A stretch of 64,000 nt of DNA. Source: Anas platyrhynchos (lineage: Eukaryota > Chordata > Aves > Anseriformes > Anatidae). The position numbers were made by a program, and so were the translations under genes. Where the stretch lies: NCBI RefSeq assembly GCF_047663525.1, contig NC_092602.1, forward strand, positions 2,983,501 through 3,047,500, written 5' to 3'. How positions within the stretch are numbered: the first letter of the stretch is position 1; each line of letters starts with the position of its first letter. Of this stretch, positions 1 through 64,000 are shown piece by piece. The notes beneath the pieces were generated by a model. The model had not been told where the DNA came from. It made no database searches and saw nothing but the letters and a program-made list of their open reading frames with translations.

Positions 1-44
1 GCGGAGCCACAGGCACAGCAGGGTCCCTTCCATTGCCACGTTAC

Positions 45-181
45 CTGAAGTTGTACCCAGGTGAGACGGTGTGGGCAGTGTCCTTGTTGTCAAGGCGCCG
101 GAAGGAATATTTCGGCACGCAGTAGGAAGCAGCTCTGTCAAGGTTGCAGTCCCAGTTGATCTGCAGCCCCATGACTCCACC
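45..181 (-). CDS. P2RX4: P2RX4 coding exon 8 (last one in the window)
   Basis: 137 bp. Encodes [19 protein letters not shown], the YSFRRLD motif and SPGYNFR. The NFR triplet is a core part of the ATP site and is intact. Donor AG|GTAACG; positions 1-44 are the start of the next intron. Confidence 0.96.
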
Positions 182-3100
182 CTGCAGAGCAGAGGAGAGG
201 AGCTGGTGAGCAGTCCAAGAGCCTGAGTAGCCTAGCACAGGGCTCTGGGCTGAGCAGGACCCTGATCACTGGCTCATGATGCACACCCAGTCTTCCCCAC
301 TGCTACAGGAGAACACAGCCCCACCCAAGGCACCCAAGGCCAAATATTGCTAAGTAGAGCTGACTCTGCTCCCTCTGGCCAGGGCAGTTCTCCGTTTTGC
401 AGCTAATGCATGTCCCATGGCTCATGCCACCAGGCGGGGGGGATGATTACTTACTGCTCCTATCCTACATACCCAAAAGGTCTGCCAAATACCTCCACAG
501 CCATCTCCTGGAAGTTCTGCCCTGCAGCTTCAACTATTTTCCCTAGGCGAAAGATAGGGCAGAAGGGATCTGTCTTGGAGTCATAGATGCAGTTCTTGAG
601 GTAAGTGGAGTTGATAGTGGGGAGGATGTTTCGTCTATAGGGGAACAGAGAGAGGAGATCTGTTGCATCTTCTTCCAGTTGTCCAGCTCCCCTTTACTGT
701 CCAGGAGGCCAGGCAGCAAAACGCCTCGCACACTACTTACTTGGTGAAGTTGAATTTGGGATACCAAATATTGTTCTTCACCAGAATGGTGAAGTTCTCG
801 GCTCCTTGCAGAAATGCTGGCCTGCAAAACAACAGAAAAAAGTAAATAAGTTTCATTTATATTTTCACAAACAAGGTCTTCATCACTGCAGGGCCTTTGA
901 TGATAACCTCTTTAGCTTTTCCCAATAGTAATGCGTAAGGAAACATCATTGGTTGTGGCAGAAACCAGCTGTGTACTGCTGGCCTCCTCTCAGGAGGGCC
1001 ACCACAGAGTAAGAAGACAGAGCTCTCACTTGGGTACGTGATAGTCATCTTCCACAGGACACCATGCAAAGACTTCACAGGTCTTGATGCTGTCGTTGTA
1101 ATTTACACATTTCCCAGTTTGGATGCCTGGAAAGACATGCACATGGAGACATTCCCAAGGAAAAGTAAAGAGGTAGTATTTGCCCTGTGATGTCTCCTCA
1201 CTCTTTAAGGTGAAAGCAGTCTGCTCGGAAGGGAAGTGCCACTGTCTAATCCTCATTATTTTCCATTGCAACTTGTAGTACAATTTCAGAGAAAGAAGCA
1301 TTTTCCAAGTCAAATCCTCATCTATGCATGTGAAACTGCTTCATGGACTTAAGGTCTTGAAAAAACTCTCACACTGTTTACTAACTCACCAAAGCACACA
1401 TCCATCCAGTATCCACCCAACGCAGTTAAGCCCATCTGCTCTTCCCTGGAAGAAAAATGTGAGCTTCCTTTTCAGTTCTCTTAGGTAGGAAAGAATGAGA
1501 ACAAGGAGACTCAAGCGGAATGCTGCTTCCTTCACAGGAGAGTGGGCACAGCGCAGAGATATCACAACACAGAATGAAAGAGCCCTTGCAGCAAGTTTCC
1601 TACCGTTGCTGTGGGTGCTGACATATCCTGGAACACAGCTGTTGTTCTTGCTGCACTCTGTTTTATCATCTGGAAGCTGGACAGGAACAACAATTAAACA
1701 AAACTCCAAAACCATCCCTCCCCACACCACGTAGGATTAAAGCAGACCCTGTACCTACCTCTGGACATTGGCCCTGGGTCTGGTTTAGTGTGAATATCAT
1801 GTTGGTCATGACAAACACACTGTTCTCTTCCTGAGCATGCAAAGCAAGAAGGAAATTTAAGAGTGACAATACTATGCAATAGTATATCCACGGCACTGCC
1901 CCAAATGTCAAAATGTCTTTACTGACAAAGCTGAGATGGTCCTGCAGAGGGGGCTTGTTAAAGGAGCAAGATCCCACGAGTATCGCCTGATACCACTGCC
2001 TTTGGGCAGAGGAAGGAATGTGGGACTAGCAACCCCTTCTGTCCTCCCATTTAGCCCCTCCTTTACAATATGAAAACAGATCACAGAGCTATTCTGGGGG
2101 TTACAAGGCATGACCAGGAATAAAAATCCAGCTGCAAGCTTGTTCACAACTCTCACTTTTTTTTTTTCAGTATATCTACTGAATATTTGACCAGTCTTGG
2201 TTTGTTTCTGCAGTGAACACCACCTCCATTACTTTCAGATCTATATGAGTTGGGATCTGTTCTTTCCTCCTGCTCCATTAATATGCAAATACGATCACTC
2301 AGCCAAAAACTGGCTGAATACTATCACTTTCTGCACCACAACTGACGCAGACAGAGTGACCCACAACTAGCAGCTTGGCCACGTCTGCCAGCCCTGAAGG
2401 CCACGTACTTCCCACACAGCGCAGATTCCTGCAGACACACCGCCAATCAGTAACTACAGCAATACCTCCTGTTCAGTTCCGGATCAGATGAGTGGCAGGC
2501 TATTCCTTGGGCTTCTGCCAACAAATTATCTTTGAATTGTTTGCCTTTGAGAGTAAGAGGGAGGATGTGGTTATTGCCACAACTTTTTCCTGAAGTCTGC
2601 AAAATTCTCCTTCATATGCATACACACACACACACACACACTTTGCTTGAAACAAGCTTCCTAATCTGCTTTATTTGCTACATTCTCTTGTATAAAGGCT
2701 ATGCTGGAGCAAAAGCTGTTCCAGACCTCATTGGATTTTGGCAGAGCAGCAGCTGTTTCTTAGAAAACCCACCGTCTGCATGTGAAATGATTCATACCTG
2801 AGGAGGGATGACATAGTCAGCTACATCCCAGACCCTGGCTCCCAAGGAGGATGTGTTTGTCAGCGTTACTCCTTTCACCTTTGTGGTTACAGAACTGACC
2901 ACAGAGTCTGTTTCCTGGTAGCCCTTCTCCCACACAAAGACCCAGCTGCAAGATAGGGATTGCAAGAAAAAAATAAAGAAATCAAACCACACAGCACACA
3001 TCAGAAAACAGCTAAACATCATAAATTAGCACAGGCAGTGGGAATTTCACCTTTTTCCATGTGTAACCTGAAAAGGCAGGTCCATATAATTTCACAGTGA

Positions 3101-4533
3101 TTTGCTACAAAAGTCACAGGATCAGCCATCTCCCTTCTGTTTTTTTTTTAAGTGGTTTGTCAGTGTCTCATTACTGCATAATTGTATGTACGTCCTCCCA
3201 CTCCCACAGGTGAACATCAGTTCACAAGAGGGGAAACAGCACAGGGCTCTGACATGGTCTCCACTACTATCACCAAGCAAACGTCACTTTGACTCGGGGC
3301 AGTCAGCATGGCCATTACTGCTGTATAGGTGGTGGGTCTGGTCCACACCATCTATTTTTGGCTTTTTATTTAGGTATTAAACAAGAATAGGATGAAGTTT
3401 CCTTTCACCAGCTGCGTGCAGGAACGAGAAAGAGACAGAGAGTGCGCTGCAGAAACCCCCTGTTAGTGAGAGGAGCAAGGATGCAAGAAAGCAACTCTCA
3501 GGATAACCAGTTCATGACTTTTCCCAACTACATGCCTTAAATAATTACAGTTTTCAGGTTTCCACTGGCACTTACTGTAAAAGCTATACACTCACATCCT
3601 TTGCTGCCAGTGAAGGATCCATCTCCTCAAAAAGCATTTCAGGACAACTGGGAATTAGGTTAACTTTTACAGCTTACACTGATATTTCATATATTCTCAG
3701 ACTGCAGCAATCCACACACAAAGCACAATCTTTGCTCCTGTGACCAGGAAGGGCTGCCCTGGTTTTTCCTTGCTCCTATGGGCCAGGGCCACACCACAGG
3801 AGTAATTCCTGTCAGTAAAACATTGACCTGCTGCCTCTCTCTCATGGCGGGCTGTCCACCACCTGGTTGTCAGGTCTTTCCTCACAACACAACGCTCTTT
3901 GCCTCATAAAAGCTTTTATATGTTATAAAATGCTACCTGTGACCTGGCGACAGGTGGGAGGGAAAGCCACCAACCCCTCTCCAAACTTTACGCCATTTGC
4001 GTCCTTCTGAATAGTGATTTGAAGCAGCCAAGACCCAGTTACCGTCACCCACAGGCACACATCTGCCCTATTCCTGGAGCTCACCCCACATTTCTTCCCC
4101 CAAAACGCCTCTATCCCACACATTTCTTCCCCCAAAACGCCCCTATCCCACACGCTCCCTCTCCTCAGGCACGACCCCAGCCCTCCCCTCAGCGCCCCGG
4201 GGGTCGCTTCCCGCCCCTCAGCGCCTCCCTGACAGAACTGGGGACCGGGCAGCCGCCGGCTCCTTCCCCTCAGCCCCGGGGAGCCTCCGCCTTTGGGGCA
4301 GCCCCAGACCGACCCCTGCTGCCCCCTCAGCCCCTCGAGGAGCCTCCCGCCCTCCTCCCTCACAGCAGCCCGCCTCCCTCAACGCCCAAGCCCCCAGCTC
4401 ACCCGATCACGTAGGCGAGGATGGCGAGCTGCACCCCGCGGTTGACGAGCCCCACTTTGCGGCTGCGGATCAGGACGATGCGGGGGGTGTCATACTCGAA
4501 GAGAAAACTCTGCACGGCCCCGCACCACACCAT
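45..4533 (-). CDS. P2RX4: P2X purinoceptor 4, 5' part (coding exons 1-8 of about 12)
   Basis: Trimeric ATP-gated cation channel of plasma and lysosomal membranes. Eight exons give 881 coding bases (about 293 residues of a family norm near 385-390); splice phases join without a frame break, and every junction is GT-AG. The order is as in the family: short cytoplasmic N-terminus with the YDTPR motif at residues 14-18, TM1 at about 30-50, then the cysteine-rich ectodomain. The ATP-contact residues visible here are intact: Lys66 and Lys68 in TKVKG (human Lys67/Lys69) and Asn292-Phe293-Arg294 closing exon 8. Many N-glycosylation sequons are present (for example NTS, NQT, NNS, NDS, NFT, NST). The third lysine and TM2 are encoded by exons left of the window. 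The ATG lies in a strong Kozak context (GCCGCCATGG) inside a CpG island. It sits about 0.6 kb downstream of the probable P2RX7 polyadenylation signal, so the two paralogues are in tight tandem. Identification rests on near-identity to vertebrate P2X4 across all exons. Confidence 0.97.
493..634 (-). CDS. P2RX4: P2RX4 coding exon 7
   Basis: 142 bp. Encodes [18 protein letters not shown], the dorsal-fin and left-flipper region, and the [10 protein letters not shown] motif. Acceptor CCCTATAG, donor GAG|GTATTT. Confidence 0.96.
741..821 (-). CDS. P2RX4: P2RX4 coding exon 6
   Basis: 81 bp. Encodes the segment with [18 protein letters not shown], where the conserved Thr of NFT contacts the ATP adenine in P2X structures. 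Acceptor TTTTGCAG, donor AA|GTAAGT. Confidence 0.96.
1030..1126 (-). CDS. P2RX4: P2RX4 coding exon 5
   Basis: 97 bp. Encodes the head-domain core [19 protein letters not shown] and the AWCPVE motif, with three more conserved cysteines. Acceptor CTTTCCAG, donor AA|GTGAGA. Confidence 0.96.
1604..1676 (-). CDS. P2RX4: P2RX4 coding exon 4
   Basis: 73 bp. Encodes the start of the head domain with two disulfide cysteines (TECSKNNSC) and ends in THSNG, which is split across the intron. Acceptor TGTCCAG, donor G|GTAGGA. Confidence 0.95.
1759..1830 (-). CDS. P2RX4: P2RX4 coding exon 3
   Basis: 72 bp, phase 0 on both sides. Encodes [18 protein letters not shown] and the following conserved Cys-Pro-Glu. 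Acceptor GCTCAG, donor GAG|GTAGGT. The size matches the family exon. Confidence 0.96.
2622..2641. repeat. (CA)n microsatellite
   Basis: About ten uninterrupted CA dinucleotides in the region of P2RX4 intron 2. Likely length-polymorphic. Confidence 0.9.
2798..2945 (-). CDS. P2RX4: P2RX4 coding exon 2
   Basis: 148 bp. Ends TM1 ([14 protein letters not shown]) and carries the first ATP-binding loop with both lysines intact (TTKVKG). Acceptor CTTGCAG, donor CAG|GTATGA. It gives a useful internal contrast with the P2RX7 copy of this exon, which has lost the first lysine. Confidence 0.96.
2946..4402 (-). other. P2RX4: P2RX4 intron 1
   Basis: The largest P2RX4 intron in the window. It grades from the GC-rich CpG-island shore (3' of exon 1) into ordinary AT-rich sequence. 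No exon, repeat family or RNA gene was recognised in it. Confidence 0.8.
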
Positions 4534-4880
4534 GGCGGCTGTCGGGAAGGACGGGCGGGCTGCCCGCCGCCCTCCGGCCCCACACGGCGGGCAGAGGCCG
4601 CCGCCGCCCCGCCGCGGAGCCACAGCGCCCCGAGCAGCCCGGAGAGCGCCGCGGCAGCCCCCGGGGCTCGGAGCGGCTCCCGGCGCTTCCCCAGCTCCTT
4701 CCCGCTCCGTTCTCCACAAGTTGCCTGCCAGCCGCCCCTGCGGCCTCTCTCCGGGCTGTTTTCGGCAGGGTTTAGGGAGTGGTCCGCGGCCCTGAGCCCT
4801 GTGGGGCGCCCCGGGATGAGCCGGGGCAAGGCTCTGCCCACAGGCTCCCCTCAGCTATCCCGGCAGGGCAGCGGGGGTGG
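4150..4880. promoter_or_regulatory. P2RX4: CpG island promoter of P2RX4
   Basis: Very GC- and CpG-rich block around P2RX4 exon 1 with many CCGCC/GGCGG GC-box-like words and no obvious TATA box, as expected of a broad CpG-island promoter. Transcription should run on the minus strand, with start sites somewhere upstream (right) of 4533. Open frames on both strands here reflect base composition, not extra genes. Confidence 0.7.
4403..4533 (-). CDS. P2RX4: P2RX4 coding exon 1
   Basis: Encodes the start Met, the cytoplasmic N-terminus (FLFEYDTPR) and the start of TM1 (QLAILAYVI), 43 codons plus two bases. The donor is GG followed by GTGAGC. The N-terminal residues MVWCGAV differ from mammals, but the sequence from FLFEYDTP onward is canonical P2X4. 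Confidence 0.95.
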
Positions 4881-4932
4881 CCTGGGGCCTAAAAATCCGT
4901 GTTAAAAGAAAGAACCGGGCACTTGTGGGTCC

Positions 4933-4935
<3 letters not shown>

Positions 4936-4965
<30 letters not shown>
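4936..4965. repeat. T30 homopolymer
   Basis: Thirty consecutive T on the plus strand (A30 in the direction of the flanking genes), between the P2RX7 3' end and the P2RX4 promoter. It may be a simple repeat or the tail of an old retroinsertion; no body of a retrotransposon is recognisable beside it. Confidence 0.9.
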
Positions 4966-4969
<4 letters not shown>

Positions 4970-5129
4970 GTTTGTTTGTTTTTCCACACTCCTCGTTGTT
5001 AGCAAGGTTATGGGGAAAGAAAGTAGCAGGCAAAGAATTAGATGAAGAGAGCTCACCAAGTGGCAGTGGGGTTTTCAGACATTGCAAAATCATTGAAGAG
5101 ATTCTAACTCAACTAGTAAAAACGCTCTG

Positions 5130-5135
5130 TTTATT
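5130..5135 (-). other. P2RX7: Candidate P2RX7 polyadenylation signal
   Basis: AATAAA on the minus strand, about 1.39 kb downstream of the P2RX7 stop codon. It would give a 3' UTR of roughly 1.4 kb (about 5110-6522). The assignment is by position only; a variant signal nearer the stop could also be used. Confidence 0.45.
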
Positions 5136-6522
5136 ACAAAGCCAGTTAAAAGTGACAGGAGAAGGGGCAAGAGGGAGCGTTAAAGAAAAACATACATGAG
5201 AAAAGTGAAAAGAACTTAAAAATCACAGTTTTAAGTGAATATCCATTGTAATTCTTCCAAAAGGAAAGATAGCGCACGTGTCAGAACAGGAATGCATTCA
5301 TGCCAACTGTAATCTTTTCTCACTCTAGATATATAAAATGATGCAATGTGAATGTTAATACAATTAATGTATATTACAACTGAAGATAGAAATACAGCTG
5401 ACAATCTCCCAGCCATATATCTCAAAATGTATGTTGGGAATTGAAACGGCAAACTGCTGGTTTAGCTCGGAGAGAACAAAGCTTACTTGAAAGGAGTGCA
5501 AAATATACACGTTACAATCCTTCTCACCCTGTTTCTACAAAAATAGAACATGGCCAAGTACAACAAAAAGAAAGAACTGAAAAGGTGTTGGAGCACAGAT
5601 TAATCTACCCTAAATTTGCTGTTCCTTGGCTGTGGCCTTATGCATCACTGTAAAAAGCAACTTGCACTGTGCTGCATGCAGTAGGAGGAGGTGTAGGAGG
5701 CAAGGCCTGTTAGAAGCTAAGAGCAAACAGGAGGACAAAGACTAACATTAAAATTCAATGAATATGAATGAAATGCCTGAAAATATTAGACAAAGATGGT
5801 AAAAGTACTTTCCACTGTAATTCCCGGTTTAAGGTAAAAGGACCAATACAAAGAGAACAGCTGGGCTTTTCAGAAAATGCTTTCTCTGTGCCACTGAAAT
5901 CTAAAATAAGCCTGTTTAATCTGGACAGACTGTCAGGCCTTTAACAGTGAGTTATGAAAATGCATACTCACTGGCTTCTTTCCAGAACCTCTGATCCAGA
6001 GCTGCAGCAAGGTGGTGAGGCTAGGGGAGAGAAATGCTCAGGACTACATCTTCAACTGATCTCTCTTTTGGGCTTCCTTCTTTCAGGGGTCATGCTTTTA
6101 GATGGTTCTTGGCTCCATCTTATTTTCAGGGTGCTGGTCATCTCCTCACTCATCTGGGAGTCTGGCACACTCCAAAGCAAAGACAGGAGACCTGGAACCT
6201 CTCACTAAAATGTAGCCCTAAGAGCTCACCCCAGAGGCTACATTTCTAAACCACACAGGGTGAGTCACAGAGCAAAACAAAGGGAGAAGTACATACTTTA
6301 GCTCAAGGTACTTGTTCCTCTAAGACAAGCAGTAGGCAACAGTCCCTCTCTAATGATAATATACAAAAATTCAGCTGCACAGCAAAGATTTTGGGATGTC
6401 ACACACTTTCTTTTTCTTCTTCTTTTACACATATAAAAAAAAAATAAAAAAATCCTATGAAAGAAATCAAAGGTTAAATGCCCAAGGTAAGCCACTGCAT
6501 GAGCTCAAGTTGTGCTGCTTCC

Positions 6523-6993
6523 TCATTCTATCTTAAAACCAGTATAGTTGCCATCTGCTTTGGGATAAGTACTTCTAATCACCCCTCTGCAGCAACTTGG
6601 GATGACAGCTCTGTCTTCCAACTCAAAAGAGCCAAAACGCCAGTGAACATACTGCTTGTAAGCAGCATGACGCAGCTGATTGCTGGTATTGTCACCTTGC
6701 AGGTCCAGAAAGGGGTCTTCGTAGAGAAGGGCTTTATTCAGGGTTTCTCTGGACAGCACCAGCTTCTTAAACCAATAGGTGGTTGTGATGCACGGCCCAT
6801 CTGTGCTGCGGCAGCAGAGCTGCTCGTGGAACTTCTGCGTCAGATTGCATTGGCCACAGCAGCACCACTTGGGGCACTTCGGAGAACGGGTGCTTTGCAT
6901 TAGACAACTAAGCTGAGATTCTTCAGTGTCATGGTTCTCATTGGGCTCCTTGGTGAAGAAGCTGCAAGGATCACTGAATTTCACAGGGTGATT
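6523..6993 (-). CDS. P2RX7: P2RX7 coding exon 13 (C-terminal ballast domain and stop)
   Basis: 471 coding bases ending in TGA. It has [56 protein letters not shown] and GNYTGFK. This exon is the best conserved part of the gene against mammals, including most zinc-ligand cysteines, although a five-residue gap removes one cysteine of the human block (SHRC). Acceptor TTTGCAG. Confidence 0.95.
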   Translation of the reverse strand, partial: NHPVKFSDPCSFFTKEPNENHDTEESQLSCLMQSTRSPKCPKWCCCGQCNLTQKFHEQLCCRSTDGPCITTTYWFKKLVLSRETLNKALLYEDPFLDLQGDNTSNQLRHAAYKQYVHWRFGSFELEDRAVIPSCCRGVIRSTYPKADGNYTGFKIE

Positions 6994-9900
6994 CTGCAAA
7001 GCAATTCCCAACATAAATTAGATGATAAAGCATTGCTGCTGTTTCATCCATCTGCAGAGAGAATTTACAACAGTGATCCTCACCACTGGGTCTTTCGTTT
7101 GACACAGCACAATAAGTATAATGATGATAGATCAGCAGATCTGGAGGAGGATTATCTTTCTGTGTTGCCAACGCCCACCCTTGCAAAATCGAATTGACAC
7201 CTTACAAGTTGTTTCAACACCACCACACTCCCACTAGCACATGCCCACTACAGGAAAGCAGCAGTTTTTAGCTGACTCTAGAAAATACATCCTCTGGTCA
7301 CAGGACTTACTAACTTTAGGGGGGCAATACAAATCCATTTTTAGTCACTCAGGATCTAATCTAGAAATATGGGGAAGGGGAAATCCAAATCAGTTTGAAA
7401 TGACATTCCTTTCTGAAGAGGGAATCCCGAAGGTTAAGTGTCTGCCTTTACCTCAAAAATGCTGCCTTCAGCATCCTGCAAGCTTGTTTTCAGAGGCCTC
7501 TTTATCAAAATAACATGTGGCTTATCAACATAGGACACAAGCATCACCTGTAGAGCAGAAGAAATTAGCACTGTCAGCTGGAATAGTTACCTAGAAAGCT
7601 GGGGATATAGCACAGTTTTGCAGTCTGTATGCTGACAACAGTTCCCTGCAACTGTGTGCTGCAAGAGTAGATGTATCCCAGTATCTGGGATAGCAAGGAC
7701 ATGGGCAGCAGCAGGGACAGACAAAGCTAAGGGGAAGAGAGGTTATGGAACTAACTGTAGCTAACTGCAGGAGTGCAGTTGTGCAGGGCCTTTATGTGGA
7801 GAGTTCATCTTTGCCTTTCATTAAAAAACATTTGTCTAAAATGCTGGGGAATTAGTAGGTGTACCCAAGAGTAATAACTGGTAATGCCTTGAAAAAGAGG
7901 AAGAGGAAATTCAGGTTGGCAGGGAAGAGCCTTTGAGCAAAGCCCTCTTTGTAGATAACCCTTCTGCGACCTCCTTCCCCTGCTTTAAAGGGTCACTACT
8001 CCCAGCGTGTTTCTCTGATAGAGATGGTGTTGCTCTGCTCTGCCAATGATCTATGTGCAGAGCCCACTGCAGCCATGCAGTGCACAGCTCCATGGAAGCT
8101 ACCTGGAGATTCTCTGGCATGAAAAGGAGGAGGCAGTTCCCTTTGCCAACTCCTTTATGCACTGGATCCCGCAATCCCTCTCACAAAAATCTCTGATCTC
8201 CTAAATCCACAACTGCAGGCTGCACACAGCGTGCAGAAGAACAAAGCCCAAGCAGTGAAGCAGGAATGAACCACACAGCAATTACGAAGGGTTTGATCTG
8301 TGGCATTTGTGTGTCTACTGAACAGCAATTTGCATTCTTTACCTGTTTTGGCTCCAGCACAGTCTCATACTTCTTCCTGATTATATTATCACAGAATTGT
8401 ATTTTCCAGCAGCCGGAGCAATTGTATAAGGAAAACAAGATTTCAATGGCAGTAAAAGCCTGCATAAGAAAGAAAAGCAAGTAGTGATTCCACTTTTTTA
8501 ATGAGACTGGAGTTCTCCAGAACTGGCTCTATTAACACAAAAACCAAGTCTCTCACCAAACCAAAATAGGTGATTGTGGATCCAATGAATGTGAAGAGTT
8601 CAACACTTCTAAATTTTCCACCCTAAAGGAAGCATAAAAGAATATCTGGGTAGCAAGATCTATAACCACTCACTCATCTGAATGCCATTTCTCTTTTTGT
8701 CCTTTTACAATGATTCATCCATCCAATCCTAAGATTACATAAACTATCTCTAACACTTTGCAGGGGAAAATAAACAATTTGAGAGGGAAACAGCGGTGAC
8801 ACACAAGGTTCACACAAGGTTCATGATAGACAAGATACCTGTTATTCTTTGTCTAAACAACAATCCTGTCTCTCTCAACCCTGCTATGTCATTCTCAGCT
8901 TTGTTCTCCTATGCCAGTTGAGTTTAGATCTACTAATCTGACAGGACTTCCATTCCAGAATGATGGACAGAAGAGGGGAAAGGGGAATATGGCAGACGCA
9001 GGGCTAAAGAAATAGTAAGTTTTCTTCTCTCCTCCCTCCACAAAGAAAAACAATTGCATTTACTGTGCCAAAGACGAGGACATCAAACCGTATTCCATAG
9101 GCTCTGAAAAGTGTTCGCTGCTCCTTTCCATTTTCTCGCTTGTAGTACCTTGCAAATCTGCAAAAGAACAAATGAAGATCAGTGTGGCTTCCCTAGGGAA
9201 TACAATGATACAAAAGTGCAGAACACAAAAGGGGGCATAGTTTCTTTTGCCTTCTTTCTTACAGCCTTCTGAAATGCTGGAATAAGCATTCAGGAACAGT
9301 TCATGAAGCCAGCTTCATCGCTGGCAGTCTAAACTAAATTAATACACATGTATGTAGAGATTTAAGCAAATTAAAAATCTAGCTAATGTCCAAGGAGTGT
9401 TTTGCTGTCACCATTCAAATCAGAACCTAAAGCTACAGAGGGAAGTTCAACTATGGGTAAAGCAGTTAGAAAACCCTAGCAAGAATATATGAGGAACTGG
9501 CAATGGCAAAAGTGCCCATGTTCTTAAGTCTTTTAATGCTACATTTTCCACTACCTGCTCTGAACTCCTGAGGACACTTCAGCATGCTGGATTATCACTC
9601 ATTTCCAACTCCTTAAGCAGCAGAGAGTGCCAAGAATCACATTGGCCTTTATGAACTTCCAGTTTCTTATTCTATCAACAACACGACCCGCCTGATGCAC
9701 AGCTCACATCAGCTTATGGATAAATAGTCACAGAGCATGCAACAATGAGATCTTTTTCAAGCCTGACAATGAAAAGCTGGCAGTACAGACAAAATCATTA
9801 CATTAAACTGAAAGACTTACTAAAACACACAATGGCACTAATTCTCAGCTACTGAAAACAATACCGTATGTCTTTTGCCTCAGACTTGCTGTCAGGATTT

Positions 9901-12900
9901 AAAATGCTGTGTTGTTCTTGACTGGTTTACTTGAGTGATCTCTAAATCCTCTTCTCCTTCATTTAGATAAATAATTTGAATTGCAATTTGCTGAGCTAAA
10001 GGGCTGCAAGGTTAGTTCCGTGGGTGTCAGATACTCACAGATCATTCTGTCATTGTTAATCAAAGTTTGTTTTTATAGTTGGCTGCCTGTTCTACTACAA
10101 GAAGAGTAACTGTGTTTAAGAGGATATGTCTAGCATAAATACTATCAGCTCAGCCTTCTGATTTCCAGTGTCTTGGTTTACTCATTCAGATTATAGAGAC
10201 ATCTAAAAAAGAAATACTTTTTCCTCCTTTCTTTACTCTTTGGGTTCAGTCCCTGCAGCTCTGCTTTGCCATCTTGATGCTAACAAACCAGCCCAGAGCA
10301 AGCTTTTACTTGATTCCATTCTGTATTTCGCATTCCCTTTGCATTCTACTCCAAGCTAAGTTTGTCAGACTTTTAGACTACTCTTAATCAGTTTCCTAGA
10401 TCATTTGCTTCTCATTCACAGAGATACAATTTAAAATTCTCTGAAGGAAAGTCACTCAGAAAAACACAGCATAATGTGTTCTGCTTTCTTCTTACTTGCA
10501 CAGATATGAAATACCCTTTTTGCTTGTGCTGAATGGTTCCAAAGTCTATGACCAATGCATGTTTTACCAGCCAGCTCTTAGCCTCCAAAGCTTGCAGGTC
10601 ATTTAGGCTTTATTTTAAAGTTTTCCTAACTGTTTTCAGGATCAGAGGTTTTCTCTAGCCCCCATGGTAGAGGTTATTTCATATTTCTTCTTGATGGCAT
10701 ACAAGCTTTCTTCTCTGTAACAGCTTTGTGCTCAGAGATGACCTGTTGGGAGCTTTCTTGACCACTGTCTGAAGCTTTGCTCCCTTGCACCTCAAGTAGT
10801 TATTTTCTTTCAGAAGGCTTACATCTTCCCATTCAAGTCTATCACAAAATTTCCTCTGGAACTGGGCTAAAAGCAATAGGACTCCATGCAGACAGGTTAT
10901 AACCTGCCTAGAGTCCCCATCTGGACTGCAGGGGAAGCAGCGTTCTATAACCTGTTTCTTAGGGTCTTTTCAAAGTTTTCTTCTGCTACTGATCTCTGCT
11001 AGCTTTGGGATGCTGGGCTGGATGGACCTCTGGTCTGATAGTATGTTACATTCTTATGAAATGCCACACTGATGAATAAAAGTTTTATTGAAATATATTT
11101 ATTGTAGGATCATTTCCTTTGGGTAATTCTACTGAAATCAGCAGCCGTTTATACAGGTTTGCATACACCAGCTCAACACTGTGGCAGAGTTTGTGCACAT
11201 TCTTCCCTGAAACACCCATGGCTGTTTTAATGGTATTATGTTCAAACTATTCATCATCCTTCAACTTTCACTGTTTTCACTTTTTGAATTGCTGCACAGA
11301 CCTACTCTCCACCTCTTTTTTAAATTTTGCAGACATCAGAGAAAGGTTTTCTTTTGCCAATAAAACCCCTTGATTAACAGCTGCAGAATCAGGCCATCTG
11401 GATGTTGTCTGGTATCCTGTACACTCTCCCAGCAGGCTTGCCTGTGTTCTCAGATGAAGCTCACTTCCTGAGTACTAGAGTTTTACTTCCTTTCAGCACA
11501 CATTTCAACTGCACCACAGCAAAATAATCTTTCCACTGGTATTTTGATGCTTAAAAAACAGGATTTCGGGCAAACCCATTCTTGGCATTTTGACCCTAGC
11601 TGTTAATCTGATACTAATATCCTCAAAACTACTCCAGTCTTCCTCCAAAAGCCTAAGAAATCCCCTTTGCCTGCAGAAGTCTATTGAATAGAAACATTGC
11701 TGGCCTCAGCCTTGTAGAACTGTCCCACTTTTAACTTGTGTTCTCCCCCATCTCCTGTCTGTGGTTGTCAGCTCTGAGGGAACACCTATTTGTTCCTTGT
11801 TTGCACAGCTCCAGCAGAACACAGCTTTGACGTATATTGGCAGCTCTTTGACAGCTCAGACACTCATGCTAGCATCACCGTATGAAAACCCACGATAATA
11901 ACCAAAGTCAAAAAGTGCCGTTACACAAAAATTTTGTCCTAGATCTGAGGGATAACTTCAATTTTAAACACGCTGATATGCATTTGATAAATTGTGTAAC
12001 TATTTAGAACTAGAGTCACAACAAGATTTTTTGTTTGAATTTCTCGTAGGTCTGCTGTATGAACACAGAACCAAATGCTCTAATTTACTTTTAAATAAAT
12101 CTTGATTCAGTGAACTGTAGGGTTACCCAGATGTTAGCAAAACATTTTATTTTATTTTATTGCCTTAGGAAACTCACAAATTTAGGTAGTTTAAAGCTTC
12201 AATTGCCATATGGTGGAAGCTGCCCAAACTATTTTCTGTGTTAGTTCCCAGAACACTTGTGGAAAATTTCTAGGCCTTTCAACACAGAAATAAAACCTCC
12301 TACCATACAACCATGCTCATCTGGAAAATGACCATGATGATACAACTGCAGTAAGGACATGAAGTTAAGTTAAGGACATGAGTACTGAAGCAAAGCAGAA
12401 TCAAATATTCAGTTGTTCCAAGCTGTCATTCTCCACACCTCATCACATCTTCGCTTCAACTCAGAAAACACCTTACTTGCTTCATCTAACATTTTTTACC
12501 TGTAGCTGAATCCAGGGTATTGGGTTCTTGTTTTGCCATCAAGGCGGCGGAAACCATACTCTGGACTGCAGTAGTAAGACCAGCTGTCTAAATTACAGTC
12601 CCATTTAATCTCAATGGCAATTACTCCTCCCTAGAAACAGAAAAAGTAAGTGTGAGGACTAGTGTGATTGCTGCCTTTTCTGAACTTTTTAATGCCAAAC
12701 ATAAGCCACTATTTGTGCCAGTCCGACTTTTGGACAGTTTTTTCCTGAAGCAACATGATTTATGATGTGCTTTGGTAGAATTGAAAGGTGATCATGAGTG
12801 ACAGCCTTATACAAGGCCTATTTAAATGAAAGGTGGTACAAGGGCCTCTACAAGCTACAGTAATACAAACCAAATAGTATCAACTCTGTCAACGCGGTTT

Positions 12901-15900
12901 CATTCTGTGAGATGATTAACGCATTTATTTTTTAAAATGTGAGGTTATGTTGGTTCTCAAACAACCTGTTTCTAAACCAAGAACAATTCCATTATATGGC
13001 AGACAGGAAAATATGCAGGAAGAAAAAGAAAGAAAAGTTTTCACACCGAGCATAACAAAGAAAGTAGTATCACAGACCTTTACTGCCACCTCTGAAAAGT
13101 TCTCTTTTGCTTCCTGAAGGATATCTCCCAGACGGAATATTGGACAGAGAGGGGAAGTTATCTTGTTGAATGTGCAGGAAGAATTGAAATTTGGTGAAAT
13201 ATTTTGTCTGTGAAGAACACATAGAGTTGTTTAAAATTAAAAACAAAAGCTGGAGCAGCTATAAATACAGCTAAGGGCCTTCACTTTTACTAGAAGCTGT
13301 GTTAAACGTGCTCAGATTGTACTTACATGAGCTTTTGTTTTCACATCTACCAGATCTATATTTCCCTAAGAGAGATCTACAAATCAAGATCAATTCTTTA
13401 CTCTTTGAATATATCACAGGCAAAATTTACCTGAGTAAACTAAATATTTTTCACTTTATAATCTGGACCACACAACTGTTACATTGTACTTTAGTTGTTT
13501 TAGCCCAACATAAACCAGTATATCTGAACGAGCGATTTTATTGTTCTGTGCCTGGGAGGCTGTGATCCCAAGCTCTTCTATTTCTCTCAGTTCCTGAAGA
13601 ATTAATAGGACTAAAGACTTAACAGCTGTTGCTCATGCAGATAAAGCCCTGAAGACAGCCTTTCTGAGTAAAGAAGGTGCCAATTTACACAATCCTTTCT
13701 TTAGAGCACAACCACTCACTCTTCAGAAAGCATTTGGGAATGTTTGCACTTACACGGTGTAATTAAATTTTGGGAAGTGAACGTTGTTCTTTATTAGCAC
13801 TGTGAAGTCTTCAGAACTCCTCAGAACTGCAGGCCTAGAAGAGAAACATCAAATGAAGTAACTTCTTGTACTTAAATGCATCAATTAATGCTATGCTAAT
13901 TTATTACCTGGAACATTGTCAGTAGGCAGAATACTTTGCTGAGAAAGAGATTGAAAAGCAGAGTTAAGTGACTCAGGGAACCAAGAAAGATAAAGGTCAT
14001 TCTCTTAGTTTTAGATATAAATTGTTCTCTCCCTCTTGCTCTTGCTTGTGTGGGCTGAGCCTAAATGTGTGCTACATGCAGCTAAAATATGAGCTCACAA
14101 GACTTCTCGTATAACTCTTGCTACAGAATAGTAGTAAGAGCATATACCATTTGACAGCTGATTATTTCTGCACAATGACAAAGGCAGTTTCATTGCTGGT
14201 CCCTGCAGACAGGTGGCCATTTATGCCAGAGCTGCACAGCTAGTAAGAATATAAGAATGAGACATGCTCTTATTCCTAGAGGATGTCTCTGGAAGTCAGG
14301 CATCAATCACATCATCAAAGGCTGTTCTGCCTTTCTAGAAGATAGCGGTTTGAGGGCTTACCCTGCAGACTGTGGGGAGACAGTGGTTTGTGTCACTAAA
14401 TATGTTGGTGAACTGCAAACACCATGGGAAGCAGGCTGCCAGTCCTACCCTTCCTCAAAAGTCATTTATCTGAAGCTAATGTGGCAGGAAAGAAGGCACT
14501 TTCCTACAAATTGCCAGCTGAGTTAACCTTGGCCTAGATTGCATGAGACAATCTCTGCTACACCCCAGGACTTGCCTGGGCTATAGAAGAGAAACAGATG
14601 CAATTTTTAGCTATATATGTCGTGCACAGGGACAGCGCTGGACTGGAATATTCACACAGCTCTGTTTTGAAAATGAGTCAGGAAAATTTTAATTTTCATC
14701 AGGACAGCCATTCCAAGGGGTGTAAACAGTCTTCAAAGCAGTCATCCATATCAAGGACAGTGCTTCTAAGCATGCAGTATTTTTCCTATCATTGCACTTT
14801 GAGCAAAGCCTCTGCATCTGTGATGACTAGAAGCACATTAGTTGGGTGACAGTTTCCATGAAGGACATCTCAGAGCATCTCCTAAACAAAGTCAATGAAT
14901 GAGAGACATGGCTGCAAACCAATTTAATACTTGCAGATACTATCTGGACATAAAAGCTTCTGAAGAATTTCAGTGTATAACAGTCAAGACATGAATAATG
15001 TATGTTAACCGTTAAAGAGATAAAAATGAATGAACCTATAATGTGGAAGTGTCTGCAACTCATCCACTGGGAGGCATCTGAAATCTGATCCAAAGATCTT
15101 CTGGAAAACGTGGTGTAAACACCTATCCTTGGGCCAGCTAATCTGACAGCTATGCCCTGTTTGAGGCAGAAATGAACAATCAAAAATAAAAGAATCTTCT
15201 TGCCAAAATGCAATAGCTTTGTTTGGCTCCTTTGTTCAGCTCCAGCCATAACTAACGGGAAGGAAAAGGAGTACTCCTGTATAGCTCATGAAACTTATCT
15301 TTCAAAAGAATTTGGACAATAAAGACAATCATGGGTGTAACCAAAACCCAACATTTCTCCCTCAGTATCTCAACCAGACGGCAAAACTTCCTGGGCTCTG
15401 ACCTTTCTCTTATATATTGTTCTGGTAGCAAACAAACACTCAGCTTTGCTATTTAGCAATTCCTCCTTTTTTCCTTGCCAATGAAAATTGTGAAGGAACA
15501 TTTTACATCAGAGGTTTGGATCAAACCTCTCATCCATTATTTTTGGTCCTTGGTAGTGATCAACTACTGGCACTGTAGAGGACGATTAGGAAACAAGACA
15601 GAATGCGTCAACTGTGCAATGTAATAAACGACAAAATTCCCTTTGGAACACACGGCAGTAAGCCTACACAACACGACATTTGGAAATGACTGGCAGTCAC
15701 TGAGACTTTATCAAAAAAACCCTAAGATTCCAATAGCTCAGGAAGCTCATGCATATCTTTCCAGGATGCTGTATGAACAGTAATATCCTTCCTGTTTCTG
15801 GGCAAAGCCTTTTTTCAGATCACAGCTCTGTCTGCAAAAGTAATGGCACTTCCTTTAAAGAGCTGAAAAAATCTCAAAGTTGCTGCAGGAAGTGTTGTGA

Positions 15901-18900
15901 GCCCTGGATGGAACCTGGCAGTAGAAAAACTTCTCAGTCTCTGACATAAAGAAAAGATGGGATATATACACAGAATTGTGCTTGTTATCTTTTAAAAGCA
16001 GTGAGTTAATGGAAGTGGTAATTGACCTGGTTTCTTACATGTATATTTCAAAAGCTGGTTGAGAGAAGCTAAAACTGATTAGTCATCCACTCTTAAGTCT
16101 TAGAGTGTAATTTCCAGCATCTCTGTAGAAATCAAAATGATTATACAATTTCTTCATGCTTTGGCTGATATAGAAAGAAAATGGACCAGTTTCTTCTTGG
16201 AACACTGCACACTTATGCGATTACAGAGAAAGATGGCCACAGGTCTCCTCCATTCCACTCTCTGGGTCACAGCAACATCGTTCCCCAGAGTCTTTTTCCT
16301 CCAGTTTTCTTCAGCTCACTATTATGTATTGCCAGCATTGAGGTTTTCATCACCTGTCTAGAAGGATGAAGATGCTGTTCTTCAGTCTGGAGAGGACCCC
16401 CAAATGCTACTGTGCAGCACAGACAACCAATCCAGTACTACTGTTCTGAGTGGTGGAAGCAACCTTGCTGTGGTAAATGCACCCATAAGGAGCTTCTACA
16501 CCTTAAAGCACTGAGCCTGGCAGAAGAGAACCCCAAGTCAGGAAACCTATCTCACACTTGCCTTGACATTTGAATTCATGATCTAAATGCCTCTAGTGAA
16601 CTCAAAATGCGCCTATGACATCTAAAATTGTTTTTGTGGAAGCTGCATGATGTTACAAACTGGAGGCTTCGGTTTTACTGCACAATCAGCAGGACAATTG
16701 TAGAAGGAATTCATTTAAATAGAGTAAGCATTAACAGTATGGCTATGAAGAAAATACCTGTTTTACAAGAGATCTGTACATGCCTGAGCAAAGTGATTAT
16801 CCTAAAATTGTATGACTCTGTCAAAGCAAATCCTTTTTTTTGACAAAAAAAAAAAAAAGGTAGATTTTTTACTTACACAGGGGGGGTTTCCTCCATTGGC
16901 ACAGGGCACCATGCCGTGACCTCACAGGTTTTAAGAGTTTCATTATACTGCACACATCTTCCTGTTTGAACTCCTGTAGAGAAAGCATTTCTCATTCAGC
17001 AAACACAAGAGTTTTGCACCATATAGAGAGTTTCTACATGGCAGTGGATTCCTCCTCAAATGTAAAGCAGAGGTTTTGACATTATAAATTCTTGCAGCTT
17101 TCTGTTCAGGATAAAATCATGGTCCTGCCACACATCATCAATCCTTATTTAGCCCTTTACTTGGGTCAACAATGCTTGCTATTGTTTGGACTGAGGATGA
17201 AGTACTTTCCTGCAAAGTTTTCCATTAAGTTACATATCTGAGTCTTGGTATAAACTGAGAAATTAGCCGTTTCAGTCAACTGAATCAATTAACAATCAAT
17301 TAAACAATTAACAAGTTTAATTCAACAACATAAGCAAATTAAACAAGGATATAAAGGTAAGCAGAAAAACTTAATTCTTTCTACGTTCCTGGAGAGTCAG
17401 CATTTTTTGTGAGTGCCCTGTCTTTACCAGCTAAAGCACTAATTCAGCCAGAAGCCTGAATTCAGGAATCCCAGCACTACAAAGAACTCACATAGCTGAT
17501 GAAAACTCTAAGATGTCTTCTGGACAACTAGCCCTCAAAAAAGGACAGATGTCATTGTCTTATTCTGAGAACTAATTATCATGGGGATGTTACAGACCCT
17601 TCAAAAAGATCCTGTAGCCACTCCCCTTGCTGAGCAGTCATGGACTTCAATGGGAGTGACTGGAGTCTGGCCTTAATTCACATCACGGTCTGCACTCCTC
17701 TTCACATTTGCCCTTCCTCAGCTCCCTTTCACTGTTTCTCTTTTTAGAAAGGGCATATAGAAAATGGTAAGAACTCTGTTTTGTCGTTTCAAAAACAGGT
17801 TATCAGATATCTCTCAGGATTCTGTATTGTTCTACTGCAATTCTTCTCCAAGTTGGAACTTGTACGTTCTGCACTGGTCAATAATGCAACAGAAGGTAGT
17901 ACCCACGAACAATATTTCAATCTGAAAATGCCATTTACCTACCATTACTGTGGACATATGCACTCCCGTTTTCACAGGACTTGTCTGTAGAGCAGATAGC
18001 TTTGGCAAAGGGAGCCTGAAAAAATGACAGAAAAGAGCAACATAAATATATTCCTCTCCATACCTATGTAAAAAGTCTTTCTTAACTTCAATGCAAAAAT
18101 AGTAAATAATAAGAAAATAATGCAGAGGAAGTATAATCCTTATTTATTATTATGCTTATAACAAGCACAAGGCTAAGCTAGCTGAAAAAAAAAAAAGAGG
18201 AAAACAATATTTTTCTCACTTATAATAACACTTTCCTTTATTATGTCCTTTCCTGTTTTTTGTACTCTTTTCTGTACTACTAGGTGCAATAGATCTCATA
18301 CTGGACTATTTCTTTGTTTACTAACAGCTCCATAAACTTTTGCCAGTGAAAGTTAACTTGTGTTTAGGAACTATACTGCAAAGTCCCACTTCTAGGCCAG
18401 CCAGATGAATGAAGAGGAGAGCTGCAGCAGACTACCACATTTGGGCTAGAGAAAGGAAGGAAGGGAACACGTAGGAATGAGCACCATACCAGCAGAGAAG
18501 CTGATAGCACTTCTCTAACTCCATCACCCCTTCAGGTTTTTCTCAAGACCAGCAGCAAAGCCAGAGAAGCTGCACTGGCCTGAATGTCACCACTGCCTGA
18601 AAGCGATGCATGTATGTTTGGCAAAGTCATTGCTACAAGGCAAAGTCACAACTGACAACTGAATCCCCAGGAAACACCAGAGTAGAGGAAAGAAATGGAG
18701 CAATTAAAATAGATTTTGCATGCTTTCTGTTGAGATACAAGCATTAAAAGCAGCAGTATTTGCTTGCACAGGATGGTCCCAAGGACAGTCCACTCTTTTA
18801 CATCAACATTAATGTTTGCTCCTAACTACTGTCTATTTGTATTCAATACCATCATCCTAAATATACATTACAAAATATATATATATATACATTTACCTCA

Positions 18901-21365
18901 GGGCATCTGCTTTGAATCTGGTTTTCTGTCTGAATGACGTTGGTCATCACGAAAAAAGAGTCTCTTGACTACATGGAGAAGAGAAAATGAATCTACATGA
19001 AATTTCACAGACTTTTTTCAGACCTCAGTCACTCCAGAGCATTACCTGGAAGGACAGTGAGGCTGTTTCTGCTCTACCACCCCCCAACAGACATTAAAGT
19101 TCAATCTGGCTTAAACAGGAAAAGCCAGGGACATCATCAGGGCATAAATGAGCAACCAGGGCAAAAAGGCCCCGATTTTGTATTTTTTAATCTGGCATTG
19201 CAGCCAAGAAAAACGTGCTGGCACTAACTAGTAATGATACTATTGTGTTTAGTACCACTATACTGGAATAAATCTTTTGATTTTGTAAAAATTCATAACA
19301 AATAGCATCACAGAATTATCATAAAAGAGGATAATCTTTTCCCTTGTACCGGGGAAGAAAGGGTAGATTTGGTTTGGTAGACTGCTGTCTCACATGTAAA
19401 GTCTCCTTTAATGTTGCTGCTCATTCCAGGAGAGACATACCAGGAAAAAAAAAAAAACAGATGCACTAACAGAAGTTGAATATTATGCTGACATTAAATT
19501 AAGACTTGCCTGCATTGGTATGGCATATTCTGCTGTATCCCAGATCCTGCTGACTGCATGAGCCACTCCCTTCACACTAGTGCGAACTGAGCTGGTAACT
19601 TCTTCCTTCTCCTGATAGCGCTTGTCAGCGATGAGGGTGTAACTGGCCAGATTAAACAGAAAGAACAGGTACACTCATAAAAATAAAATTGGGTCAGTTT
19701 TTTTTGTATCATTTTTGGACAAAATGCACTGCAAGATAAAGTCAAGCATTTTCAAGTAACTGAGAGCCGTTTGGTGTGAGACTGATGCATCATCTGGGCC
19801 AAAGTTTCCCTTGGATTCACCTTTGCAATGTTCAGCTTTGTCAGGAATGAGTTCAAATACACACAGAGAATTTCTATTTTCACCGCTTAAATGCTATAGA
19901 CAGCATTAGGTCACATCCTGGTTCTTCAGATGCCATTTGTGAAACACCAACTAACTGCAAGGGGGCTTAACGTCATCCAAAAACTTTTGCCCATGGTGCA
20001 TTACTCTACTTAGACTTTGATCTTTTGTGTCACAAACAGTAGTGTCCTCTCTATATTTGGGATTTATATTTTTTTTGGGGGGTGGAGAGCTTAAAATACT
20101 TAGTCTTTAACTTTCCAGAGTGAGTACTCTTGCATGTCATTCTGATTGCTTTAAAAATCTTGTCCTAATGCTTTTACTTCCTCGCGCATTGTGTGTGTTA
20201 ATGATAGAAAGTCATCTCTGTTTTTATGCTGACAGGGAAGTCATTTCACTCATCTAATTCATGAAAGAACTGTCAACTTTGAAAACTACTGTATGTTCAG
20301 AAGGTACTTTCCACTCTACATAAACGTACCATAAAAGGCTTTATTTGACAAACAAACTGGCTGCATAGCCACAGGAGCCAGCACCATTTCAGTTTAACAA
20401 CAGACTCTTCTGGAGGGGATAAAAGTTTCTGAAGGACAGAAACTGAAAGCAACTGATCAATGCTCCTCCATTTATAGTGTCTACTATAACAGTGTTTCAG
20501 CCTTTTCCTTCAGGAGAATGGTACTTTGGGATAATCGTGTGTTTGGAAATTGGCAGTAGGAGCCCAGGTCTGAGCAGCAGTAGGTGCCTGCATTTCCTGC
20601 CAAATTGATTCTTACTGAGATTGCGATCAGTGTGCTCAATGTTCTGGCCTGTTGCCCTCTCATAAGAAAGAAACCAACCATCTAAATTTGCAGACTTTGT
20701 TCAGCAAAGACTTATCACTGAAAACAGCCCTACTTTGGGAGCAAAGAGGAAAATCTGCCCTTTAGAGGCAATCAATTACTGCATATTCCTAGAACACCTT
20801 ATTGTTCTTGAAATCTGCTTCAAGGGCTAATTGGCTATTTCATCTGTTAGGTGTATCTAACCCTAGATAGGAGACTCTGGAACAAGATCTAATCTCAGAA
20901 ACACTGGTGTAAATCTGAGATTTTTAGTGCAGGTAGTGTGGTTTTAACAGAACAAAAATGAGAACCACACAGCAATAAATGAAACTGAAAGCATTTGTTA
21001 GTAGAAACCCAGCTCTGTCCTAGTAACCCCACCCTGTTAAGTAACCTCCTGTGCCCAACTCCCACCACCAGGTTCCCACTGCCACATCCATCTTCCAAGA
21101 ACAGCCCAACACCAAAACAATGGTCTTGAGTTGCTGCCACAGAACTCAAAGCACTGAAAACCACGTTGCAAGCCAGACAACCTGCGAAACAAGCAACATT
21201 TCTTAGTGTACAACACCATGTCCCATCACCCTGCACTTACCAAATATATATGGCAATAACTACATAAATGAACCACTTTGCACATACACATCCAACGCTC
21301 CGAAAGCGGATTGATTTTGGAGAGTCATAGTGAAATGGATCCTTCAGACAGCCGCACGAGACCAT
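6523..21365 (-). CDS. P2RX7: P2X purinoceptor 7, complete coding region (13 exons) with altered ATP site
   Basis: Thirteen exons join in phase to 1686 coding bases, 561 residues plus TGA (human is 595). The start Met aligns with the human start and has a strong Kozak context (GCAATGG). Layout: N-terminus with YDSPK, TM1 about 26-46, cysteine-rich ectodomain, TM2 about 320-345, a shortened cysteine-rich anchor, then the long C-terminal ballast domain unique to P2X7 (about 406-561; WCCCGQC, LCCRS, VHWRFGS, PSCCRG, YTGFK). In P2X7 this domain binds zinc and guanine nucleotide and couples the channel to macropore and inflammasome responses. Oddities: Ser64 in place of Lys64, Ser279-Tyr280-Arg281 in place of Asn-Phe-Arg, Arg299 in place of Lys311, Arg317 in place of the Asp of GGKFD, a 12-residue gap in exon 2, an 11-residue gap in exon 11, and a GC-AG second intron. 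No stop or frameshift is seen, so it reads as a functional but diverged gene, not a pseudogene. Confidence 0.95.
7452..7547 (-). CDS. P2RX7: P2RX7 coding exon 12
   Basis: 96 bp, phase 0/0. Encodes [20 protein letters not shown] and [12 protein letters not shown], matching the human VSFVDESHIRMV and RSLQD segment. Acceptor CTCTACAG, donor GAG|GTAAAG. Confidence 0.9.
8343..8459 (-). CDS. P2RX7: P2RX7 coding exon 11 (end of TM2, shortened cysteine-rich anchor)
   Basis: 117 bp. Encodes [19 protein letters not shown], then [13 protein letters not shown]. The palmitoylated cysteine-rich segment of mammals is about 11 residues longer and has more cysteines. Acceptor TTATGCAG, donor CAG|GTAAAG. Confidence 0.92.
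8557..8622 (-). CDS. P2RX7: P2RX7 coding exon 10 (start of TM2)
   Basis: 66 bp. Encodes [10 protein letters not shown] and [11 protein letters not shown]. The near-invariant Asp after GKF is Arg here, and the gate serine (human Ser342) is Thr. Acceptor CCTTTAG, donor TTG|GTGAGA. Confidence 0.92.
9064..9157 (-). CDS. P2RX7: P2RX7 coding exon 9, with Lys311 to Arg
   Basis: 94 bp. Encodes [20 protein letters not shown] then [11 protein letters not shown]. The family TLIK(A/V)(Y/F)G becomes TLFRAYG, replacing the phosphate-binding lysine by arginine (AGA). Acceptor TTTTGCAG, donor ACA|GTAAAT. Confidence 0.93.
9158..12499 (-). other. P2RX7: P2RX7 intron 8
   Basis: The largest P2RX7 intron (3.3 kb). 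Apart from the probable old retroelement relic near 10.9-11.06 kb and a short TTTTA run near 12.15 kb, it holds no recognisable exon or RNA gene. Open frames within it lack splice context and homology. Confidence 0.75.
10900..11065 (+). repeat. Ancient CR1/L2-type LINE or SINE tail relic
   Basis: The stretch ending in GGATGCTGGGCTGGATGG, then ACCTCTGGTCTGAT and TTCTTATGA, resembles the conserved 3' tail shared by old amniote CR1/L3-like LINEs and their dependent SINEs. It is diverged and lacks target-site duplications that I can see. Boundaries are approximate. Confidence 0.45.
12500..12630 (-). CDS. P2RX7: P2RX7 coding exon 8, with NFR replaced by SYR
   Basis: 131 bp. Encodes [27 protein letters not shown] and YPGFSYR. 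The last triplet replaces the family NFR, so the Asn and Phe of the ATP site are lost and Arg is kept. The flanking YPG and FRRLD motifs fix the alignment. Donor AG|GTAAAA. Confidence 0.93.
13078..13207 (-). CDS. P2RX7: P2RX7 coding exon 7
   Basis: 130 bp. Encodes [15 protein letters not shown] and [17 protein letters not shown]. Human has TRN at the start of this block; here it is VQN. Acceptor TTCACAG, donor AAG|GTCTGT. Confidence 0.92.
13754..13834 (-). CDS. P2RX7: P2RX7 coding exon 6
   Basis: 81 bp. Encodes the segment with [19 protein letters not shown]; the Thr of FTVL that contacts the adenine base is conserved, so the loss of ATP contacts is not total. Donor GT|GTAAGT. Confidence 0.93.
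13835..16876 (-). other. P2RX7: P2RX7 intron 5
   Basis: Three-kilobase intron with no recognised gene, RNA or repeat family. Several 60-140 codon open frames occur but lack splice signals or protein-like motifs. A 13-A run precedes the exon 5 donor region. Confidence 0.7.
16877..16973 (-). CDS. P2RX7: P2RX7 coding exon 5
   Basis: 97 bp. Encodes [19 protein letters not shown] and TAWCPV, the head-domain core with three conserved cysteines. Acceptor CTCTACAG, donor GT|GTAAGT. Confidence 0.94.
17943..18015 (-). CDS. P2RX7: P2RX7 coding exon 4
   Basis: 73 bp. Encodes [18 protein letters not shown] and the VHSNG end, with the two head-domain cysteines. Acceptor TTTTTCAG, donor G|GTAGGT. Confidence 0.94.
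18897..18968 (-). CDS. P2RX7: P2RX7 coding exon 3
   Basis: 72 bp, phase 0/0. Encodes [19 protein letters not shown] and the conserved RCPE end. Acceptor CATGTAG, donor GAG|GTAAAT. Confidence 0.94.
19510..19642 (-). CDS. P2RX7: P2RX7 coding exon 2, with Lys64 to Ser and a GC donor
   Basis: 133 bp. Encodes the end of TM1 and the first ATP loop, which reads VRTSVKG where P2X receptors have TKVKG: the first lysine is an AGT serine codon, while Lys66 remains. Twelve residues just after this loop in human P2X7 are absent. The exon ends at CAG followed by GCAAGT, a consensus GC-type donor. This is the homologous exon end, and no nearby GT donor gives it. Confidence 0.93.
19643..21240 (-). other. 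P2RX7: P2RX7 intron 1
   Basis: 1.6 kb intron. I see nothing in it beyond unremarkable AT-rich sequence. Confidence 0.75.
21241..21365 (-). CDS. P2RX7: P2RX7 coding exon 1
   Basis: 41 codons plus two bases: MVSCGC, then [10 protein letters not shown] and the start of TM1 ([13 protein letters not shown]). Its length equals human exon 1. The frame stays open upstream, but no upstream in-frame ATG aligns with the family. Donor TG|GTAAGT. Confidence 0.93.
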
Positions 21366-24365
21366 TGCTGACACTTCCTTTGAGAATGAAATTTCTAACA
21401 GCTGCAACTGGTTGGTGCTGTCTTTTTCCACTACTTCTCAAGCCACACCACTTAAAGGCACAGGCAGAGACCTATGTGAGTACCGGGGTTCCCCAGGCCT
21501 TCTACAGAAAGGCAGGTAGTGGATCAAGGACTGATATTAACCGCAACTAATATAAAGAAATGGCAGACAGGATGCCAAACACCTTCTTTACCTGTCCAGA
21601 GAAGGAAAAGGACAAATTAACCTGTTTTAGTTTTATAAAATAAGGTGAATTCCGCTAAAAAGTAGTCTGACTCAGCCTGTTGACAGAAAAACAAGCTCAT
21701 TGCAGCCACCCACGTTTATGTACGACAAAGACAGTTTTGAGAGAGGGAAGATTTTTTGAATTCCCTTCAACTGAGTACCCCTAGTGTAAATTTATGAATT
21801 CAGACTTTTTTCAAAGAGAAAAGTCAAAATGCCAGATGCATTAATGCTGCTAGTATGGTCCCCAGCTAGCCCAGCTTTCTACAGTTAAAAAGTTCTGGTT
21901 TGGAAAAAAATGAGAGAATTTCCTGCTAAGTTCTCAAGTCCTACTTGTTCAATGTCTGGGGGAGAATTTCCTTTTACTGAATCAATCCAGACATCAAGCC
22001 TGACTTTGAAAGCTCCGTGAAGCAGTAAATACTTTCAAGCCCCTGACCTGACTTGAAGAAGGATGGGAAGCTTTTATATTGCTTAAAAGGCTTGATTCTT
22101 CCGTGTGAATTCAACACTTTTTTTTTTTTTTTTTTTTCAAAACGCTTCAGCAGGAACAGGATTAGGGTTCACATTAAATTTGGAACGAGTACCGTGGATC
22201 AAACCGCGGGACTGTTAGCACAGGACACTTATTTTGTCTCCAAGAATGGCCATAAATAGATGCCTAGGGAAGAACGTAAGGACCAAGAAAGCAAAAAAAT
22301 GATTCTTCCAAATAGTTTCCCAGTCTGTTTGCAACTCAAGGACACCCTTAGTCAGATATGATTATTATTTTTTTTATATTCAGTAACCTTTAATAAATCC
22401 CCCTTCCATTAACTTATCCAGTCTTCCAGGTAAAATTTTAGCATCTTCAAATCCCTCTAGTAAGTATTTGCACAGCTAACTGCACATAGCCTGAAGAGTC
22501 ACAACCGTTGATTTGTTTAGAGAAGGAGCACTGAATTTCACCCTAGAGCTCCAAAGCTGATTGCTAGCACTGCTTGTCACCTTCTGCCAACAGCACCATC
22601 CCTCTGCCACCTGCAAACAGCACCACCAGCACTCAATCTTTCTGCTCCTCTGAAATCCCATAGACCAAAGGCCTTAAAACACAGTGAAATGGGAAAATGG
22701 AAGCTCACTAGTTTCTACCATGGAATTACTGTGCAGCCTTCCTCACATCAAATCCTCTTCCAGTGTGCCTTACTCAACATCTTTAAAATGAGCTGATCAT
22801 TTACTTCCCACTTCTTTGGCAAGCTGTGGGTGCATCACTAGCTCTGGTTTACATGAGGAACTGGGTGGCCTCAGCCACCACAAAAGAACCTTGCTGGGTG
22901 TCCCTTGTCCACATAGGCAAGGGGGAAGCTGAGAGCTACAGGAGCATTAAGGCAGAAGCAGCAGCTCAGACGGTGAGTCTCTGCACTGGGAAACAGCAGT
23001 ACAGAAAGGTCAGGAGGCTCCTGGCCATGCTCCTCCCACTCCAGAGGTGTATTCCAGGCACCAGTGCAGCTCTTCTCCTCAACAACCATATCAATAGGCA
23101 TTTGCAAAAATAAACTGGGTTCTGGTTGCACCAGGAGCTGAGCACTGCACTGTGAATTATGCTGCTTGGCTTTCCAGGAGAGGGCACTGCTACATCAACG
23201 CGCAGGCCAGCACCTCACTGGAGTCTCCTTGTGCCTTGTATGTCAACAGCCTTGCAACCCTTGCTCTCAGCATCTCCCACAGTGAGCGACACTCTTGCAA
23301 GCAGATGCTTTGCCTGAAGCTGGGGCAACTGTAGAGATCAATCTAAAAGGACTGAAACCTGCACGATGTTGGCCTCCTTAGCCTGACTCCCCACCTCCCA
23401 ACACTTTACATCAGTGCAAAGAAGGTGCCATATGCTTCCAGACTGGACAGATGCAGATGACTTTCATTTCACATCATTTCACAATGATGACACAAGGAGT
23501 AGAGCAACAATAAAGCAAGCTTTGGGGACATCAGTGGCCACAAAGATTTTCAGCTTTTTTACCTCAGTTTGCATGGGACACAGTCCTGTTTGGTCTCGGG
23601 ATAGTTTTGTGTCAGGTAGGATTAAAAACAAGTTCAGCTAGCTGACCAAGTCCCTACTCTGATTGAAGGCAACACAAAGTATGCAGTTTGGCTCCAGCTT
23701 CTGATACGCCATAGTTCCATGCACAAGCTGCTCAATGTGCTGCAAGCCAGCTACTGGCATCTGGCTCAGGGGCTCAAGGAGCAGGTGTGAGGCTACCATC
23801 TGATGCTGTAAACACAGGAGAAGGAGCTGTAAAGAAGTAGAGCTGTTGAGGTGGGACCTGTAAATCTCATTTTCAGAGTCAGAGAAAAGAAGACTGGATC
23901 AGAATATATTAGACTCAGATTAATAGGACTAGGTTCCTTCCTCTTGTAACAGAAGACCCACACAGAGGCACAAAATGTATAAAATCTGCAGAACAGATAT
24001 ATTTCTTTGTTTGTTAGTTTGTTTGTTGTTTTCCCCAATCTTTTACTATTTTAAATCACCTAGGATGCTATGGCTGTAGTTGTGATTAACTATTCAGAAC
24101 CAGTTTTTTTTAGCTGTTAGAATTGTCTTAAATGCTTTTAGCACACAGGAAGAGGTCACATTCTGACCACAAATATGCTTGATTGTTTGAGACATCAGTG
24201 ATCATCCTTATGCTTTTGCTGACCACAATCCATACCGCTACACTTGATATTAGTGACTTCAGCAAGCAAAATCCTGCTATGTACTAACAACTGCCAAAGC
24301 TGCAACTGGGAGGAACTAGAAACAGACCTGGGATGCATTTAAGTGCTAGAATAGCCAGAAACAAA
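21366..24365. other. Intergenic region 5' of P2RX7
   Basis: Three kilobases between the P2RX7 start and the 3' end of the next candidate gene. It should hold the P2RX7 promoter and any 5' UTR, but there is no CpG island and no clear TATA box. A T20 run is at 22118-22137. No protein-like open frame with splice support was found. Confidence 0.6.
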
Positions 24366-24371
24366 TTTATT
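24366..24371 (-). other. Candidate polyadenylation signal for the unrecognised gene
   Basis: AATAAA on the minus strand, 149 bases past the TAA of the candidate terminal exon. Short spacing of this kind is typical of compact avian genes. Confidence 0.4.
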
Positions 24372-24519
24372 TTTAATATAAGCCAGTCAGACCTAACTGT
24401 ACGTATAAAAACACAATAGCTATAATAAAAGAAAAAAAAAACAAACAAGAGGACCTGGATTGCATAAGACATGCTGCAGTAATTGGTGTCTTCACTTCCT
24501 AAATGCTCTCATTTTCACA

Positions 24520-24730
24520 TTAACGTCTTCCATCTGTTTGGGATCTGAACTCAGCAGCTCGGCCGGATGCATTCATCTTCTTGTCCATGGATGTTCCCAT
24601 ATAAGGTGATCTCTCTTTGCCTGTGGAGCACGATTTCAATTTGCTCAGGTTTCGTTCGTCTCTGATTTGCTGGCCTCTATGGTCGAGCTCCTCTTGCAGT
24701 TTTGTAAGGCAGTCATCCACACAACAGTAG
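24520..24730 (-). CDS. Candidate terminal coding exon of an unrecognised minus-strand gene
   Basis: A 69-codon open stretch from a pyrimidine-rich acceptor to TAA, with an amphipathic, coiled-coil-like start (CLTKLQEELDHRGQQIRDER) after a cysteine cluster (YCCVDDC) that could be acylated if it follows a membrane segment. The acceptor, stop and nearby polyadenylation signal together are the expected structure of a last exon. Confidence 0.5.
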
Positions 24731-26533
24731 CTATAATGGGAGGAGAAAGTAATGAAGATGTGCCTCCAGATCTAAAAAGACCTAGATAGCTTATTTTGCT
24801 CCATTCTCTTTCTTCTGCACACTGCCTCTGCATGATACCCTTTTAATAAGCAGTTTCCATAAGCCTTTTCCATTCAGTATAAAACATGAGCCCTATCCAG
24901 AGAATTGGACAGAACTCTAGGGCAGCACCGTTGTAACAACTCACTTGTCATTAGAAAACTTTGTTTCAAATTCTGTATAACTCTCCATGCAAACTAACTT
25001 GGGAATTTGGAAAATGCCTGCAGAATTGTACAACAAATATGTATGAACACTGGCCTTCAATTCTGTGAGACCTGATCCAGGCATCGCATCACCTCAATTA
25101 AGATCCGAGTTCATGGATTTTCACCACAACAGTGATACAATCTCATGACCTTTTTTTTTTCTTATTGTTGTGTTTTCTAATTTTCAAACATCCTTCCTCT
25201 TCTTTGTCATCTCTGTAACACTAAGGAGACATACAAAGAGGGGAACTGTCCTTTATTTCTTAGAAGGTGCGAGGAATGGAAGACTTAACAAGAATCAGAG
25301 CAGCACCCTCCCACCATGCCCAGCCCAGATCCAGATCCCTCTCGCTGCCCTTGGCGCTGAAGGCACAATCCATTTTCTCCCCTGTACTGAAACAAGGATG
25401 TGTTTCTGTATTTGCAGAAACATGGCATTTCTCCAGCATTAAGGAAGTACTGCCCAGGATCCGTGGGTCTGCCACTTCCTATTACCTTTCTGTGCAGTCT
25501 ACAGGGAGCAGAACTGGTCCCCAGTGCCTCCATGGGAAATACCCTTCTCATTTGCTCCCTCTGTGTATTCTATATGCTCAAAATACTCATCAGAAGAAAA
25601 GCGTAACTGATACCAGGAAAGCATGACAAGGGAAAGTAGATCTCTTCTGGGAACTTGTAGGTAGATACGATTCCTAAAGGTCAGTATACAGCCTGAAAGC
25701 ACAGAGGAAACATGATCTGGTTTTTAAAGTTCAAATCCAGCAGTCAGGAGACTCGGATTATGTTCCTGGCTTTCATGCGCAATCAAAAGCTCCTCATCCA
25801 TCCCCTCTGTGACGGAGTTTATCCAGTTAAAAGCTAGGACAGCAATGTAGTGTCACTTTTCAGGCTCTCAGAGAAGATCAGTAAATTAGGATTTTATGAA
25901 GCATTTTATATTCCTCAGAAAGAAGAAAGGAGCTAATCTAAGATAGACGCAGTACTTAGAATTGCAAAGCGTTACATTTATGATTGCTATTTACTGAATA
26001 AAATTCCGCAGTGATTTACAACCTGTGCATTTCAATTGGCACCAATTTAATATGACTCACTGCATATTTTACTCCATCATCTGTGGACTCACGTGGGTTT
26101 CTAAGACAATCCAAAAAGCTAATTGTAGTAGCAGAGGCTCCAAAATCCACCTATTTAAGGTCTAAATGTGATTTTTGAAGGATCTGCAATTAAAAAAATG
26201 TGCAAATTGGAGATACCACTTTCATGAACAAGCTCCGGAGTCTATTTTTGATTGTTTGGTATTTTTGAAGCGCCTGTCCTCGTTCAGATGTGGTATTGCT
26301 CACACTGACTGTGTGCTTATTGCTCTGCTGAGGCACACTGGCAACCCAAGGACATAATTTGCCATTCCCCCCTCACGAAGCGCCCCATTTTCCACACAGA
26401 TCCCCCGTGCTTTCCTCCACAGAACTGAGACAACCATTCCAGTCACGGACACCAGCGCCATTTCCCATCGTTTTATTGTGCCAACGACCGCCAGAAACCC
26501 TAACTGGGTAACTGCAGCAATGCGTTTATACAT
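24520..26533 (-). CDS. Candidate small two-exon gene divergent from IFT81, unrecognised (possible C12orf76 counterpart)
   Basis: A model from sequence signals. Exon 1 (26304-26533) starts at an ATG and encodes 76 residues with two hydrophobic stretches (LGFLAVVGTI and MALVSVTGMVVSVLW), ending at a GTGAGC donor in phase 2. Exon 2 (24520-24730) follows a strong acceptor (CTCCTCCCATTATAG) and begins in the matching phase. It encodes YCCVDDCLTKLQEELDHRG and a polar, basic tail ending TDGRR before TAA. AATAAA follows 149 bp later. Joined length is 441 bases, 146 residues. The first ATG has a weak context; the Met at residue 24 (GAAATGG) is stronger. In human, C12orf76 lies beside IFT81 in divergent orientation, which is the only basis for naming a candidate; I cannot recall its protein well enough to compare. 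Exon 2 is more secure than exon 1, and extra exons are possible. Confidence 0.35.
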
Positions 26534-26622
26534 CTACACGCCACAGCATCCCCCTAATACACCGGGGTGCTAATTATACGCGTTAAAAGGTGAATACATT
26601 CCACCAGCGCCCCGCGCCACTC

Positions 26623-26634
26623 TGCGCATGCGCA
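26623..26634. promoter_or_regulatory. NRF1 binding motif
   Basis: TGCGCATGCGCA, a perfect palindromic match to the NRF1 consensus YGCGCAYGCGCR. Common in bidirectional CpG-island promoters. Confidence 0.75.
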
Positions 26635-26691
26635 GCCCCCTCCCGCTCTCAGCCGTCCCGGCGCCTTGGCTGAAGCGCGCGCGCGGCAGCG

Positions 26692-26706
26692 TCGGAAGTG
26701 ACGTCA
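26692..26706. promoter_or_regulatory. ETS/CRE composite motif
   Basis: TCGGAAGTG runs directly into TGACGTCA: an ETS (GABP-type) core abutting a full palindromic cAMP-response element, a frequent pair close to CpG-island start sites. Confidence 0.65.
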
Positions 26707-26725
26707 TCGCCCCGGCCTGGCAACC

Positions 26726-26739
26726 GTTACCATGGTAAC
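26726..26739. promoter_or_regulatory. IFT81: RFX X-box
   Basis: GTTACCATGGTAAC is two perfect inverted RFX half-sites with a two-base spacer, about 230 bp upstream of the IFT81 start codon. RFX factors (RFX2/3) and FOXJ1 drive intraflagellar transport genes through such sites, so this is the expected ciliary control element. Confidence 0.8.
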
Positions 26740-26967
26740 CGGGAGGCGCTGAGGGGAGGTGAAGGCCCAGGCGGCCCCGGCGCCTCAGGGCGCTGCACCC
26801 CGAGGGTCTCCGAGGGTCCCGGCCCTTCCCTCGGAGCCGTGGGGCTGCCAAAATCCTCGCTGAGGTGGTGCCTGGCCCCGCTGCCCCTGTCAGCCCTCCC
26901 CCGGTCCCGCCGAGGCCTCCTCACATCACCTCCGGCCCCGCCGCCGAGGCTCGGCCCGGCCGCCACC

Positions 26968-27111
26968 ATGAGTGACCAAATGCAGTTCATTGTTGAGAAG
27001 CTCAATCAGGAGCCCTTCAGGAAGAGCTACAATCTGATCACGTTTGACTCCTTGGAGTCCGTGCAGCTCTTGCAGCTGCTCAGTGATGTGCTGGGGGAGA
27101 TTGACCCGAAG
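26968..27111 (+). CDS. IFT81: IFT81 coding exon 1
   Basis: 48 codons, MSDQMQF to EIDPK, the start of the calponin-homology-like domain. Donor AAG|GTAAGG. Confidence 0.97.
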
Positions 27112-30100
27112 GTAAGGGGGGCAATCGGAGCTGCTCAGGCCTGGGGAACTGCAAGCGTCACGGATGGGCTCGTCACAGAAACTGCGCTGAATGCTTTTAT
27201 TTAGGTCTGGCTCCGTGTTCCTTGTGGCATGTTTGGTTTACCAAAATAGCTTGTATGAATCTTCCTGGAAATAAATGTGCCTGGCAAGAATCCTTTTTGT
27301 CTCTACATCAACGTGGTTTTGGCAAACAAGCAAATGGTTCTTGGGCCAGGGATACTGGACCCTTGCCCCCTAGAGTCTGATGACTATATTTTATCTTGGG
27401 AATCAGGACACAGATCTTACATTGCTTCAGACTGACAATGACTCCATTCTTAAGTCAAAAGTCAGGCTGTGTCTTGCGCACTTACACAGGGTAGTGACTG
27501 ATCAAGAACTGAGCCTTGTGATTTCTCACTTGCGATAGATATCGAGTTGTTAACTGCCTCAGCCTCGAGGCTACCAAAGGTGTGTATGAGATCAGAGGGT
27601 TCATTCACGTACATGGGGTACAGATATATGTGCCCTGGTCTGGTAGGATCCCAGACTTCCTTGGTGGAAGCAGATGGTTTGTCTATATAGAAGCGGTCCT
27701 GTGAGCAGGGAGAACATATGCCTAGAATAAAATTACCTAAATACACATGTAGGAGAAAAATCTGTTAAAGAGAATCAGAGCTTGGTGATAAAAAAGAATG
27801 TTCTGTATGGAACATCTCACTTCATTGATGTATCATATGAAAAGTAGATGAAGTCAATTCTTTTAATGTTACCAGTTAATTAACATGATTTGAACAAATA
27901 CTGTTTATTTGTTTATTTACAACTATGTAGCATATTGTTGACATCAGAGAGGAGCTGCCAGAGCAAACAGCTAAAAGAATGTTGACTCTCCTTAGTATCC
28001 TTAAATACAAACCTCCGGGAAGTGTATCAGACTTGTAAGTATCTTTTTGTCTATAAATTGCAGCAAAATGTGCTTTACATATTATGTGCAATGACCTGTA
28101 ATTCAGTAGTTTTTAAAATTTTTGACCTTGACTATTCAAACGGGCACCTGTAGAGCTTCAAAGATTGTTCCTCGACTGTCCCCATGGCATATGGCTCCAG
28201 TGGTGGCAGGAGAAGGCTCCTGCAGGTGTAGGGCAGCCTCTGGGGCCCGGCTGCAGTGGCCGCCGTGCCCGGGACCTGCTGTGAGAGCTGCTATTGCGGA
28301 ATCGGCCAGGAGAGGGTGCCGCCTGCCTGGCAGGGTCAGTCCTGCCCTGTCCCCTTTAGCCCAGCCGCACAAGGTTGCCTTGCGCCCTCCTGCTTCAGGT
28401 TGTAGCCCCAAAAACCTGTGATCTTCCCTCATTGAAGACTATACTCTTCCTGAAGAATATCCCTGGATAGGAAGAGGCGTTGGTGCAGGCTTTAGGCTTT
28501 TTATGTGATACAGGGTTTTTATTTGCCTCATGGTAGCAGAGTTAGGATCATGACCAGCAAACTGGCATCATGAGTGCTTTTTGTTTTAACACCATTAAGA
28601 AAACCATTAGGCAAGTGGAGAGAGGATGTCAAAACATTGCTAACTGTTCCCAGCCAGCATTCTTGAGTTTGAGATTTATCGGTACGTGATGTTTGCTTTT
28701 TCTTGTTTTTGTATAGGAGCGCGTTTCGCCAAGGGTTAGTTATGGGAAGCAAACCTGTAATTCACCCTGTCTTACATTGGCTTCTTCAGAGAACCAATGA
28801 ACTCAAGAAAAGAGCTTATCTGGCACGTTTCTTAGTAAAATTGGAAGTGCCAGTGGAGTTCCTGCAGGATGACACTGTGGCGGACGTCAATAAACAGGTA
28901 GCAATTTTCATGAATGCCAATGTTTTCTTTACGTTAATTAATTGAAATGCCAGTAGGAGAAGGGATAAATGAATCAGGGAGTTACCGTTGAAGTAGATGT
29001 TCAAGTGACTTATGCTAACAGTTAAAAGCATGTTGGAATCAAGGGTGGGCGACAATTCATAAAGAAAAGTATATGCATTGACCTGCTTTCTTCCAGTAAC
29101 CCTGAGATTGTATGGTAATAGGTAGCATTGAATTAAAAGGTTTTAAGTTAATTAAATACTATATGCTAAATAATTGCTAAGACAAAGACTTATTATTTTT
29201 TAAAAAACTTTTTTTTCATTTCTGTGATCTTTGATATGGATACTTTTAACTTTATAAATTACCGTTTCAAATCAGAAAACAGTATGACCAAAAGCCACTG
29301 CTTCCTAATTGTCAACTGATTGTATAATATTTAGCCCCTAATATTTATATTAGCATTACCCCACTTCTGCTTCAACCATTTTTTAATTTTTTTGTGTGTG
29401 AATAAATCTTTTTTTTTTTCTTGGGCTGACATTCCTACTCATGTTCCCACTTCTTTTGTGAGCATTAAATGTTGATTTTAGATAGCGAGTCTGGGTGGGT
29501 TTAAAATGCAAAGCTTAAAGTGAACCAATGTTATGTTTTTACATTTGTGTTATCTGAGGTACATATTTACTTAATTTTTATCCAGTTTTCTCTGCATTTT
29601 GTTAAATATAGTTGCTTGTAAAATCCCAGTGGTTTTTTAATGGTTGTAACAGGTAACTCCATTTATTAACTGTGCACCAGCAAAGCTGCGTAGCCTGACT
29701 TTTCCTTTTTTTGTTACCACTTCTACCATATCTGATTTATAACTTAGAATAACTAAGCGGAAGTAGCATGGAGAGAAAGGAATGCAGATTGTAAGTTTTT
29801 TCAGTATGTCACAGTCCCAATATATATAAATATCCAACTCCATTAATTCCATTACGTAAAATGTGTTCCTTTTTGGGATTACAGTAATGTAACCATCTTA
29901 TTAAAATAATACCCTACTGATTTAATTCAGAACAGAAGCTGGGGTAATATAGTGCCTTTATGTAATTTAGCATAAGCATGCAAATAATTTAGATACTAAT
30001 GAATTAAATAATTTTGCCTAGGTATTTAGATAGACAGGCACGGAATAGTGCATTTTAATAGAAACATTTAAAGTACGAGAATCTGGAAATCGTAGAACAT

Positions 30101-33100
30101 GATCAAGTTTTATGGGTGTATAGAGTCAAACTCAATTATAATTTTGCAAATAATTTTAAAAAGATCCTCAGAATACCTACCACCTTCCCAGTTGTATTGT
30201 GATTTGGACATCGGATTGGCTGCAGTGTATAGTTGTAAAAACAAGCAAATCTAGGCATAAATCTAGTTGTCCAGTCTGAAATTAGTAGCTCCCAGGTGCC
30301 AGGAATCTTTTTTTCCATGGTTTAAACCTGAATGTTCTTTGGTCATTGAGTGTGTCACTTATTTCAGGTGTGCGTGGGCCAGCTGCAGAATGTTTTTTAC
30401 TCAGTGAAAGTAAAAAAAAAAAACAAAAAAACAAAAAAACCCCCTTCCCTTTATTATGATTTGGCAAACTGTGCTGTGCCCTTGTTTGAATTTTGCCATT
30501 GGTCTTGAAATTTCATATCCCAATAAGGAAGAGGCTTGCTAAACTCACTTGTTGAAAAATAGCGAATCCACACAAAGGAGAGCTGATGGACATCAGCAAT
30601 CACGAATACAGTTGCTCAGAGATTACTTGCTGTTTCATTATTAGCTGAACTACTTCTATGAAGCCTAAGTAACTGTAGGCTAGTTGCTTTTCTGCTAGTA
30701 CCTTTTTTTTTTTTTTTTTAACTCATTATTCATCATCCAGCCTGTGTATACCTTCTTATCATAACTTATTTGTTTAACAAAGATCTTTCTATTATTTAAT
30801 CTCTTTCTCAGTAGCTGTTTTATTGCCTTTTTTTTTCTTCTTTTTTTTTTTTTTTTTTTAATTAATTTCAGCTTGTCAGTGTGAGCCTGCTAGTGAAACA
30901 ATCAGAAACAAATGAAGTATTTCTAGAGGCTGGTTGCTCAGGGTTTTATAGAATAGGATTGCTGCTTCACCACTCAGGGATATGTCATCTTTGTTTGAAC
31001 TGGCCTTTGCTGTTGCTATTTTGTGTTCAACAGTCATATCAATTGCTCTTTCCAGGAAGTAAAAAATGACTTGATATTCTCTGTTTAGATTTCTCCATCT
31101 TACTGAATGGCTGTTTCTGTGGAGATTATTCTTCCCTATATCTCAGCTTGCCTTTCTCCAAGTTGAATCTAAATTTATTTCCTATCCATATTTCTAAACT
31201 CTTTCTGTCCCCTGTTATTTCTCTGCCCACACAGACTTTCACACTGCCTCTCAGTTGAAGATTACTGGTGGGCAACGTACTGGTGTGGAGCTAGCACACT
31301 GTCTACTTCTCTCTAGCTGTCGAACTACATATATCAATCTCTATAACATACTGAGGGCACGATTATGCAATATGTCAAAACTATTTCTCACATGTTAAGT
31401 CAGGTGTGCTCTTGGACTGCTTTGCTGGATAGAAGTTCAGTGCTCTATAAATTCAAGCCCTGTTGCTTAGCTCAAGCATCTTGTTAGACCCAGCTTGTCC
31501 TTTTTAGCCTGGTAATTTTAACACGTGTGATGTACACAGATTTGTAGTAAGAGAGAATAATTTGTTAATGTAGCTTTGTCCCTTTCAGCTAACATCTTAT
31601 CCTCCTGTTTTGAAAATACAGTATGCATTGCAAGGGAAGAGGTGAAAACATCGAAGACGTTGTGAAACTTCTCAGTGTATCTTCAAATGGAAGATAATTC
31701 ACTGACATTTTTTACTTTTGTTTTATAAGTTGATAAGCTTTAGTGGTGAAAAATCCCTTGAATTCTTGTCTTCACCTTATTTCTATTTCTGTATTTACTG
31801 TCTCAATAGTAATGCAGCATGTTGGTCTGAAAGCCCATAGCTCTAGAGCTCATTCTGCATATTTTTATCTCATTTTATAGTATGAAGAACTGATGGAAGC
31901 GTTTAAAAACCTACATAAGGAGTGTGAGCAGCTCAAAACATCTGGTTTTTCTACTGCAGAAATAAGAAGGGTAAAAATATGAAAAAATAGCACAACTTTT
32001 GAGATTTTTTTTTTGAATGTCAGTTTTATTTTTCTGGTTCTGTGGACTCACTGTGTGTAAGTTGTAGAGGTCGGAGCTAATAGGCACTGCAGTTGCTTTT
32101 TTGAAACTGTTCTCTGTTGGCAAACATGAGAAAGTCCTCTCTCATGCTTAGAACTGAGCTTTCTGAAGCAGATTGGGAAACAAGGCTGCCAAGACTGTGT
32201 TCAGCATGATTTTCAAATATTAGAACTCGTTATTTTTTGTGACCACAAACTGATATAAAACCTTTTCCTTTACTGATACAGGGTAATAATGTCAGAGGTT
32301 GTTGAATGAATTAAGGACTTAAGTCAACAAAATGGTGCTTCTGTGTGGCTAGGGTGTTAAGTAAAGATATTTGCCCCATTTCAGCAAAATATTTAAGCAT
32401 GAATCCAGCTTTCCAGTAAGACACACACATAAGTTAAGCAAGTTTTGAGATAAGGACTAAATTGGAGAAGTTATTTCCTTTTCTCTCACAACTGTCAATC
32501 TGTGGAGTCCTGCTGTTGTAAGATAGGATTAAAGGAGGATAATAATTGGGTACATGTTTTAGAACAATTACGTGTTTCTTTTAACAAAATTTTAGTGGGA
32601 AAAGTGGAAGCAAACATCACTCCTATGCAATTTCATGCAAATTATCTGCCAGGAAGTGTAACCTTTAAGAACATGTGACCACATCAATTCTTGAATTCAT
32701 GCTGAATTTTTCTTGTTTCTGTTTGTTTTTTATTTTAGAGAAATACACACATTTTTATTTTAAATGTTCACATTAGTACTCAAGGATGCAGATAAACTAT
32801 TGTTAACATAAAGAGTATTGGAGCTGAGGAGGATGTAAGAGAGATGGAAGAGACTGGAATCCTGTGTGTTCTAATCATAGATTGATAAAATTATAACCAG
32901 TTCAATGTATTCAGAGAGGAATTATGATTTTCATGATTTTCATGTTGGTTTGTACAGTATTTAGTCTAATCCATATTATATAGTAAAATACATTAACATT
33001 TATTTATTTTTGCTGCCGTTTAGGATATCAGTGCAATGGAAGAGGAGAAAGATCAACTCATCAAAAGAGTAGAGCGTCTTAAGAAGAGGGTAATAAGAGA

Positions 33101-36100
33101 AGTAACGCTGTTACATTTCAGTGTCATAATCCTTGGCTTGCAACTCTGATTTTGGAATGCAAACAAGGATTAGGATAAACATACCATAAGTCTAGGAAGG
33201 AGTCAAATAACTAATTGACCCACAGGGAATCTCCCTAGGCGTTAGTCCAGAGCTTTTAAGAATCTTGAGTCCAGTACTTTGCTGTCATTTCTGAGTAGTA
33301 ACATGTATGGAAAGGAAGTGCTAAGTGGGCTTGTGAGACATATGATCTCTTTTAATGTATTTCTCAACTATCTGACAGTAACATGCACTATTTATCCACT
33401 TGCTGTAGGTGGAGACAGTACAAAATCATCAACGAATGCTTGAAATAGCAAGACAGCTTCGCTTAGAAAAAGAGAGAGAAGAGTCTTTGGCTCAACAGAA
33501 ACAAGAACAAAAAAATCAGGTATTGACATAAGAGAGTACCTATTAAAATAAATAATTGTTGACATCTGTTTGGGGGTCATGCATATAAAGAAGTAAATCA
33601 GAAATAAACAGAGTTTCTCCCAACATCAGAAAATTAAATCTCGTTTAAAATAGAAATAGCTGTGTACATTTTAAAGGAAGAGGCTTGACCCTACAAGTTT
33701 TGAACATCTCATTTAAGACTTTTGGCTGCCTCATCTGCCCCTGACATAATCATTTAGCAATCCCAGGAAATGTTCCATGACTTACTGTGGTAGTACCCAA
33801 AGAGAGGTCATTACATTTATGGTAGCGAGCAAATGTTTCCTTAGTTTGATTATATCTCTGTACACTTGCACTAAGATTTCAGTGGCTAAGTGACACAGCA
33901 AGTACCCAAACTTTTCGCTGTGGATCGGTGCAGAGGGAATAAATATTCAGGAGCAACCTTTGGGTTTTGGTCCTTAAGTCTGACAAAGATGATGCTGTAG
34001 GAAGCACTGGAAGCAGCTGGAATCTGACTATAGGGCAGGTTTTATTCCTAAGATATGTGGTGGAAACAAGATTCTTTAATATAAAGTCCAGCACCAGACT
34101 GTTGTATCATCTCACCAAATTCTGTTGATTTCAAATATAACATGAGCTTCCACACTGTATTAAAAGGAGAAAAACTCAGATTTCTAGTATTGCAGTCTAT
34201 ATCTGGATTTCAAATTAATGTGAATCAGGGTTTCAAGCTGTTGGGTCTTTGCTTGAGGGAGATCACAAGTAGAATGAAAGGGATGTCTATCTAATTCCAC
34301 TTCTTTTTATGCCTTTCCCGAAATTGCAGAAATGCTATTCACTTGGATGTTGTTTGGCAACAAGCTTTGCAGTGTGTTCTCCACTTGGCTCAGCATTAGA
34401 ATGGTGGATCGCTGTGACAACTCAGCTGCCTTGCATGCACTGCAGTAAAAGATAGCTAGAATCAGGACTGCAGTAGAAAACTGTCTTTTTTATTGTTGTT
34501 TTAATGTTCAAACCACTTGAAGGTTTGGTTAAAAAAAAAGTTGAATGATTTTCTGCCATAGAGAAAATATCACTTGGGAATACAATAACACTTTTCTTAA
34601 TTAACACTACAGAATATCAAGTCAATCCAGGCCAATTGTTGAAAATTTCTTTTGGCATGTTCCCTTGCGAACCAGCTGCTTATAGCTACCATTTCTTTTT
34701 TGTATTTGGGATTCTTTTTGATACCTTTTTGTTTTCATTGCTTGGATATGCATTTCAAATGAATTAACTTATATGTGTCCAATTGTGTCTCAAAAGTTGT
34801 TCCATGCAGAGCAGAGACTGCAAAGAGCACAGCTCCAGCTGAAAGAGATGCATCACGCAGTAGTGGATTCAAAACCTGAAAGTAAGTGGTAATCTATAAC
34901 GGCTGGGGGTTTATGCTTTTTCTCTGTTAGAAATGAAATCAAAACTGTATGACTGTCAATAATATGGTAGTGCCAAAAAGCCTATAGGAATACTGAGCTA
35001 ACAGAAGAAATAACTTGTGTTCTGAAGTCACATGCTTGAGATACTAAGGCTGAATGTGCCTTGCCATAAAATGCCAGGTTTAGTGAAGTTTTATGTTTTT
35101 TGTGTTTGTAATTGAGCATCAGTGAAATACTGCTTCTTAAAATTTTTCTCAAGAGAGGCAGGAGACCTTTTCTCCATTAACACCAGCGACAGGACCCGCG
35201 GGAACGGGGTTAAGCTGAGGCAGGGGAAGTTTAGGCTTGACATCAGGAGGGGGTTCTTCACAGAGAGAGTGGTTGCACACTGGAACAGGCTCCCCAGGGA
35301 AGTGGTCACTGCACCAAGCCTGTCTGAATTTAAGAAGAGGTTGGACTGTGCACTTAGTCACATGGTCTGAACTTTTGGGTAGACCTGTGCGGTGCCAAGA
35401 GTTGGACTTGATGATCCTCAAGGGTCCCTTCCAACTCAGGATATTCTATGATTCTATGAAATACATTGAATACTATGTTTTAGTCAGTGTAGATTTGTGG
35501 GATTTTTTTAGTTTCATCCAATAAAACATTCACGTGAAGGGCTTTAAGGTCTGTTTCTTATTGTATTTTTTTATGGTATCAAAAATAAAGCCACTTTCTA
35601 ATTAAGCTTTTATAGAGCATGGATTTTACACACACACGTGTATATACATACACACATACACCTATACGTAAGATTATATACACTAGATACTTGTATATTA
35701 ATGCATAGACTTAATATAAATAAATATTTATAATATATAAAATACTTTGTTCTCGTGATGTCACTGTAGCTGATTTATTCGTATGTTGCTGCATTACATT
35801 AATTATGTCGAGGCTGCTTCTGCTCGTTTTCAGTGGTATCTCAGTCTGCAAATAAACTCAACAAAATAAATTATACTACTTGTAGAGTAAGTTAGTCCTC
35901 TATGATCATTTATAAAAATAGCAGGTGGGAAGGAATTGTGGTTAGTAGATTAAATGCATAATAACTATCTCCAAAGGCTACAGTTTTACAACATCTAAGC
36001 TGCTGATGGTGTAGTTACTTTGAAGGAAATGTAAGAAGGATTAGCCTGAGTCAATGTAGGGTTCAGTGTTTCTCATGCATGTGACCACAATAAGGTTATC

Positions 36101-39100
36101 AGTAACCCATCACAGGATTGATACAGGTTTTATGCGCCGTTTATACAGGCATTGAGGATCATTAATATAGAAAAATTCTACTGTATGGAAGATTGTATTG
36201 TGAAGGCATAAGACTCAGAATGGTTCTTTTCCCAGAACTTTTGCAGTTGCATTCGAAGTTGCTCTGGTAAAAAAAAGCCATAGAATGATTTTTGTTTTAT
36301 CTACAAATTACTTCCCAAATGATAGCTATAGATTTAAATTTAGCAAAGTAAGTCATTGGCCTACTTTTTCAAGTACATTTAGTATTTCAGTTGCATCACA
36401 GAACAGCTTTGGCAGTTGTTTTGAGTTAGAGGATTTTTCTCAGTCAACAGCATGTTATGTTTTTATTAGTTCATAAATTTTATTTTTTTTTTAAAACAAT
36501 GTTCATCAGCTGCTGAACCACAAATGGAACTAAAAGAGTATCTGAACTATCTTCTTTACTCTGAGGGACCTGCAAGTAATTTTGTAACCGTTCCATTTTT
36601 GCAGTAGCTACCAGAGAGTTTATACAGCAAAGCTGTGTCAACATTTCTATTTCAGTTCCAGGGGTATTTTTAAGGCCAGTGGAAACTTGATGGGTTCAGT
36701 TCACAGAAGCAAAGGTAACATAATAAAAAGTCAGTAAATATGTTGTTTAATCATTGAGATGAAAATAAAGTTTACTCATTTAATTCCCTTGTCTTGAGTC
36801 CTGCTTGCAGGGGAAAAAAAGTGTTTAGATGATCTGAAGATAAACTTGGAGTCATTACTTAAGAAAACTTCTTCTGAAATTTTGCCCAAACAAAGACTTC
36901 AGGACTTAGCCTTGTAATTGCTTTTCTCCATACTAGTTACAAAGACACTGCTTGTCGTAGCAATTACAGAATGCTTTTTTATTTATTTATTTTTAATAAT
37001 TAAAATTAGGTGACCAAAGTGCATTGAGTAGGATAACATTTATTTTAAAAGCTTTGTTGGTCTACGGTTAGCACAATTTATTTTAATTAAAAATAAAATA
37101 AAATAAAATCCCTTTGGCTGAAGTTCTGTATCTCAGCTGCCTACTCATATCAGTATAGCTTGTATGCTGACAATTCAAAGGCTGTTTGGTAGTTGTGGAT
37201 TTTCTGTGTAAATCAGATGCTTTCCCTTAAAATAATTGAGTTCCATTTTTAATACTTAGGTGTTTTTACTTCCAAATCAAGATAAAATTATAAAAGTTGT
37301 TGTGAATGAGTGGAAACTTTTATATATGTCTTACAGACACATGCTGCTTCAACTACTTCATCTTATAATTACTTTAGGATGGCACTTTTTAAAGAAATGT
37401 AAAGGAATTCTTTAAAGGATGCAACTAGCATGTATTTAAGAGTGGCGTTAATATGCAATTAGCATCAGTCTGCTTTAGCTGTACCAGGGAAGTATAATTT
37501 ATGGTTGGTAGTTTACTTACTTTTAGAATCATAGTAAGTTATTTAGAAAACTTTGTACTGTTTCATGAAAAACAGTTGATCATTGTCAAATGTCTTTCAG
37601 ACTAAAATTGATAACATTGGTTTCCATAGTGCACTCCTTCCTTGTTTATTAACTTCAGTACTACCCAGCATGTTGCTTAACTACAGAGTTAGTTCCTGCT
37701 GCTAGTACTGACATGAATTTCTGATTTTTTTAAAATTCATCTTTCTTTGTTCTGGATATGAATAGAATTTTTATTGATACTGATCACTAGTTTGAATAAC
37801 CTAGCCCATGATTTCTCATCAAGGTTGCCATTTTTTTTTGCTTTGAAATCTCTGTTGGAACAAACACAAATTGTGAATGCCAAGAAGTGAACTGAATTAC
37901 TGAAATTCTTGATCTCTGTCCATTTTACAGAACTTTATTGTTCATTTTATTAGCAGAAATATCGAGAAGTAGATGACTGGCTTGAAAATATTGATTAAAG
38001 AATGGGTTAAGAGGATTTTTGTTGATAAACAGTGAAATGTGTAATTTATACACTTAATTAAGTTGGTATGGAATAACATTTAGAGCAAAGAGAACATCAA
38101 AGATACCAGTTAAAGAGGAAATGTTTTATACAGATGTCTCTTTTATATCATTTGAAACATTTTATGAAAAATAGAAACTTAGGAGACTATTACTAATATT
38201 TTCTATTTGAATGGAAAGATTAACATTTTTATTTTCGTTAATTTTGAACCTTTTCATTTGGCCACAGAGCTATCTTTCCCTAAAATTCCAAGTTTAAATA
38301 ACTTCCTTTCAAAACTACAGACCAGGTTACAATTTTGGCAAAGGAGAATGCTTAGGTGGAACTTGATAATAAAATTGCTTATAATGATCTATCGGAAATA
38401 CAATCACTGTCAATTCATACAAGGTTAGGGGGAAACCACTTTTAAAGTGGTTTAAAAACCTAAAAACTCAGCACGACTTATGTTAAATGGATTAAAAGGA
38501 GTTTACTGGAGCTCCCAGGGTCAAAGAGGTGGTGCTATCCTTGCATTTAGTTGTAGAAGGAAATGTAACAGAAAAGTTGTTAGCTCTTTTTTTAACTCAG
38601 GTATTTCCATCACTGCAAAACCGCGTCTGTGGTTTAGAATTTGAGACGGTCGTTGAAAGTTAGATTTCAAAGAGACACAATAATATTATAACATGGAAAG
38701 CATGCCTTACAGTACAAGATTCAGGAAGCTGTTTAATTTTTGAAGGAGATATTGAAGAGATGATCTGTCATCATCTGTCATTATTTGTATGTCCCAGATC
38801 TCTTTTTAATATGGGGAAATGGGAAGTGATATCATTAGAAGCTGTGGACTGAATCACTTAAATACTGCTTTGTAGAAGATGATTGCAGACAGGGAAGTGA
38901 AGGCTTTGACGTTTAGCAAGTGAATGCCACGTGGAAGTCTATTCTGCACCTGCCTTTGTCATAGCCTTTCTATGTGATATTAAACAAAGCGTTGGTCAAT
39001 AACCTATAAAATGAGCGCTCTTTTTTTTTTTTTTTAATTATTAAATCAGTTAGTGTTGCAAATGTTTTTGGTATAGAATACACAAATATAGAGGGGAAAA

Positions 39101-42100
39101 AAGTAGTAATCTGAGCTCAAGGTGGATCAAACTTTAGCTCAATTAGCAGAATTATGCAGGGAAACTTGCCTTTTTCCTACATGACTGAGCAAGCACCAAG
39201 AAACTCTTTCTCCCACCCATCTCTTTGCAATAATAATAAAAATTGAATGGAAAACATGAGGAATTACTGTTAATAGCTCTTCACATGTAAATACATGGTT
39301 GGCACAGTCTTGCTAAAATAGCCTTAGGGCACAGAGCCAGACTTTTTGTGCAGCTTACGTATGTAGATTTTGTAATCATAAGTCAATGTTAAAACATTAA
39401 AAACAGGGTTTATGTGTGTAATGGAAAGATTTAAAGTATGCTTGCTTTTCTTTCCTTGAGCCTGGGAATATGAAAAAGGGATGTCTTTCACTGAAAACAA
39501 ATCTTAAAAGAGCTGCCCTGTGTTTGTTTTCGAAGGTTCAGTTAAGCAGCAAAAATAGCTCTTAGGTAGTTACTTCTCCATATGTCAAATCATATAGGAG
39601 GAAAATATCTCCAGAAGTATTTAGGAAAGAAACTACATTAGTCATGAGGGATGTTGACATCATCATGTCTTTCCCTGTCAAGATGTCAAGTTTTAACTTG
39701 CTTCATTGCTTGGTGCACCTTCAACAGCAAGCGTGAATGCAGAACCAGCCAGTGTTTAAAAGAAGCCGGTAATAGCTCTTGGGTTATCTGTGAAGCAAAT
39801 CTAGATAGTGATCAGGGTTGTACCCTGTGAAGCCAATAGGCCTCTGCTCTTTTGAAAGCAATCATTTAGGCATGGTTGTTTCCTGAGTTTAGTGTCATAT
39901 CTATGATGAATTATTTAGGCATATTTATGCAGTTTTATAAGAAGGCTGGAGTAGGATAAGAAATAAGATATAAGTTATGTATGTAGATTTTTTTTTGCTA
40001 CCAAGAGGAAAGCTAGAAAACAAGAAATTAGTTTGATTAAACTGTTAATATTAAATATCAGGGTAATTTAATTGACATCACTTTGATTTCCACGCCAAAG
40101 TTCTTGGTTATAAATATCTAGTTGGGAGTTGTGCTTCTAGTCAGTTCTGAGGTGATAATTCAGCTCACGGTGTACGTGGGAAGCTTTGCTGCATTTGCAG
40201 AGGTGGTGGATTTCTAGTGAGACTTGAGAATGTAGTCCTTCCTGCACAGCTCTGTGGTGGGCCGAGGAAGACTGGAACCCAGTTCTTTTGCAGGAAAGAA
40301 GTGGGAATTTTCATGGGTTGATTAATGTTCCCTCTGAACGTCCAGGGGTGTTTCTCAGGTTACAGCTGTAGCGCCCAGTGCCTAATGGTTATTGCATGCA
40401 TATAGTAAGTACGGTTTCCATTCTGAAATTAGTACTGATGCTGTTTATTTTGTGCAAGATGAATGACCTTTCCACATAGAGGAAAAGAACCTATGACATT
40501 GTTGCTTTTCATAAACACAGAGATCAACAAACCAAACTGCTGGAAAAGAGGAATTCCCACTCATTTTTAGTTTGCGTTGACTTTATTTTTTTTGCAGCAC
40601 TGCTTTCCCTAGGGTCTGTTTCCTTTCTTCTCATTCTCGAGGCTTTCTTAGAACTAAGAATGGCTTATTTCCTCTCTGGCAGCTAGACCAAGTAGCTTTC
40701 CTTTCAGTCAAAGCTGAGAGCAGAGGCTGAAGAGGATCTGTCAGTACTGTTTCTAGAGGTAAATAGTTGCAAAAGAATGGGCCCCCCTTTTCCAAGGCTT
40801 GTATTTCACTGTGTTCTGTTTTCTTTTGCCAGTCAGCGATATGGTCAGCAGGCTCTTTAGCCTGAGAGCCAAAACTCTTCTTTCAACCTGCATCCTTTCC
40901 TCTGTCTGTTTCAGCAAGGTCAGCTCTGTTATTGTATCTCTGTACTCAAGCTTTTATTTGTGTAGAGAAATACAGAGATTTGAATTTCTTGTTTTTCTTT
41001 GTGCTCCATAGTAATTCCATGTTCTCAAACAAACAACAACAAAAACCACCCCACTCCCTCAGCAAGTAGTTTTAAAATGTACCCAGGATACTTACCTTTT
41101 AGTCATCTAGATCATGAAAAATACTCTGAAATACCTGTTCCCACTCTCATCTGACATGTAACTTGCAGATCTTACAGTAGTCCTTAGTAGAGGTGTCTTG
41201 GAGGAGTAATTGCACTAAACTGCCTGTTGTCAGCACACGACTGTGTAATGTAATTTAAATAGCAGCTTCATTTTTTACTGTCATATTTTTCTAGCTGTGT
41301 ATTGCTCTTACCTGTATGTGCCTATGTTTATTTATAAGTTATCTGTAAAGGAGGTTAAATTACTTTATCTAGCAAGAGCCAAGTCACAAGCATGGTATCA
41401 TGCAGTGTGCATCAGGCTTGCGTAGAGGAAAACTTAAGTGTGATTGCTTTTCTCAGTAGAATTTTTGACATTACACAGCAATTTCTTCTTATTTTTTTCA
41501 ATTCTTTTTTTTTTCCAGTATTCACAGTCAATATACTGTCCCAAGACCAAACATTTGTTCATGAAAGAAAAAATAGTCTGTTCCTTAGAGAAAAGCAATT
41601 TATAAGTGTTACAGCAATATAGAAGACTAAGTGTATGTAGACATCCATTTAATTCTGCTCATTTTAAGGGCAAATTTTAGATGCCAAATTGGAACAAAGA
41701 AGTTTTATTTTAAGGAAGAATTTCCAAGTGTATAACAGATCTTACGTGAGGCTGGCCAAATTAAGATCTTTGTTCTATTTTGAGACACAGATAAAGGATT
41801 CATGCTGAGATAATTTCTGTCTGTAGATGATGTAATTCACATGAAACAATGACCTACGTAATCTATGGGTAGAACCAGCTTCAGGATGCTTGCTCCTCTG
41901 CACCAGCCAGGGAAGCTGTAAGGGATACAATCTTCAAAGGAGCCCTGAGCAAGTCAGCACAGCTGTGATGTGTTTTGCTGTCACTTACCCTGAATGCATA
42001 TAAGCAACCCAAGCCTAGCCATCAACTTTTAAAATTTATAAAGAATGTAATTCACAACAAAATGTAACATGGAATCAAGTATCTGGATGTGTGAGACATG

Positions 42101-45100
42101 CACAGGGTTATCAGTGTTGTGTGTTGAATTTTACAACTGATTCAGCTAGACTTTTGTGTAAGGGTTTTACTTGTTCATTGATTAAAATAATTTGTTGAGA
42201 AATTAATAGTTGCATGTTAGAGATGCAGATGGATAATGAATGTAATGCATATTGTATCGTTTAACATCCAGATTAAAAAGCTAAAACGAGTAACTACCTG
42301 TTTCTTTGAGTTTTGAGAAGAAGACTTAAACATTGTGCTGTTGTTACTGTAATCTGCTGAATACTTTAATATGTTGGGGAAATGAAACTTAATTATCCTC
42401 TACATGACTTTGGGTATAGACATACATTGATTTAATCTGTTTTTAAGGTTTAATGAAGAAACTGGAAGAGGAGATAAATTTCAATTCATACCTGACTACT
42501 GAAAAAATACCTAGGGAGCTTGAAAGCAAGAAAAAATCAGTATATTTCTTACAAAAGACAGTTGGAGAGCCAGCTCTGAGTAGATCAGATCTCAATGTAC
42601 TTGAAATGAAGGTAAGCACTTAATTGGTGTTCCATACCATCTCTAGAGTTCTTGTATATTGCAGTTTTCCTATCCTTACTTTACACCCCTGAAAAAAGGT
42701 TTAATTCCCAAAGGAACATCTTTCAGCTGTAAAAGAAAAGATGTGTTAACTTGCTGAATGCAAGCTCTTAGATAAGTTAAAAAAAATATATATAAAAATC
42801 AAACCCCAAACCACAAAGCCCACCCTATCCTTAAATGCTATATAGAAAATCATGTTAGCAATTTGCTATGGTATGAGCAGAGATGTTAATTCAGCGTTAA
42901 AGGTTTGAGCAAGTTAAATATCTGAAAGAAAAGTTGTTTATAGAAAAACTAAATTTATAACTCAGAAAAAGAGCAGGATTTGTTGCCACTTAAGTACATT
43001 TGTATTGGTTTTATATTTGTATCATTCTAAATTCAAGATTAAATATGTAATATGGTTTAGAGGAATTTAGAGTAACACTAATCATTAATATTTCTGTTGA
43101 TGGTGTTGAAAGTTTACAACAGTCTTAGCTAGGGTAGGAAGAGCAGTCCTAAGTACTACTATGTACACCGTTCAGTCTTAAATGTCCTCTCCTTCTCTCA
43201 CCAGTTGGAGATCCTAAATTATTAAAATCCTAATTATTAAAAAAATAAATTGCTGTGAAAGACGAATAGGCAGAAAACAAAGTATTTGTAATTGATCAGA
43301 GAATGATTACCCCATAGAGGTGTGAGGGCTGTCATCCACCATTCTTCCAGTGTCTTATAGAGAGAGGTTTAACAACTTAATCATCATCATGATAGCCTGC
43401 GTGCGCCTGCGTGCATTCGCTCTGTGGCACACGTCAGACTAATGTAATAAATGCCCATAGTTTGTTTGGTTGTTTTTTTTTTTTTGGATCAGTCATGAAT
43501 CAGCAGTTGAGTGTCATCAAGAATACGCTCTATTTTAAGGTTACGACTACTTTTTGTGAAAGAAAAAATAGTGACAACCCAATGCCATTTTGAATCCTGA
43601 TCGTTATAACTTCTAAGAATTACAGCATTATTAAACTGTAGATTAGGTCTGAAACATTAAACTAGCTCTGTGATTCAGCCTCTGCTTTCCCAGTTTCTTT
43701 CTTTAAATCAAAACAACATTTGTGGTTGCAGTTATTTCTTTTAGGCATAGTCGAAGCCCTGTTTTATACCTATCTTTTCCAAAAGTATTCTTAGGATTTT
43801 GGCAATATTTCAAAGAGCTTCAAGATTTCTTTTTCACCATGAGGTAACCTTTTAATTTGTTATATTTTGGAAGTGTGTTCTTAACAGATAATAAAAACAT
43901 GTCATATACTTGGCTGTAATCACAGCATGGCCTGAGCATTTCTTTCAAAGGCAGTCTTCTATTATCTCAATGTCTTTAAAAGGAGCTGAATTGCAGTAAG
44001 TATGATATTATCATGCATTTTATAATATATAAAACAGGAATTTTATTCAAAAAATTGAATCCTTATGCCATCTTCAAATTCAGACCTGTTCTAACCACCA
44101 GTAGGAAAAGAAATAGGCTTTTGTAAAGGAACAGAATTTACTAGTGAGTTTCTTCAGGTTTTGGACTATTCCTGGTCATATTAAGCACTTCATTTCAAAT
44201 ATTTAGCTTTAAAAGTTCAGATATTACCCATAGTAATGTTAGGGTAATGTCCAGCACTGTACATGTATTATGTTTTGACTTTGTTGGATTTCAGCACATA
44301 TTTACACTGCTTGCTTATCAACACTCATCTAGGTAGCAGAGAATTAAAGGAAGGTTGCTAGGGCTGTGGTTCAATGGCTGATGAGAGCCCCAGTTTAGCA
44401 TTAAGTCAGGAGCGGAAAAGCTGGAATCAGTTCACTGGTGTAGCTCTTTATTAGTTTCCCGGTGCAGTTAAGTTTCAGCTAGAATGAAGATCAACAGTTT
44501 GAGCCTATGGACAAACAGGTGCATTTTGCGTCAGTAGAAAGAAGGTATCAGAGAGATGGAATATGATGAGACTCTTCAAACCACTGATGCAATTTAGTAT
44601 CAGTTCAATTTTATCTGTTCCTCTTTAAACTTCTGATAGATACTTGAGTGAAAAGGAATTTTAGTTAATACCGCTAAAAGCACATTTTCACGTAGTACAT
44701 GACACCGTTCTTTTTTCTGCCTATGTGTGCCAATTTACATGCGTCTTCTGTATACGTGTACCACTTTACTTAATTTTCAGAATAAGCTTAATGCTTCTGC
44801 CTTATCATAAAGGCACAGAACTGGAAATAGAAAAACATAGTCTCTTCCTGGCAAATACTGAATGACTCATTGAGTTGTTTTTTTTTCTTCTTTTTTCTCT
44901 ATTTTAAAAATGGAACTGGTAATATTTCCTTGTAACTGGGTTGTTAGTCTGGCTTGCAAAGCATTTAATTCTTGCAGAAGACAAAGAAAGAAAGCTCTGT
45001 TTCTTTTAGTTTTCTGCTCTGTTTTTCAGATAAATGAAGTAAATGCACAAATAAATCAGCTTATTGAGAAAAGAATGAGCAAATATGAGCCAATTGATAG

Positions 45101-46427
45101 TAAATTTTCCATGTATCGCCAACAGGTAAGGAGAAGCATTTTTTAAGTAGGAGCAGTAAAGCAGTTTTAGTCACTGACTATTTGACATACTGATTTTTTT
45201 CTTTAATTTATTAAAGCATAAATCAGAAGAAATAAATAATAGTGCATGACAAAACCAAAATCAATAGCTGTTGAATATATGTATGTTTAGGGCTTAGTCA
45301 AACAATTGTTTTCAGTCATTCTAGTGAGTTTACGTCAATTGCTGTCCGAGGTGTTGCCCTCACAGTAATTCTGGAAGGATCATTTTGGAGGAGCTATTTT
45401 GGTAAGTCTCCAGCTGTGGACAGATTCTTACAAGGCAGCATGTGGGCTGACTGCTGCAGTCAGACCTGGATGCAAAGCTTTGTGTTTGACCACATGCTAC
45501 TTTTCCTTTTACATCTGTTAAGAAGGTAGTCTTTGATTTTATTTTTTTTCATCCTGAGGCTATAAAATAGTCTCTCTATAAAATGGGCTCTGTGATCTAG
45601 TCTCAGTAAATTTGTAAGTTATAAAAAGGATTTATGAAATCTAAGATTTTTGGAGCTTACACAGAAACATTTCTTTTCCAGCCGACCTGTGTAGCTGCTG
45701 ATTTTATTGAAAATTTTCATAATGATGCTTATAGTGATGAAAAAAAAAAAAAAAAAAAAGGCTTGGGTAAAATATTCAGTGATAGGAAAAATTGTGATAA
45801 AATCTATACTATAGTTCAATCACATATGAAATATGAAACACCCAGTTCTGTTTTGTAAGAGATAAACTTCTTCCCTAAAGAAAAGCCTGCTACATAATAT
45901 GCTGGTGCCAAAGACCACCTGGCTAGTGATACTCCTACCTATTCTAGCAGTTCAGGTTGCTGCTGTGAGTTGAAAGCATATGGTGGTCTTTGCTTTGTTC
46001 TTCTAGGGACAACTTGCTTCTGTTTCACAAAATAAACATATATATTGTACTACAGTTTGTTGCTGCAGATAGCTCATGAAGCAAAGAGCTGAGCAGATCC
46101 CAGCAGAATTCTGTTAGATATATCTGTTAGAAATAAAGCTGGCCCTCTTAATGTAGTGTGAGAAAGCCGTTACATTTTGCTTCATTTTTTCTTTTTTTTT
46201 TTTTTCCTTCAGATGAAGAAACCAACCATGCATCCAAATTCAGGTTCATACATCTAAATTCATGTGTTGTGTTAAAATATACTTTGGCAAGATAAAAATA
46301 CTTTTTTTTCCTGAACTAATGTATGCTTATGTTCCTAAATCTGTTGACTTCTAGTCAAACGTTAGGTACTTTTAAATATTCTGCCTGGTACAAAACATTA
46401 TTTTTTAAATGCTTTATCTTCTAGACT

Positions 46428-46469
<42 letters not shown>

Positions 46470-49400
46470 TCTGTAATCTACACTATTTCTGTACTGTACT
46501 GCTTTATTCATTCCCTTTTAGCTATTTGCCAAGATCTAGCGGCTAGGTTCTGCTGTTAGCATAACATATTTCTGTAGGTTGGAGTAGGTTGGAGTTATAA
46601 AAATCTGTATTATGACATTTGTGAAATCTTGGATATCTTTCCAGTTAAGCCATGTTGATGTATCTCACATATGCACAAAAAGGGACTAAATAGATTAAAT
46701 GGAGCAGCTAAAATGTGTACCTTTTTCTTCAATGAAAATGAAAAATGAGGTGAAGAAACATACATCTAAAATGTAAAGTAAATCAGTATGAATCTGAGAA
46801 AAAGGCTAAGATGGAAATCTTGGCTGTACTAAAGAAAGTTGGGAATTTGCAATTCGCTTCAATGAAGCTGTGGTTTAACCCGCTGTGTATAATGTGTAAC
46901 TGATGCTTTTTTCTTTGCAAAGAGATACGCTCACATTTCCTAATGAAAATTAGTTTCCTACAATTGAAATGTGTTTACAGTGGTGCCATGCCTGAAATTT
47001 AAGTGTTTATGTTTTACTAATGATTAAACAAGTCTAAGCAAGAGCAATTTGCACTTTACTTGTCCTTATACGTTTCTAATATTCATGCAGGCATCTATAA
47101 TTTCTCGGAAAAAGGAAGCTAAGGCAGAAGAACTTCAGGCTGCTAAGGAAGAGATGTCCAGCGTGGAAAGACAGATGCTACAAAAGACAAATCAGGCCCA
47201 AGAGTTAGAAGGCTCTGAAGTTTTGAAAGGGGATGAGGTATGCAATGTAACTGTGCAAGTGAGGAAAAGGAAATTTGTAAGAGAGAGATCAATTTTTTTG
47301 TTAACTAATAGTTTCCATTTAACTTCACATTTCAAAAACTGCGTCTACAGTATTTTATCCATTTATATAGTATGGTGTCAAACTACATGGCCTCAGCGCT
47401 GCAACAGGCTGGGCTCTGCTTTTTTATGTATTCTAAGTAAAAATTGGATGACAAACAATGTATATGAAGACATTTTTAAAGTGCAGATAGTACAATGCTG
47501 TCTAGTGCTTTCTAATGCTTTCCAATATTTATGCTGTAACAACACTTTTTTAAATACTTGATTTGTAGCGGTTTTCAAATTAATAATTTAAATTATTCAC
47601 ATTGTATCTAATAGATTATAAAGTACATGCAGACTTAATGTTGGGCTGTCTTAACATTCCAGAGCTTTGAGTTAAAATAATGTCAATATCATCACAATGG
47701 TATGATGATAAATAACTTTAACCAACTATAGAAGTCAACAAGACTAATGAGGGGATTAGGACTTAAAGTGATTAGTCATGTAGATCAATTTTATTATTCA
47801 ATGTATAATAAAAATCTACAATGTTACTATCTATTCTTTATATGATAGATGATCATAAGGTGCAATACTAGCAATTACCAGAAATGCAGGGGGTTTTTTT
47901 GTATTTATTACCCCCAAATGCTTTTACTTCAAATAATATTTTCACAGACCCACCCTTTAGGTGCATCATTCTCTGAATTAGTGTATCTCTTTATTCCTCA
48001 TGTACTGTCTTCATTTGTACTGCTATACTTTAGTAAGAGTAACACTCTTTCCTTTCTTTTTCTTTGTCTGTTTCTGTGCTTTTTTTACATACTACTCAGT
48101 ACAGTGAACGCCCTTTGTAGAAGGAACTCCCTTCCCGATCCCATAGGACATGCCTGTTCCACAAAAATCTGTTTTCTTTTAAAGGAGTCTTACAGAGTAA
48201 ATAAGTATGGGAATGTATGTGTCCACTCATGCATAAAGACTTCCTGCATATTATGGAATCTGTGCATATTTCTCTTGTGCCTTCTTGCCTGTCTCCCCTT
48301 CTGTAAATCAAGATGAAAACTATAGGTGCAGTTACCATCCAGGGTTACGTTTAGAGCAATGAATATCTCGAGTCTGCTGAAAGTAACTCATGCTACAAGA
48401 CTTCAGCAAATCTTTGAAGAATTAACATGTTGATTTCTCTTACTATGATGTACAATAGACATTCATAGGTAGCAATAGTAACAAGACCACTGAATTATAC
48501 TTCTCTCCACCACAAGGTTTTTATCTCCAGTGGGCACCTTGATAGAACCTTTGACAACTTTAAGACAAGAATAGAAAGCAGACAATCTGTGTTTCTGTCA
48601 TGGGAAAGAAATGTTTAATTAATCATCAGGAATGCATTACAGAGACATCACATATGTTTTACATTATTTGTAAATACACTTGAAAGGTAAGAAATACTTG
48701 ATGTGCCTACTCCTGAGCGGGGGCAACATACTTTGATCAATAGCAATTTAAGGAGAGAGGGGCGGGTGGGAAACACAGTTACAGAACCTAGGCTTGATAA
48801 TGAAAAAATGAAGTTAACTGTCTGATACAAGGAAGAGGCTCAATACAGAGGGGGAAAAAAAAAAAAAGAAAGACCTGTTTTGAACATAACATGCATTCCT
48901 TTTGTTCAAATCTGTTCTACTTTTGGCTTTTTAAATATTTTAAATCTTCATTTTGATGCATGCAGAATACATGATGGAGCACTTTGGGCAAAACATCAGC
49001 TTAAAATAAGAAGAGTTTGCCTTTTTCTAAAAAACATTTCTTGTTCTGTAAAATACTTTCTGTATGTTGGCTCAAGGAAGCCAGCATGATATGATCAACG
49101 TTCTGTTTCTGTTTATTAGTTCATTAGGTACACTGTAGTGGCACTCACAGGCACTCCAAAGCAGTAAAAAGAGTGTTTTCTATGGCTTAAAACTAGCAAA
49201 GAATTTGGGTTCTTGATGATTTTGATTGCTTCATTTTCAAAGGTCACAGTTACCTCCTCATCTGGAAGAAGGAGGTAGTGATGTTATTATTGTTTTTTTA
49301 AATGTCAGCTAACAAAAATGCTGCAAAGGAGTTTGGTGCTATAGTTTTCGTATCTCCTTAAAGTAAATGCAAACACGTATTATAGAAGCAGTCCTGCTTC

Positions 49401-52400
49401 ACAGTCAAAGCTGTGAGAAGATGAGACTGATAGATGATACAAATAAGTTGTCGGGGAAGAGGTGATGAAGCAAAAGTGAATTGAACAGGTTATCTTTCAT
49501 CAGTAAGTTTCAGTTCATCGCTCACCTAGACAACCTTTCACTGTAGATTTGTTTCTAATGTGATATGTTTTTCAATTTGTATTTTCTGTTTCACCGCTCT
49601 GTTACTCCAGCTTTAAGCCAATACCTAAGGAAATCTTGATTAGTGTAATGGTGAATCACTACTGCACTACATATGTTCAATAGAGACATATAGGTTGTAG
49701 ATTCAACCTTCACTTTCCACTGTCTGACAACAGAGAGCTGCTCTTATGCTTTCTTGTTGCAGTCCCACACATTAGTATTTAGTTCCTCCATTTTCGAAAA
49801 GGAAGAAAGATTTATTTATTTTTTAAAACAAATAGATTTGCTGTCTTTCGTCTTGAACAGGCTGTAATCCTGTCACATTTAACTTACTAAATGGTGTGTT
49901 TAAGTCAAAGAATTATTTTTCTCCTATGCTCAATGTTTCTCATCTTCTCTTTGTCTACCTTTACTGCATCCTCTTACATCATAGCACCCACAAGATTTGG
50001 CAATCAAAGAATTAGTGCCTTCCTAGCTTGTGCTCCCGTACCACAATTTGGATCTTCAGTTGAGGTCTTCTTAGCACTTCATTCACCCAAAGGTCAATCC
50101 TGGCTTATGTTTTTAGGTGCTAGTATTTTGCTTTCTCCTCTAATCATAAAAAGGAATGTTACAGCATTCCAGTTGGTTCAAGAGGTTGTACAGCTACATA
50201 GAACTTAGAAGAAACAGCAGGGAATAATCAATTCATTTACATCAAACACACACACAAAAAGGTAGGAATAAATTGTCTGCTTCAATGATTACGAAATCTT
50301 TTTAAGTACTTCAAACAAAGTACAATGAACATGGGGCAAAGTTGGCAGGCTCCTAGCTGCAGCTGTCAGATCCTGAAAATTAGGGAATCAAATGTTGACA
50401 CTTAGAAGGCTAGATGGTTCAATTACAAGTGATCCTAGGTAAAGCTGTGATATTTTTAGTTCTTTACACAACACATTGTACTTTTCAGAGTTCAGCATAG
50501 GGCCCCAAGAGCCTAGACTTTCCCAAGGTATCAGAATAGACTAGTACCATAGCTGTGCTTAGCTACAGTAGTTAAAATAATGTTTTTGAGAATGTGGTAT
50601 AGAAAGTCCTATCTGTTAGTTACCAGATAGGTGAGGTTTGCATATTAATGAGTTAATGCATATTAATGAACGCATATTAAGGAGTTTAATCTGTTCATAC
50701 AGATGCCTGCCTATACCCTGGTAAAACTATAAAAAAGGTAGAGGTTGATACCCTTTGAAAACAGAAGACAGATTTTTTGGCCATACATCTTGTTATTCTT
50801 CCTCTGAAATGGTTGAGTCAATCCAAATCGATGAGAAACAGTTTTCAAGCCCCAAACTAGGCAGATGGATTTTTAAGAGAGTAGCTGTTAAGGAGCTCAC
50901 TAGTTGACCATTAAATGGCTTAAACCAGACCGAGGACATATTATCCTGTTTATTACCTTTCCCCTGACCTTTTCATTAAAGTCCTAGGTACAGTTATATT
51001 CCTGTCTGTCAAAGGCTCCTTAAACAGGAAAAGCGGAGAATAGATGGCAGCGAAGTCTAGAGAACGAAAGTGGCAAATCTGTAGGATTCTTACAGAAGCC
51101 AGAAGCTTTTTGCTGTAAGAAGTTAACCGTCATTTAAGCCAAATGTATGCGGTGATTCAGACATAAAATATAGCTTCACAGAACTGAATGCTCTTTCAGC
51201 ACCCACTGGCATGAATAAATCATCGATTTTATTGATCTGTGCATTTCCTGTGATAACTGAAAATGTTTTTTCATTAAAAATATTCTGATTGGCCCCAATT
51301 ATTAGTAATGGCTATTTTAATATTTCTTTCCTGACCAGAAGCAAGCACTCCTAGAAAAGATATCCTAACTCAGTGCTAATGAAGAATTTTCCTGATCTAT
51401 CTGTCTAATGAGCAGATTACAGGATACTTTCTTTTCAATAGATTGAGATAATACTGGTTGGATCTTTTAGAAGTTTGCCCTTCTGTGTATGAGTTTATAA
51501 CTATATCCAACAGTGGCTGTACTTGCTCAATTTTAGAGCCTCTTAAAAAAAAAATACTGAAAATCTGTCATGATAAGGAACTTTTCCTAACTGAATGTTA
51601 ATACTTTGGACAGTCTGTATCCCATTAATTGGTCTAGTTAAAAAATTAAAACATCTGCTCCTTAATTAATAGAAATAGAGATAATCAACTAAGATTTTCT
51701 GCAGTTACTGTCCTTATGCAAATGTTATTAACAAAACTGTTTATTTGGAATCTTCTTTTGATTTTGTGTTTCAGAAAGATTATTTTTTTTGTACAATTAA
51801 TACTTTATTTTCTGTAGCACTTTCATGTGAAGAACAGTTTGATTATAATACAACCAAATTGATACAGTAATCCACAAAACTTCTAATTGATTTGAAAGTG
51901 AGGGATTAGTCTGTGGTCTGTTCTCTTCTGTAAACAACTTTATCTATTTTCTCCTTTAATGATAATCTTAGAATAAGAACCTTGTAAAAACTTCACATAG
52001 GGCAAGTGTTAACTTTTAAGGAGATGAAAGGAAGGATTTATAGTTACAGTATAGGCACAAGCATTCGAGGAGCTGGGCTGTGATCATTTGATAGTTGCAA
52101 TTCAATTTTGTCATATGTAAAATTACAATAACACTTAAACACTTCAAAAAAGCATTGAGAGAGAACCTGTTGATTGCAATTGCTTTCAGCTAAAGTTAGT
52201 GGAGAAGTCTAACATACCAGAACTGGTGGATTTTTCAATAAACCTGGAACACAATACAGGAAATCTGCCCAGGGATGCTAGATACCTGCCTGCTCCAGGA
52301 CCTTACATGAGATAGTGAAGTCCTGCTTCCATTCAGTCTGTTTCACAGTCTGGATTCCACGCTTTTTACGTTACAGTCGCCCATAAAAATAGCCAAGAGG

Positions 52401-55400
52401 GAAAATCATAATCTTTCGTTGCTTTCATTTGGATAGTTTTTATATCTCAGGGGGCTCTGGCTCGGCTAGCAAACATGAGTCTACAGGCTTGTTTACTTTA
52501 ACCGCTAACTCAGTGCCAACATTTGGTCCTTGTCCAGTCATTTAATCTTTGAAGCTTAAATAACTATTTGCGTTAAGTTGCTTGAGAAAGAAAAGCTCAC
52601 TGGCGGACACAGCCTCGAATGGTGCATTACTGGGGGCACTGACAGATCCATGGGAATTCTGTAGGTTGAGCCTGCTGAGTTTCTACGCAGGGAGCAGTTG
52701 ACCTGGTCTATGGGAAAGTGCTGTTGGTCAAAAATGCAATCCTTTTGGGTGGTTAACTTTACTTTAAAGTGATATGTCTTGACATAGCTATTCTTTCTTG
52801 AACTCTTTGTAGTATTTAAACCGCAGTAAAATCCAATCTTTTATAGCATTTTAAGGGCTTGATTTTTCACATACATATAGATGGGAGCGTGAGATATACA
52901 AAGCTTGAGAAGTAATGCTTACCCAAGTGAAAGCACTAGTATTTTGCAATAAATTTATTTGTTGTTTTTGGAAACCTAACAGAATGATTCTTAGCTTTTA
53001 GACTGGAGAAACCTAATTTTTCCTGAAGATCCCTATCAGCTGCTGACTTAAGTGGAGTTAAATCTAACAGCTCCAGCTCTGAATTTGGCCCTGGATCTAA
53101 AGAAGGTTTCAGTTAGTGAGATTTTGAGAGGTAATCTGTGCTACAGTTGGAGTAGGTGAAGTCTTTTGAAAATTCTGCCAAACTATTGATTGATTTTCTA
53201 CAGGTATTATATTATCATTTTGCTGCTGTTTTTTGTATCTTGTTTCACCTTCTTTGTGGGGGAAAAAAAAAAAAGTTATGTGAAAACTTGCTTACTTTTA
53301 AAAAGCCAGAGGTTGTGGTGAAAGATAGACATCTATCTCCTAAATGAATAGATTTCACTTGTCAGTGTGAGCAGCTTGTAGTTCATTTTGCATGAATTTT
53401 TTATTATATAGACTTAATCAACTAATAATAGAACTTCAGTGGAATCAGTTCTTTAATCAACAAGATCCTTTGACTCCCATTGTAAAATACATTATGCTGT
53501 GCATATTGAATATGCAAATACTCTACCTCCCACTCAAGCTATTTTCAAGACCTTAGAAGTAGTTATAGAAGTGAAGAGAACAATAGTTTGCTTTTCACCC
53601 TGGGATAAACTGTCAGAAAATGGTTCAGTTTTGATTGGTGTATGTGGTCACACAAAATAAGTTTCATCCTTTACATAATTTTTTACTATATTCCACTGAT
53701 CAAATGAAATCTCTCAGGAACTACTCCATCAAGACCGAAGACTCTGCTCCTCTTAAATTTTCCTCGGTTTGCTGGAGAGATTCTATTTATATTCTTATAA
53801 TCTCTTGAAAATCACAGAAAACTTGGTGTTATCTAAATGAGACAAAAAAAAAAAAAGTCTTTTATATTAACTAGGAGGATATAAGTGAATTTGTTATGAA
53901 AAATAATTAATTCTGGTAATACCACACTAATTTGGCAATCATATATTGAAGACAGTAGGACTGTAGCAGATCTGCCTCCATTGTGCAGTGCTGTGGCTTA
54001 GGTGACCTTGTCTATCCTTGTCCTAGGTAGTACGCACAATGTAAAATGGTATTCCAAAGCCACACATAGTCCAATCTGCATAGAGCACATTGAGTAATTT
54101 GTGGGTTTGTTCTTTCACCAAAAACGTTTATAGCTTTTGGCTTTAAAAATAGTTGTGGAGCATAGCAAGGGAGAAGCAGCTTTGGCCTAGATATTGCACA
54201 GGATGGCAGATGAACAGGGTTGATTTCATTTTGGGCGTTTTGCCCAGGACACTTTTTATAGAACATACAGTTACTCTGGGGGTTCTGAGGCTGTGGTCAC
54301 ATTGTTTTTTTGAATTTCTTCTTTAGAAGGGAGAGTGGCATCATTTTGCAAAAACAAGAAAATAATGTAATTTCAAAATCTAAGTTCTTTTATGTTTGAG
54401 CTTTAAACTCCTATCAGTGGTAGCAGGGCTCTTATTTTCTGTCTGGGCCTGCCTGTTTTGCACTCACTCTGCACATGCTGAACCCTCCTCAACGAGGAAC
54501 ATTCTGCAGCCTATTCTTACGCTATTTACTCTAATAAATTGTATTTGTTTTCCATCTTTGGATCTGAATGCATTTTAGAGCTGTGACTGGCAGCTCAAAG
54601 AGCTAAGCCTGTTTGACATATGGAAAGCATTCAGGCAAAGAAAAACATTACACGTTTCTTTCAACACCTGATTTTTTGTATCTCTTACAAATTGAGCGCA
54701 CTTGGATTCTGATATAATTTAGTGAAGGCTGCTATCTGTAAGGATGTGAATTATTATGCTTAGTTTTTAATAAAAATACAAATTCTCCATTAGATTAGGT
54801 TGGGGTGAAACATACTGCATTTCTTTGCTTTTATTTTCCTGTTTTTAAAACCTTAGCTTGTGATATCATTTAGTTCTGCAACAGTCAATGCAACAGAACA
54901 TAAAATTGTAACTATTGAGAACTAGTAGTTAAAAAGAAAGCTAATGTTTTTCCCATGCTCTATTTTTCTGCACTTTCTTACCATGTTTCTTGGTCTGCAG
55001 AGCTCTCTGTGGGTAGGCACTGCTGATCTGGTGCTCTGTTAAAAGTGCAAATTCCTATTACATTACCTTTTTATCATCCATGATTCTCAGAACATTTTGC
55101 AAACAGTGATTAGTTTTCCAGCTGTCAACTGGTGATGAGCAGAGCTGAATGATCTCCGTATTACAAATGAGTGAGCTGGGACGCGGAGCAATATAGCTGG
55201 TTTTCTTATCTCACACAGCAAACAGAGAGCTGGAACTAAGTAGACCCTGGGAATCCTTAATTCCAGTCCTCTATTTTAAACACTTAACCTTCAATATGCA
55301 GTCCAAATAGGATAATTACATGTTATATAGCAACAGTCAGTGATGAGGTCCTTTTTTGCTTTACATTGAATGACAAATGCTTCGATTCTCTCTCTTCTCT

Positions 55401-58400
55401 CTCATTCCAGTTTAAACACTATGTTAATAAGCTCCGGAGCAAGAACACATTTTATAAAAAGAAGCGACTGGAAATAGCAGAAATTACAGCTGAGTATGGT
55501 ATCCTCCAGAGGACAGAAGAACTTCTAAAACAGCGCCACGAGGCTATTCAGCAGCAGTTGGTAATACAGGCATTAACTACTCCCACAGTCCATCATCCTT
55601 GCTTCCCTGATAACTAGCTATATAATAAGATAGATGCTGTTTTGTTAGTTTCTAATATATATCATCCTCAGCGCTCCTGCTGTCATTAGTCATTAGAGTA
55701 CAAAATTTATTTTTGTCTGTTGATTGTGCTAAGCTGCTGTACTTTATGTTCAGCAACTGTTTTTTTTACAGGCAGTCATGAATGTTCTGCCATTTCTTAG
55801 AATGAGGGGCTTGACCCTGCTTTTTGAAGTCAATGGTAAATCTTCACTAACTCCAGTTAGAGCAAGGCTGGATTAGTTTAAATCAGTTTTTGGTATCCAC
55901 ATACATAGTAAGGGCTTTGAAAATAATATCAACAGCAAGTAGGATTCAAGTTACTGCTATGAAATATACAGGAATAATCTTTAAAAAAAGAGGGGGCAGG
56001 AAGTAAAGATTCTATCCCGAGAAAATCTAGCAGAAAATGTGTTTCACAGTAAGTAAAAAATGTTAAACTGGATGAATGATTTTTCTAGGCCAGAAGAGTA
56101 GAAATCTTTTTGCTCTTCTTAACTGTAACCATGTGGGCAGTATACAGTCATCCCAAATGCAAAGAGATTCATTTTTAGCTCACAAAAATCAATTGTTGTA
56201 GAATTTTCTTTTAATATCAGTACTCTTGTTATCAAAATATTTTTATTTATATCTGTTTTTGGTACATGTACATATTTTGCATTTTTTTAAACATAAAACT
56301 ATTTGCTCAATTAAAAAAAAATACATAAAATAGTCTGTGAAAAGATATTCACATAGTTGCAGTGGATGATGTCATGGTATTTCAGTAAGGCACTCACGTT
56401 TAATTAAAAATAAAACCAGAACTGCTACTGGGTAGAATGAAGCACCTAAGCAGTAGGATCAGAGCTGTTCTCGTGATTGCTACTCAGCTAGAAGGAGGGT
56501 GTGTGGATGTATGTTGTCACTAATGATGTGTTTATTTACAGCAGGCTAACTAACGTACACCAGTCATCTCACAATATAATCACTGCAGACAAAAAGCACT
56601 AAATGTTTTTTTGTGATGCGGCTACACATGGTCAATACTATGTTCCTATACGAGTCTGACCTTTTCTAAACTACCTTGTAGCAAAACCAAAGAGCTTTGA
56701 CTTCATAACGTTCTTGTTATCTGTAGGCTCATTCCCGGTGCATCCTGCCAATTCTACATTCGTACCCTCAGATGACTAGTGCACACGTTTTCCCTATGAT
56801 ATCAAAGATACCTTTCCTAGCCTTGGGCACAATGGCCTGTCAGACTATACCCTGCTATTAAAGTCAAAATGCTCCCATCATAGTAGCAGTAGCTAATAGT
56901 AGATATAAATCTTTTTTTAAACGTATGGTTATAAAAGGTTTTGGAGGACAATGGGCTTGGAGTTCACAGATAGATGACTCTTTTAAGAATGAATATTTTG
57001 CTTTTTAATAAATTGTGGATGCATAATCAACACCTAGCTTTCAAATTAGAGCTCTTCCTTACATACATAATGAGCAAGCATTGCTAAATACCATTACATC
57101 AGCATATAATTAAATGTAAAGTTTATGTAAGTATATTATGTAGTGTAATGTATTACTATAGTATAGTGTATATATATATAGTATTACTATAATGAATACA
57201 GTGTTCACTTAGTTTAACTTGACAGTTGTTTATAAAATAATTAGCTACATTGCGTCTTCTGATTAAGCATCTAGATTTACAACAGAGCCTGACCTAAAGT
57301 TTACTTTACTTTGTGGTAGCTTTCTGTTAATTTCATTGGGTGTTAGATAACAAAATAGTGGTGTATTATAGGAAGTTGTTGTTAGCTTGCTGTACAGGCC
57401 CTAGATAAAAAGTCAGTTGTTGGAGCAGCTAAATTATTAATCACTTTCAAAATAAGTTGATTACAGTACGTTTCCACTTTCTTTACTGTATTTCACTTCT
57501 TTGAAGGAATTTGCTTTATTACTCAATTAATAGACTCACACTCAGCCTTTGTTTGTGTGTGTGTTTGCAGCAAGCAATTGAAGACAAAAAAGGTATTTCT
57601 GGATATAGTTACACCCAGGAGGAGCTGGAAAGAGTATCTGCAGTAAAGAGTGAAATGGATGAAATGAAAGGCCGAACACTAGACAACATGTCTGAAATGG
57701 TGATTTTTGTCTTAAATTGTTGTACTACTTCAGTCTCAATTTCTGGTTCCTCAGAGTATAAAACTAACTTTAATATTTTGGTTGTTTTTTTCATTTTCCT
57801 TTAGTATATGTTATATAAACATAAACATATATAAAAACGTGTATTTTCAAACAATATAGACCTGCAAATGTATATTGGAAAAGTTTACTAAAATGTACAT
57901 TTCTTTTGATGAGTGAAGAAGAAATTTAGAATTATTAAAAAAAAAAAAAAAAAGAAAGAAAGAAAGAAACACCTACTTCCCTCCTCTTCAGAAACAGTAG
58001 AGATATCGTCTTGGTTTTAACTTTTTTTGTGTGTGTGTGGTTTCATATTTGTTCTTGCACAGTATTTGAAAAGTTAAGAGGTTTGAATTGTTAACAGAAT
58101 CTTTTTTTTCCTTGTATCACTGGAGTTAAGCATTCATTAAAAACCAATATTTAACATTCCCAAAGAGCTAAATATTTTTTTCTTTTTCTCTGTAGCCTAA
58201 TTTTCAATTATACTTAGATCTGTGGTCTTCCAACTTAATACATAGCCACAGAAGCAAAATAAAAGAGCCCAAAGCAAAATAGCGTTCTTTGAAATCATTA
58301 AGGCACGTTAGAAATAAAATGGTATAATTAAATAGCATGAATCTCAAATAGAAAGCTGGATAGAATTTGAATTTTCAGTATAAATATTTTAAATTGACTC

Positions 58401-61400
58401 TGTTTAAGCATGTTCAAATTTTATTTAACCTATGCAGGGTGTGTTTGCTTGTTTTGTTTTGTTTTAAGGATCTCTTTTTTTTTCAGTCATGTCTATGCAG
58501 CTCATTCTTTTTTCCCACTCCTTAAGTTGTTTAGGTGTCTGGCTTCTGGACATGTCTGTGGTGTTCTCACTTCAAACAATGGAAACAGAATTTGTCTGGT
58601 TTGTGGTAATGACCCTACTGCAATATGGCCTCTTTCCCTTAGTTAATTAGGCCTGCACTTATATTTTATTATACATAGTTCAGTCTCCTTACATCACATG
58701 TTTTTTCTCTCCATATTTTGGTTTTCTTCTCCTTTCTTCTTACATGCCCAATAATATAAATGTAGTATTAATATATTATTTAAGTATATTATTTTGTCCC
58801 TCTATCAGGTAAAAAAACTGAATACTATGGTGGCAGAGAAGAAGTCCAGCTTAGCTCCTGTTATCAAAGAACTGAGACAATTGCGCCAGAAGTGCCAGGT
58901 TAGTAGAAAAACTTCAGAAAAGCTTTAAACAGTGCTTATTAATGAATTAGGGTAGGCAGCAGCAGACTTTGGGAGGCAGTCCTATGTTTTGCTCTGCAAA
59001 TTTGTCCGTGCAGTCAAGTGTTACAGCAGGAGTTTATTGTACCTACAGACTTCTAGTGTTTATATGTCTATGCACATCCTCTCCCTCATAAGGCACCAGT
59101 AACTTCATGGCAATGCAGTTTAGGGGTTGAGCTAAGACCACATAAAAATGGAAGTCAGAATATGATTAGTTATCAGACGCCTAAATGCTTCAAATAATGC
59201 AAATCCCTTGTGTCTCATCAACTTTATTTAATTGCATGCCTTGTTTTGTGTGTTTTTTCTTGTCTTTGAAGTAGGTTTATTTTAATCTATTAAACCTTCC
59301 TCTTGTTCTATGTAAATAAGGTCAAAATTACAAAGAAACATCATTTACAGCTCTGTTGTGTTGTACAAGGACATAATCAACCCTGAAGGAAAGCTGCAAA
59401 TATCAGAATAGGTCAACAGTGATTTTTAACAAACAACAAGAATGGAATTCTTAAAAGCTGACAGTATAGGCACAACATCAGGCAAATATTTCGTCCTTTA
59501 TAGTAATTTCTAAAAATAATAATAAAATTTAATTACTATACCAGGGGAAAATTAAAAAAATCATGGCTTGAAATCATAGCAAAGTTAATTTTCAAATTAG
59601 TTTCAAAGCTTTTTCTGCTTTAAATGGATTGCAAATAATATTTCGTTGATCTAAGACCTATATTAGTCCATATGAATGACAGATTTCTCTCATTGCTGTA
59701 GAAGTAAATAGAGCTATGAAATTCGTAAATTCTTAATTTTCAGTTTTGTAATTATATTTCCTTTCTTCTTGCAAAGACTGCCATATTTGTCTACCACATT
59801 AAAGCTATGGCTGTGGCTGTAAAGAGGAAATTTGCATGCTGTGTTGTGGTGTATACAGCTGATCTGCCAGTATGCAGCTTTACCATGTGTAATAAATAAT
59901 ACCCACGTGCCAGCTAGTTTTATGTAAGTGCCGGTGAGCGTGCCAATAGCTGAGGTTGATGTGTGACACCAACAAGAATGGAGCCTGCTTGAATGTCACA
60001 TGTCAGTTGAAGGCTTTATTTATGTACTCTTTTGCCCTTTTCACATAAGGAATTAACTCAAGAATGCGATGAAAAAAAAATCCAGTATGACAGTTGTGCA
60101 GCAGGGCTAGAGAGCAATCGCTCCACGCTGGAACAGGTAAGATGGTGCCTTGGTCACACATTACTAAATGCTGTGCAACATGTTATTTATTATATCTATT
60201 TATTATGGTTTGATACATTCCTGTCTTCCCTTTTGATATGGAAGCTCACTGCAGGTGGAAATGAGTAAGTGGTGATCTACAACTACATAAATCATGCATG
60301 AAACTGCTGTGGACTAGCTACAGACCCACACATCTCCTGTTCTGAATGAGCTCAGTGGTACATGTACATCGCTCCATCCACTGAAGTCCAGCACCGGTTA
60401 GCAAAAGTATTGTAAAAGATCCATCTGCCAGAAATCCTGCTGACCTAGTAGTATCTGTTAGGAGAGAATCTGACAATGAAATGTTAAGGATTAATTTGTG
60501 AAGACAAATCTTCAAATGCATTTAGCAGACTCACTACATTAGCAAAACCAATCCAATGGTTAATTAATGCACTGAAACTGATGGCAAGGATACTTATTAA
60601 ATGTGATTTGTCTTGCATTCTTGAAAATTATAGACAAAAAAAAAAATATATATATATATATATTTCTTTTTAAATGCAGCCATATAAGTATAGCTAAGGG
60701 CTTGTCTGTATGTAGTTTACATATTGCTTGCACTACAACACTTCTAGGAAGGGAGGTACCTAAACTAGTTCTATACTCCGATGTGGGGTCAGTATTAATG
60801 TACGTGAATCTGCTTTATCTCACTAGATTACCTCCTATGAGCTTTGTTTGGACTTGATTTCTCAAGGGTTTGCCAACATAAGGAATGTATTTTGCAATAA
60901 AAAAAGGTGTACATTTAAAGTGTAGGTGGATATATAGATATTCTTTCCCTGCAGTAAAAGTACCTATATATGGTTTAATCCAAGAATAATAAAAGAACGT
61001 ACAGATGAACCTGCTATGTGGTAGACCTTCTGTAAGAACTATTTTGCAATATCAACCTAGGCTTTTTCCTTGGCAGACAAACCTTAGTCATGTTCTAACA
61101 CACGATGACAATCAAGTCCACTGATTAGGCTGGATGTGACTGTCAACAAACTTTTGCAGCGGAACTGGTGAATTCAGTTTTCCAGCTGATGGTCTGAAAT
61201 TCATACGGAGACACAGCTTTGGAGTTGACAACTTCATTGTGGTTTAGGAGTACATGTAATCCAAATTCCATTGAATTACCAATATTCTTGGTATATTTTC
61301 TTGGACCGTTTAGGGATGGGACTAGCCCCCTATCTCCATACCCCTCAACATAATTATTGATTGCTAATTGACATACCATCAACCTGTCTGTAGGTTCTAA

Positions 61401-62003
61401 CATACATTTTGCAGACATGTTCTAGGAAAGGAACCATATTTAGCACTTAAGATGTGCTTAGAAACAAGACTTTTGGAAGTACTTGTGAAGTGTCTTGTAG
61501 GAGTCAGATTTATTAGTAAACAACAATTAAGTCTTCTCTAACTGTGACTGAAACTCCACATCTAAAAATGGTACCCTTTCAGTTATCTTTCCCTTTAAGA
61601 GAGATTTCTGTAAAGCCCAAATATAAACATTTAAGAAAAGATGAGTTCAGAATTATGCCTGTTTCTGTTATGGACTCTCGTGGTTTATATAGCAACACAG
61701 GGCATGTACTATGGACTTTGAGTTATGTTATCCATTGAAATCTTATTCCTGTACTACAGGAAGTGAAAGGACTCCTTGAGGAGTGCATTCAGGAAGAAAG
61801 CAACTACCGTTATGTAAACTGCATGAAGAGGGTAAGATCACAGGAAGGACTAAATCGTTCTTTGTGAAATGAAATAGAGATTATATATTTTTAAAACATT
61901 TGTGTCTTCATTTATAGAATCTAGAAATACAGCTCCAACGTGCTAAAGAAGAAATGAAGATGTACGTCTCCCCAGATCCTCAGGAGAGACGAAAGGCAAT
62001 TCG
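26968..62003 (+). CDS. IFT81: Intraflagellar transport protein 81 (coding exons 1-16; 3' end beyond the window)
   Basis: Core IFT-B subunit that pairs with IFT74 and carries tubulin into cilia. Sixteen exons join without phase breaks to 1802 coding bases (about 601 of some 676 residues). Residues 1 to about 125 form the calponin-homology-like tubulin-binding domain, starting [19 protein letters not shown]; its basic patch (LKYK near 73, FRQG near 87, ELKKR near 112-116) is kept. Residues from about 135 on are predominantly coiled coil (for example [19 protein letters not shown] and QQKQEQKNQ), the part that dimerises with IFT74. Near-identity to vertebrate IFT81 runs through every exon. All introns are GT-AG. 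The last exon seen ends in phase 2 at an Arg codon; about 75 further residues (human REQYTKN onward) were not found before the right edge, so intron 16 exceeds 2 kb. The ATG is chosen by homology and Kozak context over an open in-frame extension upstream. Confidence 0.97.
27486..27698 (-). CDS. Candidate antisense exon in IFT81 intron 1, unrecognised
   Basis: A 71-codon stop-free stretch, phase 0 at both ends, bounded by a good acceptor (TGTTCTCCCTGCTCACAG) and a consensus donor (TGT|GTAAGT) on the minus strand. The translation looks protein-like ([20 protein letters not shown], then [20 protein letters not shown]) and lacks the low-complexity look of random frames. I do not recognise it. It could be an exon of a gene overlapping the IFT81 5' end, an exon of the candidate small gene, or a chance frame. 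No partner exon was identified. Confidence 0.3.
27931..28034 (+). CDS. IFT81: IFT81 coding exon 2
   Basis: 104 bp. Encodes [18 protein letters not shown] and [12 protein letters not shown]; includes the LKYK part of the tubulin-binding patch. Human has QLVD at the start. Acceptor ACTATGTAG, donor TT|GTAAGT. Confidence 0.95.
28180..28420. other. GC-rich island within IFT81 intron 2
   Basis: About 240 bp of markedly GC-rich sequence with several CpGs, set in AT-rich intron. Both strands stay open through it, as expected from composition. No splice signals, target-site duplications or known repeat were recognised. It may be an intronic regulatory CpG island, an insertion, or an alternative antisense promoter. 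Confidence 0.4.
28717..28897 (+). CDS. IFT81: IFT81 coding exon 3
   Basis: 181 bp. Encodes [40 protein letters not shown] and the end of the domain, the most conserved part of the protein. Donor CAG|GTAGCA. Confidence 0.97.
31881..31970 (+). CDS. IFT81: IFT81 coding exon 4
   Basis: 90 bp, phase 0/0. Encodes [20 protein letters not shown] and [10 protein letters not shown], the start of the coiled-coil part. Acceptor TTTTATAG, donor AGG|GTAAAA. Confidence 0.96.
33024..33089 (+). CDS. IFT81: IFT81 coding exon 5
   Basis: 66 bp. Encodes [20 protein letters not shown] and KR, heptad-like coiled coil. Donor AGG|GTAATA. Confidence 0.96.
33409..33519 (+). CDS. IFT81: IFT81 coding exon 6
   Basis: 111 bp. 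Encodes [20 protein letters not shown] then [17 protein letters not shown], a highly charged coiled coil. Donor CAG|GTATTG. Confidence 0.96.
34797..34881 (+). CDS. IFT81: IFT81 coding exon 7
   Basis: 85 bp. Encodes [20 protein letters not shown] and AVVDSKPE. The acceptor (GTGTCTCAAAAG) has a purine-rich end and is weaker than its neighbours. Donor A|GTAAGT. Confidence 0.93.
34882..42447 (+). other. IFT81: IFT81 intron 7
   Basis: 7.6 kb, AT-rich. Contains the CR1 fragment near its 5' end and a purine/pyrimidine alternating tract (ACACAC/TATATA) at about 35.62-35.73 kb. No other exon, RNA or mobile element was recognised. Confidence 0.75.
35150..35460 (+). mobile_element. CR1 LINE, 5'-truncated 3' end
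   Basis: About 310 bp matching the 3' end of avian CR1 elements: landmarks GGGGTTAAGCTGAGGCAGGG, CACTGGAACAGGCTCCCCAG, TTGGACTTGATGATCCT, and the terminal tandem ATTCTATG repeat at 35443-35459. Heavy 5' truncation and absence of reverse-transcriptase sequence are normal for this family, so it is immobile. The 5' boundary is approximate; orientation is the same as IFT81. Confidence 0.9.
42448..42611 (+). CDS. IFT81: IFT81 coding exon 8
   Basis: 164 bp. Encodes [40 protein letters not shown] and on to VLEMK. Acceptor TTTTTAAG, donor AAG|GTAAGC. Confidence 0.95.
45030..45125 (+). CDS. IFT81: IFT81 coding exon 9
   Basis: 96 bp. Encodes [32 protein letters not shown]. Acceptor GTTTTTCAG, donor CAG|GTAAGG. 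Confidence 0.96.
45740..45759. repeat. A20 homopolymer
   Basis: Simple A run in IFT81 intron 9. Confidence 0.85.
46429..46465. repeat. A37 homopolymer
   Basis: Thirty-seven consecutive A in IFT81 intron 9. No retroelement body is recognisable upstream; a likely source of sequencing or assembly length error. Confidence 0.9.
47091..47237 (+). CDS. IFT81: IFT81 coding exon 10
   Basis: 147 bp. Encodes [20 protein letters not shown] and onward to GSEVLKGDE. Acceptor TTCATGCAG, donor GAG|GTATGC. Confidence 0.96.
47238..55410 (+). other. IFT81: IFT81 intron 10
   Basis: 8.2 kb, the longest intron here. It is nearly repeat-free except for a MIR-like relic at its 3' end. It holds a cluster of homeodomain/POU-like words (three near-copies of GCATATTAA at about 50.64-50.68 kb, and CAATTATTAG with TAATGG near 51.3 kb). 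No exon was recognised; the 155-codon open frame at 47849-48316 lacks any support. Confidence 0.65.
55150..55290 (+). repeat. MIR-like ancient SINE relic
   Basis: Sense-strand match to the MIR body by memory of its landmarks: a fall from ACAAATGAG and CTGGGA...GGAGC, through CTCACACAGC and AGAGCTGGAACT, to CCTTAATTCCAGTCCTCT and CTTAACC. Strongly diverged, as expected for an element older than the bird-mammal split. Confidence 0.5.
55411..55560 (+). CDS. IFT81: IFT81 coding exon 11
   Basis: 150 bp. Encodes [20 protein letters not shown], then [19 protein letters not shown]. Acceptor CTCATTCCAG, donor TTG|GTAATA. Confidence 0.96.
57571..57699 (+). CDS. IFT81: IFT81 coding exon 12
   Basis: 129 bp. 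Encodes [20 protein letters not shown], then [12 protein letters not shown], almost identical to human. Acceptor TTTGCAG, donor ATG|GTGATT (weaker). Confidence 0.96.
57937..57969. repeat. A-rich run grading into (GAAA)n
   Basis: Homopurine tract of A17-18 then four GAAA units in IFT81 intron 12. Confidence 0.85.
58809..58898 (+). CDS. IFT81: IFT81 coding exon 13
   Basis: 90 bp. Encodes [20 protein letters not shown] and [10 protein letters not shown]. Acceptor TCTATCAG, donor CAG|GTTAGT. Confidence 0.96.
60050..60136 (+). CDS. IFT81: IFT81 coding exon 14
   Basis: 87 bp. Encodes [29 protein letters not shown]. Acceptor CACATAAG, donor CAG|GTAAGA. Confidence 0.96.
60637..60663. repeat. A-run plus (AT)n microsatellite
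   Basis: An A11 run followed by about nine AT units in IFT81 intron 14. Confidence 0.85.
61760..61831 (+). CDS. IFT81: IFT81 coding exon 15
   Basis: 72 bp. Encodes [20 protein letters not shown] and CMKR, aligning with human [20 protein letters not shown]. Donor AGG|GTAAGA. Confidence 0.95.
61918..62003 (+). CDS. IFT81: IFT81 coding exon 16 (last one in the window)
   Basis: 86 bp. Encodes [29 protein letters not shown]. It ends in phase 2 at CG|GTAAAT; the next exon should start by completing Arg and continue Glu-Gln-Tyr, which is not seen before the window ends. Confidence 0.94.
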
Positions 62004-64000
62004 GTAAATGGATTATTGTGTTTCCTTGTGTTAACTTGAGGGATATTCATAAACTGAGACTGAAGTTAGGAATTTTCTCACTGGCATTTGAACTGAAGGA
62101 GTTCACCTGATAAATTTAGAAACACTATAATAACCTAAAAATAAGCATCTTGAATTCCAGTATATACTGTTGTAAACCTATGAATTCTCTCAGACATACC
62201 AAAAGATTTTCCCTTCCTGCTGGAGATTATAGGCCCCAGATAGTGGTTTTAACTTGCAGCCCCTGCTGGCAAAGGCTCAGAAAAGCTGTGCTTCAGCTAG
62301 GTCCCGCAGGAAGTGTGTCTCTACCAGACATAATCCCTCTGCCAAGTCTATACCAAGACTCCAGCAGGCAGGAGTTGGTCTACCACCTCTCAAAGACAGC
62401 AACCACATGCTGCCCTCAGATTCTGGCCAATTCTTACAAATCTACTGTTCTTTCAGGTGTAATAGCTATCACCATCCCTAGTACAGAAATGGGGGACTGC
62501 GTAGACACATCCAAAATGCATTTTGGATTGCTACTATTTGCAGTTTTCACTGGAGGTAGAATGATTAATGTTCCATACCGTCACAGTAACCTTCATTTTT
62601 ACACTCAATTTAATTGACAGAACGATTGCTTCAGACTGAGAGGTTTTTCAGGACCCCTTGCCTTTGTCTGGTAGGAAGAGAAACAGAAAAGGTTATGCAT
62701 TGAGCTGATAAATTATTTTGTGTAGTTTTCCATTTCAAATAATGCAGTCCAGCCAAAAAGATTGAAATGTTTTTTGAGAATGAGATATTTTGGTTTAATT
62801 ATCTGTGCAAAGAAATCTAAATATTACCATGTCATACAGATTTTTTATGCTTTACAACATACCAAATATTTTTGTAAAAGTATCCTGTTTAAAATTGTGT
62901 ATATATTAAATCTTTTCATACAATATAAAAGTTGAAACAAAATTTTAGCAATAAAGTCCACAGGCTGGTTCAGCCCCATCAAAATTAAACACCAGAAAAA
63001 AAACATAATGAAATATTTTTAACTTTCATTTGATAAAAGTGTGAAAATACCTGTTTTATTCTTCATATATTTTTTTAATTTTAGAAATTTGTATGAAATA
63101 GCAATCCTGTTTTCCAGCTAGTTTTATTTTTGACCAAAAAAAAAAAATCTTAAATTCTAGTTGTCGACAAACTGAGCAAGATTAAGTTGTTGTGACTAGA
63201 TTTATGAAGTTGTCTGTGGCTTTCACACAATAGTATTTATCAGTCATGAAAATATTTACCCAAACAGTAGATCTGTAGTAGTAAAGTTAAGGTCTGCTGT
63301 GTTAGACCAAGAAGTCTGTTTTTGTTTTTTGTTTGTTTGTTTTTGTTTTTTTCACATTTTTAATGAATGGAATGAGTGAAAAACATTTTGATCTTTTGAA
63401 AGTACGATTGGGCCTCCTCAACAGTGCAGTCACACTGTCTAAAGGAATCTCTGCAGAGTACACCAGTTTTAGTTCAGTGCAGAGGGGACAACAGCTCTGC
63501 CTTGTACCTCTCCATCTCACAACCCGCATCAGTCAGCATTCCTACAGTTTGCTTTATTGTGTAGGCTTTAAAAAGCCACAGCAATATCAATCTTTAACGT
63601 GAGGCCTCTTCCTAAATTCCTGCGTTTGTATTTCAGAGACGTGACAGATTGTTGCTTGAGATCTGTATAAACTGTCATGTCAGAGCTGTGGTTCATGTAC
63701 AGCTTTCTGTGCAACATGCCAAAATGCTTCGCAAAATTGTCCCATTCACAAAACGATTCAAAGACATGACTGAGTGGTAAAGCAAAGACAAAACTAAATT
63801 AGATAAATAATAATCATTCTGCATTTCATTTTAAAGCTTTAGACAATCCATCATGCAGATGTCACAGCAGGAAAACAGAACCACTACCTGTTTATCACTT
63901 CTTAAAGAAGAAGAATAAGTTAATTTCCCAAGATATCTGTCCTCTTAGGTCTCTACCTCTCAGAACAATTTCTGGACAGTTCTCTTGCAGTGGTGGCAAC
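62004..64000 (+). other. IFT81: IFT81 intron 16 (to window edge)
   Basis: No further IFT81 coding sequence was found. A relatively GC-rich block at about 62.25-62.46 kb is open in two frames and flanked by splice-like signals (see findings). The rest is AT-rich with a TTTG-rich simple tract near 63.32-63.35 kb. Confidence 0.7.

Follow-up and report, generated by a model that had tools for sequence, protein, structure and literature searches.

The 64,000-nucleotide stretch of the duck (Anas platyrhynchos) genome analysed here (contig NC_092602.1, positions 2,983,501 to 3,047,500; the window) carries a gene for a P2X7 receptor whose ATP pocket departs from the pattern of its family. Six ATP contacts are canonical in P2X receptors, K64, K66, T189, N292, R294 and K311 in the rat numbering used below (PMC8410900), and not all of them are present here. 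Is this receptor misread, decaying, turned to another ligand or still opened by ATP, and do its changes belong to this duck alone?

The duck P2RX7 gene and its ATP pocket

P2RX7 was found on the minus strand in 13 coding exons, and the joined reading frame is unbroken throughout, as originally predicted. The span first assigned to it, 9064-19642, covers exons 2 to 9 only. The features, in window coordinates, are as follows.

21365..6523, minus strand: P2RX7 gene, 13 coding exons, 561 codons plus stop, identified by Pfam and a 98% match to Anas acuta P2X7
21241..21365, minus strand: exon 1, N-terminus and first part of TM1
19510..19642, minus strand: exon 2, carrying R62, S64 and K66, followed by the GC-AG intron 2
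19582..19584, minus strand: Arg62, codon CGC
19576..19578, minus strand: Ser64 for Lys64, codon AGT, motif TSVKG
18968-18897, minus strand: exon 3
18015-17943, minus strand: exon 4
16973-16877, minus strand: exon 5
13834-13754, minus strand: exon 6
13801..13803, minus strand: Thr178 (rat Thr189), adenine contact, retained
13078..13207, minus strand: exon 7, its last codon Lys237 (rat position 248)
13078..13080, minus strand: Lys237 (rat position 248, chicken Lys236), neognath-derived candidate phosphate contact
12500..12630, minus strand: exon 8, carrying Ser279 and Tyr280 (rat N292 and F293)
12505..12507, minus strand: Ser279 for Asn292, codon AGC, motif FSYR
12502..12504, minus strand: Tyr280 for Phe293, codon TAC
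9064..9157, minus strand: exon 9, carrying Arg299 (rat K311); its first base completes the Arg281 codon (rat R294)
9103..9105, minus strand: Arg299 for Lys311, codon AGA, motif TLFRAYG
8622-8557, minus strand: exon 10
8459-8343, minus strand: exon 11
7547-7452, minus strand: exon 12
6523..6993, minus strand: exon 13, most of the ballast domain (P2RX7_C)
45..4533, minus strand: P2RX4 exons 1-8, the gene continuing from exon 9 beyond the window; control gene with its canonical contacts retained

Pfam recovered both the P2X_receptor domain (PF00864; 405.8 bits against a curated cut-off of 27) and the ballast domain P2RX7_C (PF20478; 232.4 bits). The best database match among those listed was Anas acuta P2X7, and the protein groups with named P2X7 in the tree; P2RX4 adjoins the gene (4533-45). 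All ten conserved P2X ectodomain cysteines are present (positions 119-269), and eight ballast cysteines are retained (rat 477, 479, 482, 498, 499, 506, 572 and 573). The cysteine anchor of exon 11 is strongly reduced, with C373 kept, W at 374, Y at 388, and 363, 371 and 377 absent. In mammals this anchor keeps the receptor from desensitising, and its strong reduction in bird P2X7 may make bird currents desensitise more; the motif is described as not conserved across vertebrates (PMC7016195). The start of IFT81 (Pfam IFT81_CH, 58.9 bits) was seen at about 26698-27204 on the plus strand, with transcription pointing away from P2RX7.

Good splice sites had been claimed for the whole gene. This is right for the other introns, all GT-AG, and wrong for intron 2, which is GC-AG (CAG/gcaagt after 19510). 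The Anseranas P2X7 protein model reads through this donor position (MQASLNS), which suggests that the GC donor is common to waterfowl and misleads annotation.

Three of the six canonical contacts are changed in the duck receptor (K64S, N292S and K311R; S64, S279 and R299 in duck numbering) and three are kept (K66, T178 for T189 and R281 for R294). The original prediction had counted four changes; T189 is retained, and F293Y is a further change at a conserved neighbour within the NFR motif, outside the six contacts. The residues themselves had been named correctly, including the surviving Lys66 and the arginine of the triplet, and the codons AGT, AGC, TAC and AGA, read directly, appear to lie one base away from codons for N, N, F and K, respectively. 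The further pocket residues L191 and K193 are unaltered.

The non-canonical donor of intron 2 might point to an artefact, be it a sequencing error, a mis-spliced model or a decoy paralogue. Against this, the residues are identical in the independent Anas acuta protein, S64, S292 and R311 recur in Aix, and the full frame is open. When the duck genome was searched exon by exon with the P2X7 protein, 26 matches came up, in every case at P2RX7, P2X4 or other P2X genes; with the best candidates scored, neither a second P2RX7 copy nor an alternative canonical exon, named in the prediction as a possible refutation, was seen among them, and both were rejected as explanations. An artefact is thus extremely improbable, in agreement with the earlier judgement on the region.

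The neighbouring P2X4 served as a control. Within the window it retains the equivalents of K64, K66, T189, N292 and F293, as had been predicted, and its exon 9, just past the window, retains that of K311. A regional sequencing problem was rejected, since P2X4 is normal and Anas acuta and Aix share the P2X7 residues. In bird P2X4, K64, K66, N292 and F293 are present in 18/18 rows, and Lys311, R294 and T189 in 13/13, 14/15 and 15/16 scorable rows, respectively. K64, K66, N292 and K311 have their equivalents in each of the duck's six other P2X genes, one of which reads NYR in place of NFR.

Pocket residues across birds and other vertebrates

The prediction had treated the changes as those of one lineage and proposed a check of their fixation across birds and other vertebrates. 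We aligned 134 rows, comprising duck P2X7, the chicken crystal sequence and 132 proteins from two homology searches (the best 120 of 730 matches, and the best 120 of 871, 12 of these new). Grouped by source names, with row P0002 placed by its position beside the ducks, they comprise 58 neognath birds (the group of almost every living bird, ostriches and their relatives apart), 6 palaeognaths and 70 others (crocodilians, turtles, squamates, tuatara, amphibians, mammals and one sturgeon).

Lys64 occurs in none of the 46 scorable neognath rows, which have S (32), N (10), T (3) or Q (1, in the damaged vulture row), with a gap in the other 12, vs 6/6 palaeognaths and 67/67 scorable others. Asn292 is absent from all 57 scorable neognaths (H 28, Y 13, S 12, Q 2, I 1 and R 1) and present in 6/6 palaeognaths and 69/70 others. 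The two positions beside and beyond these are mostly retained in neognaths: Phe293 in 45 of 58 and Lys311 in 51 of 58. Among the 134 rows, Tyr293 is found only in the duck and Anas acuta, and Arg311 in the duck, Anas acuta and Aix galericulata, that is, only in ducks among the rows examined. Glu311 appears in Calidris pugnax (ruff), Spheniscus humboldti and Alca torda, and Leu311 in Chrysolophus pictus, whose row looks mis-spliced at that position. The losses of K64 and N292 are therefore shared by all scorable neognaths, and among the rows examined only K311R and F293Y are as narrowly distributed as the prediction supposed.

Two charged residues are concentrated in neognaths. Lys248 is present in 55 of 58 neognaths vs 6 of the 76 other rows; outside neognaths the position holds Glu in 6/6 palaeognaths and Gln (60), Lys (6) or Glu (4) in the 70 others. 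Lys248 stands alongside a retained Lys64 in 6/70 non-bird rows, so that its gain does not strictly depend on losing Lys64. Position 62 is Arg in 40/46 scorable neognaths and His in 6/6 palaeognaths and 62/67 scorable others. The Bambusicola row has an inserted stretch at residue 248 (R or Q according to the alignment) and for this reason looks mis-annotated.

The palaeognath receptors (ostrich, emu, rhea and tinamous) resemble that of the duck as avian orthologues with a short loop after residue 66, but keep all six canonical contacts and have Glu248 (6/6). Mammalian P2X7 (human, rat and mouse) has in common with the duck the P2X fold, the ten ectodomain cysteines, the ballast cysteines and K66, T189, K193 and R294; unlike the duck, it keeps K64, N292, F293 and K311, has Gln248 in most rows, and has a longer loop after residue 66 and a fuller exon 11 cysteine anchor. 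In TM2, Glu replaces Asp352 in 47/54 neognaths; the 75 scorable rows from outside this group all have Asp. At the pore gate, Ser342, described as the narrowest part of the open pore (PMC8410900), is Thr in the duck, Anas acuta, Aix and P0002, and Ala in chicken.

Constraint and possible decay in bird P2X7

A tree was built from 79 rows (56/58 neognaths, 6 palaeognaths and 17/70 others; Sarcoramphus and Chrysolophus left out) without columns 62, 64, 65, 248, 292, 293 and 311. Neognath P2X7 forms one clade (SH-aLRT 100, quick method). The loss of K64 and that of N292 take one change each on this tree, placing both on the neognath stem, and both positions keep changing among neognaths (9 changes at 64 and 14 at 292 in the tree as a whole). 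K311R is a later step within ducks (Anas and Aix), Lys being retained in the goose-like P0002 and in Anseranas.

We defined as conserved any column identical in at least 97% of non-neognath P2X7, which gave 141 columns (ectodomain 93, TM2 9, ballast 37, N-terminus/TM1 2). Neognaths keep 82 of the 93 ectodomain columns at at least 90%, and the only two lost throughout are 64 and 292, both ATP contacts (hypergeometric p 0.0035, which rests on two columns and is only a rough guide because the sequences are related). They keep 35/37 ballast columns, 3/9 TM2 columns at at least 90% and 0/2 in the N-terminus/TM1. The duck itself changes 8 of the 141 columns: K64S, E171P, N292S, F293Y and K311R in the ectodomain (5/93), S342T and D352E in TM2 (2/9), Y400L in the ballast (1/37) and none in the N-terminus (0/2). 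Four of the five ectodomain changes are at the pocket positions 64, 292, 293 and 311, and duck P2X7 outside the pocket is thus constrained. With so few conserved columns changed and an open frame, a pseudogene was rejected, as the prediction had argued. Rows were compared over 117 ectodomain and ballast columns, namely those that at least 90% of neognaths conserve too; broken columns number 0/117 in the duck, 0/117 in Anas acuta and 1/111 in Aix. On these sequence comparisons, duck P2RX7 is conserved except in the pocket and at two positions of TM2.

Neognath ectodomains are more diverged from alligator than those of palaeognaths (median distance in P2X7, 0.36 in 58 rows vs 0.28 in 6; in P2X4, 0.23 in 16 vs 0.20 in 2), so some relaxation in neognath P2X7 is possible. 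Carried further, this would mean that neognath P2X7 is losing importance and that the pocket was the first part to go. A global omega of 0.71 for bird P2RX7, together with positive selection, has been reported (PMC4870793); the continued turnover at 64 and 292, the weaker conservation of TM2 in neognaths, the decay-like changes in the vulture, gannet, stork, seriema and penguin rows, and the lack of any passerine P2X7 among the matches listed would also fit. Nevertheless, the 117-column set, although chosen for its conservation in neognaths, is unbroken at scorable columns in the duck and 22 other of the 58 neognath rows, position 64 stays S, N or T in 45 of 46, and neognath-wide loss has reached 2 of the 93 ectodomain columns only, both of them ATP contacts. 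We therefore consider relaxed selection an improbable explanation of the pocket changes.

Other birds differ from the duck in this respect. Broken columns of the 117-column set number 8/111 in Spheniscus, 9/111 in Ciconia, 10/116 in Cariama, 11/88 in Megadyptes, 13/99 in Morus and 16/109 in Sarcoramphus, the Ciconia, Cariama, Morus and Sarcoramphus rows being labelled low quality by the source. These rows (P0068, P0090, P0122, P0126, P0072 and P0125: king vulture, seriema, stork, gannet and two penguins) break 7-15% of the conserved columns, a level expected of genes that are in decay or poorly annotated, and by sequence P2X7 looks degraded in several Neoaves. Bambusicola (11/113) and Chrysolophus (11/116) look like annotation errors. 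Among the best 120 matches of each P2X7 search, none carries the name of a passerine, pigeon, hummingbird, crane or hoopoe; the matches listed in the P2X4 search do include clusters represented by such birds, the passerine-named ones having 204, 94 and 13 members, some of which may come from other birds. No entry in the three match lists, two for P2X7 and one for P2X4, is named for a parrot or a hawk. The protein match lists suggest that P2RX7 may have been lost in several Neoaves.

The loss of K311 takes four changes on the tree, and this repetition raises the question of a switched ligand, in which ducks and the lineages with K311E, the ruff above all, would prefer another nucleotide or an anion. 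The ruff row breaks 1 of 117 columns, so its charge reversal at the γ-phosphate contact sits on a largely conserved frame. However, K311E is known from one predicted protein per species, and Calidris pygmaea has K. The razorbill row (P0085, Alca torda) breaks 0/107 columns, but 6/6 scorable conserved TM2 columns differ, through either exon mis-annotation or real damage, and we do not count it as an intact K311E receptor because of this change. Given its broken TM2, and given the 8 of 111 columns broken in the penguin, both of these K311E rows may be decaying or mis-annotated. Furthermore, no alternative ligand is known and T189 is kept. A change of ligand is therefore very unlikely.

ATP gating and a probably remodelled pocket

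The prediction proposed that the receptor is poorly or not gated by ATP, uses another ligand or acts mainly as a subunit or scaffold. If the pocket substitutions did impair gating, the receptor would have such a subunit or scaffold role or would act at very high ATP only. Mutagenesis elsewhere lends this some weight. Lys64 has been described as the central phosphate ligand in the P2X family, and rat P2X7 is no longer activated once it is replaced by alanine (PMC8410900). In human P2X1, K68A, N290A and K309R cost >1800-fold, 60-fold and 25-fold in ATP sensitivity (PMC3874471), and K313R in P2X4 costs >3 log units and K308R in P2X2 1.5 (table of PMC2954318, the log units taken from matching entries). 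The duck adds K311R on top of K64S and N292S.

The receptor of the chicken, the closest relative in which P2X7 has been tested, stands against this proposal. Full-length chicken P2X7, which has T64, S292, I293 and Lys311, gives ATP currents in HEK cells that are blocked by TNP-ATP (PMC5638823), with an EC50 for ATP of 3.96 μM in 2 mM Ca/1 mM Mg (PMC10762375). The loss of K64 and N292 thus does not stop gating in the chicken background, and the six-contact set is no exclusion criterion for the P2X family, because an accepted chicken P2X7 lacks two of its members. The chicken sequence (PDB 5xw6; XP_001235163 in PMC5638823) is 78% identical to duck P2X7 over 321 residues and, like it, has a residue other than Lys at 64, Ser292, Lys248 and Arg62; unlike the duck, it has Lys311, Ile293 for Tyr and Thr64 for Ser. 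In the duck, K66, T189, L191, K193 and R294 are all unchanged, and the changes at conserved ectodomain columns fall almost entirely in the pocket. For these reasons we regard poor or absent gating as unlikely, and the proposal, as drawn from the substitutions as such, is not supported. No recording of duck P2X7 was found in the open-access literature, in which the published bird recordings found are those of the chicken orthologue.

We think it probable instead that duck P2RX7 encodes an intact, constrained receptor whose triphosphate site was remodelled once, on the neognath stem, with ATP gating kept. The pocket looks rebuilt rather than broken, because chicken P2X7 with the same losses opens with ATP. 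On the neognath stem, Lys64 would have given way to a small polar residue (S, N or T) and Asn292 would have been lost, while Lys248 and Arg62 were gained. ATP would probably be held by Lys66, Arg294, Lys or Arg311 and Lys248 instead of around Lys64. The gained Lys248 is the residue that touches phosphate in the chicken crystal, where the phosphates of TNP-ATP contact Lys236 (248) and Lys298 (311) and Thr64 contacts the adenine (PMC5638823), and phosphate binding may accordingly have been relocated towards it. Arg62 would be a second gained charge, two places before 64 on the same strand. By analogy, the duck receptor may work like that of chicken, and K311R, which keeps the charge, would shift its sensitivity without abolishing gating.

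Several observations count against parts of this remodelling. K311R and F293Y are absent in chicken, and by comparison with P2X1, P2X2 and P2X4, where comparable changes are costly (at least 25-fold for changes of the K311R type), K311R may weaken gating in the duck. Conservation is weaker in neognath TM2 and N-terminus/TM1, and the duck has S342T and D352E. Lys248, and perhaps Arg62, may compensate for the loss of Lys64, but this role is weakened, though not rejected, by three points. The contact was seen with an antagonist in a truncated crystal construct that binds TNP-ATP and gives no ATP current (PMC5638823). In human P2X1, Lys249, which corresponds to neognath Lys248, sits next to the ATP pocket and takes part in PPADS binding, yet K249C leaves ATP sensitivity unchanged (PMC6102130); P2X1, unlike neognath P2X7, keeps the canonical lysines, and Lys249 is dispensable there for ATP sensitivity. 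Finally, Lys248 and Lys64 occur together in the six non-bird rows mentioned above.

A stronger version of the remodelling can be put forward tentatively, as a possibility less likely than remodelling itself: neognaths would hold ATP in a second, non-canonical way, K64, which the family is regarded as unable to do without, and N292 having been discarded on the stem and the phosphates being extended and held by Lys248 and residue 311. Later changes at 311 (R in ducks, E in the ruff, perhaps others) would then have shifted agonist preference or sensitivity again. Against a strong form of such relocation, the pose of TNP-ATP in chicken P2X7 is described as U-shaped in one source (PMC10762375), where another gives it fully extended phosphates (PMC5638823).

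No earlier report of the neognath-wide loss of K64 and N292, or of the changes at K311, was found in the open-access literature; Thr64 in chicken had already been noted, in a passage that leaves its significance undecided (PMC8410900). Neognath birds, lacking Lys64 in a receptor that in chicken is sensitive to micromolar ATP, offer a natural experiment on the rebuilding of ATP gating. The phosphate pose of TNP-ATP in chicken P2X7 may be a neognath trait rather than a general feature of P2X7 or of antagonists. High ATP concentrations are said to be required by mammalian P2X7 (PMC10947395), and the receptors of other neognaths, should they match that of chicken, would respond at lower concentrations than those of mammals.
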